From: an uncultured Amylibacter sp.
GTDB taxonomy: Bacteria > Pseudomonadota > Alphaproteobacteria > Rhodobacterales > Rhodobacteraceae
Length of the DNA stretch: 64,000 nt
Assembly (NCBI GenBank): GCA_947497475.1
Contig: CANMGS010000001.1
Coordinates: forward strand, 930,001-994,000
Direction: 5' to 3'
Shown: positions 1-64,000 of the stretch, piece by piece
Numbering within the stretch: the first letter of the stretch is position 1
How the letters are laid out: every line of letters begins with the position of its first letter
Notes under the pieces: model-generated
The model's database searches: none
The model's input: the letters and a program-made list of their open reading frames with translations, nothing else
Told to the model about the DNA's origin: nothing
Program-made: the position numbers and the translations under genes

Positions 1-143
1 CAGTTGGTGAAGCTGTCATGCAGATGGAACTAGCGGATGAGCCTGTTTTGGTTTTTAGAAATGAAGGCCATAAACGCTTAAGCGTTGTGTATAAGAGGAA
101 AGACGGAAACATAGGCTGGATCGATCCAACCAATTTAGAGTGA
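1..143 (+). CDS. hpf: Ribosome hibernation promoting factor, C-terminal end (partial)
   Basis: The window opens inside this gene; the readable frame starts at base 3 and ends at a TGA at 141-143, giving 46 residues. The visible part carries the signature of the C-terminal dimerisation domain of long HPF (LVFRNEGHKRLSVVYKR, then GNIGWIDP). Long HPF dimerises 70S ribosomes into inactive 100S particles in stationary phase or starvation. It lies 29 bp upstream of ptsN on the same strand, the common alphaproteobacterial hpf-ptsN arrangement downstream of rpoN. The N-terminal ribosome-binding domain is outside the window, so the assignment rests on the C-terminal domain and the neighbour. Confidence 0.85.
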   Translation, partial: VGEAVMQMELADEPVLVFRNEGHKRLSVVYKRKDGNIGWIDPTNLE

Positions 144-172
144 TCGACTGGAATATTTTCTGGCAGTAACAC

Positions 173-637
173 ATGGAACTTACGGAAATTCTCGTAGCAG
201 ACGCAGTGCATTATGCACAAAGCGCATCTAGCAAGAAGCGGCTTCTTCAGAAAATCTCTGAACAGGCTGCTTCCATCTATGATATGGATAGCGAGCAAGT
301 CTTTGCAGCTTTAACTGCGCGCGAAGCTTTGGGCACAACGGGTGTAGGCCGCGGTGTAGCTATTCCGCATGCACGGTTTGAAAACCTTGACCGTGTTGTT
401 GGTTTATTCACACGACTAGAAAAACCGTTGGATTATGATTCAATGGATCATCAGCCAGTGGATTTGGTTTTCACTTTGCTTGCACCACAAAAAGAAGGCG
501 CAGACCATCTGAAAGCTCTAGCACTGGTTTCTAGGACATTACGAGATGAGAGTGTTTGTTCAAAACTACGCTCAAACCAAAATGTTCAAGCGATCTTTTC
601 TATCTTAGTGGAAAGTAAATCATCTCAGGCCGCTTAA
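173..637 (+). CDS. ptsN: PTS IIA-like nitrogen regulatory protein PtsN (EIIA-Ntr)
   Basis: A 154-residue protein of normal length for the EIIA-Ntr family, the terminal phosphocarrier of the nitrogen PTS (PtsP-NPr-PtsN), a regulatory rather than sugar-transporting chain. The phospho-acceptor is His66 in the motif GVAIPHAR; the later stretch DLVFTLLAPQKEGADHLKAL is typical of the fold. The protein is cytoplasmic; in other proteobacteria its phosphorylation state modulates potassium transport, sensor kinases and carbon/nitrogen balance. It follows hpf by 29 bp and is probably co-transcribed with it. The stop codon shares TTAA with the stop of the convergent sulfotransferase gene (4-bp overlap). 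Confidence 0.92.
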   Translation: MELTEILVADAVHYAQSASSKKRLLQKISEQAASIYDMDSEQVFAALTAREALGTTGVGRGVAIPHARFENLDRVVGLFTRLEKPLDYDSMDHQPVDLVFTLLAPQKEGADHLKALALVSRTLRDESVCSKLRSNQNVQAIFSILVESKSSQAA

Positions 638-2091
638 GAGCGCCAAGATTTAAACCCAAAATTCATATAATCGCGAGAGTACGCTTTCGCGATTAACTCT
701 TCTACCTCGCCATCATAAACTTGCGCTATTGAAAATGCAGCCTCGTCTTCTTCAATATTACCTACAGCAATATTTGGTAAACCAAGCTGATCTTCAATAA
801 GGGTTAAAGCCGCTTTATACGTTTCCTCACGCAGTAAATAATCTGGATGTACGGCTTTTGTATAGCCACCAAGGATCGCAGATTGGCTTGCCCATGAATG
901 ATCAATGCGCGCACGTGTTTGGCCTTTTAAATTACCATTTAAAAACTTCGCAAACTTTTTGAACGCTTGGCGATAATCCTCTACATCATACCCGATGCTG
1001 TCCAACGCACCTCTATTAAGTGTTTCACATAAAGCTGAATCGGGTAACTTCACATTGTACTGTTCTGTGAGAATTTTCCGTATCCAAGGGAATCCGCTAT
1101 CGCCCGCCTGAAAGATATGTCTGTTAAATGCATCATGCGCACGAACAACTGGATGCGTTAACATCGTAAAGGAAACCCGCGTTTGATGATTTCTAAGCCA
1201 CTCAAAGACCTCTTTCTGTTTCAATCCAGAAGACAATTGACCATCACTATGTGATGACATCCAGTTTTCTAGGACGGATTGACCAAATGTGCCAATCGGT
1301 TGAAACAGTAGGGGGGCGTTATCCCCAATTATGAAATTCTTTGCTGCCGCGTGACGTTCGGGTTCATGAAACTCTGGCAAACCAGAGTCCAGAAAATTGA
1401 TGGATTTAACTTGCTCCATCATTTCTTTGTAGTTGTTTACTTTCTCTGACAAGCCCTCGGGATTTTGACGTTTTATTTTTTCTTTCAGATCATCAAGCTC
1501 TTCTTCACTTTCTAAAAAATGTGACAGGCCATTGAAAACATCTAGCTGACCTAAGTCAGTATAGGACAATTGAAACGCCGCTTGTCCCGTTTTTTGTAAA
1601 GTTGCTTTGATCTTCTTTGCAAACTCAGACAAAGTATTCACATAGGATTTAAAGCCAAGAATATCAAAATCAACTTGCGCCGTTTTGCGTTTGTGTAAGT
1701 CTGACAATTTCCATTGATCTGTTTTACGCGCAATTGCATAAGAAATATAAGAGTCTAGCGGGTTTCTCGTCAGGACAATCTTTGCACAAGTTTCATCTTC
1801 TAACACATAGTCCAACACCCTGCGATCATGATCAGAAAATAATCTAAAACCTGGCAAGTTATCATTATTCTGCGCAACCATTTTTCGGATTAGTTTAAAA
1901 GGATCTTTATCACGATCCACCGTGTCCATACCGCAAAAAGTTTCCTGATTTGGGAACCCAATAAAGCTGGGGTTAAACAGCTCACCATTACATGAAAAAC
2001 TATTGAACAGGTTTATATTTTGCTCAAATAAATTGGACCCCGTCCGCATATTCGCGAGCAATACAAAATACTTATACTTTTTTTTGGCCAT
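634..2091 (-). CDS. Two-part sulfotransferase (NodH-like)
   Basis: A 485-residue protein. Near the N terminus the segment R16-T-G-S-N20 follows a hydrophobic strand (YFVLLAN) and matches the 5'-phosphosulfate loop that binds PAPS. The segment around ARIVLTRNP-like 'CAKIVLTRNPLDSYISYA' matches the 3'-phosphate-binding strand and helix. From about residue 300 a second segment resembles another sulfotransferase half (FTMLTHPVVRAHDAFNRHIF), so the protein looks like a tandem; roseobacters have homologues of this length usually named nodulation protein NodH or sulfotransferase. Predicted role: transfer of sulfate from PAPS to a surface glycan. It is the last gene of a seven-gene minus-strand operon, and its ATG overlaps the stop of the GT14 gene by 1 bp (TAATG). 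Acceptor unknown. Confidence 0.72.
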   Translation of the reverse strand: MAKKKYKYFVLLANMRTGSNLFEQNINLFNSFSCNGELFNPSFIGFPNQETFCGMDTVDRDKDPFKLIRKMVAQNNDNLPGFRLFSDHDRRVLDYVLEDETCAKIVLTRNPLDSYISYAIARKTDQWKLSDLHKRKTAQVDFDILGFKSYVNTLSEFAKKIKATLQKTGQAAFQLSYTDLGQLDVFNGLSHFLESEEELDDLKEKIKRQNPEGLSEKVNNYKEMMEQVKSINFLDSGLPEFHEPERHAAAKNFIIGDNAPLLFQPIGTFGQSVLENWMSSHSDGQLSSGLKQKEVFEWLRNHQTRVSFTMLTHPVVRAHDAFNRHIFQAGDSGFPWIRKILTEQYNVKLPDSALCETLNRGALDSIGYDVEDYRQAFKKFAKFLNGNLKGQTRARIDHSWASQSAILGGYTKAVHPDYLLREETYKAALTLIEDQLGLPNIAVGNIEEDEAAFSIAQVYDGEVEELIAKAYSRDYMNFGFKSWRS

Positions 2092-3791
2092 TATCTAACA
2101 ACATAAGGTCGGTTCACTGCTTTTTCTGCCTCTTTAGGGGCCTGTTTCTTTTTCTTACTCGGCTTATAAGACAACGATATACCATTTTTTTTCAATTTGC
2201 GAACCACTGAATCCAATTTTGAAATGTCGGCAAGTTCGGGAATTTCAATGGGTCTATACCCAGCTTGCGGATCAAGAACTTTCAAAGCGGATTGCAAGAT
2301 GATACCAGGGGTATTAAGCGCATCAGACAAAGAAAAAATAGTGTAATTCTCAGCCTTTTTCTTTTCCAAAACCTTCAGGAATGCTTGTTCTCTTGCTTGC
2401 AGAGTCCGTGCATTCATAATTTTACCTTTTAATTTTACCTCGGAATTAGCAACATCTAAAAGCCAAGCTTCTTTAATTACAACAATATGAGCATGCTTAT
2501 CCCTTGTCAAAACAGGTATAATTTTTTGCACATCTGTCACATCAAACTGAAACGCTAATGATGGGTTATCTTTTTCACTCCATATAAAATTACTTAAGAA
2601 GCTACGTGGATTAGCATCACGCAATTTAGCATTGGCCGTTATGTTTCCCTTGAGCAATGCAATCTTTTTTCGAAAAGTAAACTTACGACGCGCAAAGAGA
2701 TTACCATAAACATTCAGGCCTTTTTCATCATGCGCCCAAGATTGAAAATCCTTAAATAGAAACTTATAGCCTACTAAGACACCGAAATCCCGCTTCGAAA
2801 CACCAGAGTTTTCCCTAAAATCACTTGGATATCGACCCTGTAAAAAACGGCCTTCCCCACCAGAAAGACGAAGCTTTCTAGCTTTAGAAAACTTTTCACT
2901 AAAGGCATCGTCATTAGCTTTTGATATTGGATAGTTTTTCCGGTTATCTGAAAGTAATTCTCGATATAATTTCACAGAACCAGGCCAGACTTTCCGAACA
3001 AAAAATGCACTCGTCATTGGCAAATCATCTAAATGATCATCGTAAAATAGAAACGGCTTACCCTCTGAATCAAATGCAAAAAATGTCAGCGACATAGATT
3101 TTACATGATCGGAATGATTACGCACTAAGGATTGAAAATAAGATTCATCAGGAATCCAACATTGTGAAAAATATTGATCATTTAACTTCCTGTTTGGGTC
3201 TTTAATAATATTCTTTAGAGTATTGGACGTTAAGCACCACCATTGTGCACCCATATGTGGTGAAATATTATCGGGGATTTTACGTTTTACTTTAAAAAAG
3301 CGCTGTAAATCTACGAGGCGATCAAAAACATATCTATGTTTGCGCCATGAAAATGGAAAGAACATTGTGAAGCGTTCTTTGTCTAGCCCGCCCTTAACCC
3401 ATTTCTTATCTTCCACTGAAAAGGACTCAATGAAATCGGTACCTTCATGGCGATTCAAAAACGCTTTTAATTGATTCAATGGTCGCACAGGTAAACAAGA
3501 TCCGCTTGCCAAAAAGACATTTGTAACATCAGGATGTGCATTCAAAAGAGCGTCTGCAGCATTTAAAGTTGCCTTAACAATCGAAAATTGCCCCCAGCCA
3601 CATTTTTCACGCTTAGGAAAAACAACATTATCAAAATGATTAAGCGACTCGACTAATGCCTTCACTTCGTTTGCATTCGCACTTTTGTCGATATGCAAAC
3701 TTACTGGACAGTCATTCTTTGCAAGAAAGCGAACCAATTGGGTTGTCCTGTGCAAATCTTGATGTGCTAATATGATAAATCCAAGCTTCAT
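2091..3791 (-). CDS. GT14 core-2/I-branching-type glycosyltransferase with C-terminal extension
   Basis: About 566 residues. The first ~270 residues match the core-2/I-branching beta-1,6-N-acetylglucosaminyltransferase family (GT14): start KLGFIILAHQD, then SLHIDKSAN, FLASGSCLPVRP and a WIPDESYFQSL motif holding the likely catalytic acidic residue. The C-terminal half is a roseobacter-type extension without a function I can name. The gene lies between another glycosyltransferase and the sulfotransferase, so it probably adds a branch residue to the glycan that is then sulfated. I place the start at the ATG at 3791, four bases after the upstream stop, because the protein then begins directly with the family's first strand; a GTG at 3809 would add six residues and overlap the upstream gene. 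Confidence 0.75.
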   Translation of the reverse strand: MKLGFIILAHQDLHRTTQLVRFLAKNDCPVSLHIDKSANANEVKALVESLNHFDNVVFPKREKCGWGQFSIVKATLNAADALLNAHPDVTNVFLASGSCLPVRPLNQLKAFLNRHEGTDFIESFSVEDKKWVKGGLDKERFTMFFPFSWRKHRYVFDRLVDLQRFFKVKRKIPDNISPHMGAQWWCLTSNTLKNIIKDPNRKLNDQYFSQCWIPDESYFQSLVRNHSDHVKSMSLTFFAFDSEGKPFLFYDDHLDDLPMTSAFFVRKVWPGSVKLYRELLSDNRKNYPISKANDDAFSEKFSKARKLRLSGGEGRFLQGRYPSDFRENSGVSKRDFGVLVGYKFLFKDFQSWAHDEKGLNVYGNLFARRKFTFRKKIALLKGNITANAKLRDANPRSFLSNFIWSEKDNPSLAFQFDVTDVQKIIPVLTRDKHAHIVVIKEAWLLDVANSEVKLKGKIMNARTLQAREQAFLKVLEKKKAENYTIFSLSDALNTPGIILQSALKVLDPQAGYRPIEIPELADISKLDSVVRKLKKNGISLSYKPSKKKKQAPKEAEKAVNRPYVVR

Positions 3792-3795
3792 AAAA

Positions 3796-4809
3796 TCACG
3801 CCCAACCACCGCGTGACATTAAGCCAAGCTCTTCTAATTGTTGCCAGTCTTTGTATCTTACCGAATGCCTCGTCCACATTTCCTCATTTGTTGCAGCATA
3901 TTCTCTGTATTCACGGCTGGCAGCATAGTGTTCTTTGCGTTCTAATTCTTCTGTAACTTTATCAGAAAACGTACTTAAAAATTTCGTGTGCATTAAACAT
4001 CCGCAAATGTTTTGCCCACCCGTCGTATCATAGACAATGTTTAAACGGCGCGGAAGAATACTGTGTGTTGAGCCAACATATACATTTCCACGCGCCCATT
4101 TAACCAACGGTATTTTATTTAAAGATGGTGCAATTTCAGGCTTATCTTTAAAGAAAATACGCTGACGCACGCCACCTTGAATCCACAGATTGCGATATTT
4201 GGGATTACGCTCTGCGCTGTAATTTCCAGAATCGAAAAACGGAGCTGTACGCATTGGATTCTTTCCTTCAGCGCATGTGGCGTCTTTTATATTACCTTTA
4301 GGATACATATCGATCATTAATGCTCCAAAAGATTTCGTAGACGATAAATCCAACCAATCTGTTAACGCCTTTAAGGGCCTCGCATCGCAATGCGGGTAAA
4401 CAAAGAATTCATCCACATCGACAACCAAAACCCAGTGTCCAACGGCATATTTAGATTTCAAACCGTTTAACCAATCAACGCCAAAGTTTGATCGTTTATA
4501 GCTCTTATCTGTCGTCCAAAGCGAAACATCTGGCTCATTTTCAAGGTATTCACGGCCACCGTCATCAGATCCATTATCCACACAAAAGAAATGATTAACG
4601 CCAAGGCGACGGTAGTACTCTAAGAAAAACTTTAGTCTCGGTTTTTCATTACGAAAGGTAGTGAATAAAAAAATATCGTCAGGCTTAGTTTCCGAACTGC
4701 GATCGACAATACAGTCTAGCTCCCGTCTTTTACGTAAAGACCGAATTCGCCTGCGTTTGCGTTCTATGCGCAATTTATATCTGGACCACATGCCCATATT
4801 TAAACCCAT
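3796..4809 (-). CDS. Family 2-type glycosyltransferase (GT-A fold)
   Basis: A 337-residue protein with a basic N terminus (about 30 residues rich in Arg/Lys) followed by a GT-A-like domain: FTTFRNEKPRLKFFLEYYRRLG, then FFCVDNGSDDGG, and VVDVDEFF, which contains the DxD metal/nucleotide-sugar motif. This pattern is characteristic of the glycosyltransferase family 2 variant (Glyco_tranf_2_4 type) that occurs in roseobacter polysaccharide loci. It is probably cytoplasmic or membrane-associated through the basic N terminus. Donor and acceptor sugars cannot be read from sequence. It sits 5 bp after the GT4 gene and 4 bp before the GT14 gene, so translation of the three is probably coupled. Confidence 0.75.
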   Translation of the reverse strand: MGLNMGMWSRYKLRIERKRRRIRSLRKRRELDCIVDRSSETKPDDIFLFTTFRNEKPRLKFFLEYYRRLGVNHFFCVDNGSDDGGREYLENEPDVSLWTTDKSYKRSNFGVDWLNGLKSKYAVGHWVLVVDVDEFFVYPHCDARPLKALTDWLDLSSTKSFGALMIDMYPKGNIKDATCAEGKNPMRTAPFFDSGNYSAERNPKYRNLWIQGGVRQRIFFKDKPEIAPSLNKIPLVKWARGNVYVGSTHSILPRRLNIVYDTTGGQNICGCLMHTKFLSTFSDKVTEELERKEHYAASREYREYAATNEEMWTRHSVRYKDWQQLEELGLMSRGGWA

Positions 4810-4814
4810 ACAAT

Positions 4815-6038
4815 CTACTTACTCTCATATTCCCCATAAACATGGCGAAAATGTGCACTCCATGTAGGAATTTTGAAATTATCTACGTTTTTTTTATGCG
4901 ATACATTCCATTTATCGCTTTGTTGTAGAATCTCAAGGATTTGTGCTGCCCATACATTTGTATCGTTGGGTAACATATGTGCCTTTTCACCAAGAAGCTC
5001 TTTAAATACAGAAATATCAGAGCAAAGCACTGGAATTTTCAAAGCAAGTGCCTCAATCGCTGGCAGGCCATAGCCTTCTACAATGCTTGGAAACAGCAAA
5101 GCAGTGCTAGCGTTTAACATGTCATTTAAATCATCATCATTAAGATCATTATATTCAAATATCTTTGTTCCAAACATGGGTGACTTGGAAAGCCTTTCGA
5201 AAAAGGAATGCATTTGCCAACCCCGTTTTCCAACAACATTCAAAACAGGCATCTGATCTGGCGTGAGTTTTTCAGAAAGCAGTGCCCAAACATCAAGCAA
5301 TAACACATGATTTTTACGTGGCTCAATAGTGCCCAAAATCATGAACTGCGGAGGTTTTGATTTTTTCACATTTGTATCCGTGAAACTTACGTCAACACCA
5401 AGATAGGCAACAACATATGACACGGTATTTGGCCAGTCAGCAAAATATGTTTGAACACGTGACTTAGTATACTCTGAATTGCAAATCACCTCGTCTGCAT
5501 AGGTAGCAACCGCTTGCATCTTTACTAAGAAGTCCTGCGGGGTCTGAGGTTTGCAATATTCAGGGAAATCCAGCGGAATCATATCGTGAATCATTATACG
5601 TATATCTTCGCAACCAGCTTTTTTTAGAGCTGACAAAAAGCCGCCTGATAGATTGCTGTGGCCAACATTTGTATATTCAAACCCATTGGTAAAACACTGC
5701 GATAGCCCAGCAGCAGTATTTGCTTTGTTTAATGCGGTTGCTCGTTTACGGACAAAGCTTTGCGCACGCCTGCGAGACTTGTTCAATTTTAAGCGTAAAG
5801 CATCTTTTATACCAATAGATGAAGATAAAGAATTGCCAAAATCAGCCAATACAAATTGCTGCATAGCTTCTGCATTTAATACAAAGTACCCATCAGATAA
5901 TTTTGCCAGAAAAGCAGTCTTTGGGAATCTCTTTAAGAATTCACATATATAGGCACGTTCAACGCGATCTATTCCTGTTGGATGTCCGACGCCAACACGT
6001 GAAATTGTTCTTGTGATATCCAAAACGCGGTACTTCAT
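4815..6038 (-). CDS. Family 4-type glycosyltransferase (GT-B fold)
   Basis: A 407-residue GT-B-fold protein. The N terminus (VLDITRTISR, then HPTGIDRVE) is typical of a roseobacter glycosyltransferase found beside galU. The C-terminal half shows the glycosyl transferases group 1 domain: ILGTIEPRKNH, VVGKRGW, and LFPSIVEGYGLPAIEALAL with the E-x7-E signature, the second Glu contacting the nucleotide-sugar donor. It would transfer a sugar from an NDP-sugar to the growing glycan on the cytoplasmic side of the inner membrane. It starts 39 bp after galU, whose UDP-glucose product may supply this or the other transferases. Linkage specificity is unknown. Confidence 0.8.
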   Translation of the reverse strand: MKYRVLDITRTISRVGVGHPTGIDRVERAYICEFLKRFPKTAFLAKLSDGYFVLNAEAMQQFVLADFGNSLSSSIGIKDALRLKLNKSRRRAQSFVRKRATALNKANTAAGLSQCFTNGFEYTNVGHSNLSGGFLSALKKAGCEDIRIMIHDMIPLDFPEYCKPQTPQDFLVKMQAVATYADEVICNSEYTKSRVQTYFADWPNTVSYVVAYLGVDVSFTDTNVKKSKPPQFMILGTIEPRKNHVLLLDVWALLSEKLTPDQMPVLNVVGKRGWQMHSFFERLSKSPMFGTKIFEYNDLNDDDLNDMLNASTALLFPSIVEGYGLPAIEALALKIPVLCSDISVFKELLGEKAHMLPNDTNVWAAQILEILQQSDKWNVSHKKNVDNFKIPTWSAHFRHVYGEYESK

Positions 6039-6077
6039 TCTACTGAAGTACCGCTAATATTTTGGTAAAGCTACTAA

Positions 6078-6971
6078 CTATTGCGCAGCCTTTTGCATTG
6101 CAACAGTTTCGACCATGAAATCCATCAGATCATCGCGCAATTCTGGGCGCTCTAAAGCAAATGCAATTGTTGCCTGAAGGAAACCAGATTTTGACCCGCA
6201 ATCATATCTTTGGCCATCAAAGCGGAAACCAAACACATCTGATCCATTTTCAATTTCCATAGCAATCGCATCTGTTAATTGAATTTCGCCACCAGCACCC
6301 TTTTTCAAAGTGGATACATTTCTCAAAACATCTGGTGTTAAAATATACCGACCAATAACAGCAAGGTTAGAAGGTGCGTCTTCAGGCTCTGGTTTCTCAA
6401 CCATCCCATTAATCTTTAGCAATGAACCCATATCTTCAGCAACATCCAGCAAACCATAGGCTGATGCTTTGCTTTCTGGCACTTCCATTGCCGCAACCAT
6501 ACACCCGCCAGTATTTTCATAAGCTTCAACCATTTGCTTGAGACATGGTTTTTCACCAGCGATAACATCATCAGGCAGAATAACGGCAAATGGTTCATTC
6601 GCAATCAAACGTCTGGCACACCAAACTGCGTGACCCAATCCCAGCGCTTCACGTTGACGAACATAGGCAATTTCACCGCTGTCCATTGTGGATTGTTTAA
6701 GCTCTGCTAATAGGTCTTTTTTGTTTTTCTTACGCAAAGATTGTTCTAGCTGCGGTGCCCCATCAAAATAATCCTCTAATGCACCTTTGCCGCGAGACGT
6801 CACAAAAATAAATTCTTTGATGCCAGCCTCACGCGCTTCATCAATCGCATATTGGATCAAAGGGCGATCAACCAATGACAAAATCTCTTTTGGAATGGAT
6901 TTCGTCGCTGGTAGAAACCGTGTCCCCAATCCAGCCACTGGAAAAATCGCTTTAGTTACTTTTCTGCGCAT
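6078..6971 (-). CDS. galU: UTP-glucose-1-phosphate uridylyltransferase
   Basis: A 297-residue protein of normal GalU length. It makes UDP-glucose from UTP and glucose-1-phosphate, the activated precursor for glycosyltransferases, UDP-galactose and UDP-glucuronate. The nucleotide-binding signature GLGTRFLPATKSIPKEILSL lies near residues 14-33, and GMVEKPEPEDAPSNLAVIGRYIL is the family's sugar-phosphate-side motif. YDCGSKSGFLQA near the C terminus is also typical. It is embedded in the glycosyltransferase operon, with 46 bp to the upstream GT2 gene and 39 bp to the downstream GT4 gene, so it is likely dedicated at least partly to this glycan pathway. Confidence 0.93.
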   Translation of the reverse strand: MRRKVTKAIFPVAGLGTRFLPATKSIPKEILSLVDRPLIQYAIDEAREAGIKEFIFVTSRGKGALEDYFDGAPQLEQSLRKKNKKDLLAELKQSTMDSGEIAYVRQREALGLGHAVWCARRLIANEPFAVILPDDVIAGEKPCLKQMVEAYENTGGCMVAAMEVPESKASAYGLLDVAEDMGSLLKINGMVEKPEPEDAPSNLAVIGRYILTPDVLRNVSTLKKGAGGEIQLTDAIAMEIENGSDVFGFRFDGQRYDCGSKSGFLQATIAFALERPELRDDLMDFMVETVAMQKAAQ

Positions 6972-7017
6972 TCAGCTTACCTCTAGGTTTTTATAGCCTT
7001 TTAGGCTTTATTTTTAA

Positions 7018-8286
7018 TTATTTTATGACTTTAGAAAGCCTTTTAAAACGGAAAAAACTAATTTTCTTTATCTTCCTAGTTTCTTCCAAAGAGCTCACTT
7101 CATTTATACCTCTATTTATAATTGTATCTAGCTTAAAATAAGGTTGTGACCTGTCAGATTTTCCAAATAAGCCACCAGTTTGCACCCAAAAGCCTCGTAT
7201 ATCAAAGTATCTGCGGTGAAATAATGCGGTGAAACTCCACCGCATTACAGTACAAGGAATATTATTAGATGCACTATCTAAAGCCAAATTTACCATTTCT
7301 CTTCTTGATATAAGGCTGCCCACAATAGCTTCACTCTCAGAAAGCTTTTTTGAGTCTTTATTAAATACAGAAAACTTCGCATGTTGCTTGTTCGCCTTAA
7401 TTAATCTCTTTTCGCAAGATAGATCTTGCCCTTCTTTAAAACCCATTTGCAAAGTCGATAAGAGATTATGAATAGCTTTGGGCTCTATAAACCCATCAAC
7501 CATTAAAGATATAAGTCTTTTGTGCTGTTCCTTTTCAAAAGAAGTAAGCGCAGATTTATGTTCACCGTCCCCAATTTGTTTTTTACAGAAATAAGCTTTG
7601 CTTTTGCCTTCAGCATAAAGGCTTCTTGGGACGCGACTTTCTGTGCGACGGTCACTTTCTTCGAAGCCGTGCTGCACTTCCGCGTTTGGAACAATTGCTG
7701 TGTCCCATCCAGCAAGAGCCGCGCGAACACAAACATCTGTCTCATCTAAATAAAACTGAAAATTCTCATCAAAACCGCCAATTTCAAACAACATTGACTT
7801 GCGAAACATACAATTTGTTCCTTGGACTTTCGCAAAATATCCATCCTCAGGCAACGCTACTTGAAATGCCGCTCCGTTTTCTATTTCAAGCGGTTTATCT
7901 ATGCCGAAAACATTAACTTGCAGAGCTTTCCATTGAAAATCTATACCATTTCTTCCACGAACAAACCCACCAGAAAGGCCAATATTTTCTGATTCAAACG
8001 GTGCTATTAATTTTTCCAACCATGTCGGCTCTGGAACGGCATCATCATCACAAAAAGCAACAAGATCACCTGCTGACGCCTCAATACCTAAATTACGAGC
8101 CGCAGAAATATTAGGTTCATCAAAATACAAATACTTAATATGATCGTTGTCAGCATGATCTATATTACTAACAACGATAACTTCAAAATTTCGATAAAAC
8201 TGAAACCGCAGTGCTGTTAAAAGGCGTGCAAGCCCTTCGGGACGATCCCGGCTTACAATTACAACACTGACTTTCGGCTCAGACAT
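7018..8286 (-). CDS. Family 2 glycosyltransferase with C-terminal extension
   Basis: A 422-residue protein. Residues 1-230 form a GT2 (GT-A) domain: VSVVIVSRDRPEGLARLL, an ISAARNLGIEASAGD segment, CDDDAVPEPTWL containing the metal-binding acidic cluster, and GGFDENFQFYLDETDVCVRA with the likely catalytic acidic region. The remaining ~190 residues are charged and not recognised. It is likely a cytoplasmic sugar transferase building the glycan. Its ATG overlaps the cysQ stop by one base (TAATG), indicating translational coupling. Parts of the C-terminal coding sequence look more AT-rich than the neighbouring galU and cysQ, judged by eye. Confidence 0.75.
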   Translation of the reverse strand: MSEPKVSVVIVSRDRPEGLARLLTALRFQFYRNFEVIVVSNIDHADNDHIKYLYFDEPNISAARNLGIEASAGDLVAFCDDDAVPEPTWLEKLIAPFESENIGLSGGFVRGRNGIDFQWKALQVNVFGIDKPLEIENGAAFQVALPEDGYFAKVQGTNCMFRKSMLFEIGGFDENFQFYLDETDVCVRAALAGWDTAIVPNAEVQHGFEESDRRTESRVPRSLYAEGKSKAYFCKKQIGDGEHKSALTSFEKEQHKRLISLMVDGFIEPKAIHNLLSTLQMGFKEGQDLSCEKRLIKANKQHAKFSVFNKDSKKLSESEAIVGSLISRREMVNLALDSASNNIPCTVMRWSFTALFHRRYFDIRGFWVQTGGLFGKSDRSQPYFKLDTIINRGINEVSSLEETRKIKKISFFRFKRLSKVIK

Positions 8287-9092
8287 TAAGCATTCTGCAA
8301 ATCAATTCCTGGGGCATACGCAATGAAAAACGGGTTCTCAAAGATATTTTTACCATAGGTTAATGGTTCATGGTTATCAAATCGAACAACCTTACCACCA
8401 GCACCCTGTAAAACAGCCTGACCTGCGGCCGTATCCCATTCCATCGTGCGTCCTAGTCGCGGATAAATATCTGCTTCGCCTGTTGCAACCAAACAGAATT
8501 TCAATGACGAGCCTGCACTGCGCATATCTGCAACATTGTATTTGTTAATATAATCATCTGTCGCTTGATCTCGGTGGGATTTAGAAGCTACAACAATCAG
8601 CTTTTCTTGATCTGGGTTTGTAACGCTAATAGCATGGCGGGTCCCGACCGTATCGTCAGCAAACGGGCCCGTTTCTTCAAAAGAAACACCATTTTCATCC
8701 GTAATAAAAAGACGGTCTTTTGCAGGGGCATATACAACACCAAGCGTTGGTATTCCTTTTTCAACATAAGCAATATTCACAGTGAAGTCGCCACGCTTGT
8801 GAATGAATTCCTTTGTGCCATCCAAAGGATCAACAATGAGGAAAGTGTCAGCTGAAGCAGTATGCGTATCGCTTTGTTCTTCTGTTACAATCACAACACC
8901 AGGAAACGCTTTCGATAACCCATCATAAATGATTTTATCAGCCGTCTCATCTGCAATGGTAACAGGGCTTTCATCTGATTTTGTTTTCACTTCGAAATCA
9001 TCGGCATTATAAATTTCCATAATTGCACGCCCAGCTTGCAAAGAAAGGCTGCGCATCTCAGAACATAAAAGAGTTTTATTAATTTCGGTCAT
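8286..9092 (-). CDS. cysQ: 3'(2'),5'-bisphosphate nucleotidase
   Basis: A 268-residue member of the inositol monophosphatase-like, lithium-sensitive phosphatases. The metal-binding motif D88-P-L-D91-G-T-K-E-F is present, preceded by the Glu pair in VTEEQSD and followed by WDTAAGQAVL. CysQ hydrolyses 3'-phosphoadenosine 5'-phosphate (PAP) to AMP and phosphate. PAP is released by PAPS-dependent sulfotransferases and inhibits them, so placement as first gene of an operon ending in a sulfotransferase is functionally meaningful. The operon promoter should lie in 9093-9219, shared with the divergent permease gene. Confusion with other IMPase-family enzymes is possible, but the length and the DGTKEFI motif favour CysQ. 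Confidence 0.88.
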   Translation of the reverse strand: MTEINKTLLCSEMRSLSLQAGRAIMEIYNADDFEVKTKSDESPVTIADETADKIIYDGLSKAFPGVVIVTEEQSDTHTASADTFLIVDPLDGTKEFIHKRGDFTVNIAYVEKGIPTLGVVYAPAKDRLFITDENGVSFEETGPFADDTVGTRHAISVTNPDQEKLIVVASKSHRDQATDDYINKYNVADMRSAGSSLKFCLVATGEADIYPRLGRTMEWDTAAGQAVLQGAGGKVVRFDNHEPLTYGKNIFENPFFIAYAPGIDLQNA

Positions 9093-9219
9093 ATGGGGAA
9101 ACTTTCAACAGATATTAGCATTTCTTGCTTCATAACAATATTCATTATAGTATCAAACGATAAAAGAGCTGATAATCAAAGGGCAATGTACCCTTTCACC
9201 AGAGCAGGCAAAAATAAAG

Positions 9220-10023
9220 ATGACAAAAACATTCTTGGGAACACTGAAGTTTCTTTCATTGCTTTATTATTCAACGGTCAGAGATATTCGCCAATCTGAC
9301 GGTAATGCTTTGCGTGGATTATTTATGGAAATCATGCAGTTGGTTATCATGTTGGCCGTCTTTTATGTAATGATCGACCTTTTAGGTGTGCGCGGCGCAG
9401 CGGTACGCGGAAGTTTCATATTGTTTTTAATCACAGGAATTTTCCTGTTTATGACACACATTCGGGCCGTTGGAAAAATCTCAGGCTCAGGTAACGCATC
9501 AAATCCAATGCTTAAACACGCACCAGTCACGACACTGCTTTTGATTTTATCAGCAGCATTTTCCGCATTGTACATTCAGTTCTTTGCGATGGCTGCAGTT
9601 CTTATTTTTGCACATGTCGTTATAGAACCAATTCATTTTTATGACGCCAAAGGGTTTTTTATATGCTTTGTTCTCGCTTGGGGATCAGGGGCAGCAATTG
9701 GCCTTGTGCTTTTGGCAGTATCTCCCTTTTTTCCAAAAACGGTCGGCATCATCACAACAATTTACCAACGCGCAAACATGGTTTTTAGTGGGAAAATGGT
9801 TCTGGCAAATACATTGCCTGGCAGCATATTGCCTGTGTTTGCCTGGAATCCATTGTTTCATGCAATCGATCAAGCCAGAGGCTATGCATTTATCAATTAC
9901 GCCCCAAAACATACCAGTTTGATGTACCCGTTTATTATCATATGTATTTTTGTCGTTATCGGCCTAATGTTGGAACATTGGGCGCGTAAATACTCATCCG
10001 AAAGCTGGGCAAGTAGGCGTTAA
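9220..10023 (+). CDS. ABC-2-type exporter permease (capsular polysaccharide/O-antigen export class)
   Basis: A 267-residue protein with about six predicted membrane segments (for example IMQLVIMLAVFYVMIDLLG, FILFLITGIFLFMTHI, TLLLILSAAFSALYIQFF and FIIICIFVVIGLMLEH). The layout and the NPLFHAIDQARGYAF segment before the last helix match the KpsM/Wzm-like ABC-2 permeases that export polysaccharide chains through the inner membrane. It is divergent from the glycan operon, whose product it may export. No ATP-binding subunit gene is present in this window, so the partner must be encoded elsewhere. The stop shares TTAA with the stop of convergent alkB. Confidence 0.75.
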   Translation: MTKTFLGTLKFLSLLYYSTVRDIRQSDGNALRGLFMEIMQLVIMLAVFYVMIDLLGVRGAAVRGSFILFLITGIFLFMTHIRAVGKISGSGNASNPMLKHAPVTTLLLILSAAFSALYIQFFAMAAVLIFAHVVIEPIHFYDAKGFFICFVLAWGSGAAIGLVLLAVSPFFPKTVGIITTIYQRANMVFSGKMVLANTLPGSILPVFAWNPLFHAIDQARGYAFINYAPKHTSLMYPFIIICIFVVIGLMLEHWARKYSSESWASRR

Positions 10024-10631
10024 TCAACAACGCGTAATGTTAGGTTGATCCGCCCAGCCGCTTTAAGCAATTGAGAGCTTCCATGCTTAACGCGGTCAAT
10101 ACCATGATAGGCGAGGCGACTTTCTCCACCAATCACAACAACATCGCCTGATGAAAGCCACAAAGACTCTGTGGGGTCATTTCTGTTTAACCCACCAACG
10201 CGAAACAATGCATCATCACCTAACGAGATCGATAAAACAGGATATGTGTAATCCTGTTCATTCTTATCTTGATGCATACCCATTTTTGCAGATTCTTTAT
10301 AAAAATTGACCAAACAACAGTGAGGGTCAGGAAAATTTGTGCAGATATCTCTCCAGATTTCCATAATTGATACCGGAATCGCTGGCCACTTAGTGCCGCG
10401 AGGGTGCTTTTCAGAATAGCGATATCCAGAGCGATCCGAATACCACCCATATTTACCAGCAGACGTCATCTGAACGGACATCGGCTTTCCCCAAGGCGTA
10501 ATCGGTGAAAACAAAGGTGCTTGGGCAACAATCTCACGCACATCTTGCAATAAATGGACTTGAGCATCTTTATTCAGATATCCCTTGTATACATGGCAAC
10601 CTTTTAGATTAAGGGGGGTAACATTCGTCAT
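10020..10631 (-). CDS. alkB: Alpha-ketoglutarate-dependent DNA/RNA dealkylation dioxygenase AlkB
   Basis: A 203-residue Fe(II)/2-oxoglutarate dioxygenase that oxidatively removes methyl groups from 1-methyladenine and 3-methylcytosine. The iron ligands are visible as H120-Q-D122 (in MGMHQDKNE) and H176 (in RLAYHGIDR). The 2-oxoglutarate-binding RxNxTxR motif is R194-I-N-L-T-L-R200. Length is close to E. coli AlkB. It is a single gene, convergent with the permease (4-bp stop overlap) and divergent from dnaK with 242 bp between. I see no Ada-box-like operator that I could defend. Confidence 0.92.
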   Translation of the reverse strand: MTNVTPLNLKGCHVYKGYLNKDAQVHLLQDVREIVAQAPLFSPITPWGKPMSVQMTSAGKYGWYSDRSGYRYSEKHPRGTKWPAIPVSIMEIWRDICTNFPDPHCCLVNFYKESAKMGMHQDKNEQDYTYPVLSISLGDDALFRVGGLNRNDPTESLWLSSGDVVVIGGESRLAYHGIDRVKHGSSQLLKAAGRINLTLRVVD

Positions 10632-10745
10632 AAACGCTCTCTGTAATTACCAAAAATTAGCACTTTAAACCTAACACTTTTGCCTGTGATAAATATAGCG
10701 CGATAAGCATAACGGTAAATTGTGAAAAAACTTCGCATTAGAGTG

Positions 10746-10774
10746 TTGATGTTGTGCATATCGAGACATATATA
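10746..10774 (+). promoter_or_regulatory. Candidate sigma-70-type promoter for dnaK
   Basis: TTGATG at 10746-10751 and TATATA at 10769-10774 are separated by exactly 17 bases, about 100 bp before the dnaK start. This is the best housekeeping-type promoter in the 242-bp alkB-dnaK gap (10632-10873). A CTTAAAG motif at 10783-10789 could be part of an RpoH-type -35 element, but I could not match a convincing partner. No CIRCE inverted repeat (TTAGCACTC-N9-GAGTGCTAA) is present. Confidence 0.4.
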
Positions 10775-10873
10775 CATCGCGTACTTAAAGAGCCGAACAT
10801 GGTTTCTTTTGGGATAAAGATTGGGTGCCGTAGTCGGGCCCAGGCTTAACAATCGCCGAGAAAGGAAAACGAA

Positions 10874-12799
10874 ATGGGCAAAGTTATTGGTATTGACCTT
10901 GGGACAACAAACTCTTGTGTCGCAATTATGGATGGTTCTCAGCCAAAAGTTGTAGAGAACTCAGAAGGTGCGCGTACAACGCCATCAATCGTAGGTTTCA
11001 CAGATGACGAGCGCTTGGTCGGACAAGCAGCTAAACGTCAAGCTGTCACAAACCCAGAAAACACACTATTCGCAGTTAAGCGTTTGATCGGTCGTCGTCG
11101 TGACGACAAACTATTGGCAAAAGATTTGAAAAACTTGCCATACAACGTGATCGACGGCGGCAATGGTGATGCATGGGTTGAAGTTCGCGGTGAGAAATAC
11201 TCACCATCACAAGTTTCTGCTTTCATCCTGCAAAAGATGAAAGAAACAGCCGAAGCATATTTGGGCGAAGACGTAACAGAGGCTGTTATCACAGTTCCTG
11301 CGTACTTTAACGACGCACAACGCCAAGCGACAAAAGATGCTGGTAAAATTGCTGGTCTAGATGTTCTACGTATCATCAACGAACCAACAGCTGCTGCTTT
11401 GGCTTATGGCCTAGATAAAGAAGGCACAAAAACAATCGCTGTTTATGACCTTGGTGGCGGTACATTCGATGTATCCATCTTGGAAATCGACGACGGCCTG
11501 TTCGAAGTTAAATCAACAAACGGCGACACAATGCTGGGTGGTGAAGACTTTGACATGCGCATCGTTGAATATTTGGCTGACGAGTTCAAAAAAGAGAACG
11601 GCGTTGACCTGACCAAAGACAAGATGGCCCTACAGCGTTTGAAAGAAGCTGCTGAAAAAGCAAAAATCGAATTGTCTTCTTCTACACAGACAGAGATCAA
11701 CCAACCGTTTATCTCTATGGATCCAAATGGCGGTCAGCCTTTGCACCTAGTATTGAAACTGACACGTGCGAAATTGGAAAGCCTTGTTGCCGATCTGATC
11801 AAACGCTCTATGAAGCCTTGTGAAGCTGCATTGAAAGATGCTGGCATTTCTAAGTCAGAAATCGACGAAGTTGTTTTGGTTGGTGGTATGACACGTATGC
11901 CAAAAGTTATGGAAGAAGTAACAAAATTCTTCGGTAAAGAACCAAACAAAGGCGTAAACCCTGACGAAGTTGTAGCCATGGGTGCTGCAATTCAAGCGGG
12001 CGTTCTACAAGGCGACGTGAAAGACGTTGTTCTATTGGACGTGACACCACTTTCACTTGGTATCGAAACTTTGGGCGGTGTGTTCACACGATTAATCGAT
12101 CGCAACACAACGATCCCAACGAAGAAATCACAAGTTTTCTCTACTGCGGAAGACAACCAAAACGCTGTGACCATCCGCGTGTTCCAAGGTGAGCGCGAAA
12201 TGGCTTCGGATAACAAAATTCTTGGTCAATTTAACCTAGAAGATATCCCACCGGCACCACGTGGTTTACCGCAAATTGAAGTGACTTTTGATATTGATGC
12301 CAACGGTATCGTATCTGTGTCTGCGAAAGACAAAGGTACAAACAAAGAGCAGAACATCACGATCCAAGCATCTGGTGGTCTGTCAGATGACGATATCGAA
12401 AACATGGTTCGCGAAGCAGAAGAAAACGCAGAAGCAGATAAAGAGCGCAAAGAACTAGTCGAAGCTAAGAATACAGCTGAAAGCCTTGTTCACAGCACTG
12501 AAAAATCTGTTGAAGAGCATGGTGATAAAGTTGATCCAACTACGATCGAAGTTATCGAACTGGCAATCAAAGTTCTGAACGAAGCTTTGGAAACAGAAGA
12601 CGCTGGCAAAATCCAAGCTCGGACTCAGGACCTGACAGAAGCTGCAATGAAACTTGGCGAAGCTATCTACAAATCGCAACAAGCCGAGGCTGAAGCAGAA
12701 GCACCAGAAGGTTTTGGTGAAGAAGACGAAGGTCCACGCGGTGTTGACGAAGATATCGTCGATGCAGACTTTGAAGATCTTGGTAACAAAGACCGGTAA
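10874..12799 (+). CDS. dnaK: Molecular chaperone DnaK (Hsp70)
   Basis: A 641-residue Hsp70 of full length. The ATPase domain starts with the phosphate-1 motif [10 protein letters not shown] and includes [16 protein letters not shown] (phosphate 2) and [13 protein letters not shown] (adenosine motif). The hydrophobic linker [15 protein letters not shown] leads into the substrate-binding domain from about residue 385. The C terminus ends in an acidic tail ([13 protein letters not shown]) typical of alphaproteobacterial DnaK. It folds nascent and stress-denatured proteins with DnaJ and GrpE. SD sequence AAAGGA lies just upstream of the ATG. It is followed after 69 bp by dnaJ, with a strong hairpin between them; grpE and hrcA lie about 7 kb away. 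Confidence 0.98.
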
Positions 12800-12822
12800 A
12801 ACGCTCTTTCCTGAATTTCGCT

Positions 12823-12850
12823 AAAGGTGGGCCCGAAAGGGTCCCCTTTT
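12823..12850 (+). terminator. Hairpin between dnaK and dnaJ (partial terminator/mRNA processing element)
   Basis: Stem AAAGG/CCTTT plus GGGCCC/GGGTCC (one G-T pair) with a GAAA tetraloop at 12835-12838 and a single bulged T at 12828, running into TTTT at 12847-12850. It occupies most of the 69-bp dnaK-dnaJ gap and lies just ahead of the dnaJ SD (AGGAGG near 12858). It probably lowers read-through or protects the dnaK 3' end, so that DnaK is made in excess over DnaJ. Confidence 0.6.
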
Positions 12851-12868
12851 CGCGTATAGGAGGCAACT

Positions 12869-14020
12869 ATGTCTAAAACTGATTATTACGATCTTCTTGG
12901 TGTTTCCAAGGGTGCGACAGATGCCGAGATCAAAAAAGCTTACCGCAAAAAAGCGATGGAATTGCATCCTGACCGCAATAAGGATGACACAACCGCAGAG
13001 GCCAAGTTCAAAGAAGTGAACGAAGCTTACGACGCTCTAAAAGATCCAGAGAAAAAAGCAGCATATGATCGCTACGGTCACGCAGCATTCGAAGGTGGCA
13101 TGGGCGGCGGCGGTGGCGGCTTTGGTGGCCGCGGCGGCGGTCATGGCGACTTTGGTTCTGCGTTCTCAGATGTATTCGACGATCTATTCGGCGATATGAT
13201 GGGCGGTCGCGGACGTGGTGGTGGGCAACGCCCAGCGCGTGGTTCCGACTTACGCTATAACTTAAGCGTATCTCTAGAGGATGCTTTTACTGGCAAACAA
13301 GAAACCATTGACGTAAACAGCTCTGTTAACTGTGACAGCTGTTCTGGAAGTGGTGCACAGGGCGGCTCTGAGCCATCAACATGTCCAACTTGTTCTGGAA
13401 TGGGTAAAGTTCGCGCGCAGCAAGGCTTCTTTACCGTCGAACGCACATGTCCAACCTGTAACGGTCGCGGCAATATCATCACTAACCCATGTAGCTCTTG
13501 CTCTGGTTCTGGCCGTCAGCAACGTGAACGTTCGCTTAGCGTGAACATTCCTGCTGGTGTTGAGACAGGGACACGCATTCGCCTAGCTGGTGAAGGTGAG
13601 GCGGGAACACGTGGTGGCCCAACAGGCGATCTATACATCTTCATCGAAGTTGAAGAGCACGATCTGTTCGAGCGCGAAGGTCCAAATCTTTACTGCCGTG
13701 TTCCTGTTGCCATGACAAAGGCCGCTTTGGGTGGTGAAATCGAGGTGCCAACGATTGATGGTGGTAAAAGCCGCGTCAAAGTCCCTGCGGGATCACAAGC
13801 TGGTACGCAAATGCGTCTACGTGGCAAAGGTATGCCAGGTCTGCGCAGTAGCGCAAAAGGGGACTTGTTCCTAGAAATTGGCGTAGAAACACCTGTAAAC
13901 CTATCATCAAAACAAAAAGAACTTCTAAAAGAGTTTGAATCTCTTGGCGAAGACAACAGCCCAGCAAGCAAAGACTTCTTTAGCACAGTCAAAAGCTTTT
14001 GGGATGGTATGAAGGGTTAA
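12869..14020 (+). CDS. dnaJ: Co-chaperone DnaJ (Hsp40, type I)
   Basis: A 383-residue type I J-protein. The J domain (residues 1-70) carries H33-P-D35, which stimulates the DnaK ATPase. A Gly/Phe-rich linker follows (about 75-125: [16 protein letters not shown]). The zinc-binding domain has four CxxCxGxG-type repeats: [32 protein letters not shown]. The C-terminal peptide-binding domains complete the protein. A perfect-looking SD (TAGGAGGCAAC) precedes the ATG. It forms an operon with dnaK and is followed by an 11-bp hairpin. Confidence 0.98.
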
Positions 14021-14023
14021 ACA

Positions 14024-14049
14024 TTGGCCTTGGGGAAACCCAAGGCCAA
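14024..14049 (+). terminator. Rho-independent-like hairpin after dnaJ
   Basis: A perfect 11-bp stem, TTGGCCTTGGG paired with CCCAAGGCCAA, closed by a GAAA tetraloop, begins 4 bp after the dnaJ stop. No clear T-run follows, so it may act mainly as an mRNA 3'-end stabiliser or as a terminator that works with other factors. Confidence 0.65.
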
Positions 14050-14065
14050 GCCCGTATTAATACAA

Positions 14066-14083
14066 GAAGGGTTTTAACCCTTC
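14066..14083 (-). terminator. Small hairpin overlapping the maeB stop codon
   Basis: GAAGGG and CCCTTC flank TTTTAA, giving a 6-bp stem (extendable by A-T pairs) that overlaps the maeB stop (TAA, minus strand at 14076-14074). Together with the dnaJ hairpin it fills the convergent dnaJ-maeB gap. It is weak as an isolated terminator. Confidence 0.35.
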
Positions 14084-16344
14084 ATTCTTTCAACATCACA
14101 AGACGCCATAACAGCCATATTCAAAATATCATTCGATGATGATGTTGTGGAACATAACTGAATTGGTTTTTCGATACCCGACATAATTGGGCCAATCACT
14201 GTAGCACCACCCAATTCCTGCATCATCTTCACAGAAATAGATGCAGAATGCCGCGCTGGAACAACCAAAATATTTGCAGGGCCCGTTAGTCGTGAAAACG
14301 GATAATCTGCCTGAATTTCAGTGTTCAAAGCAACATCCACAGTCATCTCACCTTCGTATTCAAAATCAACACCGCGTGCATCTAGCACTTCGGCTGCGTT
14401 ATGCATTTTTTCTGCACGCTCTGATTCAGGATACCCAAAGTTTGAAAAGCTTACGAATGCTACACGCGGCTCAAGCCCCATAGTACGCGCCACTTTTGCA
14501 GCGTGTTCTGCGATATCTGCCAAATCATTTTCATCTGGCCACTCGTTCACCAATGTATCAGATACCAACACGATACGACCGTTTTTTAAGATCGCATTCA
14601 CACCCACAACACCGTCACCTGGTGACACATCAAACACATGGTTTAACAAACGCATAACATGCGCAGACTTTTTAGTAGCCCCTGTTACCAATGCATCTGC
14701 ATGACCATGTTGCACCATAAGAGCCGCAAAAACGTGACGATCACGCGACGCAAGTTTATGGACGTCAAACATGTCGTATCCTTTGCGCTTTAGGCGGTCA
14801 TAAAGGAACTCTTTATATGTATCTAAATGTTCAGATATACGCGCATTAATCACTTCAATCTCATCATAGGCATCCGCCATTCCAGCCTCAGCTAGTTTCG
14901 CCTTAACATCGTCTTCGCGCCCAACAACAATAGCTTGGCCTAAACCAGAACGTGCATATGAAACGGCCGCACGTAATACTTTCGGATCTTGGCCCTCAGC
15001 AAACAACATACGCGCCTGATTGTTGCGCGCACGAATAAACATCGATTGCAAAATAGAGGCAGCAGGATCTAAGCGAGACTTCAAATCCAACTCATAAGCG
15101 TCCATGTCAATAATCGGACGACGCGCCACACCTGTATCCATTCCAGCCTTAGCAACTGCTGGCGGGATGATGTGGATCAAGCGCGGATCAAACGGTGTTG
15201 GGATAATATAGTCAGGGCCAAACTTCAGGCTCTTACCATAAGCAAGCGCCACTTCATCTGGCACATCCGCCTGCGCCAATTCAGCCAAAGCTTGCGCACA
15301 AGCAATTTTCATTTCCTCATTGATAGAACGCGCATGAATATCCAACGCACCGCGGAACAAATATGGGAAACACAAAACATTATTCACTTGGTTCGGGTAA
15401 TCAGAACGGCCAGTGGCAACAATTGCATCAGGGCGCACTTCACGTGCTTCTTCTGGTGTAATTTCTGGGTCAGGGTTGGCCATCGCAAAAATAACTGGAT
15501 TTGGCGCCATCGCCTTCACCATCTCTTGCGTCACAGCGCCCTTGGCTGACACGCCAAGGAACACATCGGCACCGTCCATTGCTTCGATTAATGTACGTTT
15601 TTCCGTCTTAATCGCGTGTGCTGATTTCCATTGGTTCATACCCTCGGTACGCCCTTGGTAAATCACACCTTTCGTATCACAGATTACGCAATTCTCATGC
15701 TTGGCACCCATTGCTTTGATCAATTCAAGACAAGCAATACCAGCGGCACCCGCACCATTTAAAACAACCTTAACATCTTCGATTTTTTTCTTGCTGATTT
15801 TCAGCGCATTCAACAAACCAGCCGCACAGATCACAGCCGTACCGTGTTGGTCATCATGGAACACAGGAATGTCCATCAACTCTTTCAGCTCTTGTTCAAT
15901 GATAAAACATTCTGGTGCTTTGATATCTTCCAGATTGATACCGCCAAAGCTTGGGCCCATCAATTTTACTGCATTGATAAACTCATTCGCATCTTGCGTG
16001 TCCAGCTCAAGGTCAATCGAGTTTACATCGGCAAACCGCTTAAACAGAACGGATTTACCTTCCATCACAGGTTTAGACGCCAATGCGCCAAGATTACCCA
16101 AACCCAAAATCGCAGAACCGTTTGAAATAACAGCAACCATGTTGCCCTTGGACGTATAATCATATGCTGTTTCTGGATTTTCAGCGATCGCTTCAACAGG
16201 AACGGCCACACCTGGAGAATAGGCCAATGACAAATCACGCTGTGTCGCCATCGCAGTGGACGGGACGATCTCAATTTTACCTGGTGTTGGCTCTAAATGG
16301 TAGTTTAAGGCTTCTTCGTTCGTAATTGTGCGGTTTTTTGTCAT
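14074..16344 (-). CDS. maeB: NADP-dependent malic enzyme, malic enzyme-phosphotransacetylase fusion
   Basis: A 756-residue protein of the length expected for the fused MaeB type. Residues 1 to about 430 are the malic enzyme (YSPGVAVPV, IFHDDQHGT-like PVFHDDQHGTAVICAAGLLNAL, and a Rossmann segment VVLNGAGAAGIACLELI). Residues about 430-756 resemble phosphate acetyl/butyryltransferase (for example NILVVPARHSASISVKMMQELGGA), a domain thought to be regulatory in MaeB. It decarboxylates malate to pyruvate with NADP+ reduction, feeding gluconeogenic carbon flow and NADPH supply. It is monocistronic and divergent from mutS, with 147 bp between. Confidence 0.95.
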   Translation of the reverse strand: MTKNRTITNEEALNYHLEPTPGKIEIVPSTAMATQRDLSLAYSPGVAVPVEAIAENPETAYDYTSKGNMVAVISNGSAILGLGNLGALASKPVMEGKSVLFKRFADVNSIDLELDTQDANEFINAVKLMGPSFGGINLEDIKAPECFIIEQELKELMDIPVFHDDQHGTAVICAAGLLNALKISKKKIEDVKVVLNGAGAAGIACLELIKAMGAKHENCVICDTKGVIYQGRTEGMNQWKSAHAIKTEKRTLIEAMDGADVFLGVSAKGAVTQEMVKAMAPNPVIFAMANPDPEITPEEAREVRPDAIVATGRSDYPNQVNNVLCFPYLFRGALDIHARSINEEMKIACAQALAELAQADVPDEVALAYGKSLKFGPDYIIPTPFDPRLIHIIPPAVAKAGMDTGVARRPIIDMDAYELDLKSRLDPAASILQSMFIRARNNQARMLFAEGQDPKVLRAAVSYARSGLGQAIVVGREDDVKAKLAEAGMADAYDEIEVINARISEHLDTYKEFLYDRLKRKGYDMFDVHKLASRDRHVFAALMVQHGHADALVTGATKKSAHVMRLLNHVFDVSPGDGVVGVNAILKNGRIVLVSDTLVNEWPDENDLADIAEHAAKVARTMGLEPRVAFVSFSNFGYPESERAEKMHNAAEVLDARGVDFEYEGEMTVDVALNTEIQADYPFSRLTGPANILVVPARHSASISVKMMQELGGATVIGPIMSGIEKPIQLCSTTSSSNDILNMAVMASCDVERMKG

Positions 16345-16491
16345 TTTTTCATTATCCGTAGATGTAATTTTTTTACATCCGATTGCTTCTAAGAGTTAAT
16401 TCCAGAAGATACAAGAAACTTTCCTGTATGACCTTTCCCATTGAATCCGAGTTTAGTAGTCTAACCGAAATTAAATCTTGGGGATTAAAAA

Positions 16492-19143
16492 GTGTCAGCG
16501 CCAAAAAGTGCCGTTACGCCAATGATGGCGCAATTTCTAGAGATTAAAGCCGAGTATCCCAACGCTTTACTCTTCTATCGCATGGGTGATTTTTACGAGA
16601 TGTTTTTTGATGATGCTGTGAATGCAGCAGAAGCGTTGGACATTGCGTTGACCAAGCGTGGAAAACACAATGGCGAAGACATTCCTATGTGCGGCGTTCC
16701 TCATCATGCCGCCGAAGGATATTTCCTAACACTCATCCGCAAGGGCTTTCGTGTTGCTGTTTGTGAACAATTGGAAAGCCCAGCAGAGGCAAAAAAACGC
16801 GGCTACAAAGCTGTCGTAAAACGCGGTGTTGTGCGTCTCGTTACACCTGGAACGTTAACCGAAGACAGCTTGCTAAATGCACGCCAGCACAATTTCCTAT
16901 GCAGCTTTTCCAATATCCGTGGTGAATGCGCATTATCATGGGTCGATGTATCAACAGGTGATTTTTATGTGCAAACTTTAGATCCCGCCAAACTTGGTCC
17001 ACTCTTAGCACGCCTTGCACCTAAAGAAGTTCTGATTTCAGAAACTTCCGATTTAGACCTGCAAGATCAAATCGAAGAAATCGGGTGTTCTGCCACAACA
17101 TTAGCACGCGCCAGTTTTGACAGTGATTTAGCGGTTAAACGTTTGGGCGATTTGTTTAACGTGAAAACACTGGATGGTTTTGGCACCTTCAGCCGTCCCG
17201 AACTGTCCTGCCTTGGTGCCATCGTTGATTATCTGGATATTACCCAAAAGGGTAAACTGCCGCTGCTGCATCCTCCCGTTCAAGAACGCAATGATGCAGG
17301 TGTTCACATTGATGCCGCCACACGTCGCAACTTAGAAATTACACGATCATTGTCTGGCGAAAAATCAGGCGCATTGCTTCAAGCAATTGATCGCACAGTT
17401 ACTGGGGCAGGCGGGCGCCTATTGGAAATTCGCCTGACGAATCCATCAACCGATATCACCACCATCAGCAACCGTTTAGATGCTGTAACCTATTTTGCCG
17501 ATCAACCTGACAAACGCGATCTTGCACGCAGCTTGTTAAAGCAAGTTCCAGATATCAGCCGTGCCTTATCACGCCTGTCACTGGAACGTGGCGGCCCGCG
17601 CGATTTAGAAGCTATTAAAAATGGTCTGACCCAAGCAGATGCATTCTTGCAGCAATTCCCATCAGAGGATTTGCCGAACAATCTGCAACAGATTTTCAAA
17701 ACTCTACAAACCAATCCAAAAATTGTTGAGCTTCTTGGCAATGCCATCAAAACAGAACCTCCTTTGCTAACACGTGACGGTGGGTTTGTGGAAACGGGCT
17801 ATAATGACGAACTGGATGAATTGCGCACGCTGCGCGACGAAGGCCGCAAAGTTATCCTTGGTCTACAATCGAATTATACAGAGCAAACAGGCATCACTGC
17901 GCTAAAAATCAAGCACAACAATGTACTGGGTTATTTCATCGAAACGCCTGCAACCCATGCCGAAAAAATGCTGGGCGAGCCATTTTCAGAAACATTTATC
18001 CACCGCCAAACAACCGCCAATGCCGTGCGTTTCACAACTGTTGAATTGTCCGAGCTAGAAACGAAAATCTTAAACGCAGGCGGACGTATTTTAGAGCTGG
18101 AAAAAGAGATTTTCAGCGATGTTGCGCGTTTTGTTTTAAACAACGCGCCAGAGATTGCGAACTGTGCCAAATCATTGGCAGAAATAGATGTTCACGCAGC
18201 TTTTGCCGATTTATGTGTCGCCGAAAATTGGACGCGCCCAACCTTAACCAACGGATTAGAGTTCGAAATCGTTGGCGGACGTCATCCCGTTGTAGAAATG
18301 GCCTTACGTAAAGAGGCCTCTGGCCACTTCGTTGCCAATGATTGCGATTTATCCGCAGGCGATGCCGATAAAAAACCTGTTTGGCTGCTCACGGGTCCAA
18401 ACATGGCTGGTAAATCCACATTTCTGCGCCAAAACGCATTGATCGCAATCCTTGCGCAAATCGGCAGCTATGTCCCAGCAACCTCTGCCAAAATCGGCGT
18501 GGTTTCCCAAATATTCTCTCGCGTTGGCGCATCCGATGATTTGGCGCGTGGGCGCTCCACATTCATGGTCGAAATGGTTGAAACAGCTGCCATCCTGAAC
18601 CAAGCAGGCGAACGCGCTTTGGTTATCCTAGATGAAATCGGACGCGGTACAGCAACCTATGACGGACTATCCATCGCATGGGCCACATTGGAACATCTGC
18701 ACGACGTCAACAAATGCCGCTGCTTGTTCGCAACGCATTATCACGAACTGACAGGGCTATCGTCAAAACTAACAGGACTTACCAACGCAACCGTTGCTGT
18801 GCGCGAATGGGAAGGGGACATCATATTCCTGCACGAAGTTCGCAAAGGATCCGCTGACAGATCATACGGTGTACAGGTCGCTAAACTCGCAGGGCTACCA
18901 CCAGCCGTAATCGAACGTGCCAGAACTGTATTGGAAAAACTAGAATCTGGTGAAGAAAAATCAGGCGCATCTGCATCAGGTTTGATTGACGAATTGCCGT
19001 TGTTTTCCGCAACACCACCCCCTGCACCCGTTCAACAAAAATCGAGCGCTGTTGAGGATTACCTGTCAGAAATCACACCAGATGATCTCAGCCCACGCGA
19101 AGCATTGGACATACTTTATAAATTGAAAAAGCTAGAGGATTAA
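16492..19143 (+). CDS. mutS: DNA mismatch repair protein MutS
   Basis: An 883-residue MutS of full length. The mismatch-recognition motif is visible near the N terminus (FYRMGDFYEMFFDDA, with the Phe-x-Glu pair). The C-terminal ATPase carries Walker A GPNMAGKST, Walker B VILDEIGRGT and the dimer-signature region FATHYHEL. It recognises base mismatches and small loops and recruits MutL. The start is GTG at 16492 with GGGGA at 16480-16484 seven bases upstream; an in-frame ATG occurs ten codons later. The stop shares TTAA with the stop of the convergent VOC gene. Confidence 0.97.
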   Translation: MSAPKSAVTPMMAQFLEIKAEYPNALLFYRMGDFYEMFFDDAVNAAEALDIALTKRGKHNGEDIPMCGVPHHAAEGYFLTLIRKGFRVAVCEQLESPAEAKKRGYKAVVKRGVVRLVTPGTLTEDSLLNARQHNFLCSFSNIRGECALSWVDVSTGDFYVQTLDPAKLGPLLARLAPKEVLISETSDLDLQDQIEEIGCSATTLARASFDSDLAVKRLGDLFNVKTLDGFGTFSRPELSCLGAIVDYLDITQKGKLPLLHPPVQERNDAGVHIDAATRRNLEITRSLSGEKSGALLQAIDRTVTGAGGRLLEIRLTNPSTDITTISNRLDAVTYFADQPDKRDLARSLLKQVPDISRALSRLSLERGGPRDLEAIKNGLTQADAFLQQFPSEDLPNNLQQIFKTLQTNPKIVELLGNAIKTEPPLLTRDGGFVETGYNDELDELRTLRDEGRKVILGLQSNYTEQTGITALKIKHNNVLGYFIETPATHAEKMLGEPFSETFIHRQTTANAVRFTTVELSELETKILNAGGRILELEKEIFSDVARFVLNNAPEIANCAKSLAEIDVHAAFADLCVAENWTRPTLTNGLEFEIVGGRHPVVEMALRKEASGHFVANDCDLSAGDADKKPVWLLTGPNMAGKSTFLRQNALIAILAQIGSYVPATSAKIGVVSQIFSRVGASDDLARGRSTFMVEMVETAAILNQAGERALVILDEIGRGTATYDGLSIAWATLEHLHDVNKCRCLFATHYHELTGLSSKLTGLTNATVAVREWEGDIIFLHEVRKGSADRSYGVQVAKLAGLPPAVIERARTVLEKLESGEEKSGASASGLIDELPLFSATPPPAPVQQKSSAVEDYLSEITPDDLSPREALDILYKLKKLED

Positions 19144-19532
19144 AGTCCAGGCCCAGCATCACCTGGCGATAAATCCTGACCAAAGCATAGCAGATTACCA
19201 TCAAGGTCTTTCACCTCAAGATCACGACACCCATAAAAGCGATCCATAGCTTCGCGCTCTAATTTTACACCATTGCTTTGGATTTGATCGGCGTAAGCAT
19301 CCACATCTTCAACATAGAAATATGTTGCCCATGGTCCAGGTGGTGTAACTTTCTTAACCACCTGCAAACCAACCGTGATGTCATCCATGCGCACAATCGC
19401 AAATGTTGGCACGCCATCATCTTCAGTCCATTTACCTGCAAGGGTAAATCCAAGGCCACTCACAAAAAACTCTGCTGTTTTATCAACATCAGTCACTGCC
19501 AAAACTGGCATAGAACGGTGGCCCTGTTTCAT
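19140..19532 (-). CDS. VOC-superfamily protein (glyoxalase/bleomycin-resistance fold)
   Basis: A 130-residue single-domain protein with the beta-alpha-beta-beta-beta VOC pattern: VLAVTDVDKTAEFFVSGLGF at the start, YFYVEDVDAYADQIQSNG in the second module, and RDLEVKDLDGNLLCFGQ near the end. The family includes glyoxalase I, dioxygenases and antibiotic-binding proteins; the substrate cannot be named here. It lies 15 bp downstream of grpE on the same strand and so may ride on the hrcA-grpE transcript. Its stop overlaps the mutS stop by 4 bp. Confidence 0.75.
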   Translation of the reverse strand: MKQGHRSMPVLAVTDVDKTAEFFVSGLGFTLAGKWTEDDGVPTFAIVRMDDITVGLQVVKKVTPPGPWATYFYVEDVDAYADQIQSNGVKLEREAMDRFYGCRDLEVKDLDGNLLCFGQDLSPGDAGPGL

Positions 19533-19547
19533 AACGATTCCTCTGTG

Positions 19548-20120
19548 CTATACAGTGGATGATACCCCAACTTGGGCAGCGCGCAACAGGCGATCACCAA
19601 TCATAAAGCCTTGACTCATCACCTGAATGATGTGACCGCCCTTGATATCTGGAACAGGTGCTTCGAACATTGCTTCGTGGATTTGTGGGTCAAACTTATC
19701 GCCCACCTCTGGCAATACAGCTTCAATTTTATGTTGCTTAAACACATTCAACAATTCACGCTGTGTCAGCTCGATACCTTCAATCAAAGCTTTTGATGCT
19801 TCGCGCTGCTCATCACCGATCGTATCCAGCGCGCGTGTCATGTTGTCATAAACAGACAACATATCTTTTGCCAAACGCGCACCGCCATAAACCTCGGCAT
19901 CACGACGGTTGCGCTCGCCACGTTTACGCTGATTTTCAGCCTCTGCCAAAGCACGCATAACGCGGTCTTTCAGCTCTTCGTTTTCTTGACGTAGAGTTTC
20001 AATTTCAGAAAGCTCAACGCCTTCTTCGCTGATATCGATTTCTTCAAAATCCTCGATATCGTCCAAGTTCAATTCAGTCACGTTTTCTTCTACTTCTACT
20101 TCTTGCTTTTCGTCAGCCAT
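19548..20120 (-). CDS. grpE: Nucleotide exchange factor GrpE
   Basis: A 190-residue GrpE. An acidic, probably disordered N terminus (about 50 residues) is followed by the long dimerisation coiled coil (IETLRQENEELKDRVMRALAEAENQRKRGERNR-type heptads, residues about 60-95) and the C-terminal beta domain ending in GFMIGDRLLRAAQVGVS. It releases ADP from DnaK and resets the chaperone cycle. It follows hrcA by 17 bp on the minus strand, the standard alphaproteobacterial hrcA-grpE pair, while dnaK-dnaJ lie about 6-9 kb away on the other strand. Confidence 0.96.
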   Translation of the reverse strand: MADEKQEVEVEENVTELNLDDIEDFEEIDISEEGVELSEIETLRQENEELKDRVMRALAEAENQRKRGERNRRDAEVYGGARLAKDMLSVYDNMTRALDTIGDEQREASKALIEGIELTQRELLNVFKQHKIEAVLPEVGDKFDPQIHEAMFEAPVPDIKGGHIIQVMSQGFMIGDRLLRAAQVGVSSTV

Positions 20121-20137
20121 TTTCTTTGCCTTCGTGC

Positions 20138-21250
20138 CTATTTCGACAACATGCGCCCCATCAGTTGCGCGGTATAATCCACGATCGGAACAATCCGACC
20201 ATAATTCAGACGTGTCGGACCAATAACACCAACAGCGCCAATAATTTTCCGTTCAGAGTTCATATAAGGAGAAACCACCAAAGAGCTACCCGAAAGTGAA
20301 AATAATTTGTTTTCTGAGCCAATAAAAATGCGCACACCCTCACCTTGCTCTGATAAGGACAGGAATTCGGTGATTTCCCGCTTCTGTTCCAGATCATCAA
20401 AAAGCTCTTTGATGCGATCCAGATCTTGCTGAGTCGATGCCTCATCCAACAGGTTCGAACGTCCTCGCACAATCAAACGCGCATCTGATCCATCATCCGA
20501 TGACCAGCTGGCAACGCCTTCTTCAATCAGGCTTTGCGCCAAAACATCCAGCTCGCGGCGATGCTTCTCAATTTGTTTGGCCAATACCGTACGCAATTCG
20601 CTTAGCGTATGCCCCGATACAATCGAATTCACAAAATTCGCCGCTTCACGCATCGACGATTGTGTTTGTCCAGGGGGCGGGGTGAACACGCGGTTTTCCA
20701 CTTCACCATCCACCATAACCAACACTACAATCGCACGGTCAGCTGTCAGCGGTACAAATTCAATATGTTTAATCGGCGTTTCAGATTTGGGCGCCAAAAC
20801 CACACTTGCCGTTTGCGTCAACCCAGACAGCAACGACCCTGCCTTGTCTAACATAGACGACATTTCATTTTCTTCAGGCGCTATGGATGATTCGATTTGT
20901 TTTCGTTCTTGGTTGGACAAATCACCAACCTCTAACAACCCATCCACAAACATCCGCAATCCTTGTTGCGTTGGAATGCGGCCAGCAGAAACATGTGGGC
21001 TGTCCAACAACCCTAAATACTCTAAATCCTGCATAACATTGCGAATTGTCGCTGCAGAAACCTGTTCTTGCAGGGATCTGGTCAATGTGCGCGACCCCAC
21101 AGGATCGCCCGTTTCCAGATACGATTCCACCAACAACCGAAAAACCTCGCGGCTACGGTCGTTTAAATTGGCAATCGGACTGACAGGCAAATCAACCAAG
21201 GGTTCGTTCCACTGTTTAAAGCCTGTTATTTCTATTGTTTGCAGCAACAT
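20138..21250 (-). CDS. hrcA: Heat-inducible transcription repressor HrcA
   Basis: Up to 370 residues. The winged helix is near the N terminus (NLNDRSREVFRLLVESYLETGDPVGSRTL, then AATIRNVMQDLEYLGLL) and the GAF-like HrcA domain follows, ending GRIVPIVDYTAQLMGRML. HrcA represses groE-type operons through CIRCE elements; none is seen in this window, so its targets here probably lie elsewhere. Typical rhodobacteral proteins start closer to the NLNDRS motif. A TTG at 21199 with GGAAC upstream would give about 353 residues and is a plausible alternative to the ATG at 21250. Divergent from rph with 64 bp between. Confidence 0.95.
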   Translation of the reverse strand: MLLQTIEITGFKQWNEPLVDLPVSPIANLNDRSREVFRLLVESYLETGDPVGSRTLTRSLQEQVSAATIRNVMQDLEYLGLLDSPHVSAGRIPTQQGLRMFVDGLLEVGDLSNQERKQIESSIAPEENEMSSMLDKAGSLLSGLTQTASVVLAPKSETPIKHIEFVPLTADRAIVVLVMVDGEVENRVFTPPPGQTQSSMREAANFVNSIVSGHTLSELRTVLAKQIEKHRRELDVLAQSLIEEGVASWSSDDGSDARLIVRGRSNLLDEASTQQDLDRIKELFDDLEQKREITEFLSLSEQGEGVRIFIGSENKLFSLSGSSLVVSPYMNSERKIIGAVGVIGPTRLNYGRIVPIVDYTAQLMGRMLSK

Positions 21251-21314
21251 TGGTCAATCGACCTTTGCACCTTTGTGATCAAACGGGTATCACTCTGAAA
21301 AAAGGAATTTAGCT

Positions 21315-22028
21315 ATGCGCCCATCAAACAGAGCCACCGACGAAATGCGCAGCATTGTTGTCGAAACAAACATCACAAAACACGCCCAAGGATCATGTCT
21401 GATCAAATGCGGCGACACACATGTTTTGTGTACAGCATCTGTCGAAGAGCGCGTTCCACCTTTTATGCGCAACAGCGGTTTGGGTTGGGTCACAGGCGAA
21501 TACGGCATGTTGCCAGGTGCAACAAACACACGCAACCGCCGCGAAGCAACAGCAGGCAAACAATCTGGCCGCACACAAGAAATCCAACGCCTGATCGGCC
21601 GCTCATTACGCGCAGGCGTAGACCGCGTTGCATTAGGTGAACGTCAAATCACAGTCGACTGTGATGTTATTCAGGCAGACGGCGGCACACGCTGTGCATC
21701 CATCACAGGTGGCTGGATCGCATTGCGTTTGGCGGTGAACGGATTGATGGAACAGGGCTTAATCAAAGACGATCCATTGATGGGTCACGTCGCTGCTGTA
21801 AGCTGTGGCATCTACGGCGGCCAACCTGTTTTGGATTTGGATTACGCCGAAGACAGCGAAGCTGGCACTGATGCAAACTTTGTTATGACTGACACAAATG
21901 GCTTGATCGAAATCCAAGGTTCTGCCGAAGGCGCAACATTCTCACGCGACGAATTTAACGCATTGATGGATCTGGCTGAAAAAGGCACAGCCGCATTGGT
22001 CGCCGCACAAAAAGCAGCGACATCTTAA
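21315..22028 (+). CDS. rph: Ribonuclease PH
   Basis: A 237-residue phosphorolytic 3'-5' exoribonuclease that trims tRNA 3' ends. It shows the family start [14 protein letters not shown], the [21 protein letters not shown] region with phosphate-binding Arg residues, and the [18 protein letters not shown] motif. Length is normal and there is no truncation of the kind seen in E. coli K-12. SD AAAGGAA lies 6-7 bases before the ATG. It is the first gene of a rph-rdgB-hemW-ybaN run, divergent from hrcA. Confidence 0.97.
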
Positions 22029-22029
22029 T

Positions 22030-22638
22030 ATGCGCAAGCTGGTCGAGGAAAAACTGGTTCTGGCTTCCCACAATAAGGGCAAGCTGATTGAGATTGCGGA
22101 ATTGTTAAAACCCTTTGGCAAATCCGTCGTTTCGGCAGGTGACCTCGGGTTCGAAGAGCCAGAAGAAACAGAAAACACCTTTGAAGGAAACGCTCGTATC
22201 AAAGCACATTTCGCTGCAAAATCTTCCGGCTTGCCAGCCCTTTCTGACGACAGTGGTATCGAAGTAAAATCACTGGGCAATGCACCTGGTGTTTATTCCG
22301 CCGACTGGGCCGAAACACCCAACGGCCGCGACTTTCCAATGGCTATGGAAAAAGTCTGGAACATGTTGGAAGAAAAACGCGCCCATCGTCCCTATAAGGC
22401 ACGGTTCGTTTGCGTATTGTGTATCGCTTGGCCCGATGGGCACGACGAAACTTTCCGCGGCACTGTCGATGGTACAATCGTATGGCCCATGCGTGGACCA
22501 AACGGATTTGGTTATGATCCAATTTTCCAACCCATAGGTCATAAAGAAACATTTGGCGAAATGGATCCATCTGAAAAACACGAAATGAGCCACCGTGCAG
22601 ATGCATTCAACAAGCTTATAGAGTGCTTAAGTGACTGA
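22030..22638 (+). CDS. rdgB: dITP/XTP pyrophosphatase (RdgB/HAM1 family)
   Basis: A 202-residue Ham1-like NTPase that hydrolyses dITP, ITP and XTP and so keeps deaminated purines out of nucleic acids. Motifs: [18 protein letters not shown] at the start, [25 protein letters not shown] in the middle and [20 protein letters not shown] near the end. Its ATG follows the rph stop with a one-base gap, and its 3' end overlaps hemW by 8 bp. rph, rdgB and hemW adjacency is common in alphaproteobacteria. Confidence 0.96.
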
Positions 22639-23788
22639 AGACTGGCAAAATGGCGGCTTTGGCATTTATGTCCACTGGCCCTTTTGCCAATCCAAATGCC
22701 CGTATTGCGATTTCAATTCGCACGTACGCCAAAACATCGACCACACTGTTTGGAAAGATGCGCTATTATCTGAACTGCGCCATGCAGCACAATTAACACC
22801 CAATCGTTCTGTTCAATCCATATTCTTTGGCGGTGGTACGCCCAGTCTTATGGCACCAGAAACTGTAGGGGCCATCATTGATGAGGTTGCCAAACTCTGG
22901 CGTATCGGAAATGACGTTGAGGTCACTTTAGAAGCAAACCCTACATCCATCGAAGCGGGCAAATTCGCGGCATTTAACACAGCAGGGGTCAATCGCGTCT
23001 CTATGGGTGCCCAAGCCCTGAACGATCGTGACCTACAACGCCTTGGGCGGATGCATACAGCCACAGAAGCAATTCAAGCCTTTGATATTGCTAAAGAAAA
23101 ATTCAAGCGTGTCAGCTTTGATTTAATATATGCACGCCAAGATCAATCTTTATCAGACTGGCAGGCAGAATTAACCAAAGCGCTGAATCTAGCCATTGAT
23201 CACCTCTCTTTATACCAGCTCACAATTGAAAACGGCACCAGATTTGGCGAACTCTACGATAAGGGCAAACTCTTAGGCCTACCAGACGATGGGTTGGCCG
23301 CTGATATGTATCAAGCCACCCAAGACATTTGCGCAACGGCTGGCTTAAACGCCTATGAGATTTCAAACCATGCGAAAACAGGATCAGAGTCGCGCCACAA
23401 TTTAATCTATTGGCGCTATGGCGATTACGTTGGCATCGGCCCAGGTGCACATGGGCGCATCACACATGATGACATCAAACAAGCAACAGAAGCGCCACGA
23501 TCACCCGAAGATTGGCTAAATACAGTTCAAAACAAAGGGTCATCGTTTGTGATCACGGATAAGATTTCCAAAACAGATCAAGCCGAAGAATATTTAATGA
23601 TGTCACTACGCCTATCCGAAGGCACAGACCTTGCGCGATTTAAAACCTTGTCAGGATACGAATTAAACACAAATAAAATTGATGACCTTACATCTTTAAA
23701 TCTTGTTCAAAAAACGGATGATAGACTTATCGCAACATCCAAAGGGCGGATGATTTTAAACTCAGTTCTAAAAGAGCTGTTAACCTGA
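22631..23788 (+). CDS. hemW: Radical SAM haem chaperone HemW
   Basis: A 385-residue radical SAM protein. The iron-sulfur ligands are C19, C23 and C26 in [11 protein letters not shown], followed by the SAM-binding GGGTPSL. The C-terminal HemN-like domain ends in a small winged segment. HemW proteins bind and deliver haem; older annotations call them oxygen-independent coproporphyrinogen oxidase. Its start is a GTG at 22631 that overlaps rdgB by 8 bp, with no strong SD, suggesting translational coupling. It could not be distinguished with certainty from true HemN without alignment, but its length and rdgB context favour HemW. Confidence 0.92.
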
Positions 23789-23798
23789 ACGGAAAACA

Positions 23799-24152
23799 AT
23801 GCGCAGCATTTGGTTTATCGCTGGCTGGATTTCAGTTGCCATCGGCATCGTTGGCATCGTCCTGCCTTTATTACCAACCGTTCCGCTTTTACTGCTTGCA
23901 GCAATTTGTTTTGCCAAATCATCCGACAGGGCACATGACTGGTTGATGAATCACAAAACCCTTGGTCCACCGATCCATGATTGGCAAAAAAGCGGCTCTA
24001 TCAAAAGATCGGCAAAAATTTCAGCCACAGCATGTATTGCTGCGGCTTTTATCATTTCATTATTTTTAGGCGTCGCATGGTGGGCGCTTTGTTTGCAAGC
24101 AGCTGTTTTATGCTGCGTTGCAACTTTTATTTGGAGCCGCCCAGAGGTCTAG
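23799..24152 (+). CDS. ybaN: YbaN family (DUF454) inner-membrane protein
   Basis: A 117-residue protein with an N-terminal hairpin of membrane segments (SIWFIAGWISVAIGIVGIVL, LLPTVPLLLLAAICFAKSS), a soluble stretch with HKTLGPPIHDW, and a C-terminal membrane pair (ATACIAAAFIISLFLGVAWW). LPLLPTVPLLLLAAICFA and the GPPIHDW motif are diagnostic of the DUF454/YbaN family, whose function is unknown. It begins 10 bp after hemW and its last 26 bp overlap the 3' end of convergent parB. Confidence 0.85.
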   Translation: MRSIWFIAGWISVAIGIVGIVLPLLPTVPLLLLAAICFAKSSDRAHDWLMNHKTLGPPIHDWQKSGSIKRSAKISATACIAAAFIISLFLGVAWWALCLQAAVLCCVATFIWSRPEV

Positions 24153-25050
24153 ACGATAACAACTGGCACAACGCATCAAGCTGATCCAAAGATTCATATG
24201 AAATGGTAATACCGCCACCGCCCGTACCATCTTTATGGTCAATGGAAACCTTCATATTCAAATTCGCAGCCAAATCATTTTCCAATACAACAGTATCAGC
24301 GTCTTTTTCTCTACGCGGCGCAGCACTCTTTGGCTTCGATTCGACATCTGCAGATGCACGCGCCAAACGTTCTGTTTCACGCACAGACAATCCTTTTGCC
24401 ACAACCATAGCCGCTAATTTCGACGGGTTATCCGCTGTAACCATCGCCCGCGCATGGCCTGATGACAATTGCCCGGCCCGCAACAGTGCCAAAACATCAT
24501 CTGGCAAACTCAACAAACGCAGAATATTCGCAATATGGCTGCGGCTTTTACCCAAAGCTTTCGCTAATTTTTCCTGCGTATGTCCATAACTGCCCATCAA
24601 TTGGCGAAAACCAAGCGCTTCTTCGACTGGATTCAGGTCAGAACGCTGAACATTCTCGATAATTGCGACTTCTAACACCTCTGTGTCGTCCATCTCGCGG
24701 ATAATAATCGGTATATCATGCACGAGCGCGATCTGAGAGGCCCTCCAGCGACGCTCCCCAGCAATGATTTGGTACAGATTTTCGTCTTTTGGATCCGTCC
24801 GAACGATAATTGGTTGGATCACACCTTTCTCAGAAATCGAAGACGCCAGCTCTTCCAACTCTTTTTGGCCAAAATCTTGGCGAGGTTGATCTGGGTTCGG
24901 TCTGACCTTTTCAATCGGCACCACAATATCTGACTTTACAGCTGTATTTGTGCTGGATTGCTCATTTTCAGAGGTCACTTCTGGCTCAATATCTGCCATC
25001 AAAGCTGACAAACCGCGACCAAGGCCTCTTTTTTCTGGTTTTCTACTCAT
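24127..25050 (-). CDS. parB: Chromosome partitioning protein ParB (CTPase, parS-binding)
   Basis: A 307-residue chromosomal ParB. The N terminus RGLGRGLSALMAD is followed by the ParB/sulfiredoxin-type nucleotide-binding domain (RPNPDQPRQDF, and GERRWRAS, which binds CTP), the helix-turn-helix parS-binding domain (LAKALGKSRSHIANILRLLSLPDDV) and the C-terminal dimerisation domain. It loads at parS and spreads as a clamp to drive origin segregation with ParA. Three perfect parS sites lie 1.1-3.3 kb away. Its start overlaps the parA stop by 4 bp. The gene end overlaps ybaN by 26 bp. Confidence 0.97.
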   Translation of the reverse strand: MSRKPEKRGLGRGLSALMADIEPEVTSENEQSSTNTAVKSDIVVPIEKVRPNPDQPRQDFGQKELEELASSISEKGVIQPIIVRTDPKDENLYQIIAGERRWRASQIALVHDIPIIIREMDDTEVLEVAIIENVQRSDLNPVEEALGFRQLMGSYGHTQEKLAKALGKSRSHIANILRLLSLPDDVLALLRAGQLSSGHARAMVTADNPSKLAAMVVAKGLSVRETERLARASADVESKPKSAAPRREKDADTVVLENDLAANLNMKVSIDHKDGTGGGGITISYESLDQLDALCQLLSSRPLGGSK

Positions 25051-25892
25051 TTTTCTTTTAATTCCAATGGCTTATATGGTTTTTTACTATCTTCACGGCG
25101 CACAAACTCTGCTGCCAAACGTCTATAGGCGATGCTACCCCTGCTAGACTTATCATACAAGATACCAGGCAACCCATATGATGGTGCCTCGCTTAAACGC
25201 ACATTCCGCGGCACAATCGTTTCATAAACCAAAGCGCCAAGATTTTCCCGAACATCACGCTCAACTTGGCCAGAAAGGTTGTTCCGCTTATCATGCATAG
25301 TCAGTACAACCCCTTCAAAAACAAGGGTTTTATTCAAATTGTCACGAACTTCACGAACTGTTAGCATAAGCTGTGATAAACCTTCTAACGCGAAAAACTC
25401 GCACTGTAAGGGGACCAAAACAGAATTACTTGCGGCAAGCGCATTTAGCGTCAACAAATTTAATGATGGTGGGCAATCAATGATGACATATTCAATGCCT
25501 GACTGCTCTAATCGCGCACCCGCAATAGATTCTTTTAAACGCAAAAGACGGCGTCGGTCATCAACCAGCTCTACATCCGCAGAGCTTAAATCCGTTGTAG
25601 AAGGCGCTAAAAACAGGTTTTCTATGCCAGTTTGGACAATCGCATCATAAATCGGTCGCTCTTCAACCAATACATCATACATTGTCATTTTCCGGCTTTT
25701 TGCATCAACACCAAGACCCGTAGAAGCGTTTCCTTGCGGATCAAAGTCAATAATAAGGGTTTTTCGGCCAGCAAGAGCCAAAGCAGCCCCAAGATTAATG
25801 GCCGTTGTTGTTTTACCGACACCACCTTTTTGGTTAGCTACAGATATGATTTTAGGGTTTTTTGTCACTTTTTCCTGCTCAGACACGTTCAA
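25047..25892 (-). CDS. parA: Chromosome partitioning ATPase ParA
   Basis: A 281-residue ParA/Soj-type ATPase. The deviant Walker A motif is KGGVGKTT at residues 22-29, with the signature lysine; TLIIDFDPQGNASTGLG follows, and YVIIDCPPSLNLLTLNAL is the Walker B region. ParA forms a nucleoid-bound gradient that ParB-parS complexes follow during origin segregation. It lies between rsmG (14-bp overlap at its start) and parB (4-bp overlap), so expression is tightly coupled to the rsmG/mnmG/mnmE cluster near the origin. Confidence 0.97.
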   Translation of the reverse strand: MNVSEQEKVTKNPKIISVANQKGGVGKTTTAINLGAALALAGRKTLIIDFDPQGNASTGLGVDAKSRKMTMYDVLVEERPIYDAIVQTGIENLFLAPSTTDLSSADVELVDDRRRLLRLKESIAGARLEQSGIEYVIIDCPPSLNLLTLNALAASNSVLVPLQCEFFALEGLSQLMLTVREVRDNLNKTLVFEGVVLTMHDKRNNLSGQVERDVRENLGALVYETIVPRNVRLSEAPSYGLPGILYDKSSRGSIAYRRLAAEFVRREDSKKPYKPLELKEK

Positions 25893-26514
25893 TATTCCAG
25901 ACTTTTAGAATTTCGCCTGCGGAATCAGAGATGCTTTTTGTTGTCTCTGCTTGAAACCGCCACGATTCTTGTGCGTTTTTTACTTCAATAGCACAGCCTT
26001 GGCCTTTCAAGAACAGACAAAAAGCGTCCTGTTTTAAAAATTTTCCAGACATTTCAAGTAATTTATCAACGGATGCTAATGCGCGGGCGGAAACAACATC
26101 TGCATTTATATCTGGGGCGTTTTCTATACGAGATGTATGAACTGTCGTGTTTAAAGATGTTTCACGTGAAACATTTCTAAGAAAAGCGCACTTACGGGCA
26201 TCGCTTTCAACCATGTGAAATTGCATCTCTGGTGCCTCATGTTTTGCCATAATTGCCAAAACAAGGGCAGGGAAACCCCCACCAGAGCCCAAATCCACCC
26301 AATTTTCTACAGATTCAGGCCTATGAGTCCAAACTTGAGCGGAATCTAGAATATGACGCGCCCAAAGCTCATTAATCGTAGATTTGCTGACCAAATTGAT
26401 GGTTTTATTCCACTTCACTAGCAATTCAGCCAACTTTTCTAGATCCGCCATTGTTTCACGTGAAACATTTAGATCATCTTGCAAAATAGATTTAGCAGTA
26501 TTTTCGGATATCAT
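25879..26514 (-). CDS. rsmG: 16S rRNA (guanine-527-N7)-methyltransferase RsmG (GidB)
   Basis: A 211-residue SAM-dependent methyltransferase that modifies G527 in the 530 loop of 16S rRNA. The SAM site is [17 protein letters not shown], preceded by [19 protein letters not shown], all typical of GidB. The tetrapeptide-plus motif N-V-S-R-E-T occurs twice (near residues 16-21 and in [11 protein letters not shown]) because each copy is encoded by a perfect parS site. Its start overlaps the mnmG stop by 4 bp and its end overlaps parA by 14 bp. Confidence 0.96.
26158..26173. promoter_or_regulatory. parS: parS centromere site 1 (inside rsmG)
   Basis: TGTTTCACGTGAAACA is a perfect 16-bp palindrome identical to the consensus bacterial parS site bound by ParB. 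It lies in the coding sequence of rsmG, where it encodes the second N-V-S-R-E-T segment. It is about 5.5 kb from the proposed origin. Confidence 0.93.
26452..26467. promoter_or_regulatory. parS: parS centromere site 2 (inside rsmG)
   Basis: A second perfect TGTTTCACGTGAAACA, 294 bp from site 1 and in the same reading frame of rsmG, where it encodes the first N-V-S-R-E-T segment near the N terminus. Confidence 0.93.
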
Positions 26515-28382
26515 GCGCGCCTTTTAGACTGGGCAAGTCTAATCTTTCCAAGCAAAAGCGTTAATGCAGCAGGGGTCATCCCATCAATACGGCCTGCTTG
26601 CGCAAGCGTAGAAGGTTGAACCGTGGTTAGTTTTTGCTGCAACTCATTAGAAAGCCCCGGAATCCCTTTATAAGAAAAGCCTTCAGGTATTTTCAGGTTT
26701 TCATCACGACGCATCGCCGCCACATCGTTTTTCTGGCGATCAATGTAATGGACATACATCGCATCTTTTTCGACCTGCTGGGCGATTTCATCATCCAAAT
26801 CAGCCAATTCAGGCCATATTTTCGATAAAACACCCAAATCAATGTCCTTAAAGGACAATAAATCCAGCGCCTTACGCTTTACGCCGTCCTTATTGATCTT
26901 GATGTCATATTTAGCCGCCTCGGTCGGTGAAAGTGATTTATCTGACAATAAATCATTGGCTGCATGAAGCTTTTCCATCTTGGTTTCAAAGGCCATTTTG
27001 CGCGCTTCTTTCACCAAACCAACTTCAATACCCTTCTTTGTCAGGCGCTGATCTGCATTATCAGCCCGCAAAGACAGGCGATATTCGGCACGTGATGTAA
27101 ACATGCGATAGGGCTCTGTAACACCACGGGTAGTAAGATCATCGATCATAACCCCAATATATGCCTCTGCGCGGTCAAAATAGACGGGTTCTTTACCCAG
27201 CACCTTACGCGCCGCATTCAAACCAGCAACCAATCCTTGCGCGGCTGCTTCTTCATATCCTGTGGTACCATTTATTTGGCCAGCCAGATAAAGGCCTGAA
27301 ACTTCTTTTAATTCCAAAGTCGCCTTCAGCGCACGCGGATCAATGTAATCATATTCAATCGCATAGCCCGGTTGCAGGATTTTCACATTCTCCAAACCCA
27401 CAATAGACGTCACATAGGCCTCTTGCACATCAACAGGCAGGGATGTCGAAATACCGTTCGGATAGATCGTGTGATCGTTCAAACCTTCAGGTTCTAGGAA
27501 AATCTGATGCGAATCTTTATCCGCAAACCGTACGATCTTATCTTCGATAGACGGGCAATAACGTGGGCCCACGCCATCAATATGCCCACCATACATCGCG
27601 GAGCGTGATAGGTTTTTTTCTATAATTTCATGAGTTTTCGCGTTTGTGTGGGTGATTCCACACTCTACCTGATCCACAAAAGCTTTCTTATGCAGGAAGG
27701 AAAACAACACAGGATCATCATCCGCTGGCTGTGTTTCCAAGCCTTCCCAATTGATTGTACGACCATCAAGACGCGGAGGTGTGCCCGTTTTCAAACGACC
27801 CATAGGCAAATTAAACCCATCAAGACGTTCTGCCAAAGGAATGGCAGGGGCATCACCCATACGCCCACCAGGCGTTGCAACATCGCCCACGTGGATCACA
27901 CCGCGCAAGAATGTCCCTGTGGTTAGAACAACAGCACCTGCATTAACTTCCGATCCATCTTTCAGGATAACACCCGAAACCACATCATTGGTTTGAATAA
28001 GATCAGCAACCTCAGCTTCAATCACATCCAAACCATCTGTGTTTTTAAACTCTTCCTGCATCGCCGCGCGGTACAATGCGCGGTCTGCTTGGGTGCGTGG
28101 CCCTTGAACAGCAGGGCCTTTGCGACGGTTCAGCATGCGGAACTGGATGCCTGCCTTATCAGCAACACGCCCCATAACTCCGTCAAGCGCATCAATCTCG
28201 CGCACCAAGTGCCCCTTACCAAGACCGCCAATCGCAGGGTTACAGGACATCTCACCAATGGTGGAAAACTTATGCGTGATCAGGGCGGTTTGCGCACCCG
28301 CACGCCACGCGGCCTGTGCTGCATCCGCACCCGCGTGTCCGCCACCGATTACAATTACGTCGTAATGTTTCACGTGAAACAA
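26511..28382 (-). CDS. mnmG: tRNA uridine-5-carboxymethylaminomethyl modification protein MnmG (GidA)
   Basis: A 623-residue FAD-dependent protein that, with MnmE, installs (carboxymethyl)aminomethyl groups at U34 of certain tRNAs. The FAD-binding motif [12 protein letters not shown] is near residues 11-22; [23 protein letters not shown] and the second signature [15 protein letters not shown] are present, as is the C-terminal MnmE-interacting helical domain. The first codons (M-F-H-V-K-H) are read from a parS site that overlaps the start codon. It overlaps rsmG by 4 bp and lies 15 bp after mnmE, placing both partners in one operon. Confidence 0.97.
28366..28381. promoter_or_regulatory. parS: parS centromere site 3 (at the mnmG start)
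   Basis: A third perfect TGTTTCACGTGAAACA, about 1.9 kb from site 2 and about 3.4 kb from the proposed origin. It covers codons 1-6 of mnmG on the minus strand, so ParB loading here could also affect mnmG expression. Confidence 0.93.
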
Positions 28383-28397
28383 TCCTAAATAAGGGGT

Positions 28398-29696
28398 TTA
28401 TTTACCCAGACAAAAGCTGGAAAAAATCTCATCAAGTATGTGTTCTACATCAACTCGACCAATAAGGGAATTCAAAGCGTATATTCCTTGGTGAATTTCT
28501 GCCGCTGCCAGCTCTGAAAACTCGTAACCCTTTGATATTATTGATTTTCCTTCAAAAACATACTCGGATGCTTGTAATAATGCTACGCGGTGACGCTCAT
28601 GAGTGGCTGCCATTGCGTTTGAAGATTTCTTTTCAAGAATCCCAGAGACTTCGCGCACAAGCGTATCGATTCCATCCCCTGTCAGAGATGAAATGTTCAA
28701 CCCGTCACGTTTGCCTTTGAGATCAGACTTAGACCAAACCCGCAGATCATCATCATTAGGTTCCAAACCAAATGTGGAATCACCGTCGCCTTCGTTTAAG
28801 AACACACGAATATCTGCACGCTGCGCGCGATCAATAGCGCGGTCAATGCCGATGCTTTCCACGGTGTCATCTGTTTCGCGTAAGCCCGCCGTATCCAAAA
28901 GGGTCACAGGCAAACCACCAAGGTCCATCCGCACCTCAATCACATCGCGTGTTGTGCCAGCAACCTCTGATGTAATCGCCGCATCACGACCAGCAAGCGT
29001 ATTCAAAAGCGTAGATTTCCCAGCATTCGGTGGGCCAACGATTGCCACCTCAAACCCTTCGCGAATACGCTCCGCTGCAAAACTACCATCAATCTGTTGC
29101 TGAAGATCATCCAGAACGCCATTTAAAAGCTCACTGACCTCGGGCGACACATCTTGGGGAATATCTTCATCTGCAAAGTCTATCGTGGCCTCTATCAGGG
29201 CTACAGCGCGTATCAGGTCTTTGCGCCACTCCTCAACTTTATTGGAAAGGCCGCCTTGCATCACCAAAAGCGCTTGTTTTTGCTGGGCTTCGGTTTCGGC
29301 CTCAATCAAATCACCCAAACCTTCGACTTGGGATAAATCCAAGCGGTTGTTTGTCAGGGCGCGTCTGGTGAATTCACCTGCTTCTGCCAAACGGCAATTT
29401 TCATAAGAAGACAACGTTTTCAAAACAGAGGCCACCACAGCCACGCTGCCATGGCATTGCAGCTCGATCACATCTTCACCCGTAAAGCTGGCAGGGCCTT
29501 TAAAACCCAAAACCAGTGCTTCATCGATTGTCTGATTATCTGCGTCTTTTAAATTCCGTACCACAGGGGAACGGGTAGGGATATCTGATCCGCAAATTTT
29601 CGCTGCAGCCGTAAAAGCATCAGGTCCTGAAATGCGGATGACAGAAACACCCGCACGGCCCTTTGCGGTTGCCAGTGCAAAAATCGTATCAGACAT
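28398..29696 (-). CDS. mnmE: tRNA modification GTPase MnmE (TrmE)
   Basis: A 432-residue GTPase, slightly shorter than E. coli MnmE. The N-terminal tetrahydrofolate-binding domain (FALATAKGRAGVSVIRISGP) leads into a helical domain holding an inserted G domain with GPPNAGKSTLLN (G1), the T of VAGTTRD (G2), DTAGLRE (G3) and a terminal C-x-G-K motif (FCLGK), where the cysteine is functionally important. It works with MnmG on tRNA U34. It lies 23 bp downstream of rho and 15 bp upstream of mnmG. Confidence 0.96.
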   Translation of the reverse strand: MSDTIFALATAKGRAGVSVIRISGPDAFTAAAKICGSDIPTRSPVVRNLKDADNQTIDEALVLGFKGPASFTGEDVIELQCHGSVAVVASVLKTLSSYENCRLAEAGEFTRRALTNNRLDLSQVEGLGDLIEAETEAQQKQALLVMQGGLSNKVEEWRKDLIRAVALIEATIDFADEDIPQDVSPEVSELLNGVLDDLQQQIDGSFAAERIREGFEVAIVGPPNAGKSTLLNTLAGRDAAITSEVAGTTRDVIEVRMDLGGLPVTLLDTAGLRETDDTVESIGIDRAIDRAQRADIRVFLNEGDGDSTFGLEPNDDDLRVWSKSDLKGKRDGLNISSLTGDGIDTLVREVSGILEKKSSNAMAATHERHRVALLQASEYVFEGKSIISKGYEFSELAAAEIHQGIYALNSLIGRVDVEHILDEIFSSFCLGK

Positions 29697-29719
29697 TTTA
29701 GAACCCGTTTGTAAGGGGT

Positions 29720-30991
29720 TTAGGTGTTCATAGAATCGAAGAATTCAGAGTTTGTCTTCGTCTGTTTCAATTTACCCAACAAGAATTCAATCGCATCTGT
29801 TGTGCCCATTGGATTAAGGATACGACGCAGAACGAATGTTTTTGCCAGATCAACCTGATCCACTAGCAAGTCTTCCTTACGTGTACCAGATTTCAGGATA
29901 TCAATCGCAGGGAACACGCGCTTGTCTGCAATCTTACGATCCAGAACAATCTCAGAGTTACCTGTGCCTTTGAATTCTTCAAAGATAACTTCGTCCATAC
30001 GAGACCCTGTATCGATCAGAGCAGTCGCAACTATGGTTAATGAACCGCCTTCTTCGATATTACGTGCCGCACCAAAGAAACGTTTCGGGCGTTGTAGAGC
30101 ATTCGCATCCACACCACCTGTTAAAACCTTACCAGATGATGGAACCACCGTATTGAATGCACGGCCAAGGCGTGTGATGGAATCAAGAAGGATCACAACA
30201 TCACGTTTGTGTTCCACAAGGCGTTTGGCTTTTTCGATCACCATTTCAGACACGGCTACGTGACGTGTAGCAGGTTCGTCGAATGTAGAGGATACAACCT
30301 CACCTTTCACAGAACGTTGCATGTCTGTCACCTCTTCCGGACGTTCATCGATCAGAAGAACGATCAAATAACACTCAGGGTGGTTTTTCTCGATGGAATT
30401 CGCAATGTTTTGCAAAATTACTGTTTTACCAGTACGCGGTGGCGCCACGATTAAGGAACGTTGACCTTTACCAATTGGAGATACCAAATCGATTACACGC
30501 GCTGATTTATCTTTGATGGTCGGATCTTCGATTTCCATCTTCAGACGCTCATCAGGATAAAGCGGTGTTAGGTTGTCAAAGTGAACTTTGTGTTTTGCAT
30601 CTTCTGGATCACTAAAGTTAATAGAGATTGCTTTTGTCAGACCAAAATAACGTTCGCCTTCATTCGGCGCTTGAATAACACCTTCGACTGTATCGCCTGT
30701 GCGCAATGAATATTTGCGGATTTGAGCAGGGCTTACATAAATATCTTCGGGACCTGGCAGGTAGTTTGCCTCTGGTGAACGTAAGAAACCAAAACCATCT
30801 TGCAGCACTTCAAGAACACCGTCACCGACAATTTCTGATCCTTCTTCTGCCATTTCTTTCAAGATAGCGAACATCATATCGCCTTTGCGCATTGTTGATG
30901 CGTTTTCGATATCCAGTTCCTCTGCTGTCTTCAAAAGATTTGCAGGGCTTTTCGCTTTCAATTCTGAAAGGCTGATCGTCTGTTCTGTCAT
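29720..30991 (-). CDS. rho: Transcription termination factor Rho
   Basis: A 423-residue hexameric RNA-dependent helicase. The N-terminal Rho domain and OB-fold RNA-binding domain ([24 protein letters not shown]-type, with the DGFGFLR core) precede the ATPase with Walker A PPRTGKT, Walker [16 protein letters not shown] and the Q/R-loop residues near the C terminus. Length matches alphaproteobacterial Rho. It lies between hemJ and mnmE, in the conserved origin-proximal leftward cluster. Confidence 0.97.
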
Positions 30992-31102
30992 AACGGATGT
31001 CTCGTATGTATTTGCAGATATATGTTTAGAAAAAGCTTATAAACGGTGGGGGACACCAAGCTGTTGGCTTTCTTTAACCGTAAATTGAAAAAAGAGTCAA
31101 AA

Positions 31103-31555
31103 TTAAAATGGGCGGGCTATAACCATGACGACAATGATAATCATCAAAAGCGTCGGTACCTCGTTAGCAATTCTGTAACCTTTACCACTTAAACGTGGTT
31201 GACCCTTTGCTAATAACTTTCGCTCTTTTGACAACCAGCCATGAAATGCAGACATTAAAATAACCATCAATGCTTTAACCCAAGGCCAACCTTCTGACCA
31301 ATCAATGATACCCGGTGTCGAAACCAATAAGATACCACATAACCATGTGACGACCATTGCAGGATTTATAATCCGTTTTAAAAGAAGCAATTCCCATTTC
31401 TCTACTGTTTCTTTGGGATTAAAATACTCTGGTTTTGTTTCTACGTGATACACGAACAACCGTGGAAGATAGAGCATACCTGCCATCCAAGAGATAACGG
31501 CCAAAATGTGAAGTGTTTTGATCCATGGGTATAGGGCGCTTAGTATATCAGTCAT
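31103..31555 (-). CDS. hemJ: Protoporphyrinogen oxidase HemJ
   Basis: A 150-residue integral membrane protein that oxidises protoporphyrinogen IX to protoporphyrin IX, the penultimate step of haem synthesis, in bacteria lacking HemY/HemG. The family start is clear (WIKTLHILAVISWMAGMLYLPRLFVYH) and contains conserved His16 and His37. Several membrane helices follow, with LMVILMSAFHGWLSKE and EVPTLLMIIIVVMVIARPF near the end. It is the origin-proximal gene of the leftward cluster. Many related genomes carry hemE and hemH here as well; they are not seen in this position. Confidence 0.93.
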   Translation of the reverse strand: MTDILSALYPWIKTLHILAVISWMAGMLYLPRLFVYHVETKPEYFNPKETVEKWELLLLKRIINPAMVVTWLCGILLVSTPGIIDWSEGWPWVKALMVILMSAFHGWLSKERKLLAKGQPRLSGKGYRIANEVPTLLMIIIVVMVIARPF

Positions 31556-31660
31556 TTCTCTCGATCCGTTTTATAGAACCCTATAATATATATTATATAT
31601 AGAAAGGTAGTTGTTTGATGTAGGGACACTGGAACGCAGGGATAAAATTACTATCCACTA

Positions 31661-31740
31661 AAAATATAAAGTAAATTTAATAAAGATAAATTATACATTA
31701 TCTAATTAATATGTTTTAAATCATATACTTAAAAGAATAA
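31661..31740. other. AT-rich candidate DNA-unwinding element
   Basis: Eighty consecutive bases with 8 G/C (10%), counted by hand, on one flank of the DnaA-box cluster. Position and composition fit a duplex-unwinding element. The next tract upstream (31583-31601) is also nearly pure A/T. Confidence 0.55.
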
Positions 31741-31744
31741 AACC

Positions 31745-31753
31745 TGTGGAAAA
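31745..31753 (-). promoter_or_regulatory. DnaA box (consensus)
   Basis: Reads TTTTCCACA on the minus strand, matching TTWTNCACA. It lies directly beside the AT-rich tract. Confidence 0.6.
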
Positions 31754-31769
31754 CATGAGGATTGATTAT

Positions 31770-31787
31770 TCATTCACATAATTCACA
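31770..31787 (+). promoter_or_regulatory. Two abutting DnaA-like 9-mers
   Basis: TCATTCACA at 31770-31778 and TAATTCACA at 31779-31787 follow one another with no spacer, each one base away from TTATTCACA. Tandem weak boxes of this kind are typical of cooperative DnaA loading sites. Confidence 0.5.
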
Positions 31788-31810
31788 ACACTAATTTGTA
31801 AGTTATAGGT

Positions 31811-31819
31811 TGTGGGTAA
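31811..31819 (-). promoter_or_regulatory. DnaA box (one mismatch)
   Basis: Reads TTACCCACA on the minus strand, one mismatch from TTATCCACA. Confidence 0.45.
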
Positions 31820-31910
31820 AAAATTGCGGATCGGGTTTAAAATACCAAGTTTTCCCGAAATCTTAAAAAACCGTGAATTCTATTAACTTCTCCCGAATTT
31901 AATGTACAAG

Positions 31911-31919
31911 TTATGCACA
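31911..31919 (+). promoter_or_regulatory. DnaA box (consensus)
   Basis: TTATGCACA, a full match to TTWTNCACA, 42 bp before the maf start. Confidence 0.6.
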
Positions 31920-31933
31920 CCCCTTAGGGATAG

Positions 31934-31942
31934 TTTTTCACA
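31934..31942 (+). promoter_or_regulatory. DnaA box (consensus)
   Basis: TTTTTCACA, a full match to TTWTNCACA, 18 bp before the maf start codon and close to its SD, so DnaA binding here could also affect maf transcription. Confidence 0.5.
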
Positions 31943-31960
31943 AGCTTTTAAGGATGATCT

Positions 31961-32557
31961 GTGACTTCTGTGATATTGGCATCTGGATCTGAAATCCGTG
32001 CAAACCTTCTTAGAAATGCTGGCGTGACCTTTGATGTTAAGGTGGCGCGCATTGATGAGGCAGCGATTATTGCATCCTTATGGCAAGAGAATGCTAAGCC
32101 ACATGATGTGGTGGATACACTTGCAGAGTATAAGGCGGCACGTATTGCTGCGAAACACCCAGAAAGCTTGGTGATTGGCTGTGATCAGATTTTAGTTTGT
32201 GATAAAAAGATTTATGAAAAGGTCGACAGCCTGGATGCAGCCCGCGAAAAACTAATGTCTTTGCGGGGTAAGGCCCATCAATTGATGTCTGCCGTGGTGA
32301 TTTTCGAAGATGGTAAACCTGTCTGGCGCCAAATTGGGCGGGCTCAACTTATTATGCGTGATTTTTCAGATGAGTTTATCGACACATATCTGGAGCGAAA
32401 TGGCACAGATATTCTAAGTTCCGTTGGATGTTATAAATTAGAGGAAGAGGGCGCACAGCTGTTCACCCGTATCCAAGGGGATTACTTCACAATCCTTGGA
32501 ATACCTTTATTAGAAGTCTTGGGGCTTTTACGCACACGTGGAGTATTAGAAAACTGA
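31961..32557 (+). CDS. maf: Maf-like nucleotide pyrophosphatase
   Basis: A 198-residue Maf/HAM1-related nucleoside triphosphate pyrophosphatase that acts on modified or non-canonical nucleotides. The start VILASGSEIRANLLRNAGV matches the family's N-terminal motif, with conserved ASGS and Arg; VIGCDQIL corresponds to the acidic/Gln active-site strand and SVGCYKLEEEG to the C-terminal motif. The start codon is GTG at 31961, supported by AAGGA at 31950-31954 six bases upstream. It is the first rightward gene from the proposed origin and overlaps aroE by one base. Confidence 0.88.
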   Translation: MTSVILASGSEIRANLLRNAGVTFDVKVARIDEAAIIASLWQENAKPHDVVDTLAEYKAARIAAKHPESLVIGCDQILVCDKKIYEKVDSLDAAREKLMSLRGKAHQLMSAVVIFEDGKPVWRQIGRAQLIMRDFSDEFIDTYLERNGTDILSSVGCYKLEEEGAQLFTRIQGDYFTILGIPLLEVLGLLRTRGVLEN

Positions 32558-33387
32558 TGAGTGATACCATTAAAAAAGCAGGTGTTGTCGGCTGGCCGAT
32601 TGAACAAAGCAAGTCGCCAATCATTCATGGTCATTGGCTGGAACAACTTGGTATTGCAGGCAGCTATATAAAGATTGCAATCGCCCCTGAAAGTTTTGAG
32701 CAAGATATTCGACAACTTATCGAAGACGGTTTTGGTGGATGTAATGTAACCATCCCCCATAAAGAAGCAGCATTGGCAATGGCGGATGTAGTTTCGGATC
32801 GGGCACAAGCAATTGGCGCATCCAATACTTTGGTTTTCAAAGATGGTAAAATTCATGCGGATAACACCGATGGTGTGGGCTTTATCAGTAATCTGAAACA
32901 ATTAGCGCCGAATTGGGATGCAACGCTTGGCCCTGCATTGGTTTTGGGTGCTGGTGGTGCTGCGCGTGCGATTGTTTATTCGTTATTACAAGAAGGCGCA
33001 CCTTCGGTTGTGATTGCAAACAGAACACAAGCCAAAGCGCAAACGCTTGCGGATTTCTTTGGGGATCAGGTGACTGCAATAGCTATGGATCAAGTTGCAG
33101 ATGTTTTGGGTGATATACAAACATTGGTGAATACCACATCATTAGGAATGGTCGGTCAGCCCGATTTGGTTCTGGATATTACTGGGTTGCCAAAAACAGC
33201 ACTGGTGACGGACATTGTTTATAATCCACTTGAAACAGACCTGTTGAAACAAGCCACATCATTGGGCCTTATGACAGTAGACGGGATTGGCATGTTGCTG
33301 CACCAAGCCGTTCCTGGATTTGAAGCGTGGTTTGGAGCGCACCCAACAGTTGATGATATTTTGCGCGAAAAGGTATTGTCCGCATGA
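32557..33387 (+). CDS. aroE: Shikimate dehydrogenase
   Basis: A 276-residue NADPH-dependent shikimate dehydrogenase, fourth step of the shikimate pathway to aromatic amino acids. The shikimate-binding motif GWPIEQSKSPIIH starts near residue 12; NVTIPHKEAA holds the catalytic Lys; the Rossmann motif is VLGAGGAARAIVYSLL, followed by ANRT for NADP selectivity. It overlaps maf (ATGA-type, one base) and coaE (4 bp). Confidence 0.96.
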   Translation: MSDTIKKAGVVGWPIEQSKSPIIHGHWLEQLGIAGSYIKIAIAPESFEQDIRQLIEDGFGGCNVTIPHKEAALAMADVVSDRAQAIGASNTLVFKDGKIHADNTDGVGFISNLKQLAPNWDATLGPALVLGAGGAARAIVYSLLQEGAPSVVIANRTQAKAQTLADFFGDQVTAIAMDQVADVLGDIQTLVNTTSLGMVGQPDLVLDITGLPKTALVTDIVYNPLETDLLKQATSLGLMTVDGIGMLLHQAVPGFEAWFGAHPTVDDILREKVLSA

Positions 33388-33992
33388 GCGATTTATATGT
33401 TCTTGGCTTAACCGGCTCTATCGGTATGGGAAAATCCACAACTGCAGAAATGTTCCGCGATGCGGGTATTGCGGTTTGGGATGCAGATGCAGCCGTGCAT
33501 GAACTTTATACCGATCACACGGAAACCATTGAACAGATCGCAGAGCTTGCTCCGATTGCAGTGACAGCAGACGGTGTGAACCGCGATGTTCTGCGCGGTC
33601 TTTTACAGGCGGACAAAACCCTGTTCCCACAACTAGAAAAAATCGTACACCCCGCCATTCGTATGCATCGCCAAGCCTTTGTGGATGCGTGCAAAGAGCA
33701 TGGTTTGAAATTAGCAGTGGTCGATATCCCGTTGCTATATGAAACAGGTGCGCAAGAATGGCTGGATGGTGTTTTGGTGGTTTCAGTTGATGCTGACACA
33801 CAGCGCAAACGGGTTATGGCACGCAAAGGTATGACCAAAGAGGTTTTCAAAATGATATCTAGCAAACAATTGCCCGATGCCGAAAAACGCGAACGTGCAG
33901 ATTTTATCATTGAAACGAAAACACTGGATCAAACGCGCGCAGATGTTCATACTCTGATCAAACAATTGATTGGTGAGCTGCCGAATGCGTGA
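33384..33992 (+). CDS. coaE: Dephospho-CoA kinase
   Basis: A 202-residue P-loop kinase that phosphorylates the 3'-hydroxyl of dephospho-CoA, the last step of CoA synthesis. Walker A is GLTGSIGMGKSTTAEMF near residues 7-23; AVWDADAAVHELY is the CoaE-specific substrate motif, and the lid residues sit in RKRVMARKGMTKE. Its ATG overlaps aroE by 4 bp and its end overlaps dnaQ by 8 bp. Confidence 0.96.
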   Translation: MSDLYVLGLTGSIGMGKSTTAEMFRDAGIAVWDADAAVHELYTDHTETIEQIAELAPIAVTADGVNRDVLRGLLQADKTLFPQLEKIVHPAIRMHRQAFVDACKEHGLKLAVVDIPLLYETGAQEWLDGVLVVSVDADTQRKRVMARKGMTKEVFKMISSKQLPDAEKRERADFIIETKTLDQTRADVHTLIKQLIGELPNA

Positions 33993-34683
33993 AATCGTTT
34001 GGGATACAGAAACAACGGGTTTTGACCCGCAAAGCGGTGACCGCTTGGTGGAAATCGGTGCTGTTGAGTTGATGAACCATATGCCAACAGGCAAAGTTTA
34101 TCATCAATACATCAACCCCGAACGATCTATGCCAGCAGAGGCATTTGCGGTTCACGGATTGGGTGATGAGTTTTTGGCGGATAAACCGTTGTTCAAATCT
34201 ATCGCACAAGAATTCCTTGATTTTATTGGTGATGCAAAGATCGTTGCACATAACGCAAAATTCGATATGCGGTTTATCAATGCAGAGTTGGAATGGGTGG
34301 GCATTGCGCCAATCCCAATGACCCAATCTGTGGATACGTTGGAAATCGCCCGTAAGAAATTCCCGGGTGCGCAGAATTCGCTAGACGCTTTATGTCGTCG
34401 TTTTGGTATTGATAACTCTGCCCGTGAAAAACACGGCGCTTTGCTCGATTCCGAGATTTTGGCAGAAGTGTATTTGGAGTTGGTGGGTGGTCGCCAGCCA
34501 GACTTTGCACTAAGTGTTGTCGCGGGTCAGGATGTTTCTGGTCAGAAAACGGCGGGTGCATCAGCGGCTGTTTCGCCAAGATCAAAGGCTTTGCCATCTA
34601 AACTGACAGCAGATGAAGCCAAAGCGCATCAAGAGTTTATAGATAAACTCGGATCAGATGCGCTTTGGAATAAGTTTAGTTAG
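33985..34683 (+). CDS. dnaQ: DNA polymerase III epsilon subunit (3'-5' proofreading exonuclease)
   Basis: About 232 residues. DEDD-family exonuclease motifs are visible: Exo I as D7-T-E9-T-T-G, Exo II as AHNAKFDMRF, Exo III in the HGALLDSEILAEVYLEL segment. The C-terminal ~45 residues probably bind the alpha subunit. The start is taken as the ATG at 33985, which begins MREIVWDTETTG as in relatives; a TTG five codons upstream also fits the frame but has no support. It ends the origin-proximal rightward operon and overlaps convergent secB by 8 bp. Confidence 0.95.
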   Translation: MREIVWDTETTGFDPQSGDRLVEIGAVELMNHMPTGKVYHQYINPERSMPAEAFAVHGLGDEFLADKPLFKSIAQEFLDFIGDAKIVAHNAKFDMRFINAELEWVGIAPIPMTQSVDTLEIARKKFPGAQNSLDALCRRFGIDNSAREKHGALLDSEILAEVYLELVGGRQPDFALSVVAGQDVSGQKTAGASAAVSPRSKALPSKLTADEAKAHQEFIDKLGSDALWNKFS

Positions 34684-35158
34684 CAGGTTCTTTTTGCTCT
34701 GCTGCCATACGAGCCAATTCGGCGCGGTAAAGCTGAACGAAATCGATATTATCAATGTTCAATGGTGGGAAACCACCGTCAGCAGTTACGTCACGTGCAA
34801 TACGGCGTACAAATGGGAACAACATACGAGGGCATTCGATCATTAGGAATGGGTGCAGTTGATCTTCTGGAACGTTTTCAATGTGGAAGATACCAGCGTA
34901 ATCGATTTCTAGGAGAAAAATTGTATCTTCACCATTTACTGCAGAAATCGTTAGCTTTTGAATAACCTCGTATTGGTTTTCATTGCCTTTGCGAGCATCC
35001 AAATTCACCTGAACGCTGATGTCAGGCTGAGCAGACAAATTAGTATTTTTTTGTGCGGCTACGTTTTCAAACGATAGGTCGCGGATGTATTGGTTAACTA
35101 TTTGCATACGTGGAGCTTGTTGCTCTTCGTTTGCTGCTGCTTTTTCTTCTTCAGCCAT
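34676..35158 (-). CDS. secB: Protein-export chaperone SecB
   Basis: About 160 residues, with a Glu/Ala-rich N terminus (MAEEEKAAANEEQ), then the SecB core: PRMQIVNQYIRDLSFENV, the beta strands with DISVQVNLDARK, and the C-terminal SecA-contacting region PPLNIDNIDFVQLY. It keeps precursor proteins unfolded and passes them to SecA, also encoded in this window. The start is set at the ATG at 35158, the family's usual position. Located between dnaQ (convergent) and fxsA (same strand). Confidence 0.95.
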   Translation of the reverse strand: MAEEEKAAANEEQQAPRMQIVNQYIRDLSFENVAAQKNTNLSAQPDISVQVNLDARKGNENQYEVIQKLTISAVNGEDTIFLLEIDYAGIFHIENVPEDQLHPFLMIECPRMLFPFVRRIARDVTADGGFPPLNIDNIDFVQLYRAELARMAAEQKEPAN

Positions 35159-35235
35159 TTTATGCTCCGTAATAGAATTCCGAAGCTTCCTAGCAGTAAT
35201 AACAGTACCGCACAACGCGTTTTAAGAGGTGTGCC

Positions 35236-35721
35236 TTAGCGTTTTGTCCAACCAGAATCACCAGGCTTGGCATCATCATCGTCAACCACAGTATAATCCG
35301 CATCATAAACATCAGGATCACCAGGCTTTTGCTGCTGCGGTTGCCCTTGATTCATCACAACGAAATTGCCACTGCTGAACATTTTAGTAGCGCCCCATTT
35401 GATCAGCGCAGACCGTATTTGCGGGATCAGCAGAGCAAAACCCACGCCATCCGTAAAAAAACCAGGCGTCAGCAATAAAACACCAGAAACAAGGATCAGC
35501 GCACCATGTACCATTGGATCAACAGGGTTTTCGCCTGTTTGCATGGTCGATTGTAGGCGCGCCATGGTGGACAGACCTTGGGTGCGCAACATTGTTGTAC
35601 CGATAAAGGCAGTCAAAATAACGATCGCCAAAGTAGGCCACAGGCCTAAAAGCCCGCCAACTTGTATAAACAAAGCGATTTCAATGATTGGAATCAGAAT
35701 AAAGATCAAAAGTAGCGGCAT
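35236..35721 (-). CDS. fxsA: FxsA family membrane protein
   Basis: A 161-residue inner-membrane protein. It starts MPLLLIFILIPIIEIALFIQVGG and continues with the FxsA core GLWPTLAIVILTAFIGTTMLRTQGL, then a second hydrophobic hairpin (ALILVSGVLLLTPGFFTDGVGFALLIP), and a hydrophilic, acidic C-terminal tail. In E. coli FxsA overexpression relieves phage T7 exclusion by the F plasmid; its normal role is unclear. The start is placed at the ATG at 35721, preceded by AAGGGAA; the frame extends further upstream without family support. It is divergent from the Tim44-like gene. Confidence 0.9.
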   Translation of the reverse strand: MPLLLIFILIPIIEIALFIQVGGLLGLWPTLAIVILTAFIGTTMLRTQGLSTMARLQSTMQTGENPVDPMVHGALILVSGVLLLTPGFFTDGVGFALLIPQIRSALIKWGATKMFSSGNFVVMNQGQPQQQKPGDPDVYDADYTVVDDDDAKPGDSGWTKR

Positions 35722-35839
35722 ATTTTCCCTTTCGGCACACTCACTATATAGTTGGTGGACTTGACGTATCCAAGAACATAAATATGTGTAAGTCAGAAGA
35801 TTGCTAGTGATCTTCCCGAATTTCTTGAAAGAGAGCCTT

Positions 35840-36499
35840 ATGAGCCCAGCTGTTATCCAACTCCTCGTTCTTGCTGCAATTGCTGTATTCTTGTTCCTAC
35901 GTTTGAAAAACGTATTGGGCACACGCGATGGTTTTGAACCTAAAATTGATGCTTCTGCAAAACCCGCCCCTAAAAAGAAAACATCTTTTGAAGTAATCGA
36001 AGGTGGATTGGACCCTGATATTACAGACCATGTTGAAATGGACAGCGATGCGGGTCAGGCATTTGTGAAAATGAAAACTTCTGAACCAGATTTCACACTG
36101 GAAGAATTTCAAAATGGTGCGCGCCAAGCCTATGAAATGATTCTTATGGCGTTCGAGGGCGATGATCTGGAAACACTGGAACAATTCCTTGCAAAAGATG
36201 TTTACGAAAGCTTTGCCGCTGTGATCGAAGCGCGCCAAGAGGCGGGCTATAAAGTGAATGCAAACTTTATCGGTATCCGTGAAATGAAAATCATGGACGG
36301 TATATTTGACCCGAAAACAAACGAAGGTGAAATCACGATGAAGTTCACGGGCGAATTGGTCAGCTTTGTTGAGGATGCCAAAGGCAAAGTCATCGAAGGC
36401 AACCGCGATGTGATTAAGCGCCAGACAGATGTTTGGACTTTCGCGAAAACTTTCGGTAATGACGATCCAAATTGGGAACTTGTTGCAACGGGTGAATAA
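35840..36499 (+). CDS. timA: Tim44/TimA family membrane-anchored adaptor
   Basis: A 219-residue protein with an N-terminal membrane anchor (AVIQLLVLAAIAVFLFLRL) and a C-terminal Tim44-like domain (about residues 90-219: FLAKDVYESFAAVIEARQEAGY, MKFTGELVSFV, DVWTFAKTF). Tim44 is the mitochondrial import-motor scaffold; alphaproteobacterial relatives (TimA) are linked to membrane protein handling. The ATG at 35840 starts the family's usual N terminus. It is divergent from fxsA and followed 5 bp later by the Smr gene. Confidence 0.85.
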   Translation: MSPAVIQLLVLAAIAVFLFLRLKNVLGTRDGFEPKIDASAKPAPKKKTSFEVIEGGLDPDITDHVEMDSDAGQAFVKMKTSEPDFTLEEFQNGARQAYEMILMAFEGDDLETLEQFLAKDVYESFAAVIEARQEAGYKVNANFIGIREMKIMDGIFDPKTNEGEITMKFTGELVSFVEDAKGKVIEGNRDVIKRQTDVWTFAKTFGNDDPNWELVATGE

Positions 36500-36504
36500 A
36501 TCAC

Positions 36505-37077
36505 ATGTCAGCCAAAAAACTTTCGGACGAAGACAAAGCGCTGTGGCGCAGTGTCACCGAAAGGGTTGAACCTATCCGTGAAACTTATGATTTCACACCA
36601 TCCGCCAAAGCAAAACTAAAGACAGAAACGTCTAAACCCAAACGCGATCCAATCAAACAATTCCGCATTGGCGAAAAACCACGGCAACCTTGGTCACCGC
36701 CAAGTGGATCGCGCACACCCAAAGATGTGACCCCGCATATGGATAAGAAAAACTTTCAACGTTTGGTGCGGGGAAAGTTGGAAATTGACGGCAAGCTTGA
36801 TCTGCATGGCATGACACAAGAGCAGGCAAAAATTGCTTTGCGGTCAAAAGTTTTACAAGCACACAGTTCCGGTAAGCGGTTGATTTTAGTGGTGACGGGC
36901 AAGGGCAAACACCGCGTTGATGAATTCAATCGCAACGTCATAGGTGTGCTGCGCCAAAATGTTCCGCAGTGGTTGCGACAACCGCCGCTTTCCTCTGTTG
37001 TGTTGGAAGTCACTCAAGCCCAACAGCGCCATGGTGGTGATGGCGCGTTTTACGTTTATCTACGCAGGAATCGCTGA
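36505..37077 (+). CDS. Smr-domain protein
   Basis: A 190-residue protein with a basic, low-complexity N-terminal half and a C-terminal Smr domain (about residues 93-188): the LDLHGMT motif, TGKGKHR (the TGxGxxS-type loop variant), and a WLRQPPL helix before the last strand. Smr domains act as RNA or DNA endonucleases in some proteins; here the specific role is unknown. It follows the TimA gene by 5 bp. Its last 22 bp overlap the convergent MFS transporter gene. Many roseobacters carry a lytic transglycosylase gene (mltA) between these two genes; none is present here. Confidence 0.85.
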   Translation: MSAKKLSDEDKALWRSVTERVEPIRETYDFTPSAKAKLKTETSKPKRDPIKQFRIGEKPRQPWSPPSGSRTPKDVTPHMDKKNFQRLVRGKLEIDGKLDLHGMTQEQAKIALRSKVLQAHSSGKRLILVVTGKGKHRVDEFNRNVIGVLRQNVPQWLRQPPLSSVVLEVTQAQQRHGGDGAFYVYLRRNR

Positions 37078-38276
37078 ACCGCATAATAGGTTAATCCGCT
37101 GATGGCCATAATATAGATTGCGTACCCAATCATCTGATCTGGGAAACTATAGCCGAAATCAATCAACTGTCCCGTCAGCGCTGGGCCAATCGCGGAACCA
37201 ATCACCATAAAAGCTGCCGTCAGTGCTTTGATCGCACCGACATGTTTTGTGCCGTAAACTTCTGACCAAAACGCTACAGATACAGTGCTGTAAGCACCGT
37301 GCATGATTGCCATGAATGCCAATGCACTCAAAGCTCCAAACAGGCTTTTAGAAAATGCAAAGACAACAAACCCTATTGCCAATGGCATCAGTACAAAGGG
37401 TATCAGTTTTATACTGCCCCATTTATCGACAGCCCAACCAAAGATAAGCGAGGCGATAACAGCAGTGGCCGTGTAAATCGGGAAAAGTGAAACAAATTCT
37501 GTATGAGTCCAACCTTTTACTTCGGCAATATGAGCCTGTTGAAAAAACACGGCAGTGATGAAAAGGCTTGGCGCCATCACCATAGGCGTTAGGTACCAGA
37601 AAAGCGGATGCACCAAAGCATCCATGCGCGTCCAGTGTTTTCCATACATACCAACGGCTTGTGTGTTTTCGGAAATGGATTGCGGTGTGCGTTCTGCTTT
37701 TAAAAGTGTGCGCAGCAAACCTATGAAAAGCAGTGACAGAAAAGCTGCAGCAACCCAAATAGTTTGCCAAGGGATAAATGCAATCAAAACCACAACAACC
37801 AAAGGTAAGAAAGCTTCGCCAATCGAAAACCCCAAAGATGCTATCGCCACAGCTTTGCCACGGGTTTTCGTATACCAACGCGCCATGGATACCATTGCGA
37901 TATGAAACATCATGCCTTGCCCACACAAGCGCAGGCCAAAAATAACAAACGGCAATAGCCAAACATTGGAATTAAAAGCCATCGCCAAACAGAATAGGGA
38001 CATCAGTACCAACAAAACAGTGACCAATGCGCGTGCCCTAAAATGATCCGCCAAACCGCCCGCCCATATCATCAACAGACCTGATGCCGTGGTGCCAATG
38101 GCATATAAAGTACCCCACTCGCCGTCAGTCAGCGTATAGGTTTCCATGATTTGTTTGGCGAATATGGAGATGAAAAACGTTTGCCCAAAACACGTGGCAA
38201 AGGTCATTACTCCGCCAGCAAACAGCCAGCGCGAATTGGTGCGTATGAATTCTAGAATGGACATGTCTTTGGGCAC
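37056..38276 (-). CDS. MFS transporter
   Basis: A 406-residue major facilitator protein with about 12 predicted transmembrane segments. The MFS motif A-like loop between helices 2 and 3 is WAGGLADHFRARALVTV. The two halves are linked by a hydrophilic loop around LLKAERTPQSISENTQA. Substrate is unknown; no linked metabolic genes point to one. It is convergent with the Smr gene (22-bp overlap) and divergent from a lipoprotein gene. An internal ATG four codons in is an alternative start. Confidence 0.85.
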   Translation of the reverse strand: MPKDMSILEFIRTNSRWLFAGGVMTFATCFGQTFFISIFAKQIMETYTLTDGEWGTLYAIGTTASGLLMIWAGGLADHFRARALVTVLLVLMSLFCLAMAFNSNVWLLPFVIFGLRLCGQGMMFHIAMVSMARWYTKTRGKAVAIASLGFSIGEAFLPLVVVVLIAFIPWQTIWVAAAFLSLLFIGLLRTLLKAERTPQSISENTQAVGMYGKHWTRMDALVHPLFWYLTPMVMAPSLFITAVFFQQAHIAEVKGWTHTEFVSLFPIYTATAVIASLIFGWAVDKWGSIKLIPFVLMPLAIGFVVFAFSKSLFGALSALAFMAIMHGAYSTVSVAFWSEVYGTKHVGAIKALTAAFMVIGSAIGPALTGQLIDFGYSFPDQMIGYAIYIMAISGLTYYAVQRFLRR

Positions 38277-38428
38277 TCTTACTGTTTTGACACCGTGTGT
38301 AAATACGCAGCCAAAGCATGATCACAGCTTTACAAGGAAAATCAAACACCTGTGTTCTGCCCTAGTAATCCGTATTTTCGATATTAAATGATAATCAGTC
38401 AAATAACGAATATGGATGGACCAGAGTT

Positions 38429-38896
38429 ATGATTAATATGATTGGTAAAGCGTCTGCGCTTTTATGTACGGCTGCTCTTGTGGCATGTTCCCCACCCGAG
38501 GCGAATTCGGATGTTTATACAACAGGGCAAGCGCAACAAGCTGCTCAAGTTGAAAGAGGTAAAATTATCTCTGTCAGAGAAGTGACATTAAAGGATAGAT
38601 CAGACCGCGAAAGCGAAACAATCGGCGCAACGGTTGGCGCTGTGATCGGTGGCGTACTCGGCAATCAAGTTGGTGGTGGCGATGGCCGCAAAGCAACGAC
38701 TGTTGCTGGCGCAGGTATTGGCGCTTTGGCCGGCAGTCAGATTGCAAAAGCGAACGCGACAGCAAAAGCACAAGAATACATTGTGAAAAAATCGAATGGT
38801 CAAACCATTGCGATTGTTCAACAAGGTACGGTTTATAGCGCTGGTCAAAGTATCAATATTATCACGCGTGGCGGTGTATCACGTATCAGCGGATAA
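38429..38896 (+). CDS. Glycine-zipper lipoprotein (SlyB/17-kDa antigen-like)
   Basis: A 155-residue predicted lipoprotein. The signal peptide ends in a lipobox (L-V-A-C20) and the mature protein would be acylated at Cys20. A glycine-zipper 2TM segment follows (GATVGAVIGGVLGNQ, then GAGIGALAGSQIA), and the C-terminal part is a beta-rich domain. This layout matches the SlyB/Rickettsia 17-kDa surface antigen family in the outer membrane. Single gene, ending at a strong 12-bp hairpin. Confidence 0.85.
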   Translation: MINMIGKASALLCTAALVACSPPEANSDVYTTGQAQQAAQVERGKIISVREVTLKDRSDRESETIGATVGAVIGGVLGNQVGGGDGRKATTVAGAGIGALAGSQIAKANATAKAQEYIVKKSNGQTIAIVQQGTVYSAGQSINIITRGGVSRISG

Positions 38897-38906
38897 AGAT
38901 CAGATT

Positions 38907-38938
38907 TTCAGCAGTCAGGGTAAATTCTGACTGCTGAA
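38907..38938. terminator. Bidirectional hairpin between the lipoprotein gene and hslU
   Basis: A perfect 12-bp stem (TTCAGCAGTCAG paired with CTGACTGCTGAA) with an 8-base loop lies between two convergent genes. T-runs on either side are short, but the position (10 bp after one stop and 3 bp from the other) supports a shared terminator. Confidence 0.7.
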
Positions 38939-38941
38939 TGT

Positions 38942-40249
38942 TTAAAGCATATAACGCGATACATCTGTGGCGGATGCAAATTCGCCCAGATGCTCTTCTA
39001 CATATTTCTTGTTGATCTTAACTTTCTCACCCGGACTATCTGGGGCGGCAAAGCTCAACTCTTCAAACACACGTTCAATGATTGTATGCAAACGACGCGC
39101 GCCGATGTTTTCGACTGTTTGGTTCACATCCGCTGAAATCTTAGCAATGGCCGCAATACCGTCTTTGGTGAACTCAACATCAACCTCTTCCGTTGCCATC
39201 AATGCCGAATACTGACGCGTCAGGGCATTGTCTGTTTCCGTAAGGATGCGTACGAAATCTTCTTCGGTCAGTGCGCGCAGCTCCACACGGATTGGCAAAC
39301 GCCCCTGAAGCTCTGGCAACAGATCAGATGGTTTTGCAATGTGGAATGCACCTGATGCAATGAACAGAATATGATCTGTTTTCACAGGGCCATGTTTCGT
39401 GGAAACGGTAGTCCCTTCAATCAACGGCAGCAAATCACGCTGTACGCCTTCGCGCGATACATCTCCACCGCGCGCGTCTGTACGAGCACAAACTTTATCG
39501 ATTTCATCAAGGAACACGATCCCGTTTTCCTCAACCGCTTTGATGGCCTCGTTATTAACAGTCTCTTGATCCACCAGCTTGTCGGCCTCTTCGTTGATCA
39601 GGATTTCATAACTGTCTGCAACCTTCATTTTACGCTTGGTTGTGCGACCGCCCATAGCTTTACCAAAAAGGTCGCCAAGGTTCATCATACCCATACCACC
39701 GCCTGGCTGGCCTGGGATATCCATCATCTGCATTGGGTTGGGTGTGTCAGCCACATCAACCTCAATCTCTTTGTCGTCCAACAAACCATCGCGCAGTTTT
39801 TTGCGGAACATTTCGCGGGTTTGCTCGCGGCTGTCTGCACCACAAAGAGCATCGATCACACGGTTTTCTGCAGAATCGTGCGCATTGGCTTTAACAGTTT
39901 CGCGCATCTCATCGCGCACCATGATGATGGCGCTATCGACCAAATCACGCACAATCTGTTCGACATCACGACCAACGTAACCCACTTCGGTAAATTTTGT
40001 CGCTTCGACTTTTAGAAATGGTGCCTTGGCAAGCTTTGCCAAACGACGGGAAATTTCAGTTTTACCAACACCTGTTGGGCCAACCATTAGAATGTTTTTT
40101 GGATAAACTTCATCGCGAATATCATCCGCCAATTGCTTGCGGCGCCAACGGTTACGTAGTGCCACGGCAACCGCACGTTTGGCATCCTTTTGACCGATGA
40201 TAAAACGATCCAGTTCCGATACGATTTCGCGTGGGGTTAGGTCTGTCAT
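38942..40249 (-). CDS. hslU: ATP-dependent protease ATPase subunit HslU
   Basis: A 435-residue AAA+ unfoldase. Starts [24 protein letters not shown]; Walker A is GPTGVGKTE near residue 57, pore motif GYVGRD, Walker [11 protein letters not shown], and the C terminus ends in the ...VSRYML tail that docks in HslV pockets. It forms the HslUV complex, which degrades misfolded proteins and specific substrates. A membrane-protein gene separates it from hslV, with 4-bp start/stop overlaps on both sides. Confidence 0.97.
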
Positions 40250-41322
40250 TTTGTTTCTTTCACAATATCATTCCAAGGTGGCAATTTATCTTTGCCTTTA
40301 AAGTTTGGTAAGGTTCGCAATGCAGCAGTACGTAATTTTTCCCAGTTTGATCCCAGTAAAACAAGTCCACCACCCAGTATCAAAACCATCAAGCCATAAC
40401 CGCCATCCAATACAGTGGTGATCAAAGCAATCATATAGCCGATACCTGACATCAAAAACGAACGTCTGTCGATGATCACGGCGACCAAAGCTATCAAGAT
40501 TAGGAAAACAATCAGCATTGCAAAGGCAAGCAGGCTGCCATTTGTATAAAGAGTTAAGGCTATTGAGTTTACAATGGCAGGTGCAGCCAGAATATGCAGC
40601 CAAAACCCATTCGCTGCGCGGCGGGTGACACGGTGCGGATCGCTCATGTCAAATCGCATGGCGACGATGAATGCACAAAGACCAAGGCTAATGGTGACAA
40701 TGCTGGCAGACCAAGATGTTGTTAACAGGAAAAGTTCGTCAAAATTACTTAGGCTGATACCACCACCTGTGGTGATACCAACTGCGAAAATAAAGATAGC
40801 CAGACCAGATAACATAAGTGAAAAAGGAATACGGAAAATATACCAGTACCCAATCAGAAATAATGCAGCAATTCCAAATGTAATTGGTAATTGAGAAGCG
40901 TCAGCTTGGGACGACATTTCGAATATCGCATATCCAATTTGAATACCGCCCTGGCCCAACAACAGGCTTAACAAGATTGATGGCCCGATCATGCGTCTCT
41001 TTAAGGTGAAGTAATATGTTAGTGCTGCTGTGATTATGATTTGGATGCCACCATATGTCAGCAAAGACGATCCAACAGAGCTATCATTGGTAAAGACAGA
41101 TATACCAGTTACGGCAAACCATCCTGCATATAGGATGATTAAACCCACAACGATAAAGATCTCATTAAACCCTTTGAACAGTTCAAAAGGCTCATCAATA
41201 TCCATCGTTGCGGTTCTATATCCACGACGCTGATCCGCAAGCTGTGTTAGGCTGGCAGCTTGTGCTTCTGATATTAGACCTGCACCTACAGCGGCACGTA
41301 GGTCATCATTTTCAAGCGTCAT
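40246..41322 (-). CDS. Polytopic membrane protein inserted between hslV and hslU
   Basis: A 358-residue protein with a short soluble N terminus (about 45 residues with an Ala-rich helix, [17 protein letters not shown]) and then about 9-11 predicted membrane helices, for example [18 protein letters not shown] and [17 protein letters not shown]. The N-terminal layout resembles DUF2157-type membrane proteins, but I cannot confirm that. Both its ends overlap by 4 bp with hslV and hslU, so it is likely translated with the protease. A role in membrane-associated proteolysis is only an inference. Confidence 0.6.
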
Positions 41323-41879
41323 TTTTCAATCACTTCCACAGTCATATTGCCGTTTGTGTACACACAGATTTCTGCAGCGATTTCCAAAGCGCGGCGTGCA
41401 ACCTCTTCTGCATCTTTTTTGCTGTCCATCATGGCGCGTGCGGCTGCAAGCGCGAAGTTGCCTCCGGAACCAATAGCGGCAATATCATTTTCAGGCGTTA
41501 GCACGTCACCAGCCCCTGTGATAACGAACAAGTCTGTGCCGTCAGTGACAATCAACATGGCTTCTAAGTTGCGCAGATATTTATCCATGCGCCAATCTTT
41601 GGCCAGCTCAACCGAAGCTTTTGCCAATTGACCGGGTGTTGCTTCTAATTTCGCTTCTAAGCGTTCTAATAATGTGAATGCGTCTGCTGTTGATCCAGCA
41701 AAGCCACAAATCACATCATGCCCACCTGGTGAAATGCGGCGCACTTTACGCGCTGACCCTTTGATAACAGTTTGCCCAAGGCTGACTTGCCCATCGCCTG
41801 CGATGACAACCTTGTTGCCTTTTTTAACACCGACGATCGTGGTGCCGTGCCAACCGGGAAATTTTGTTGTTTCGGTCAT
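41319..41879 (-). CDS. hslV: ATP-dependent protease subunit HslV
   Basis: A 186-residue N-terminal-threonine peptidase, related to proteasome beta subunits. The catalytic threonine is expected at T13 in [11 protein letters not shown], exposed after removal of a 12-residue propeptide, as in related rhodobacteral proteins. The [12 protein letters not shown] and [28 protein letters not shown] segments are family signatures. It forms the double-ring core capped by HslU. First gene of the hslV-membrane protein-hslU operon. Confidence 0.97.
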
Positions 41880-41958
41880 ATCTCACCTTTTTGCTCTTTA
41901 ATGGAATATAGGCAGTGATTAGCTTTCAATCTAGGGTGATCATGAAAAAGCTTTGAAA

Positions 41959-42474
41959 TTAAGATGCCGTTGTATTTGTTAGATTAATCCAGCTGTATGT
42001 GCAGCTAAGCGAATTTAGGAACGCTTCCAGATCCGCTGGTGACATAGCTGTAGTTTGCGTATTTACCATCGGGTGCATGTAAATTTTCTTACAATCTTGT
42101 AAAGTTTCATCCAAATACAGCGTTACGCCCTTTTCAGCACCGATAATCATGGAAAGTGGTGTCACCGCACCAGGTAAAACGCCCAGATGTTCCATCAATC
42201 TATCAGCAGACCCAAAAGACAGGTTTGTTGCACCAATTGTACGGGACAGCGCCTTTAGATCAATCGCCTGATCTTGTTCAGCTACAACAAGGTAATTGCG
42301 TTTCTTGCGATCACGTAGATAAAGATTTTTAATATGACCGCCGCCCTCTTCCGAGGATAGGAATTGATGCTGAACTTTTTTGGAATCTTCCACCGTTTTT
42401 AGCGCAACGTGGTGGGTATTTTGGTAGGCTAGACCAAGCTGGTCTAGCCGTTTTAGTAAATCTTCGGGCGACAT
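41959..42474 (-). CDS. YbaK/ProXp-type aminoacyl-tRNA editing deacylase
   Basis: A 171-residue stand-alone editing domain related to the INS domain of ProRS. Motifs include HVALKTVED, a KNLYLRDRKKRNYLVV segment containing the likely catalytic Lys, FGSADRLMEHLGVLPGAVTPLSMI, and a Pro/Met-rich substrate loop. Such proteins hydrolyse mischarged tRNA, most often Ala-tRNA-Pro; the exact substrate is not certain here. It starts one base after the infB stop, so it is the last gene of the nusA-infB transcript. Confidence 0.8.
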   Translation of the reverse strand: MSPEDLLKRLDQLGLAYQNTHHVALKTVEDSKKVQHQFLSSEEGGGHIKNLYLRDRKKRNYLVVAEQDQAIDLKALSRTIGATNLSFGSADRLMEHLGVLPGAVTPLSMIIGAEKGVTLYLDETLQDCKKIYMHPMVNTQTTAMSPADLEAFLNSLSCTYSWINLTNTTAS

Positions 42475-42475
42475 A

Positions 42476-44953
42476 TTAGTCTAGATTACGTTCGATCTCT
42501 TCTGTTTCAAAGATCTCGATTACGTCGTCTGGGCGAATGTCTTCGTAGTTTTCAAACGCCATACCACACTCTTGGCCACCGTGAACTTCTTTCACTTCAT
42601 CTTTGAAGCGCTTCAGTGTTTTCAGCTTACCTTCGTGGATCACAACGTTGTCGCGCAGCAAGCGAACACCAGCAGAGCGACGCGCAACGCCTTCTGTGAC
42701 TTCACAACCAGCGATTTTACCAGCGCCTGTGATTTTAAAGACTTCTTTGATTGTCGCATAACCAATGAATGTTTCTTTGATTTCCGCAGACAACAGACCA
42801 GAAGCAGCCGCTTTGATATCGTCCATCAAGTTATAGATGATCGAATAATAACGGATTTCTACGCCTTTTTGGTTTGATGCGTTACGTGCAGGTGTATTTG
42901 CACGAACGTTAAAGCCAATGATCGGCGCGCCAGAGGCTTCTGCCAAAGTCACATCAGATTCTGTAATCGCACCCACACCAGAGTGGATTGCACGAACACG
43001 AACTTCATCGTTGCCAATTTTTTCCAACGCTTGAATGATCGCTTCTGTAGAACCTTGAACGTCTGCTTTTACAACGATTGGAAGTTCAGCAACATTTTCG
43101 TCAGCTTTGGCTTTTGCCATCAACTGATCCAATGTTGTTGCGGCACCAACGGCTGCTTTTTTGTCTTTCGTTACTTGGGCACGGTAATCTGCGATTTCGC
43201 GTGCTTCTGCTTCTGTTGCAACAACGTTCAGAATATCACCAGCTTCTGGCGTACCGTTCAAACCCAATACTTCTACTGGGACAGATGGGCCAGCTTCGGA
43301 AACTGTTTTACCTTGATCGTCCATAAGCGCACGAACTTTACCCCATTGTTCACCCACAACGAAAATGTCTTTGTTGCGCAATGTACCCGCTTCAACCAGA
43401 ACAGTGGCAACTGGGCCGCGACCTGTGTCTAGCTTCGCTTCGATAACCGCACCTTGTGCTGCGCGATCTGGGTTGGCTTTCAATTCCAAGATTTCTGATT
43501 GCAGTGAAATCGCTTCTAAAAGCTTATCCAAGCCTTGGCCTGTAAGCGCAGAACATTCGATATCCTGTACGTCACCAGACATGGCTTCTACGATAACTTC
43601 GTGTTGCAATAGATCTGTGCGCACACGGTTTGGATCAGCGCCTTCAACGTCGATTTTGTTAATCGCGATGATCAAAGGAACTTCTGCCGCTTTTGCGTGA
43701 GCAATCGCTTCGATTGTTTGTGGCATAACGCCATCATTGGCAGCTACCACCAAAACAACGATATCTGTCACTTGAGCACCACGTGCACGCATAGATGTAA
43801 ACGCTGCGTGGCCTGGTGTATCAAGGAACGTCAACAATGTGCCGTCTTCGGTTGTAATTTGATACGCACCGATGTGCTGTGTAATACCGCCAGCTTCGCC
43901 AGAAACAACGTTGGTTTTACGCAAAGCATCCAATACAGATGTTTTACCGTGGTCAACGTGACCCATGATTGTAATCACAGGTGCGCGTGGCTGTAGGTCT
44001 TTTTCGTCATCTTCAACTTGTTGAATAACATCTTCAACGTCAGCGTCAGATACGCGAACAACTTTGTGGCCAAACTCTTCAACGATCAATTCGGCAGTGT
44101 CCGCATCAATTGTTTGGTTCTGTGTTGCCATGATGCCGTTTGTCATCAAAGCTTTTACAACTGCGGCTGCTTTTTCAGCCATACGATTGGCAAGTTCGCT
44201 AACAGTGATCGCTTCTGGGATCTGTACGTCACGTACAACCTTTTCGCGCTCAACATTATTGTCACCCATCATCTGACGGCGCTGACGTTCTTGTTTACGT
44301 TTCATCGCAGCCATTGATTTTTGATGACCACCACCACCGCGTAATGCTTGGTTGATTGTCAGTTTGCCAGAGCTACGACGATCATTTGCATCGTTGCCTT
44401 TAGACGGCTTTGTGCGGCGTGGCTCTTCGCGTGCTTTTTCTGGGCGTTTTACAGGCTGTTTTGATGCAGGACGTGAAACATCTGTTTCAGGCGCAGGCGC
44501 TGCAGCAGCAGGTGCATCATTTGGGTCAACCTTTTTAGCTTCTGCTGGTTTTGGCGCTTTTGCAGCCTCTTCACGTGCGCGGCGACGCTGTTCGCGCTCT
44601 TGCTCTTCACGTTCTTTTTCTTCGCGTTCACGGCGACGCGCAGCGCGTTCTGCTTCACGTGCTGCAGTTTCCGCTTCTTCTTTGGCTTTGCGTTCCGCTT
44701 CTTGACCTGCAGCAGCTGCAAGCGCTTTTCTGCGACGTTCCATTTCAGAATTGGACACACCGCCAGCGGCACCACCTGCAGGACGTGTGCCTGGGCCAGC
44801 ACCTGGTTTACCAGGTACGATCACACGCTTACGCTTTTTCTCAACGACGACAGATTTCGAACGTCCATGAGAAAAACTTTGGCGCACAGTTCCAGAACCG
44901 CCCTTTAGTCCGAGTGGTTTTGGTTTGCCGTCGTTATTTTTTTCGTCGCTCAT
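42476..44953 (-). CDS. infB: Translation initiation factor IF-2
   Basis: An 825-residue IF-2. The N-terminal third is charged and low in complexity (Ala/Glu/Arg-rich repeats such as [20 protein letters not shown]), followed by IF2_N, then the G domain with GHVDHGKT (G1), TFLDTPGH (G3) and NKID (G4), and domains II, III and IV. It positions initiator tRNA in the 30S P site and promotes subunit joining. Near the G domain the motif [14 protein letters not shown] is diagnostic. It lies in the rimP-nusA-ylxR-infB operon, 6 bp after ylxR. Confidence 0.97.
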
Positions 44954-44959
44954 TCGTAT

Positions 44960-45610
44960 TTAACCTTTCGCAGCTGATGACTTATCAGCATTTTTTGACG
45001 GACTGGCATCGCTTGCGGTGCGAAAACCTGTCAGTCGATTGGCTTCTAATAGGATGCGGGCCGAGAGTCCACCTTTGGACACTGCCGCATGTATCACATT
45101 ATCCCTGCCGAATGCCAAACCCAATTCCTGTGCTGTAAAGCAAGAAATATAGGAATTCGCAACCGCTGAGGGTCTTATTTTTTGTTTCTGTGGCGCTGAT
45201 CCATCTTCGGCTTGCAGCAAGATATACCAGCGATCCGACATCATAGCGCTTTTGGTCTTTTCATAACCACAAATGGCCTGACCACTTTTGCGGGCCATAG
45301 ACATCAAATCAACCGCGCGTTTCGCGATCAGACTCTCTGTTAAATCAGCTAATCCATCAGGGATATTTGCCTTTTGCTTGGCTGATTTTGAAAACAGATT
45401 TTGATCAATGGCTTTTGCCAAATCCGTACGATTAGCAGACACCCAAATACCACGACCCGGCAAGCGTTCCGAAATATCAGGTGTTACCACATCATCAGGA
45501 CCCAATACGAACCGTATCAGATTTGATGTCGGCAAAGTGTTGCCCGTCACTATGCAGCGACGCTCAACAACTTCAGCTTGTTTTGTTCGACCACCACGTC
45601 CCACGGGCAA
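44960..45610 (-). CDS. ylxR: YlxR-type RNA-binding protein with C-terminal L7Ae-like domain
   Basis: A 216-residue protein. The N-terminal YlxR/DUF448 domain contains RRCIVTGNTLPTSNLIRFV and GRGIWVSANRTDL. The C-terminal part resembles L7Ae/ribosomal L30e-like domains (MSMARKSGQAICGYEKTKSAM and ELGLAFGRDNVIHAAVSKGGLSARIL). Such proteins bind RNA; the YlxR domain has been linked to RNase P in other bacteria. It lies between nusA (18-bp gap) and infB (6-bp gap) in the transcription-translation operon. Confidence 0.88.
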   Translation of the reverse strand: MPVGRGGRTKQAEVVERRCIVTGNTLPTSNLIRFVLGPDDVVTPDISERLPGRGIWVSANRTDLAKAIDQNLFSKSAKQKANIPDGLADLTESLIAKRAVDLMSMARKSGQAICGYEKTKSAMMSDRWYILLQAEDGSAPQKQKIRPSAVANSYISCFTAQELGLAFGRDNVIHAAVSKGGLSARILLEANRLTGFRTASDASPSKNADKSSAAKG

Positions 45611-45628
45611 AAACCGAAACCTGACGCA

Positions 45629-47248
45629 TCAGGCTTCAGCCTCCTCGTCAGATGCGTCTTCGTCTGCTTCCGCAGCAGCGGCATCTTCGGCCAGTTGTTC
45701 TTCAGTCACCCAGCCCAGCTGTAGGCGTGCTGCCATAACCAATTCCTGAGCCTCTGCCAAGCCAACGTCAAAGCTTTCCAACAAACCATCGTCTTTCACA
45801 CGTTCGCCGTCGATTGTGGTGTAGCCACCCGCCAATTCCCAGTCAGCGCATGTTGCGAAGTCTTCAATTGTTTTCACACCGTCTTGGGCCAAAGCCACTA
45901 ACATTTGTGGTGACAAGCCTTCGAAATCGATCAAGCTTTGTTCTGTGCCAAGCTCTTTAGCGGCTGCCAATGCTTTTGCGTTTATCTCTTCAAGGCTTTC
46001 ACGTGCTCGCGCTTGCAGCTCGTCAGCTGTGTCTTGGTCGAAACCTTCGATCACAAGCAATTCGTCTACTTCAACATAAGCAACCTCTTCCAAAGTTGCG
46101 AAGCCTTCTGAAACCAGCAGCTGTGCCACAACTTCATCAACGTTCATTGTGTCCATGAACAACTTCGAACGTACTTCGAATTCTTTCTGACGACGCTCAG
46201 ACTCGTCCGCTTCGGTCATGATGTCGATATCAAGACCTGTAAGCTGTGACGCCAAACGCACGTTTTGGCCACGACGACCAATGGCCAATGATAATTGCTC
46301 ATCAGGGACAACAACTTCGATACGTTCCGCATCTTCATCCAAAACAACCTTAGCAACTTCTGCAGGCTGCAACGCATTCACTAGGAATGTTGGCGCATCT
46401 TCGTTCCAAGGGATGATATCGATTTTCTCACCTTGCAATTCATTCACAACAGCCTGAACACGAGACCCACGCATACCAACACAAGCACCCACCGGGTCGA
46501 TTGAGTTGTCATATGAAATCACACCGATTTTTGCGCGCGAACCAGGGTCACGAGCAACAGCTTTAATATCAATGATACCGTCATAAATCTCAGGAACTTC
46601 CATCTTGAACAGCTCAGCCATGAATTCTGGCGCTGTACGGGATAGGAAAATCTGTGGCCCGCGCATTTCTGAACGCACCTCTTTGATGTACGCACGAACA
46701 CGGTCACCATTGCGGAACATTTCACGGTTAATCAGCTGGTCGCGGCGCAACACAGCTTCGCCACGGCCCACGTCAACAATCACGTTGCCGTATTCAACAC
46801 GCTTAACAAGACCGTTGATGATCTCACCCTGACGGTCTTTGAACTCTTCGTACTGACGATCACGCTCAGCTTCGCGAACCTTTTGCAAGATCACTTGTTT
46901 TGCAGATTGTGCAGCAATACGACCGAAATCCATCGGTGGCAGCTCATCAATGATCAATGACCCAACCTCTGGGTTCTCAATATGCGCTTTCGCTTCTTCC
47001 ACAGTCATCTCTGTAGACAGGTTCTCAACCTCTTCCACAACTTCGCGCACGCGTGTCATTGTCAGATCGCCTGTTTTGCGATCGATATGTGCACGAATAT
47101 CCAGCTCTGCGCCGTAACGAGACTTTGCAGCCTTCGCCATAGATTCTTCCATTGCTTGAATAACCAGATCAGGGTCGATCAGTTTTTCACGCGCAACCGC
47201 ATCAGCGATTTGCAAAAGTTCCAGACGGTTAGCACTTGTAATGGCCAT
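45629..47248 (-). CDS. nusA: Transcription elongation/termination factor NusA
   Basis: A 539-residue NusA. The N-terminal RNA-polymerase-binding domain starts SANRLELLQIADAVAREK; the S1 domain (GLVKRVEYGNVIVDVGRGEAVL), two KH domains (IGVISYDNSIDPVGACVGMRGSRVQAV, LSLAIGRRGQNVRLA) and two C-terminal acidic helical repeats follow. It controls pausing, termination and antitermination. The start is the ATG at 47248; the frame is open further upstream into rimP but without family support. It begins 4 bp after the rimP stop. Confidence 0.96.
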   Translation of the reverse strand: MAITSANRLELLQIADAVAREKLIDPDLVIQAMEESMAKAAKSRYGAELDIRAHIDRKTGDLTMTRVREVVEEVENLSTEMTVEEAKAHIENPEVGSLIIDELPPMDFGRIAAQSAKQVILQKVREAERDRQYEEFKDRQGEIINGLVKRVEYGNVIVDVGRGEAVLRRDQLINREMFRNGDRVRAYIKEVRSEMRGPQIFLSRTAPEFMAELFKMEVPEIYDGIIDIKAVARDPGSRAKIGVISYDNSIDPVGACVGMRGSRVQAVVNELQGEKIDIIPWNEDAPTFLVNALQPAEVAKVVLDEDAERIEVVVPDEQLSLAIGRRGQNVRLASQLTGLDIDIMTEADESERRQKEFEVRSKLFMDTMNVDEVVAQLLVSEGFATLEEVAYVEVDELLVIEGFDQDTADELQARARESLEEINAKALAAAKELGTEQSLIDFEGLSPQMLVALAQDGVKTIEDFATCADWELAGGYTTIDGERVKDDGLLESFDVGLAEAQELVMAARLQLGWVTEEQLAEDAAAAEADEDASDEEAEA

Positions 47249-47252
47249 GGGT

Positions 47253-47810
47253 TCAGTCCTCTTCGGTTTGAATTTCATCGAACGCGGCTTCGTCAAACCC
47301 AGCATCTTTGCGGGCCTTTAAGCTGTCTGCGATCAAGTCGTCGGTTAAAACCAGCTTTGCATCAGAAAGCCAGTCAAATTGCAGGCCGATAATCCCTTGC
47401 GGGATTTCAATCAGCACTTCGTTATCCTCAATGCCGCGCAATTCGCCCTTAAAGCGGCGCTGGCCATCGATCAGTTCTGTGGTTTCAATCTTGGCTTCAT
47501 AGCCTTCCCACATTTCAAAGTCTTTTAAACGTGTCAGCGGACGGTCGATACCAGGGCTGGACACTTCTAATGAAAAGTCACCCTCAATCGGATCTTCCAC
47601 ATCTAATATCGCACCCACTTCGGTAGAGATTTTAGCACAATCATCCACTTCAATCCCGCCCTCTGGCTTTTCTGCCATGATTTGCAGGATTGTGGATTTA
47701 CCAGACATCAAACGAACGCGCACCAGTTCATACCCCATGTCTTCAATGACTGGGGTGATAATCTCTGCCATGCGTTTATCAATCGCTGCTTTTGCAATCA
47801 GGTCTGACAT
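47253..47810 (-). CDS. rimP: Ribosome maturation factor RimP
   Basis: About 185 residues. The alpha/beta N-terminal domain contains [21 protein letters not shown] and a beta-barrel C-terminal domain contains [17 protein letters not shown], the family hallmark. RimP assists 30S maturation. The ATG at 47810 has GGA seven bases upstream; an in-frame TTG six codons earlier would also be possible. It is the first gene of the rimP-nusA-ylxR-infB operon, and a strong terminator-like hairpin lies 26 bp upstream of its ATG. Confidence 0.93.
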
Positions 47811-47836
47811 ATGTGGTCCATGTTTCAATTAAGCAC

Positions 47837-47858
47837 AAAAAAACGGGCAGCTGCCCGT
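47837..47858 (-). terminator. Intrinsic terminator/attenuator in the rimP leader
   Basis: On the minus strand ACGGGCAG pairs with CTGCCCGT as a perfect 16-bp palindrome (47858-47843) and runs into seven T residues (47843-47837), a canonical intrinsic terminator. It lies between the rimP start and a candidate promoter, so it would stop transcripts ahead of the operon unless read through. Confidence 0.75.
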
Positions 47859-47915
47859 CGATGAAGTTCCGATGGAAGTCTGGGGGTGGAAGCCAGTCTT
47901 ACCGCTGTTGATGTG

Positions 47916-47944
47916 CATATAGGGGGAGTCTGACTGGGATGCAA
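47916..47944 (-). promoter_or_regulatory. Candidate promoter for rimP-nusA-ylxR-infB
   Basis: On the minus strand TTGCAT (47944-47939) and TATATG (47921-47916) are 17 bases apart. A start near 47909 would give a leader of about 50 nt before the terminator stem. The match to consensus is moderate. Confidence 0.35.
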
Positions 47945-47990
47945 GGGGAATCGAATTAACCTTGCGGATAAGCGTAATTGGCGCAAACAC

Positions 47991-48101
47991 AAAAGCCCAA
48001 CCCAGCCGCACCCAGTCCGTGCTCGCACGGACAGCACCCGATCCGCCCCCACGGGCGGGTGCTTCACACCCGCCCTCGGATCGGGGGCTGGGTTTTGCTT
48101 T
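47991..48101. repeat. GC-rich multi-hairpin element (possible structured RNA)
   Basis: Several nested perfect inverted repeats form a three-way-junction-like layout. The outer stem is AACCCAGCC (47999-48007) with GGCTGGGTT (48086-48094), extended by AAAGC/GCTTT. Inside it lie hairpin A, GTCCGTG (48015-48021) with CACGGAC (48026-48032) and loop CTCG, and arm B, CCCGATCCG (48037-48045) with CGGATCGGG (48077-48085). Arm B is topped by GGGCGGGTG (48053-48061) with CACCCGCCC (48067-48075). It is far more GC-rich than its surroundings. Either strand could be transcribed. Confidence 0.6.
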
Positions 48102-48197
48102 AAAGTCTGTTGTTTATTACTGGCTCGACTGGAAACTAGTGTCGGGAATGCATATATACGTGTGTATGATTAATTTATTTTTTGTCACCAATATATA

Positions 48198-48857
48198 ATG
48201 AAAACACTTTTCCAAAAAATTTGGCTTATCGTTTCCGCCATACTTTCTCTTTTAGGTCTTTCAGGTCTCGTAGATAATTTTATCGAATGGCACAGTTTTA
48301 TGCTGAGAGTCACAGATGTTTATTATTCTTTTAGAGATATGATTTTTACCGTTTTACCGTTTACTTTGTCAGGTTGGATAAAAGATTACTTGGTGGCAGG
48401 CGCAAGTATATTTTCGATTGATCGAATAGCGAATATTCAAATGAGAGCACTCGCTAATGAAAAAAATGTGGATATGGTGGACAGTAAGGGCATTCCAATA
48501 AAGCTCAAAATTTTTAATTTATTAAGGTGCCTTTTGGGATGGCCTGTACAAATATCCTTTTACTTAACAATATATATTTTATCTAAGATTTTGACGCAGA
48601 AGGTTTTTCAAAAGCTCCATGAACACTTTTGTACAATGTCTGATGAGCGCAAAAGCCTAGTGTTTAATGAGCAAGGCATTATCTTTATGGAAGAGAAAAA
48701 GTTTGAAAGTGAAGCTATGCACAATGGGCTTTTTTTAATGGCTGCGCATAGTAAATCTATTTTTAAATCTGCTTTAATTTATATTGTTATTTTTCTCGGT
48801 TTACTTTTTATATTTTCTGATATTGTCGAAAAAGCTTTACCTTATTTTGGGGGATGA
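48198..48857 (+). CDS. Unknown AT-rich membrane protein
   Basis: A 219-residue protein with about four membrane segments (IWLIVSAILSLLGLSGLV; a pair near residues 45-75 including YLVAGASIFSI; LLGWPVQISFYLTIYILSKIL; ALIYIVIFLGLLFIFSDIV) and a soluble loop with MSDERKSLVFNEQGIIFMEEKKFE. No family is recognised. Codon use is visibly more AT-rich than neighbours (many TTT, ATT, AAA, TTA), suggesting recent acquisition or weak expression. No good SD precedes the ATG. It is flanked by the GC-rich hairpin element and a palindrome at 48910-48925. Confidence 0.55.
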   Translation: MKTLFQKIWLIVSAILSLLGLSGLVDNFIEWHSFMLRVTDVYYSFRDMIFTVLPFTLSGWIKDYLVAGASIFSIDRIANIQMRALANEKNVDMVDSKGIPIKLKIFNLLRCLLGWPVQISFYLTIYILSKILTQKVFQKLHEHFCTMSDERKSLVFNEQGIIFMEEKKFESEAMHNGLFLMAAHSKSIFKSALIYIVIFLGLLFIFSDIVEKALPYFGG

Positions 48858-48909
48858 CTTTTACCATACTTATAAGATAACTTATAATATTTTCAATATC
48901 TTAACCCCA

Positions 48910-48925
48910 TGTCCCAATTGGGACA
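48910..48925. repeat. 16-bp perfect palindrome
   Basis: TGTCCCAATTGGGACA lies 3 bp from the stop of the glutamine-synthetase-like gene, between it and the unknown AT-rich gene. It may act as a terminator stem or a protein-binding site; no T-run follows on either strand. Confidence 0.5.
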
Positions 48926-48928
48926 CCT

Positions 48929-50242
48929 CTAAGCTGTATTCAAATAAGTCCGATATTCAAAGGCACTGACCTCTGTTTCAAACCGTTCCAATTCCTGACG
49001 TTTTGCTTTCAGATAGATACTTTTTAAAATCGGATCAAAAATCACGCCGATGGCCTCAGACGCCTCAAAAATATCCAGTGCCGCTTCCCAAGAATTCGGC
49101 AGTTTTTCCAGATCAGCCGCATAAGCATCCCCTTTGATCGGATCAGGTGCCTCAGCCTTGGTTTCAATCCCATGCAGGGCCGCCCCCAATATTGCCGCGA
49201 GTATCAGATAAACATTCGCATCCCCCCCCGCCACACGGTGCTCAATCCGCCGCGCTATATCAGGCCCACCCGGAATACGGATCGCAGCGGTTCTATTCTC
49301 ATACCCCCACCCCACAGCGCTGGGCGCATGACTGTGAGCAGCAAATCGACGGTAGGAATTATAATGCGGCGCAAAGATTGCCATCGAAGCGGGCATCATA
49401 TCCAGACACCCCGCCACCGCGTGTTTTAAATGGTCTGATCCTTCATCCGTACCATTCGCAAAGATATTATTCCCATCTTTATCCAGCACCGAAAAATGAA
49501 CATGCAACCCATTTCCAGCCCGATCCCCAAAAGGTTTCGCCATGAAGGTTGCCGCAAGCTCTTGATCACGGGCAACAGAGCGCACGATGCGTTTAAACAG
49601 CATCGCATCATCTGCGGCTTTCAAGGGATCGGCGACATGCATCAGATTGATTTCAAACTGCCCTGTACCCCCTTCGGAAATGACCGCATCCGCAGGAACA
49701 TCCCAAGCTTCGCATTCTTTATAGACAGCATTCAGGAACGGTTCATGCAGGTCTAATGTGTCGATTGCTTCTAACACCTCAAACTCTTGATTGATCGGCG
49801 CTGTTTGAGCCGTGCCATAAACAGCTTCTGGATCTGTCAGATAGAATTCCATTTCCGTAGCAACGACGACTGTTAGCCCATGCTCTTTATAACGATCGAC
49901 AATATGCGCCAAAGCTTGACGTGGGTCGCCAAGGAACGGTGTTTTATCTTCGTTTAAGAATGTGCAGGGAACCAAAACAGTAGGCTCTTCTGCAGTTGAG
50001 ACTGTTAACGGCCCGCGACCAGTTGGAATGCAATACCCGTCACCATCACCAGATTCAAAAACCAACTCGCTATTAGGAATATCACGACCCCAAATATCGA
50101 TGCCCATAATAGATATAGGCATACGAAATCCGTCCTTTAATACTGTATCCAATTTTTTCGCTGGCAGACGTTTGCCCCGTAATTGGCCGTTCAAGTCAAA
50201 AACGCCAACTTGGACGTGCGGAGGTTGGATTTTGTCAGTCAT
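48929..50242 (-). CDS. Glutamine synthetase-family ligase (gamma-glutamylpolyamine synthetase-like)
   Basis: A 437-residue protein with the GS beta-grasp N-terminal domain (VFDLNGQLRGKRLPA) and catalytic domain: metal-binding Glu residues in TEMEFYL and SEGGTGQFEINL, the GNGLHVHFS His, NSYRRF, and ENRTAAIRIPGG. Family III-type proteins of this kind often add glutamate to polyamines or other amines (PuuA-like) rather than to ammonia; the exact substrate is not certain. It is divergent from a LysR regulator gene with 216 bp between, suggesting control by it. Confidence 0.85.
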   Translation of the reverse strand: MTDKIQPPHVQVGVFDLNGQLRGKRLPAKKLDTVLKDGFRMPISIMGIDIWGRDIPNSELVFESGDGDGYCIPTGRGPLTVSTAEEPTVLVPCTFLNEDKTPFLGDPRQALAHIVDRYKEHGLTVVVATEMEFYLTDPEAVYGTAQTAPINQEFEVLEAIDTLDLHEPFLNAVYKECEAWDVPADAVISEGGTGQFEINLMHVADPLKAADDAMLFKRIVRSVARDQELAATFMAKPFGDRAGNGLHVHFSVLDKDGNNIFANGTDEGSDHLKHAVAGCLDMMPASMAIFAPHYNSYRRFAAHSHAPSAVGWGYENRTAAIRIPGGPDIARRIEHRVAGGDANVYLILAAILGAALHGIETKAEAPDPIKGDAYAADLEKLPNSWEAALDIFEASEAIGVIFDPILKSIYLKAKRQELERFETEVSAFEYRTYLNTA

Positions 50243-50271
50243 ATTATAAACGCCTAAATAAGAGTTGTTAT

Positions 50272-50285
50272 AATTTGATCAAATT
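50272..50285. promoter_or_regulatory. Palindrome AATTTGATCAAATT in the GS/LysR intergenic region
   Basis: A perfect 14-bp palindrome 30 bp before the ligase gene start, in the 216-bp divergent region (50243-50458). It fits the T-N11-A pattern of LysR binding sites, so it is a candidate operator. Confidence 0.4.
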
Positions 50286-50330
50286 TTTCATTGAGGGTCA
50301 ATCAAACTGTTTCCCTTATTATTATGGGAT

Positions 50331-50339
50331 TTATCCACA
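50331..50339 (+). promoter_or_regulatory. Isolated DnaA box
   Basis: TTATCCACA, a perfect match to the classical 9-mer, sits in the same divergent promoter region, about 18 kb from the proposed origin. It may be coincidental or mediate DnaA regulation. Confidence 0.4.
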
Positions 50340-50458
50340 GAAATTAGGGAATGTGTCAAAACTAAGTTTGAAATAACCCAGCAATGGACAGTTTGTTTCC
50401 CAAATGTGGACAAATTTAAGGGGGAAACAATGACCTAGTATTAACGAGGATTGTCAGT

Positions 50459-51364
50459 ATGGACCGATTAACAGAAATGGAAGCATTCGCTAAAGTTGTC
50501 GATAGCGGAGGCTTTACTGATGCGGCAAAGAAAATGGGATTATCGAAATCCGCCGTATCCAAACACGTATCATCTTTAGAAGCACGTCTTGGTGCGCGGT
50601 TGTTAAACCGCACAACACGTCGCGTCAGCCCAACAGAAATTGGCCTGGCTTATTACGATAAAGCCAAGCAGGTTTTGGTGGATGCGATAGAGGCAGACGC
50701 AATGGTATCGTCAATGCAAGTGGCCCCACGTGGTTCATTGCGTTTGGCTGCATCACCTGATTTTGGTGGCAACCATTTGTCTAGTGCGCTGGGTGATTTC
50801 CTTGGGCTTTACCCAGAGGTTTCTGTTGATATGGTGCTGAGCAATCAAAATCTTGATCCCGTTGCAGACAGTTATGACCTTGTCATTCGTGTTGGTCAGC
50901 AACAAGACAGCAGCATTATGGCGAAGAAACTTGCATCCACACAGATGAAGATAGTGGGCTCACCGCGTTATTTTGAAAAAAATGGTATGCCGTCACGTAT
51001 TGAGGATTTAAATCATCACAGCTTACTTCATTATTCAAACCAGCCATCTGGTAGTGTTTGGAAGTTGAAATCAAACACAGGTGAAATGCGTTCTGTTCGT
51101 GCCAGTGGTAACCTAACCGCAAATGACGGTCAGTCACTACTACAAGCAGCCGAAGCTGGTCTGGGGATCGCATTCCTGCCATGTTTCTTGTACCATGAGA
51201 AATTAGAAAACGGCTCGTTGATCTCTGCACTAAGTGATTTGCCAGAGCAGTCACAAGACATCTATGCAATGTACCCACATGGGCAGTATACACAGCCAAA
51301 ACTGCGTGCATTTCTTGATTTCCTTGCAGAGCATTTCAAAGACAAAGGTATGGGTAACTGGTAA
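50459..51364 (+). CDS. LysR-family transcriptional regulator
   Basis: A 301-residue regulator with an N-terminal winged helix-turn-helix (MEAFAKVVDSGGFTDAAKKMGLSKSAVSKHV, then LEARLGARLLNRTTRRVSPTEIG) and a C-terminal effector-binding domain (residues about 90-295). It is divergent from the glutamine-synthetase-like gene, so it may control that gene and itself; the palindrome at 50272-50285 is a candidate site. Effector unknown. Confidence 0.92.
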   Translation: MDRLTEMEAFAKVVDSGGFTDAAKKMGLSKSAVSKHVSSLEARLGARLLNRTTRRVSPTEIGLAYYDKAKQVLVDAIEADAMVSSMQVAPRGSLRLAASPDFGGNHLSSALGDFLGLYPEVSVDMVLSNQNLDPVADSYDLVIRVGQQQDSSIMAKKLASTQMKIVGSPRYFEKNGMPSRIEDLNHHSLLHYSNQPSGSVWKLKSNTGEMRSVRASGNLTANDGQSLLQAAEAGLGIAFLPCFLYHEKLENGSLISALSDLPEQSQDIYAMYPHGQYTQPKLRAFLDFLAEHFKDKGMGNW

Positions 51365-51377
51365 AAACCAGCCCTCG

Positions 51378-52094
51378 TTAAACTGACCTTTTGAAGCGGT
51401 AGTGATAAGCTGCCGCTTCAGTCATGCCTAGGGTTTCATAAAGCGTGCGTGCAGGGATGTTTTCCCTGACAGTTAAAACCGCCAGCCAATCACAGTTTTG
51501 ATCTTGCGCCCAAAGAGCGGCTTTATACATCAAAGCATTTGCAACACCTTTGCGGCGATGATCCTTTGACACCTCTACAGCGTGCACCATGGCAATGCCT
51601 TTGTGCGATGCTGTAAACGCCACACCCATATCGCCGCTTTGTATGATTGCTTTGGGCTCTGTAACACGTTCCATAATAGCTAAACGATCTGGGCCAATTC
51701 CACCATCTGCCCATATCGCTTTTGCGCTTTGGTTTGGTGTCTGTGATAGGCTGGTTTGATGGTTCGTATATTTATGGTTTAGCAATTCACCCACAGGGTT
51801 TGCCAAAACTACGACTGGGTCAACGATGCCGTAATTCGTTTGTTCTAAGACAAGATCCAGCTCAGCATCAGAATCTCTGACCATGAACAATGACTTTTGT
51901 CCTAACGCCTCCATCTTCTGTTCGGCGTTTAGTATATTTACGCTATCAAGTGGAGCTTCTAAAGTTGCAGCAGATACACGTTGCCCACCACCTGCCCCTT
52001 CGCGGATCATCCAGCCATCATGCATTATGAAACACTTTGCAGACCATGTTGCATCAACAGCATTGAACAACTCTTGTGAAGTGGGGCGCTGCAT
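51378..52094 (-). CDS. GNAT-family N-acetyltransferase
   Basis: A 238-residue protein whose C-terminal ~100 residues hold a GNAT acetyl-CoA fold: MVHAVEVSKDHRRKGVANALMYKAALWA, with the Q/R-x-x-G-x-G/A-type pantetheine-binding segment RRKGVA, then a final ARTLYETLGMTEAAAYHYR. The N-terminal half lacks a recognisable motif. Acceptor unknown. It is convergent with the LysR gene (13-bp gap) and lies 5 bp downstream of the CinA-like gene. Confidence 0.8.
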   Translation of the reverse strand: MQRPTSQELFNAVDATWSAKCFIMHDGWMIREGAGGGQRVSAATLEAPLDSVNILNAEQKMEALGQKSLFMVRDSDAELDLVLEQTNYGIVDPVVVLANPVGELLNHKYTNHQTSLSQTPNQSAKAIWADGGIGPDRLAIMERVTEPKAIIQSGDMGVAFTASHKGIAMVHAVEVSKDHRRKGVANALMYKAALWAQDQNCDWLAVLTVRENIPARTLYETLGMTEAAAYHYRFKRSV

Positions 52095-52099
52095 AATGT

Positions 52100-52822
52100 T
52101 TACTCTAAAAAAGCAGTTTTAATTTCTGCAGCAACTTCTGCCACACGATTTTTATCTGTTGAGCGGACAACCAACTTACATCCAAAATTACCATCGTTGT
52201 AATACGGGTATGATCCAATGGCCGTGTCAGGGTTGGCTTTGGCGATTGTGCCGAGAATGGCTGCTATATCACCTTCTTTTTTGGGCACATCTACAGTTTG
52301 GGATAAGATTTTCTTGCCTGTTCCAAGCTTCGGCAACAAACCCTCCAGCATCGCTTCAAAGATTTTTGGAACGCCAGCCATTGTGTGAACGTTGCCAGTT
52401 GAAAATCCAGGTGCTTTTGAAATTGGATTATCGATTAGGATTGCGCCATCGGGCACACGAGCCATGCGTAAACGTGCTTCGGTTAATTCTGTTTCTGGAT
52501 TTTTGTAGTTTTGCGCCAAGGCTGTGCGTGCATCATCACGTACGCCAATAGAAACACCAAAAGCTTTGGCAACGCAGTCAGCGGTAATATCATCATGCGT
52601 TGGCCCGATGCCACCGCTGGTAAACACATAGGTGTATTTCACGCGCAAAGCATTTATAGCGCCAACGATTTCATCCTCGACATCTGCAACAACACGCACC
52701 TCGTTCAGGTCAATACCAACAAGGGTCAGTTGTTTTGCAAGATGGTGCATATTCGAATCGCGCGTGCGCCCAGACAGAATTTCATCCCCGATCACGATCA
52801 TTGCGGCTGTTGGATTGCTCAT
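52100..52822 (-). CDS. CinA-like molybdopterin-binding domain protein
   Basis: A 240-residue protein corresponding to the N-terminal MoCF_biosynth domain of CinA: VIGDEILSGRTRDSNMHHLAKQL, then TSGGIGPTHDDIT. The C-terminal NMN deamidase domain of full CinA is absent. Such short forms are common in alphaproteobacteria and annotated as competence/damage-inducible protein A; an ADP-ribose/CoA pyrophosphatase-like activity is known for some full-length CinA N-terminal domains. Divergent from sfsA. Confidence 0.85.
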   Translation of the reverse strand: MSNPTAAMIVIGDEILSGRTRDSNMHHLAKQLTLVGIDLNEVRVVADVEDEIVGAINALRVKYTYVFTSGGIGPTHDDITADCVAKAFGVSIGVRDDARTALAQNYKNPETELTEARLRMARVPDGAILIDNPISKAPGFSTGNVHTMAGVPKIFEAMLEGLLPKLGTGKKILSQTVDVPKKEGDIAAILGTIAKANPDTAIGSYPYYNDGNFGCKLVVRSTDKNRVAEVAAEIKTAFLE

Positions 52823-52861
52823 CTTGCTTGTCCTTATTTTATATGCGGCCTAAGTTTCGGT

Positions 52862-53566
52862 ATGAAATTTGATACACCCCTTATACCCGCAACTTTAATC
52901 CGTAGATACAAGCGTTTTTTGGCAGATGTCACGTTGAATGATGGACGTGAAGTGACTGCACATGTTGCAAACCCTGGTTCTATGTTGGGGATGAAGGACG
53001 AAGGGTTGCGTGTTTGGCTGGAGCCAAATGATGATCCAAAGCGCAAACTTAAATATTCATGGAAGATTGCGGAGCTGGAGAGTGGCGCAATGGTTGGTGT
53101 TGATACGGGTATGCCGAATAAGATTATTGGTGAGGCTTTAAGGAATGGCCTAATCCCAGAACTGGTTTATCAAAATGTTAAACCAGAGGTTAAATACGGT
53201 GAGAACTCTCGTATAGATTTTCTGTTAAGCGAAGAACGTAAAGTAGATTGTTATGTTGAGGTCAAAAGCGTTACCCTTTCACGTCAAACAGGATTGGCAG
53301 AGTTTCCTGATAGTATAACTGCGCGCGGTGCAAAGCATATGGATGAATTGGCAAAGGTTGTTCAAAACGGTCAGCGTGCAGTTTTATTGTATCTATTGCA
53401 GCGTAATGACTGTGATCGCTTTGATATCGCGGGTGATATTGATCCAAAATACCAAGCTACGTTTACAGCTGCGCGTGAAGCTGGGGTAGAAGTTTTGTGT
53501 TATGGAACCACCCTTTCGCAAACAGGTATTGAAATAGGCGGTAAAATACCCCTAGCATTTGCATAA
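52862..53566 (+). CDS. sfsA: Sugar fermentation stimulation protein SfsA
   Basis: A 234-residue protein starting MKFDTPLIPATLIRRYKRFLADV, then AHVANPGSMLGM, and the nuclease-like core RIDFLLSEERKVDCYVEVKSVTL followed by FPDSITARGAKHMDEL. SfsA proteins are predicted DNA-binding nucleases of the PD-(D/E)xK type, with a loose link to sugar metabolism. The ATG at 52862 matches the family start; the frame is open upstream into the divergent CinA-like gene without support. Confidence 0.93.
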   Translation: MKFDTPLIPATLIRRYKRFLADVTLNDGREVTAHVANPGSMLGMKDEGLRVWLEPNDDPKRKLKYSWKIAELESGAMVGVDTGMPNKIIGEALRNGLIPELVYQNVKPEVKYGENSRIDFLLSEERKVDCYVEVKSVTLSRQTGLAEFPDSITARGAKHMDELAKVVQNGQRAVLLYLLQRNDCDRFDIAGDIDPKYQATFTAAREAGVEVLCYGTTLSQTGIEIGGKIPLAFA

Positions 53567-53636
53567 TTCGTAATGTTCCCATATGTGGTTTCACGAAGAT
53601 TTATTTTGATGCTTACAGCGAACAAGGATTGCTCTT

Positions 53637-54488
53637 TTGGAACAGACAAAAAAGCCACGACTTAACCAAGACGGTATCACCATTCACTCAAAAGAAGATT
53701 TTGAAGGAATGCGCCGCGCTGGGCGTTTGGCGGCTGAAGTTCTGGATATGATTGCAGAACATGTTGTTCCAGGTGTTACGACGGGCGAGTTGGATCAGTT
53801 GTGTCATGATTTCATGGTTAAGAATGGGTCTGTCCCAGCAACATTGGGCTATCGCGGTTATCCAAAATCAAGCTGTATTTCGATCAACCATGTTGTGTGT
53901 CATGGTATTCCTGGGGCGAAAATCCCAAAGTGGAAGAATGATAAGAACAACCGCAAAGATGATACGCTTTTTGAAGGTGACATTTTAAACATTGATGTGA
54001 CCTGTATTTTGGATGGCTGGTTCGGTGACAATTCTCGTATGTATGTAGCGGGCAAACCAAAACCCTATGCGAAAAAGCTGATCCAAGTGACGCATGATGC
54101 GTTGATGTTAAGCATTGATCAGGTAAAGCCGGGTAATACATTTGGTGATATTGGCGCTGCCATTCAACGCTATGCAGAAGCGCAAGGCTATTCAGTTGTG
54201 CGTGATTTCTGTGGTCACGGCTTGGGGCGTGTATTCCACTCTGCGCCGAACGTTTTGCACTACGGTAATTTTGGCACAGGCCCTGTTTTAGAAGAAGGTA
54301 TGTTCTTTACGATTGAGCCGATGATTAATATTGGCACGCCGCATACAAAAATCCTTTCTGATGATTGGACGGCGATTACAAAAGACAAGTCACTATCGGC
54401 CCAGTTTGAACATTCGATTGGTGTGACAGCAGATGGATGTGAGATTTTCACATTATCACCAAAAGGATTATTCCACCCAACTTATTAA
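53637..54488 (+). CDS. map: Type I methionine aminopeptidase
   Basis: A 283-residue metalloprotease that removes the initiator methionine from nascent proteins. Metal ligands lie in NIDVTCILDGWFGDNSRMY (two Asp) and in the later GHGLGRVFHSAPNVLHYG (His) and TIEPMIN (Glu) segments. The start is TTG at 53637, with AAGGA at 53624-53628, eight bases upstream; the first ATG is 24 codons later and lies beyond the conserved N-terminal region. It is probably co-transcribed with sfsA (70-bp gap) and radC (44-bp gap). Confidence 0.95.
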   Translation: MEQTKKPRLNQDGITIHSKEDFEGMRRAGRLAAEVLDMIAEHVVPGVTTGELDQLCHDFMVKNGSVPATLGYRGYPKSSCISINHVVCHGIPGAKIPKWKNDKNNRKDDTLFEGDILNIDVTCILDGWFGDNSRMYVAGKPKPYAKKLIQVTHDALMLSIDQVKPGNTFGDIGAAIQRYAEAQGYSVVRDFCGHGLGRVFHSAPNVLHYGNFGTGPVLEEGMFFTIEPMINIGTPHTKILSDDWTAITKDKSLSAQFEHSIGVTADGCEIFTLSPKGLFHPTY

Positions 54489-54532
54489 GCTTTGGAAACC
54501 TTTGATTAACCATACCGCGTAATGCTGCGTGT

Positions 54533-55288
54533 ATGGCGCCAAATGTTAGAAAAACAGAGTTTTCTGATGCTGCAATGCTGGGATTTAATCTGTCCCAAGC
54601 CAGCGTTGCTGATCCGAAACGCTTGCAAAACCGTTATCGTTCCAATCTGCGGGATCGCTTTATTAAAGGCGGAGTTGAAGCGGTAAACGATATAGAACTG
54701 CTGGAGTTGATATTGTTTCGCGCTATTCCAAGTCGTGATGTGCGTCCGTTGTGTCAGATTTTGCTGAAACAGTTTGGCAGCTTTAATAATGTCATTGCTG
54801 CTGCTCCAAGTGATTTGCGAAAAATCAAGGGTATTGGGATTGCTGTGATTAATGAGCTTAAAATTGTGCGGGCGGCGGCACATAAGATGGCGCAATTAGA
54901 AGTCATCGAGCGGGATGTTATTTCGTCTTGGGATCAACTCATTGCTTATTGCCGTTCTAGTATGGCGCATTTGAAACAAGAACAGTTCCGTGTTTTGTTT
55001 TTGGACAGCAAAAATGTCCTGATTGCGGATGAATGTTTACAAACGGGGATTGTAAATCATGTCCCTGTTTACCCCAGGCAAATTGCAAAACGTGCATTAG
55101 AGTTGGATGCAACGGCAGTGATATTGGTTCACAATCATCCCAGTGGCGATCCTGAGCCATCGCAATCAGATATTGATGTAACCCATGAAATTGTTGATGC
55201 GTTGGGAGCTTTGCACATTGCCGTCTATGATCATCTCATTATTGGAGCGGCTGGCGATATCAGCTTTAAAGCGCGAGGATTGATTTAA
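54533..55288 (+). CDS. radC: RadC/JAB-domain protein
   Basis: A 251-residue protein. The N-terminal helix-hairpin-helix region (LRKIKGIGIAVINELKIVRAA) is followed by the JAB/MPN domain with the metal-binding EH...H-x-H-P-S-x-D pattern (ILVHNHPSGDPEPSQSD). Despite the name, the family has no established role in recombinational repair; a Zn-hydrolase activity is expected. It follows map and its stop shares TTAA with the convergent OmpA-like gene. Confidence 0.93.
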   Translation: MAPNVRKTEFSDAAMLGFNLSQASVADPKRLQNRYRSNLRDRFIKGGVEAVNDIELLELILFRAIPSRDVRPLCQILLKQFGSFNNVIAAAPSDLRKIKGIGIAVINELKIVRAAAHKMAQLEVIERDVISSWDQLIAYCRSSMAHLKQEQFRVLFLDSKNVLIADECLQTGIVNHVPVYPRQIAKRALELDATAVILVHNHPSGDPEPSQSDIDVTHEIVDALGALHIAVYDHLIIGAAGDISFKARGLI

Positions 55289-56808
55289 AAATTATCTTTA
55301 ACCCAAATCTCTACACGGTTGTTTGTTGCTGCCCCTTCGGGTGTATCTTCGCATACCAAAGGCGAAGCTTCGCCAAATCCGTGAATATCCATTTGTAGAT
55401 CAGCCAGAATGCCACCGCTATCAGCGTTTTTGATATAACGTGATATTAGCTGAGCTGCGGCCTTGGAATTACGTTTGTTTTCACCCAAGCTGCCATCGGA
55501 TTCTGTAAAGCCCACGATCATCAGTTGTTGATCTGCGTAATTACCAAGGAATAGCTCTGATACCAACGCCTCTAATGCTGCAGAGGACTGTGTGTCTAAA
55601 TCTAAGCCGCCCGCTTTGAATCTTAGAATGGTGGACAGTTGGCGAGCGCCATTTAGAATGTTCAACATGGAACGATATTCTGTGATTGGCACATTTTTTG
55701 ATGTCGCGAGCAAACCATATGTAATGCGATTGCCCTGTTCCTCTAGATCTTTTTCTTGGACGGACAGACTTGGGAACCCTAAACGCTCAATCATGTCTTT
55801 CGCTTGATCATTTTCTAAGAAAGATAAAAATTCGCGTGCAAAGATGGGAGGTCTATTCTGTCCTTCAGTGATGTAGTGATAATATGTTCCGGGATATGTG
55901 CCCGTGGTGATGTTGAATGCGTTTGGTCTTACATATGCACCACACGCTCCAACAATTGGCAAAGCTTTTGCTGTACGTAAATTTGCATAGTTCAAAATGG
56001 CGAGGCCATAAGGGTCTTCTGAAACAGCTTTTGAAAGCTCTTCTAAGGCTTCATATCGTGTTGCTGTGCCTGTTGTGGATGTATCAAAACCTAAATCTTT
56101 GGAAAGTGCTGCGAAGTTTGTTTTGTTTTCCATAAGGTACAAATTGATATCCACATCTGGGCCACCTAAATCTTTCCAGTTTTTGATTTTACCAGCCAAG
56201 ATATCCTGCAATGCTAGCGCTGAAATAGATCGAATAGAATTGGTATCTGATGTGGCCACAATGATTGCATCTGCCGCAAGAGGTGTGACGCTGCTTTGTG
56301 CGCTATCTTTTGCTAGTTGCGCAGTCGAGCCCTGTTTAATCACGATGGAATTTGGGTTTTCTGCTATGGCTGATGTTAACTCAGATGCCATGCCAGAACG
56401 TAGTGTGATGTTTGCAAAATCTTGCCCATCTTGCCCAATAACTCGGATTGCGGCTTTGTCGTCTGCTTTGACAGACGTTTCAATGCTGGAGCCAATAGAA
56501 AAGCTATAACCCTCCATTAATGGTAGCAATAATTGGTCAATAAGTTGTTTGTCGCCAAATACGGAAACCTTTGAAGCAGTGTTTGTAATCACAGGACAAT
56601 CAGTGCCCTCGCATGTGACAGTGCGTGCATCAACTTCTAACTCACCTAGATCCGTTTCAATGATATAAACTTCGTTATCAAAGCTTTTCAGTTCACCAAC
56701 AATTTCGACAGAACTGGATGTTGATTTCAGTGTTACTGGCTCAGCTTGTGCAGCCGATACTGCCAAAGCGTAGACAAATGAAATGGGTATTAATTTTTGA
56801 AAAAACAT
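55285..56808 (-). CDS. Exported fusion of a PstS-like binding domain and an OmpA peptidoglycan-binding domain
   Basis: About 507 residues from the ATG at 56808. The signal peptide ends ...AVSAAQA. A middle region resembles periplasmic phosphate-binding-like proteins (PBP-like_2), with substrate-loop segments such as VIVATSDTNSIRSISALALQDILAGKIKNWKDLGG. The C-terminal ~120 residues are an OmpA-like domain (MIVGFTESDGSLGENKRNSKAAAQLIS and a terminal GFGEASPLVCEDTPEGAATNNRVEIWV) that binds peptidoglycan. Such fusions occur in roseobacters; function unknown, probably periplasmic envelope organisation or sensing. It follows the upstream gene by 12 bp. Confidence 0.75.
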   Translation of the reverse strand: MFFQKLIPISFVYALAVSAAQAEPVTLKSTSSSVEIVGELKSFDNEVYIIETDLGELEVDARTVTCEGTDCPVITNTASKVSVFGDKQLIDQLLLPLMEGYSFSIGSSIETSVKADDKAAIRVIGQDGQDFANITLRSGMASELTSAIAENPNSIVIKQGSTAQLAKDSAQSSVTPLAADAIIVATSDTNSIRSISALALQDILAGKIKNWKDLGGPDVDINLYLMENKTNFAALSKDLGFDTSTTGTATRYEALEELSKAVSEDPYGLAILNYANLRTAKALPIVGACGAYVRPNAFNITTGTYPGTYYHYITEGQNRPPIFAREFLSFLENDQAKDMIERLGFPSLSVQEKDLEEQGNRITYGLLATSKNVPITEYRSMLNILNGARQLSTILRFKAGGLDLDTQSSAALEALVSELFLGNYADQQLMIVGFTESDGSLGENKRNSKAAAQLISRYIKNADSGGILADLQMDIHGFGEASPLVCEDTPEGAATNNRVEIWVKDNF

Positions 56809-56820
56809 GAGCACGACCAA

Positions 56821-57831
56821 TTAGTTCTGTTGTGCTACAATCATATTCCTTAGAAGATTTTTCAATACAATATTTTCTGATTTTTCAGCACATTGGTTTA
56901 TTGTTATCGCTTTCGAAACGATTTGTGCGCCTGTATCTGGTGTGTATTGCAAGGTTTTCAGCTTTAGGTTGTCCTGACAACCGATACCTTTGTTTGCAAC
57001 ATAAACTTCAAAATCTACATATGCGTTTTCAATAATTTGGGATGTATAAATCTGGATCAGATTTCCATCTGGAATATTTGGATTACCCAAAGTGGTTAGG
57101 TAACCACCACCTAATACAAAGGCTTCTTTGTAAGAACGTTTATTTTGCATGGAAACAGGCACTGGCTGGTTGTCATCAAAACCATTTATAACTTCATTTG
57201 CATGTAAGTTGAGGGCTTTATGCCCAGACCAAGCGATGCCATTGCGCTGAAGGGATGATAAATCTTTAACGGGTGTTGTTATCGACTTTGTTACGCCATC
57301 TGCGAATGAAACATCTATTTGTGCTGGGTTTGATAGAACAGGTATTGTGATTGATATTAGACCTGTATCGTCAATATATTCATTAAAAAGCAGCCCAGCA
57401 TGTTTGATTGTTACGACTTTATTGCTGTGACAGGGTGCAGAAACATCTATATGCACACGTGCGCCACGCAGAGATTTTGCGGATAGTTTAACAGAGCAAT
57501 CCAATTGTATTGGCTGAAAGTCTGAAACGTTTTCGCTGCTTTCAAATGCCCCTGTATTCGGTTTTTGTTCCGCACGAACCAATTTAATATCGTTATAGAT
57601 CTCAAGCTTTGGCTGTGGTTTATAAACAACTGTTTCCAATGGTAGTGTTGGCGTGTCAATTTTACTTTGTGTATTGTTAGCTGCTGTTGGAGTTTCTGTA
57701 TCAGCTTTAGCGATTTGGATGGTCTTTTGTTTTGGCGAAAATATTTCTTCACCTTTGTGCACGAAGAAACCCACGCCCAATATCAAAACAAGGCCCGTTA
57801 CAAATGTTACCGCTTTATCGTTTAAACGCAC
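56821..57831 (-). CDS. Membrane-anchored periplasmic protein of unknown function
   Basis: A 336-residue protein with an N-terminal membrane segment (AVTFVTGLVLILGVGFFVH) and a periplasmic remainder rich in Thr/Val/Ile with two cysteines in the DCSVKL...PCHSN region and two more near IGCQDNL/INQCAEK that may pair. No domain is recognised with confidence. It precedes the OmpA/PBP fusion gene by 12 bp and likely acts with it at the envelope. Confidence 0.65.
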   Translation of the reverse strand: MRLNDKAVTFVTGLVLILGVGFFVHKGEEIFSPKQKTIQIAKADTETPTAANNTQSKIDTPTLPLETVVYKPQPKLEIYNDIKLVRAEQKPNTGAFESSENVSDFQPIQLDCSVKLSAKSLRGARVHIDVSAPCHSNKVVTIKHAGLLFNEYIDDTGLISITIPVLSNPAQIDVSFADGVTKSITTPVKDLSSLQRNGIAWSGHKALNLHANEVINGFDDNQPVPVSMQNKRSYKEAFVLGGGYLTTLGNPNIPDGNLIQIYTSQIIENAYVDFEVYVANKGIGCQDNLKLKTLQYTPDTGAQIVSKAITINQCAEKSENIVLKNLLRNMIVAQQN

Positions 57832-58029
57832 GATACAACTCCACTTACTGCTCTTTGAGAGTATGCCAAAAAAATTGAAAATTTTGTATACGTATGGCTA
57901 TCTACAGTGCCGCGTGATGAGGATAAGACACAGGGTCTATAGATCGTGTAGGCGTGATGGTATTTAGCTATATATTGTGTGTGGTTTTTATATTTTGCAG
58001 CATATTGTGCCACAATTAAGTCTAAATTG

Positions 58030-58055
58030 AATGCGCAAGGATGACCTTGCGCATT
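58030..58055 (-). terminator. secA terminator hairpin
   Basis: A perfect 11-bp stem (AATGCGCAAGG/CCTTGCGCATT) with loop ATGA lies 10 bp after the secA stop on the minus strand. The T-run is weak. The rest of the 234-bp gap (57832-58065) shows no gene and presumably holds the promoter of the unknown periplasmic protein gene. Confidence 0.65.
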
Positions 58056-58065
58056 TCAAAACTGT

Positions 58066-60861
58066 TTACGCCAGCTTACCGTGACAGTGTTTGAACTTTT
58101 TGCCAGAGCCACAAGGACAAAGTTCATTACGTGATGGATTGCCCCAAGTCTCGGGGTCATTTTCATCAAAACCTTCCAAAGCGCCTTCGGTTGGTGTTGG
58201 GGGAAGCTGTCCAGCTGCCTGCATTTGTGCCATCATTTCTTGGCGCTCTTCTTCGGTGATCATCCGAATGCGGGAAAGTTGGCTTGTTACGTCTGAACGC
58301 AAACCATCCAGTAAACGTTCAAATAATTCGAAGCCTTCTGTCTTATATTCGTTCAGTGGGTCACGTTGTGCATACCCGCGGAAGCCAACAACAGAACGAA
58401 GGTGTTCTAATGTCACCAGATGCTCGCGCCATTTTGTATCAATTGTTTGCAACAGAAGCTGTTTTTCAATGTTACGCATATTCTCAGCGCTGAATTGTGC
58501 TTCTTTTTCTGCCATGAAGGCATCAGCAGCGTCATAAAGGCGTTCACGAATGTCCTCATCATCGATGCCCTCTTCGTCAGCCCATTCTTGTGCTGGAATT
58601 GTAAGGCCAAGGTTTTCAAGCGCGGCCTCTTTAAGGCCCTCAACATCCCATTGTTCAGCATATGATTTCGCTGGGATTGCTTGGTCTACAATATCATCGA
58701 TCACTTGGTCGCGCATGTCTTTGGTGACATCTGATAGATCATCACCTTCCATAATTTCGCGACGCTGTTCAAAGATTGCTTTACGTTGGTCGTTCATTAC
58801 GTCGTCGTACTTCAGCAACTGTTTGCGAATATCAAAGTTACGACCTTCGACTTTGGCTTGTGCACGCTCAAGCGATTTGTTCACCCATGGATGTACAATT
58901 GATTCGCCTTCTTCCATGCCAAGCGTGCTTAGAACTTTTTCCAAACGCTCAGAACCAAAGATGCGCATCAAGTCGTCTTCAAGAGACAAGAAAAATGCTG
59001 AACGGCCAGGGTCACCTTGGCGTCCAGAACGACCACGTAGCTGGTTATCAATGCGGCGGCTTTCATGGCGTTCTGTTGCTAAGACAAACAAACCACCAGC
59101 CTCAAGAACTTTGGCTTTTGCATCTGCAAGCTGAGCTTCAACATTTGTGCGGATTGCAACCGGATCAGCGTCTTCGCCTGCTTCTTTTAACGCTGCGTCA
59201 AACAGAAGTTCAAAGTTACCACCCAGCTGAATGTCGGTACCACGGCCAGCCATATTTGTAGCAATCGTTACTGCGCCAAAACGACCAGCATCACCAATAA
59301 TGCCAGCCTCTTGTTCGTGGAAGCGCGCATTCAGAACGTTATGTGGAATTGCGCTTTCTTTTGCTAAAAATGCATCGATATCGTCAGCTTTTTTGTTTTC
59401 AGCATCTTTATCAATATCTTTTTTGTAGCTCTCAGCACGTTTACGAATAGCGCTAGAAATACTGCTTAGGAATTCTTTATCTTTTAAAAGGCCCGACAGC
59501 ATTTCAGATTTTTCAATCGATGTTGTACCGACCAGAACAGGTTGGCCTTTGATGTGCGACAGTACAATTTCTTCGGCCACTGCTGTGTATTTTTCGCCAG
59601 CTGTGCGGTAAATTGCATCGTGTTCGTCAACACGGGCGATAGGGCGGTTTGTTGGAACCTCTACTACACCCAAGCCGTAAATCTCTGCAAACTCTTCGGC
59701 TTCTGTTTGTGCTGTACCTGTCATGCCACTTAGCTTGTCGTATAGACGGAAGTAGTTTTGGAATGTCACAGATGCAAGCGTAACGTTTTCAGGTTGTATG
59801 GCCACGTTTTCTTTGGCTTCAATAGCTTGGTGAAGGCCTTCGGATAAGCGACGGCCTGCCATCATGCGGCCAGTGAATTCGTCGATTAGAACAACTTGAC
59901 CATCACGTACGATATAATCTTTTTCGCGTGTGAACAGAACATGAGCGCGTAAACCTTGATTGATATGGTGCACCAATGTTGTGCTTTCAGGGTCATAAAG
60001 GGATGCACCCTCTTCCATGATACCTTGCTCAATAAGACGCTTTTCAATGAATTCGTTGCCTTCTTCTGTCAAATTAGAAGAACGTGCTTTTTCATCTAAT
60101 GTGTAATGCTCTTCTGTTAGTTCTGGGATCAACTTATCGATTGTTACATATAGTTCTGAGCGGTCTTCGGCAGGGCCAGAGATGATTAATGGTGTACGTG
60201 CTTCGTCGATAAGGATTGAGTCAACTTCGTCCACAATTGCAAAATAGTGGTCACGTTGCAGAACCTGCGACATTTCTGATTGCATGTTATCGCGCAGGTA
60301 ATCGAAACCCAATTCGTTGTTGGTCGCATATGCAACATCTGCTTGGTATGATTCCATCTTTTCATTTGGATCCATGTCAGGAACGATGACACCAGTCTTT
60401 AAGCCAAGAAAGCCGTAGATGTTTGACATCGTTTCTGCATCGCGGCGTGCAAGGTAGTCATTCACCGTCACGACATGAACACCGCGACCTGTTAGGGCGT
60501 TCAAATATGCTGGGAATGCTGCAACAAGTGTTTTGCCTTCACCCGTTTTCATTTCTGAAATATTGCCTTGGTGCAAAAAGATGCCACCCATAAGCTGTGT
60601 ATCAAATGCGCGTAAGCCTAATGTACGTTTGGCTGCTTCGCGTGTATTTGCAAAAGCTTCTGGCAAAATCGTATCAAGAGTTTCGCCATCTGCAATACGT
60701 TTTTTGAATTCGTCGGTTTTTGCTTTGATTTCATCATCACTAAGCGCTTCAAAACTCGCTTCAAGATCGTTGATCTTTTGAACCAAAGGACGCACCGCTT
60801 TAATTTTACGGTCATTCGGTGTGCCAAAAATCTTTTTGGCGATTGTATTCATGCCCAGCAT
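58066..60861 (-). CDS. secA: Preprotein translocase ATPase SecA
   Basis: A 931-residue SecA. Walker A is near residues 105-111 (MKTGEGKT), the DEAD-like Walker B is in [14 protein letters not shown], the helicase motif [18 protein letters not shown] is present, and the C-terminal zinc/SecB-binding motif is [14 protein letters not shown]. SecA drives preproteins through SecYEG. SecB, which hands over substrates through this C-terminal motif, is encoded elsewhere in the window. Single gene, divergent from a parvulin gene with 247 bp between. Confidence 0.98.
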
Positions 60862-61108
60862 GATGTCTCCGTTTATTCAAAAGCCGATATTACGGCGTTT
60901 TTACGCGAAATTGATCTGAGTTTTCATCAGATAGCTTGTCGGCCCCGTATTGAAAGCCTAGAAAGAACCAAACTGACCAAAGACAAGTTTTGCGTGCTAG
61001 TCAAGGCATCTAAGCGGCTCAAGTGTCAGTGTCAACTTTTGGCCTGTAATAGAACGACACTTTTCGTTGATCTGTTGTTATATTTAGGGCGTGTAACGGA
61101 GAATACGA

Positions 61109-61954
61109 ATGAATATTATGGGCAAGTTATTTACGACAGCAGCAGTTGTTTTAACCTTTTCAACAGCAAGCTTGGCTGAAGATGCGCCAACACGCGATAC
61201 AGTAGTGGCCAGTGTGAATGGTGCAAACATCACTTTGGGTCATGTTGTATCTTTGGCAAGTCGTTTACCAGAGCAATACCAAGCGATCGAAGATGACAAG
61301 CTTTTTGAAGGTATTATTGATCAACTTGTGCAGCAGCAGCTTTTGAGTGCTTTGATTGCTGAAGAAACAACAGCATTAAAACTTGCCAGCGAAAATGAAC
61401 GCCGTGCCCTTTATGCAACTGAGGCAATCGAAAATGTATACGATGATGCTGTGACAGAAGAAGCGGTTAAGGCGCAATACGAAGAATTATATGTAAAAGC
61501 AGAACCAGTTCCTGAATATGAGGCAAGCCACATTTTAGTTGAAACAGAAGAAGAAGCGAAAGAGATCATTGCACAGCTTGAAGGTGATGCGGATTTTGCA
61601 GAACTTGCAAAAGAGAAATCGACAGGTCCTTCTGGTGCTAGCGGTGGGGCATTAGGTTGGGCTGGTCTTGGTCAATTTGTTCCTGAGTTTGAAACAGCGA
61701 TGGTCGCTTTGGAAGTCGGCCAAGTATCTGAACCTGTGAAAACGCAGTTCGGTTGGCATGTTATTAAATTGACTGAAACACGTAACCAACCTGTTCCAGA
61801 ATTAGAGACAGTGCGTGGTGAGATTGAGGAAGGTTTAAAAACGGCTGCTCTGACAAATAAGATTACTGAGCTTGAAGCCAGCGGGAAAATTGAACGTTTA
61901 GGTGCAGAGTTTGATCCATCTGTGGTAAGAAATTTAGATCTTATAAAAGACTAA
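61109..61954 (+). CDS. Exported parvulin-type peptidyl-prolyl cis-trans isomerase
   Basis: A 281-residue periplasmic PPIase. A signal peptide (LFTTAAVVLTFSTASLAED) precedes an N-terminal helical SurA/PrsA-like domain. The parvulin domain is at about residues 137-232: YEASHILVETEEEAKEI, DADFAELAKEKSTGPSGASGGALGWAGLGQFVPEFE, and TQFGWHVIKL, a full set of family motifs. It helps fold exported proteins, fitting the divergent secA. The ATG at 61109 follows GGAGA. It is followed 17 bp later by argJ. Confidence 0.92.
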   Translation: MNIMGKLFTTAAVVLTFSTASLAEDAPTRDTVVASVNGANITLGHVVSLASRLPEQYQAIEDDKLFEGIIDQLVQQQLLSALIAEETTALKLASENERRALYATEAIENVYDDAVTEEAVKAQYEELYVKAEPVPEYEASHILVETEEEAKEIIAQLEGDADFAELAKEKSTGPSGASGGALGWAGLGQFVPEFETAMVALEVGQVSEPVKTQFGWHVIKLTETRNQPVPELETVRGEIEEGLKTAALTNKITELEASGKIERLGAEFDPSVVRNLDLIKD

Positions 61955-61971
61955 ATCACAGAGGTTATGGA

Positions 61972-63306
61972 ATGAGCGCAGATAAAGCACAGATCAAACA
62001 GCTAGAACAAAAAATAGCTGATCTAGAAGCACAGCTTAAAGCATATGAAGCAGCAAATGCTGCACCAATGGTTTCTCCGTTGGCGCCTAAAGCAGGCTTT
62101 CCAAAATTACCTAGTATTGCAGGTGTAAGATTTGCAGCTGGGCAAGCTGGTGTGAAATATAAAGGCCGTAATGATGTGATGTTGGTTGAAGCCGTAGCTG
62201 GCAGTTCTGTTGCGGGTGTATTCACACGTTCTGCTACGCGCTCTGCTCCTGTTTTAGATTGTCAGGCAAAACTTGCAAAGTCTTTGCCTGACAATAAACC
62301 GATTGCGATCTTGGTGAACTCTGGAAATTCAAACGCTTTTACGGGCGCACGTGGAGACGGGTCTGTTCAGGCGATTTGTGAAACTGTTGCAAGCCAAATG
62401 AACACGGATACGGATTGTGTATTCACGGCATCCACTGGCGTAATTGGCGAACCGCTACCGCACGATCGTATTATAAAGCAGGTTGCCGATTTGTATGCAG
62501 ACCTGTCTGCAGATGCAGGCGAAGCTGCTGCGCGGGCGATTATGACGACAGATACATTCCCGAAAGGGGCGTCTGCAGAAATTATGTTGGATGGTAAACC
62601 TGTGCATATTTCTGGATTTGCAAAAGGGTCTGGGATGATTGCACCCGATATGGCGACAATGCTGGTTTATATCTTTACGGATGCTGCTGTTGAGCAATCA
62701 GTTCTGCAATCGATGGTGTCTGGTATTAATGAAAACTCATTCAATTCCATTACGGTTGATAGCGATACATCAACATCTGACAGCTTAATGTTGGTCGCAA
62801 CAGGTCAAAGTGGTGCGTCTGTGATTACGAATGCGGATAGTGAAAATGGTAAAGCCTTTGCTGCTGCATTGGAGCAGGTGATGTTGGAGCTATCCCATTT
62901 GGTGGTCAAAGACGGTGAGGGTGCAACGAAGTTTGTGACTGTAAAAGTCAATAATGCAACGTCTGATGCTTCTGCCCGCACGATTGCTTTGGCGATTGCA
63001 AATTCCCCATTGGTGAAAACCGCGATTGCTGGCGAAGATCCAAATTGGGGCCGTGTTGTTATGGCGATCGGTAAATCAGGGGAGCCAGCAGACCGCGATA
63101 AAATTGCAATCTCTTTTGGTGATATTGTTGTGGCTGAAAACGGTTGGGTGTCTGATAGCTATACCGAAGAAGCAGGCGCTGCCTATATGAAAAATGAAGA
63201 AATTACCATTTCAACGGATGTTGGTATGGGGTCGGGAAATGCCACAGTGTGGACCTGTGATTTGACGCATCAATATATCACGATCAACGCGGATTATCGC
63301 TCATGA
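61972..63306 (+). CDS. argJ: Bifunctional ornithine acetyltransferase/N-acetylglutamate synthase ArgJ
   Basis: A 444-residue ArgJ. The conserved part starts VSPLAPKAGFPKLPSIAGVRFAAGQAGVKYKGRNDVML. The autocleavage site is at the Thr in KGSGMIAPDMATMLVYIFTDA, producing alpha and beta chains with Thr as the nucleophile. It recycles acetyl groups in arginine synthesis. A 32-residue N-terminal extension (DKAQIKQLEQKIADLEAQLK) shows heptads of a short coiled coil and is not part of the family core; an internal ATG at 62068 would give the usual length, but the start at 61972 has a GGTTATGGA leader. It is followed by mutT with a 4-bp overlap. Confidence 0.95.
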   Translation: MSADKAQIKQLEQKIADLEAQLKAYEAANAAPMVSPLAPKAGFPKLPSIAGVRFAAGQAGVKYKGRNDVMLVEAVAGSSVAGVFTRSATRSAPVLDCQAKLAKSLPDNKPIAILVNSGNSNAFTGARGDGSVQAICETVASQMNTDTDCVFTASTGVIGEPLPHDRIIKQVADLYADLSADAGEAAARAIMTTDTFPKGASAEIMLDGKPVHISGFAKGSGMIAPDMATMLVYIFTDAAVEQSVLQSMVSGINENSFNSITVDSDTSTSDSLMLVATGQSGASVITNADSENGKAFAAALEQVMLELSHLVVKDGEGATKFVTVKVNNATSDASARTIALAIANSPLVKTAIAGEDPNWGRVVMAIGKSGEPADRDKIAISFGDIVVAENGWVSDSYTEEAGAAYMKNEEITISTDVGMGSGNATVWTCDLTHQYITINADYRS

Positions 63307-63701
63307 AGACTGTATTGGTGTCTGCCGTTGCATTGATTGATGCAGATGGCCGTGTGTTGTTGGCGCAGCGCCCCGAAGGGAAATCTATGGCTGGTCTGTG
63401 GGAATTTCCTGGTGGGAAAGTCGAGCAAGGTGAAACGCCTGAAACAGCTTTGGTACGTGAATTGGACGAAGAACTGGGTATTCAAACATGGAACAGCTGT
63501 TTGGCCCCATTGACCTTTGCCAGCCACAGCTATGACGATTTTCATTTATTGATGCCTGTGTTTGCATGTCGCAAATGGGAGGGAATTCCTGCACCTAAAG
63601 AAGGCCAAACGTTGGCTTGGGTGCATGTAAAAGACTTGAAATCTTATCCAATGCCAGCCGCAGATATCCCTTTGATTGCAGTTTTGCGCGATTTGTTGTA
63701 A
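63303..63701 (+). CDS. mutT: MutT/NUDIX hydrolase (8-oxo-dGTP diphosphatase)
   Basis: A 132-residue NUDIX protein. The complete Nudix box runs from about residue 38 (GGKVEQGETPETALVRELDEELGI), matching GX5EX7REUXEEXGU. It likely removes 8-oxo-dGTP from the nucleotide pool. The start overlaps the argJ stop by 4 bp, so the two are co-translated. A related Nudix hydrolase is possible, but sequence and length favour MutT. Confidence 0.9.
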   Translation: MKTVLVSAVALIDADGRVLLAQRPEGKSMAGLWEFPGGKVEQGETPETALVRELDEELGIQTWNSCLAPLTFASHSYDDFHLLMPVFACRKWEGIPAPKEGQTLAWVHVKDLKSYPMPAADIPLIAVLRDLL

Positions 63702-63815
63702 ACAATACCTATAAATGTGGTGATATTGTTTCCGTTCTGTAGGGATTAAAGCGCCATATGTGTAGAGTAGTTGGTTTTTGAGTACAGTAAATTAATCTAT
63801 TTTGGGGATAGAGAT

Positions 63816-63953
63816 ATGTATAAAACCATTATGATGGGCAGCTGTATTGCTGTTCAGGGACTTTTTGTAAGAGCAATGAAGGACGGCAAAATTGCTATCC
63901 GTGTTGGCAGCAAAGAATTTGTTGGCACGCCTGTGGAATCTTACGCAGCTTAA
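63816..63953 (+). CDS. Small conserved-looking protein, 45 residues
   Basis: A 45-codon ORF with a good SD (GGGGATAGAGAT) before the ATG. It reads MYKTIMMGSCIAVQGLFVRA and continues KDGKIAIRVGSKEFVGTPV. The even hydrophobic/charged pattern and SD suggest a real gene. No family is recognised with confidence; I think similar small proteins occur near mutT in rhodobacteral genomes, but this is a recollection, not a search. The remaining bases to 64000 show no feature. Confidence 0.5.
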   Translation: MYKTIMMGSCIAVQGLFVRAMKDGKIAIRVGSKEFVGTPVESYAA

Positions 63954-64000
63954 AACAAACTAAATCAGCATTATTGTAATATCTGGCGGGCTATACCCAG

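Follow-up and report, generated by a model that had tools for sequence, protein, structure and literature searches.

Where does replication begin on the chromosome of this Amylibacter-like member of the Rhodobacteraceae, and does the short gap separating hemJ from maf hold its origin, as the original prediction proposed? The window analyzed here, a stretch of 64 kb, comprises bases 930001-994000 of contig C1 (1,694,908 bases) in a genome of 3.02 Mb and 11 contigs (G000). The hemJ-maf gap occupies window positions 31556-31960 (405 bp; C1:961.6-962.0 kb) and has 28.9% G+C, against 44.8% for the whole window. It carries the window's densest cluster of DnaA boxes and coincides with the minimum of cumulative third-position G minus C. 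Its boxes, its AT tract, the neighboring parS sites and the strand-corrected skew all speak for the prediction, and the gap is very probably the chromosomal oriC. What was observed directly, and is described below, comprises the sequence parts and how they cluster relative to background, the parS sites, the switch in skew, and the conservation.

Organization of the hemJ-maf gap

The gap is bounded on the left by hemJ (31103-31555, minus strand), whose match to TIGR00701 is barely over the cut-off (139.3 vs 138.05 bits), and on the right by maf (31961-32557, plus strand), which is over the cut-off of TIGR00172. The gene order around it agrees with the prediction: parB (24127-25050; TIGR00180 over cut-off), a gene for a parA-type ATPase (25047-25892), rsmG, mnmG, mnmE, rho and hemJ lie to the left on the minus strand, and maf, aroE, coaE and dnaQ to the right on the plus strand. 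The parA-type product matched ParA/MinD-type families, with none of the 25 matches listed over its own cut-off. The flip in strand polarity is also present, the nearest seven genes on the left being all minus and the nearest four on the right all plus, and polarity becomes mixed farther right, beyond maf-aroE-coaE-dnaQ.

At DnaA origins, DnaA binds its boxes, opens an AT-rich tract and lets helicases load. A probable DNA unwinding element was found at 31659-31742, where the 80-mers starting at 31659-31663 contain 8 G/C bases, as predicted; they are the window minimum, no other 80-mer of the 64 kb falling to 8 or below, and those with 12 or fewer start solely within 31600-31699. DnaA box-like sites were defined as TTATNCACA with at most one mismatch, and full boxes as TTWTNCACA. 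The six sites announced to the right of the AT tract, three of them full, were all recovered: the full box TTTTCCACA (31745-31753, minus strand), which adjoins and faces the AT tract, the one-mismatch sites TCATTCACA (31770-31778, plus), TAATTCACA (31779-31787, plus) and TTACCCACA (31811-31819, minus), and the full boxes TTATGCACA (31911-31919, plus) and TTTTTCACA (31934-31942, plus).

Because TTWTNCACA occurs 388 times in the genome (both strands) and the reversed pattern 290 times, single boxes mean little and only clustering counts. Among 2000 single-base shuffles, none of the shuffled gaps had six or more box-like sites (mean 0.80) and one had three or more full boxes (mean 0.063). The rest of the window contains at most three one-mismatch boxes per 250 bp, the gap being the densest place. 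In 20 sampled 20-kb stretches of C1 the maxima were three one-mismatch boxes and one full box per 250 bp, and in seven further C1 stretches the one-mismatch maximum ranged from two to four, the four lying in 994-1014 kb. Box density, suggested as a check of the prediction, is thus higher in the gap than in the background of the window and of the 27 sampled C1 stretches. Of contigs C1 to C11, the sampling for skew and box clusters took in parts of C1 and C3.

In the portion of PMC8287927 used here, the basal unwinding system consists of a DnaA box and DnaA-trios. Similarly, box 31745 is oriented toward the AT tract, and four NTN triplets come after it on its strand; however, a run of equal length occurred in about half of the shuffled flanks (1531 of 3000), so there is no evidence for DnaA-trios beside this box.

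We take TGTTTCACGTGAAACA to be the parS motif. Perfect matches occur at 26158-26173 and 26452-26467, both inside rsmG, and at 28366-28381, at the start of mnmG. These are the only three in the whole genome and all lie 3.2-5.4 kb left of the gap, the next-best place, with two mismatches, being on C2. When up to one mismatch was allowed, all 34 sites in 12 of 12 genomes were no more than 6 kb away from where maf starts. The parS sites, absent from the original prediction, add independent support for an origin at the gap.

The gap could instead simply hold the divergent promoters for hemJ and maf, with boxes that regulate these two genes or titrate DnaA while initiation takes place elsewhere. In an eight-sequence alignment its most conserved part is indeed a block at the hemJ end (31586-31648), with 24 of 63 columns invariant and no DnaA box inside; 31600-31639 has 13 invariant columns of 40, whereas each of the nine remaining 40-column bins has 0-8. 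Part of the block, GTTGTTTG, is present in 14 of 78 named loci, somewhere in the 700 bp that precede maf. Among the boxes, the one at 31811 has a full or one-mismatch box at the equivalent alignment place in six of the eight sequences, and TACAAGTTAT, around the start of box 31911, is common to seven of eight. The promoter reading also draws on a tandem of two perfect boxes elsewhere, at C2:318365, which is common to the compared genome G018, and on a cluster scan that covers little of the genome outside C1. Against it, box number, AT tract, parS and a sharp compositional switch coincide at the gap, and the 27 sampled C1 stretches reach at most four one-mismatch boxes per 250 bp. A promoter without initiation is therefore very unlikely.

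A search of four genomes for rival clusters, as tight pairs of exact boxes in two arrangements, used patterns that miss the gap under study and were thus too strict to count against a rival. It returned one tandem pair each in the genome under study (on C2), G018 and G003, and everted pairs at C1:695869 and, in G018, at the gap itself. The C2 tandem, TTATCCACAAAGTTATCCACA, lies about 0.3 kb past the end of an ORF and is found at L279:1865-1885 (G000:C2:318365-318385) and in L280 (G018:C1:1072148); it is possibly a DnaA-regulated promoter or a titration site. The tandem in G003, at 2227353, is similar, its correspondence with the C2:318365 place not being established.

Strand composition of contig C1

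GC skew was sampled over 594 kb of the 1.69 Mb of C1. Left of the window, raw skew was negative in 10 of 12 stretches, the exceptions being 80-100 and 160-180 kb; it was negative in every sampled stretch from 240 kb to the gap, and evenly so in extra stretches over 820-930 kb. Right of the window it was positive in seven of eight stretches (1.04-1.54 Mb), with 1580-1600 kb negative. Over 962-1034 kb, the first 70 kb or so right of the gap, it stayed near zero, turning positive only from about 1040 kb, and the raw cumulative minimum inside the window fell near 52 kb and not at the 31.7-kb gap. Because gene strand and replication are mixed in raw GC skew, we dropped it as sole origin criterion in favor of a strand-corrected skew, the average of two third-codon-position values, one computed from the forward ORFs and one from the reverse ORFs.

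Corrected skew ranged from -0.107 to -0.270 in eight stretches over 800-962 kb, switched across the gap from -0.236 to +0.073 (962-978 kb) and rose to +0.133 at 978-994 kb; it was +0.185 at 1040-1060 kb and positive in seven stretches beyond. A gene-by-gene count used 58 window ORFs hand-picked from 108, the likelier gene being kept where ORFs overlapped. Of the 27 selected on the left side of the gap, 26 show an excess of C over G at third positions, read on the plus strand and irrespective of the strand of the ORF, and those with C excess form an unbroken run from 634 to 31555. To the right, 20 of 31 are positive and 11 have C > G. The running third-position G minus C over the 58 ORFs reaches its minimum of -851 at hemJ, in a near tie with -850 at 50242. 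The GC-skew check proposed with the prediction was thus borne out, on the sampled part of C1, by the corrected sign change and the gene-by-gene minimum at the gap, the raw minimum being less exact.

The 8-mer GGGNAGGG, which we take to be a fork-polar motif, was on the minus strand in 24 of 24 cases in the 12 stretches sampled to the left of the window and on the plus strand in seven of eight in the eight stretches to the right; within the window left of the gap, all three copies have the plus-strand orientation, opposite to that expected. GGTTGG, counted as a polar motif, gave a mixed picture.

The interval of weak skew would also fit an origin farther right by as much as some 80 kb, in C1:994-1040 kb, beyond which raw skew is firmly positive. 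At 994-1034 kb raw skew is -0.02 to -0.03 and corrected skew dips to -0.003 and -0.052, four one-mismatch boxes share one 250-bp stretch of 994-1014 kb, and the switch is displaced in the relatives G004 and G032. Yet corrected skew is already positive at 962-994 kb (+0.07 and +0.13), parS lies beside the gap and no sampled place in the interval matches the gap's box number, which leaves this placement extremely unlikely.

For the hemJ-maf gap, the features of a DnaA oriC occur together: a box cluster over background, an AT-rich region, a corrected-skew switch, parS and parAB nearby, and a dnaA gene in the genome (C1:819515-820861; 544.2 bits vs a cut-off of 343.9). The predicted origin is of the DnaA type, an ordinary known type, and would stand at the ancestral alphaproteobacterial position. 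From studied origins we infer DnaA binding, melting, initiation and segregation at the gap. DnaA, made from its gene about 141 kb away, would bind the six boxes, spread from box 31745 and open the AT tract that this box faces; helicases would then load and two forks depart, one through hemJ-rho-mnmE-mnmG-rsmG-parAB and the other through maf-aroE-coaE-dnaQ. Separation of the new origins would be aided by ParB bound to the three parS sites, which lie 3-6 kb left of the gap. An origin so placed fixes the start of replication, and hence the gene-dosage gradient and the assignment of arms, for this genome.

The gap in relatives and in known origins

As the original prediction stated, hemE is not beside the gap; it is located on contig C3 (C3:77941-78948). 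For COG1806, which we take to be PF03618/PpsR, no PF03618 match was found in the genome under study, and one of eight genomes searched, G033, had a match. Of 30 maf loci compared, including that of the window, 29 had upstream DNA, and 27 of these carry at least four box-like sites in the 560 bp upstream of maf, the exceptions being L024 and L030. In G033, the genome of L024, COG1806 lies between gap and maf.

According to the excerpts of PMC1914354 consulted, Cori of Caulobacter crescentus and the origin of Rickettsia prowazekii lie between hemE and COG1806, with five CtrA sites and a single IHF site in Cori. As in those descriptions, the gap studied here is intergenic, AT-rich, some 400 bp long, and has several DnaA boxes and a shift in strand composition. 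Unlike both origins, it adjoins neither hemE nor COG1806, and unlike Cori it has no mismatch-free CtrA or IHF consensus site: the CtrA motif TTAAN7TTAA has no exact match in the gap, with four one-mismatch places in AT-rich DNA, and the IHF-like WWWCAANNNNTTR, sought as exact matches only, has none there. Nor does the gap contain an exact GANTC site. Origins were predicted in 101 Rhodobacteraceae by Kopejtka et al. 2019 (PMC6699656) from DnaA boxes, a GC-disparity minimum, a local GC minimum and proximity to parAB, as given in the part of that study used here. The gap shows these features, with the one reservation that the minimum of raw skew does not fall precisely on it. The same part of the study names neither the genes flanking the predicted origins nor this genus.

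A wider comparison used 80 named maf loci, the best 80 by maf similarity, which overlap with the compared genomes; the nearest belong to Amylibacter sp. SFDW26 and other Rhodobacteraceae. The SFDW26 locus (L094) likewise has a gap of 405 bp, with six box-like sites. COG1806 was sought in them by tblastn with the L115 protein. An upstream hemJ was present in 67 loci, 54 without and 13 with COG1806; the remaining 13 had COG1806 alone (one), neither gene (nine) or ended too soon (three). Between hemJ and the next gene sought, 59 of the 67 loci had at least three box-like sites and eight had one or two. This stretch was 1.3-1.5 kb long in nine of the 67, and hemE lay inside it in all five of the long stretches scanned, the rest of the stretch carrying seven (L106), eight (L114), five (L134), three (L135) and four (L169) box-like sites. 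Of the nine loci with neither gene, four from Rhodobacterales were scanned (L146, L150, L155 and L160), and in these rho faces maf across the gap.

Three of these loci from Rhodobacterales, L106, L134 and L169, retain the order hemJ-hemE-gap-COG1806-maf, with four to seven box-like sites in the gap; the gap under study therefore corresponds to the same place as the published origins. From the gene orders compared, the hemJ-gap-maf arrangement of the window would be what remains once both hemE and COG1806 are gone. The place of the alphaproteobacterial origin would thus persist though both boundary genes leave, and hemE or COG1806 would be unreliable as origin markers in this group.

Skew in relatives and a displaced minimum

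Corrected skew across the gap went from -0.236 to -0.002 and then +0.131 in G018, from -0.130 to +0.076 in G017 and from -0.110 to +0.042 in G031. In G035, of another genus, it was -0.145 at 3.40 Mb, and the two flanks of the gap, which lies at 3.478 Mb, gave -0.010 and +0.029, placing the switch between 3.40 Mb and 0.2 Mb. The metagenome assembly G023 is a mosaic in which skew alternates in sign.

In G003, G004 and G032, the switch lies on the maf side and not at the gap. The single-contig genome G003 (loci L022 and L191-L196) has its gap at C1:206.5 kb, with five box-like sites (L022), and keeps three parS beside it. Its skew has the same sign on both sides of the gap; the minimum, about 240 kb away on the maf side, is near 3.418 Mb and stays flat as far as 3.430 Mb. 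In the orientation of the genome under study, corrected skew of G003 was -0.19 to -0.33 in four stretches 4-100 kb to the maf side, with a fifth stretch in that range, with genes on one strand only, at -0.38; five stretches over 112-184 kb were about zero. At 199 kb it was -0.24, at 212 kb -0.31 and at 227 kb -0.10, and it turned positive (+0.22) only at 247 kb. The minimum is about 5 kb from a hemC-hemE-coproporphyrinogen-oxidase cluster, and 3.400-3.453 Mb has at most two box-like sites per 300 bp. In G004, corrected skew on the maf side was -0.125 at +12 kb and -0.092 at +57 kb, then +0.066 at +117 kb; in G032, the gap lies in a flat part of the corrected skew, which was +0.137 at +210 kb.

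For G003, an inversion beside the gap was considered as the cause and rejected. The maf flank of G003 has the order and orientation of the genome under study in most sampled matches, to about 150 kb from maf, with single out-of-place matches such as G003 96868 to position 497544 of the genome under study, and because composition moves with the DNA an inversion there fails to explain the skew. In the G003 group, either initiation has moved or the skew has another cause. If initiation moved, the forks of G003 appear to cross the gap one way from a start about 240 kb off on the maf side, with smaller displacements apparent in G004 and G032. That the working origin moved within one genus while the DnaA-box cluster, AT tract and parS stayed, or that two origins are used, we consider rather unlikely; if true, origin firing and the segregation locus would have come apart, or two origins would be in use. 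The displaced minimum of G003 is the sole part of this analysis that could surprise specialists. It leaves the assignment of the origin to the hemJ-maf gap of the genome under study unchanged, because the boxes, parS and corrected skew of that genome agree.

An origin beside hemE or beside dnaA, an arrangement found in other bacteria, has a practically negligible probability here: hemE is about 5 kb from the skew minimum in G003 and near a change of skew sign in G023, but raw skew is negative in stretches on both sides of hemE in the genome under study, one-mismatch boxes number at most four per 300 bp in the sampled 120 kb of C3, hemE of G018 has positive skew to either side, hemE of G003 sits between hemC and the coproporphyrinogen oxidase gene without a box cluster, and dnaA (C1:819.5 kb) lies within an evenly negative arm. 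As an origin neighbor in the genus, hemE was accordingly rejected, by skew for the genome under study and G018 and by the missing boxes for G003. In G031, two hemE matches were over the cut-off (G031:C1:1609170 and G031:C2:35278), the better one on a small second contig that could be contamination.

Elsewhere in the window, positions 634-9092 carry a run of glycosyltransferase, nucleotidyltransferase and inositol-monophosphatase genes with about 40% G+C, below the surroundings, which is a probable surface polysaccharide cluster. At 9766-9918 on the minus strand, upstream of a gene for Hsp70 by about 1 kb, we also found a match to the Ruegeria cis2 sRNA family (Rfam RF02645; 52.1 bits vs a gathering threshold of 50).
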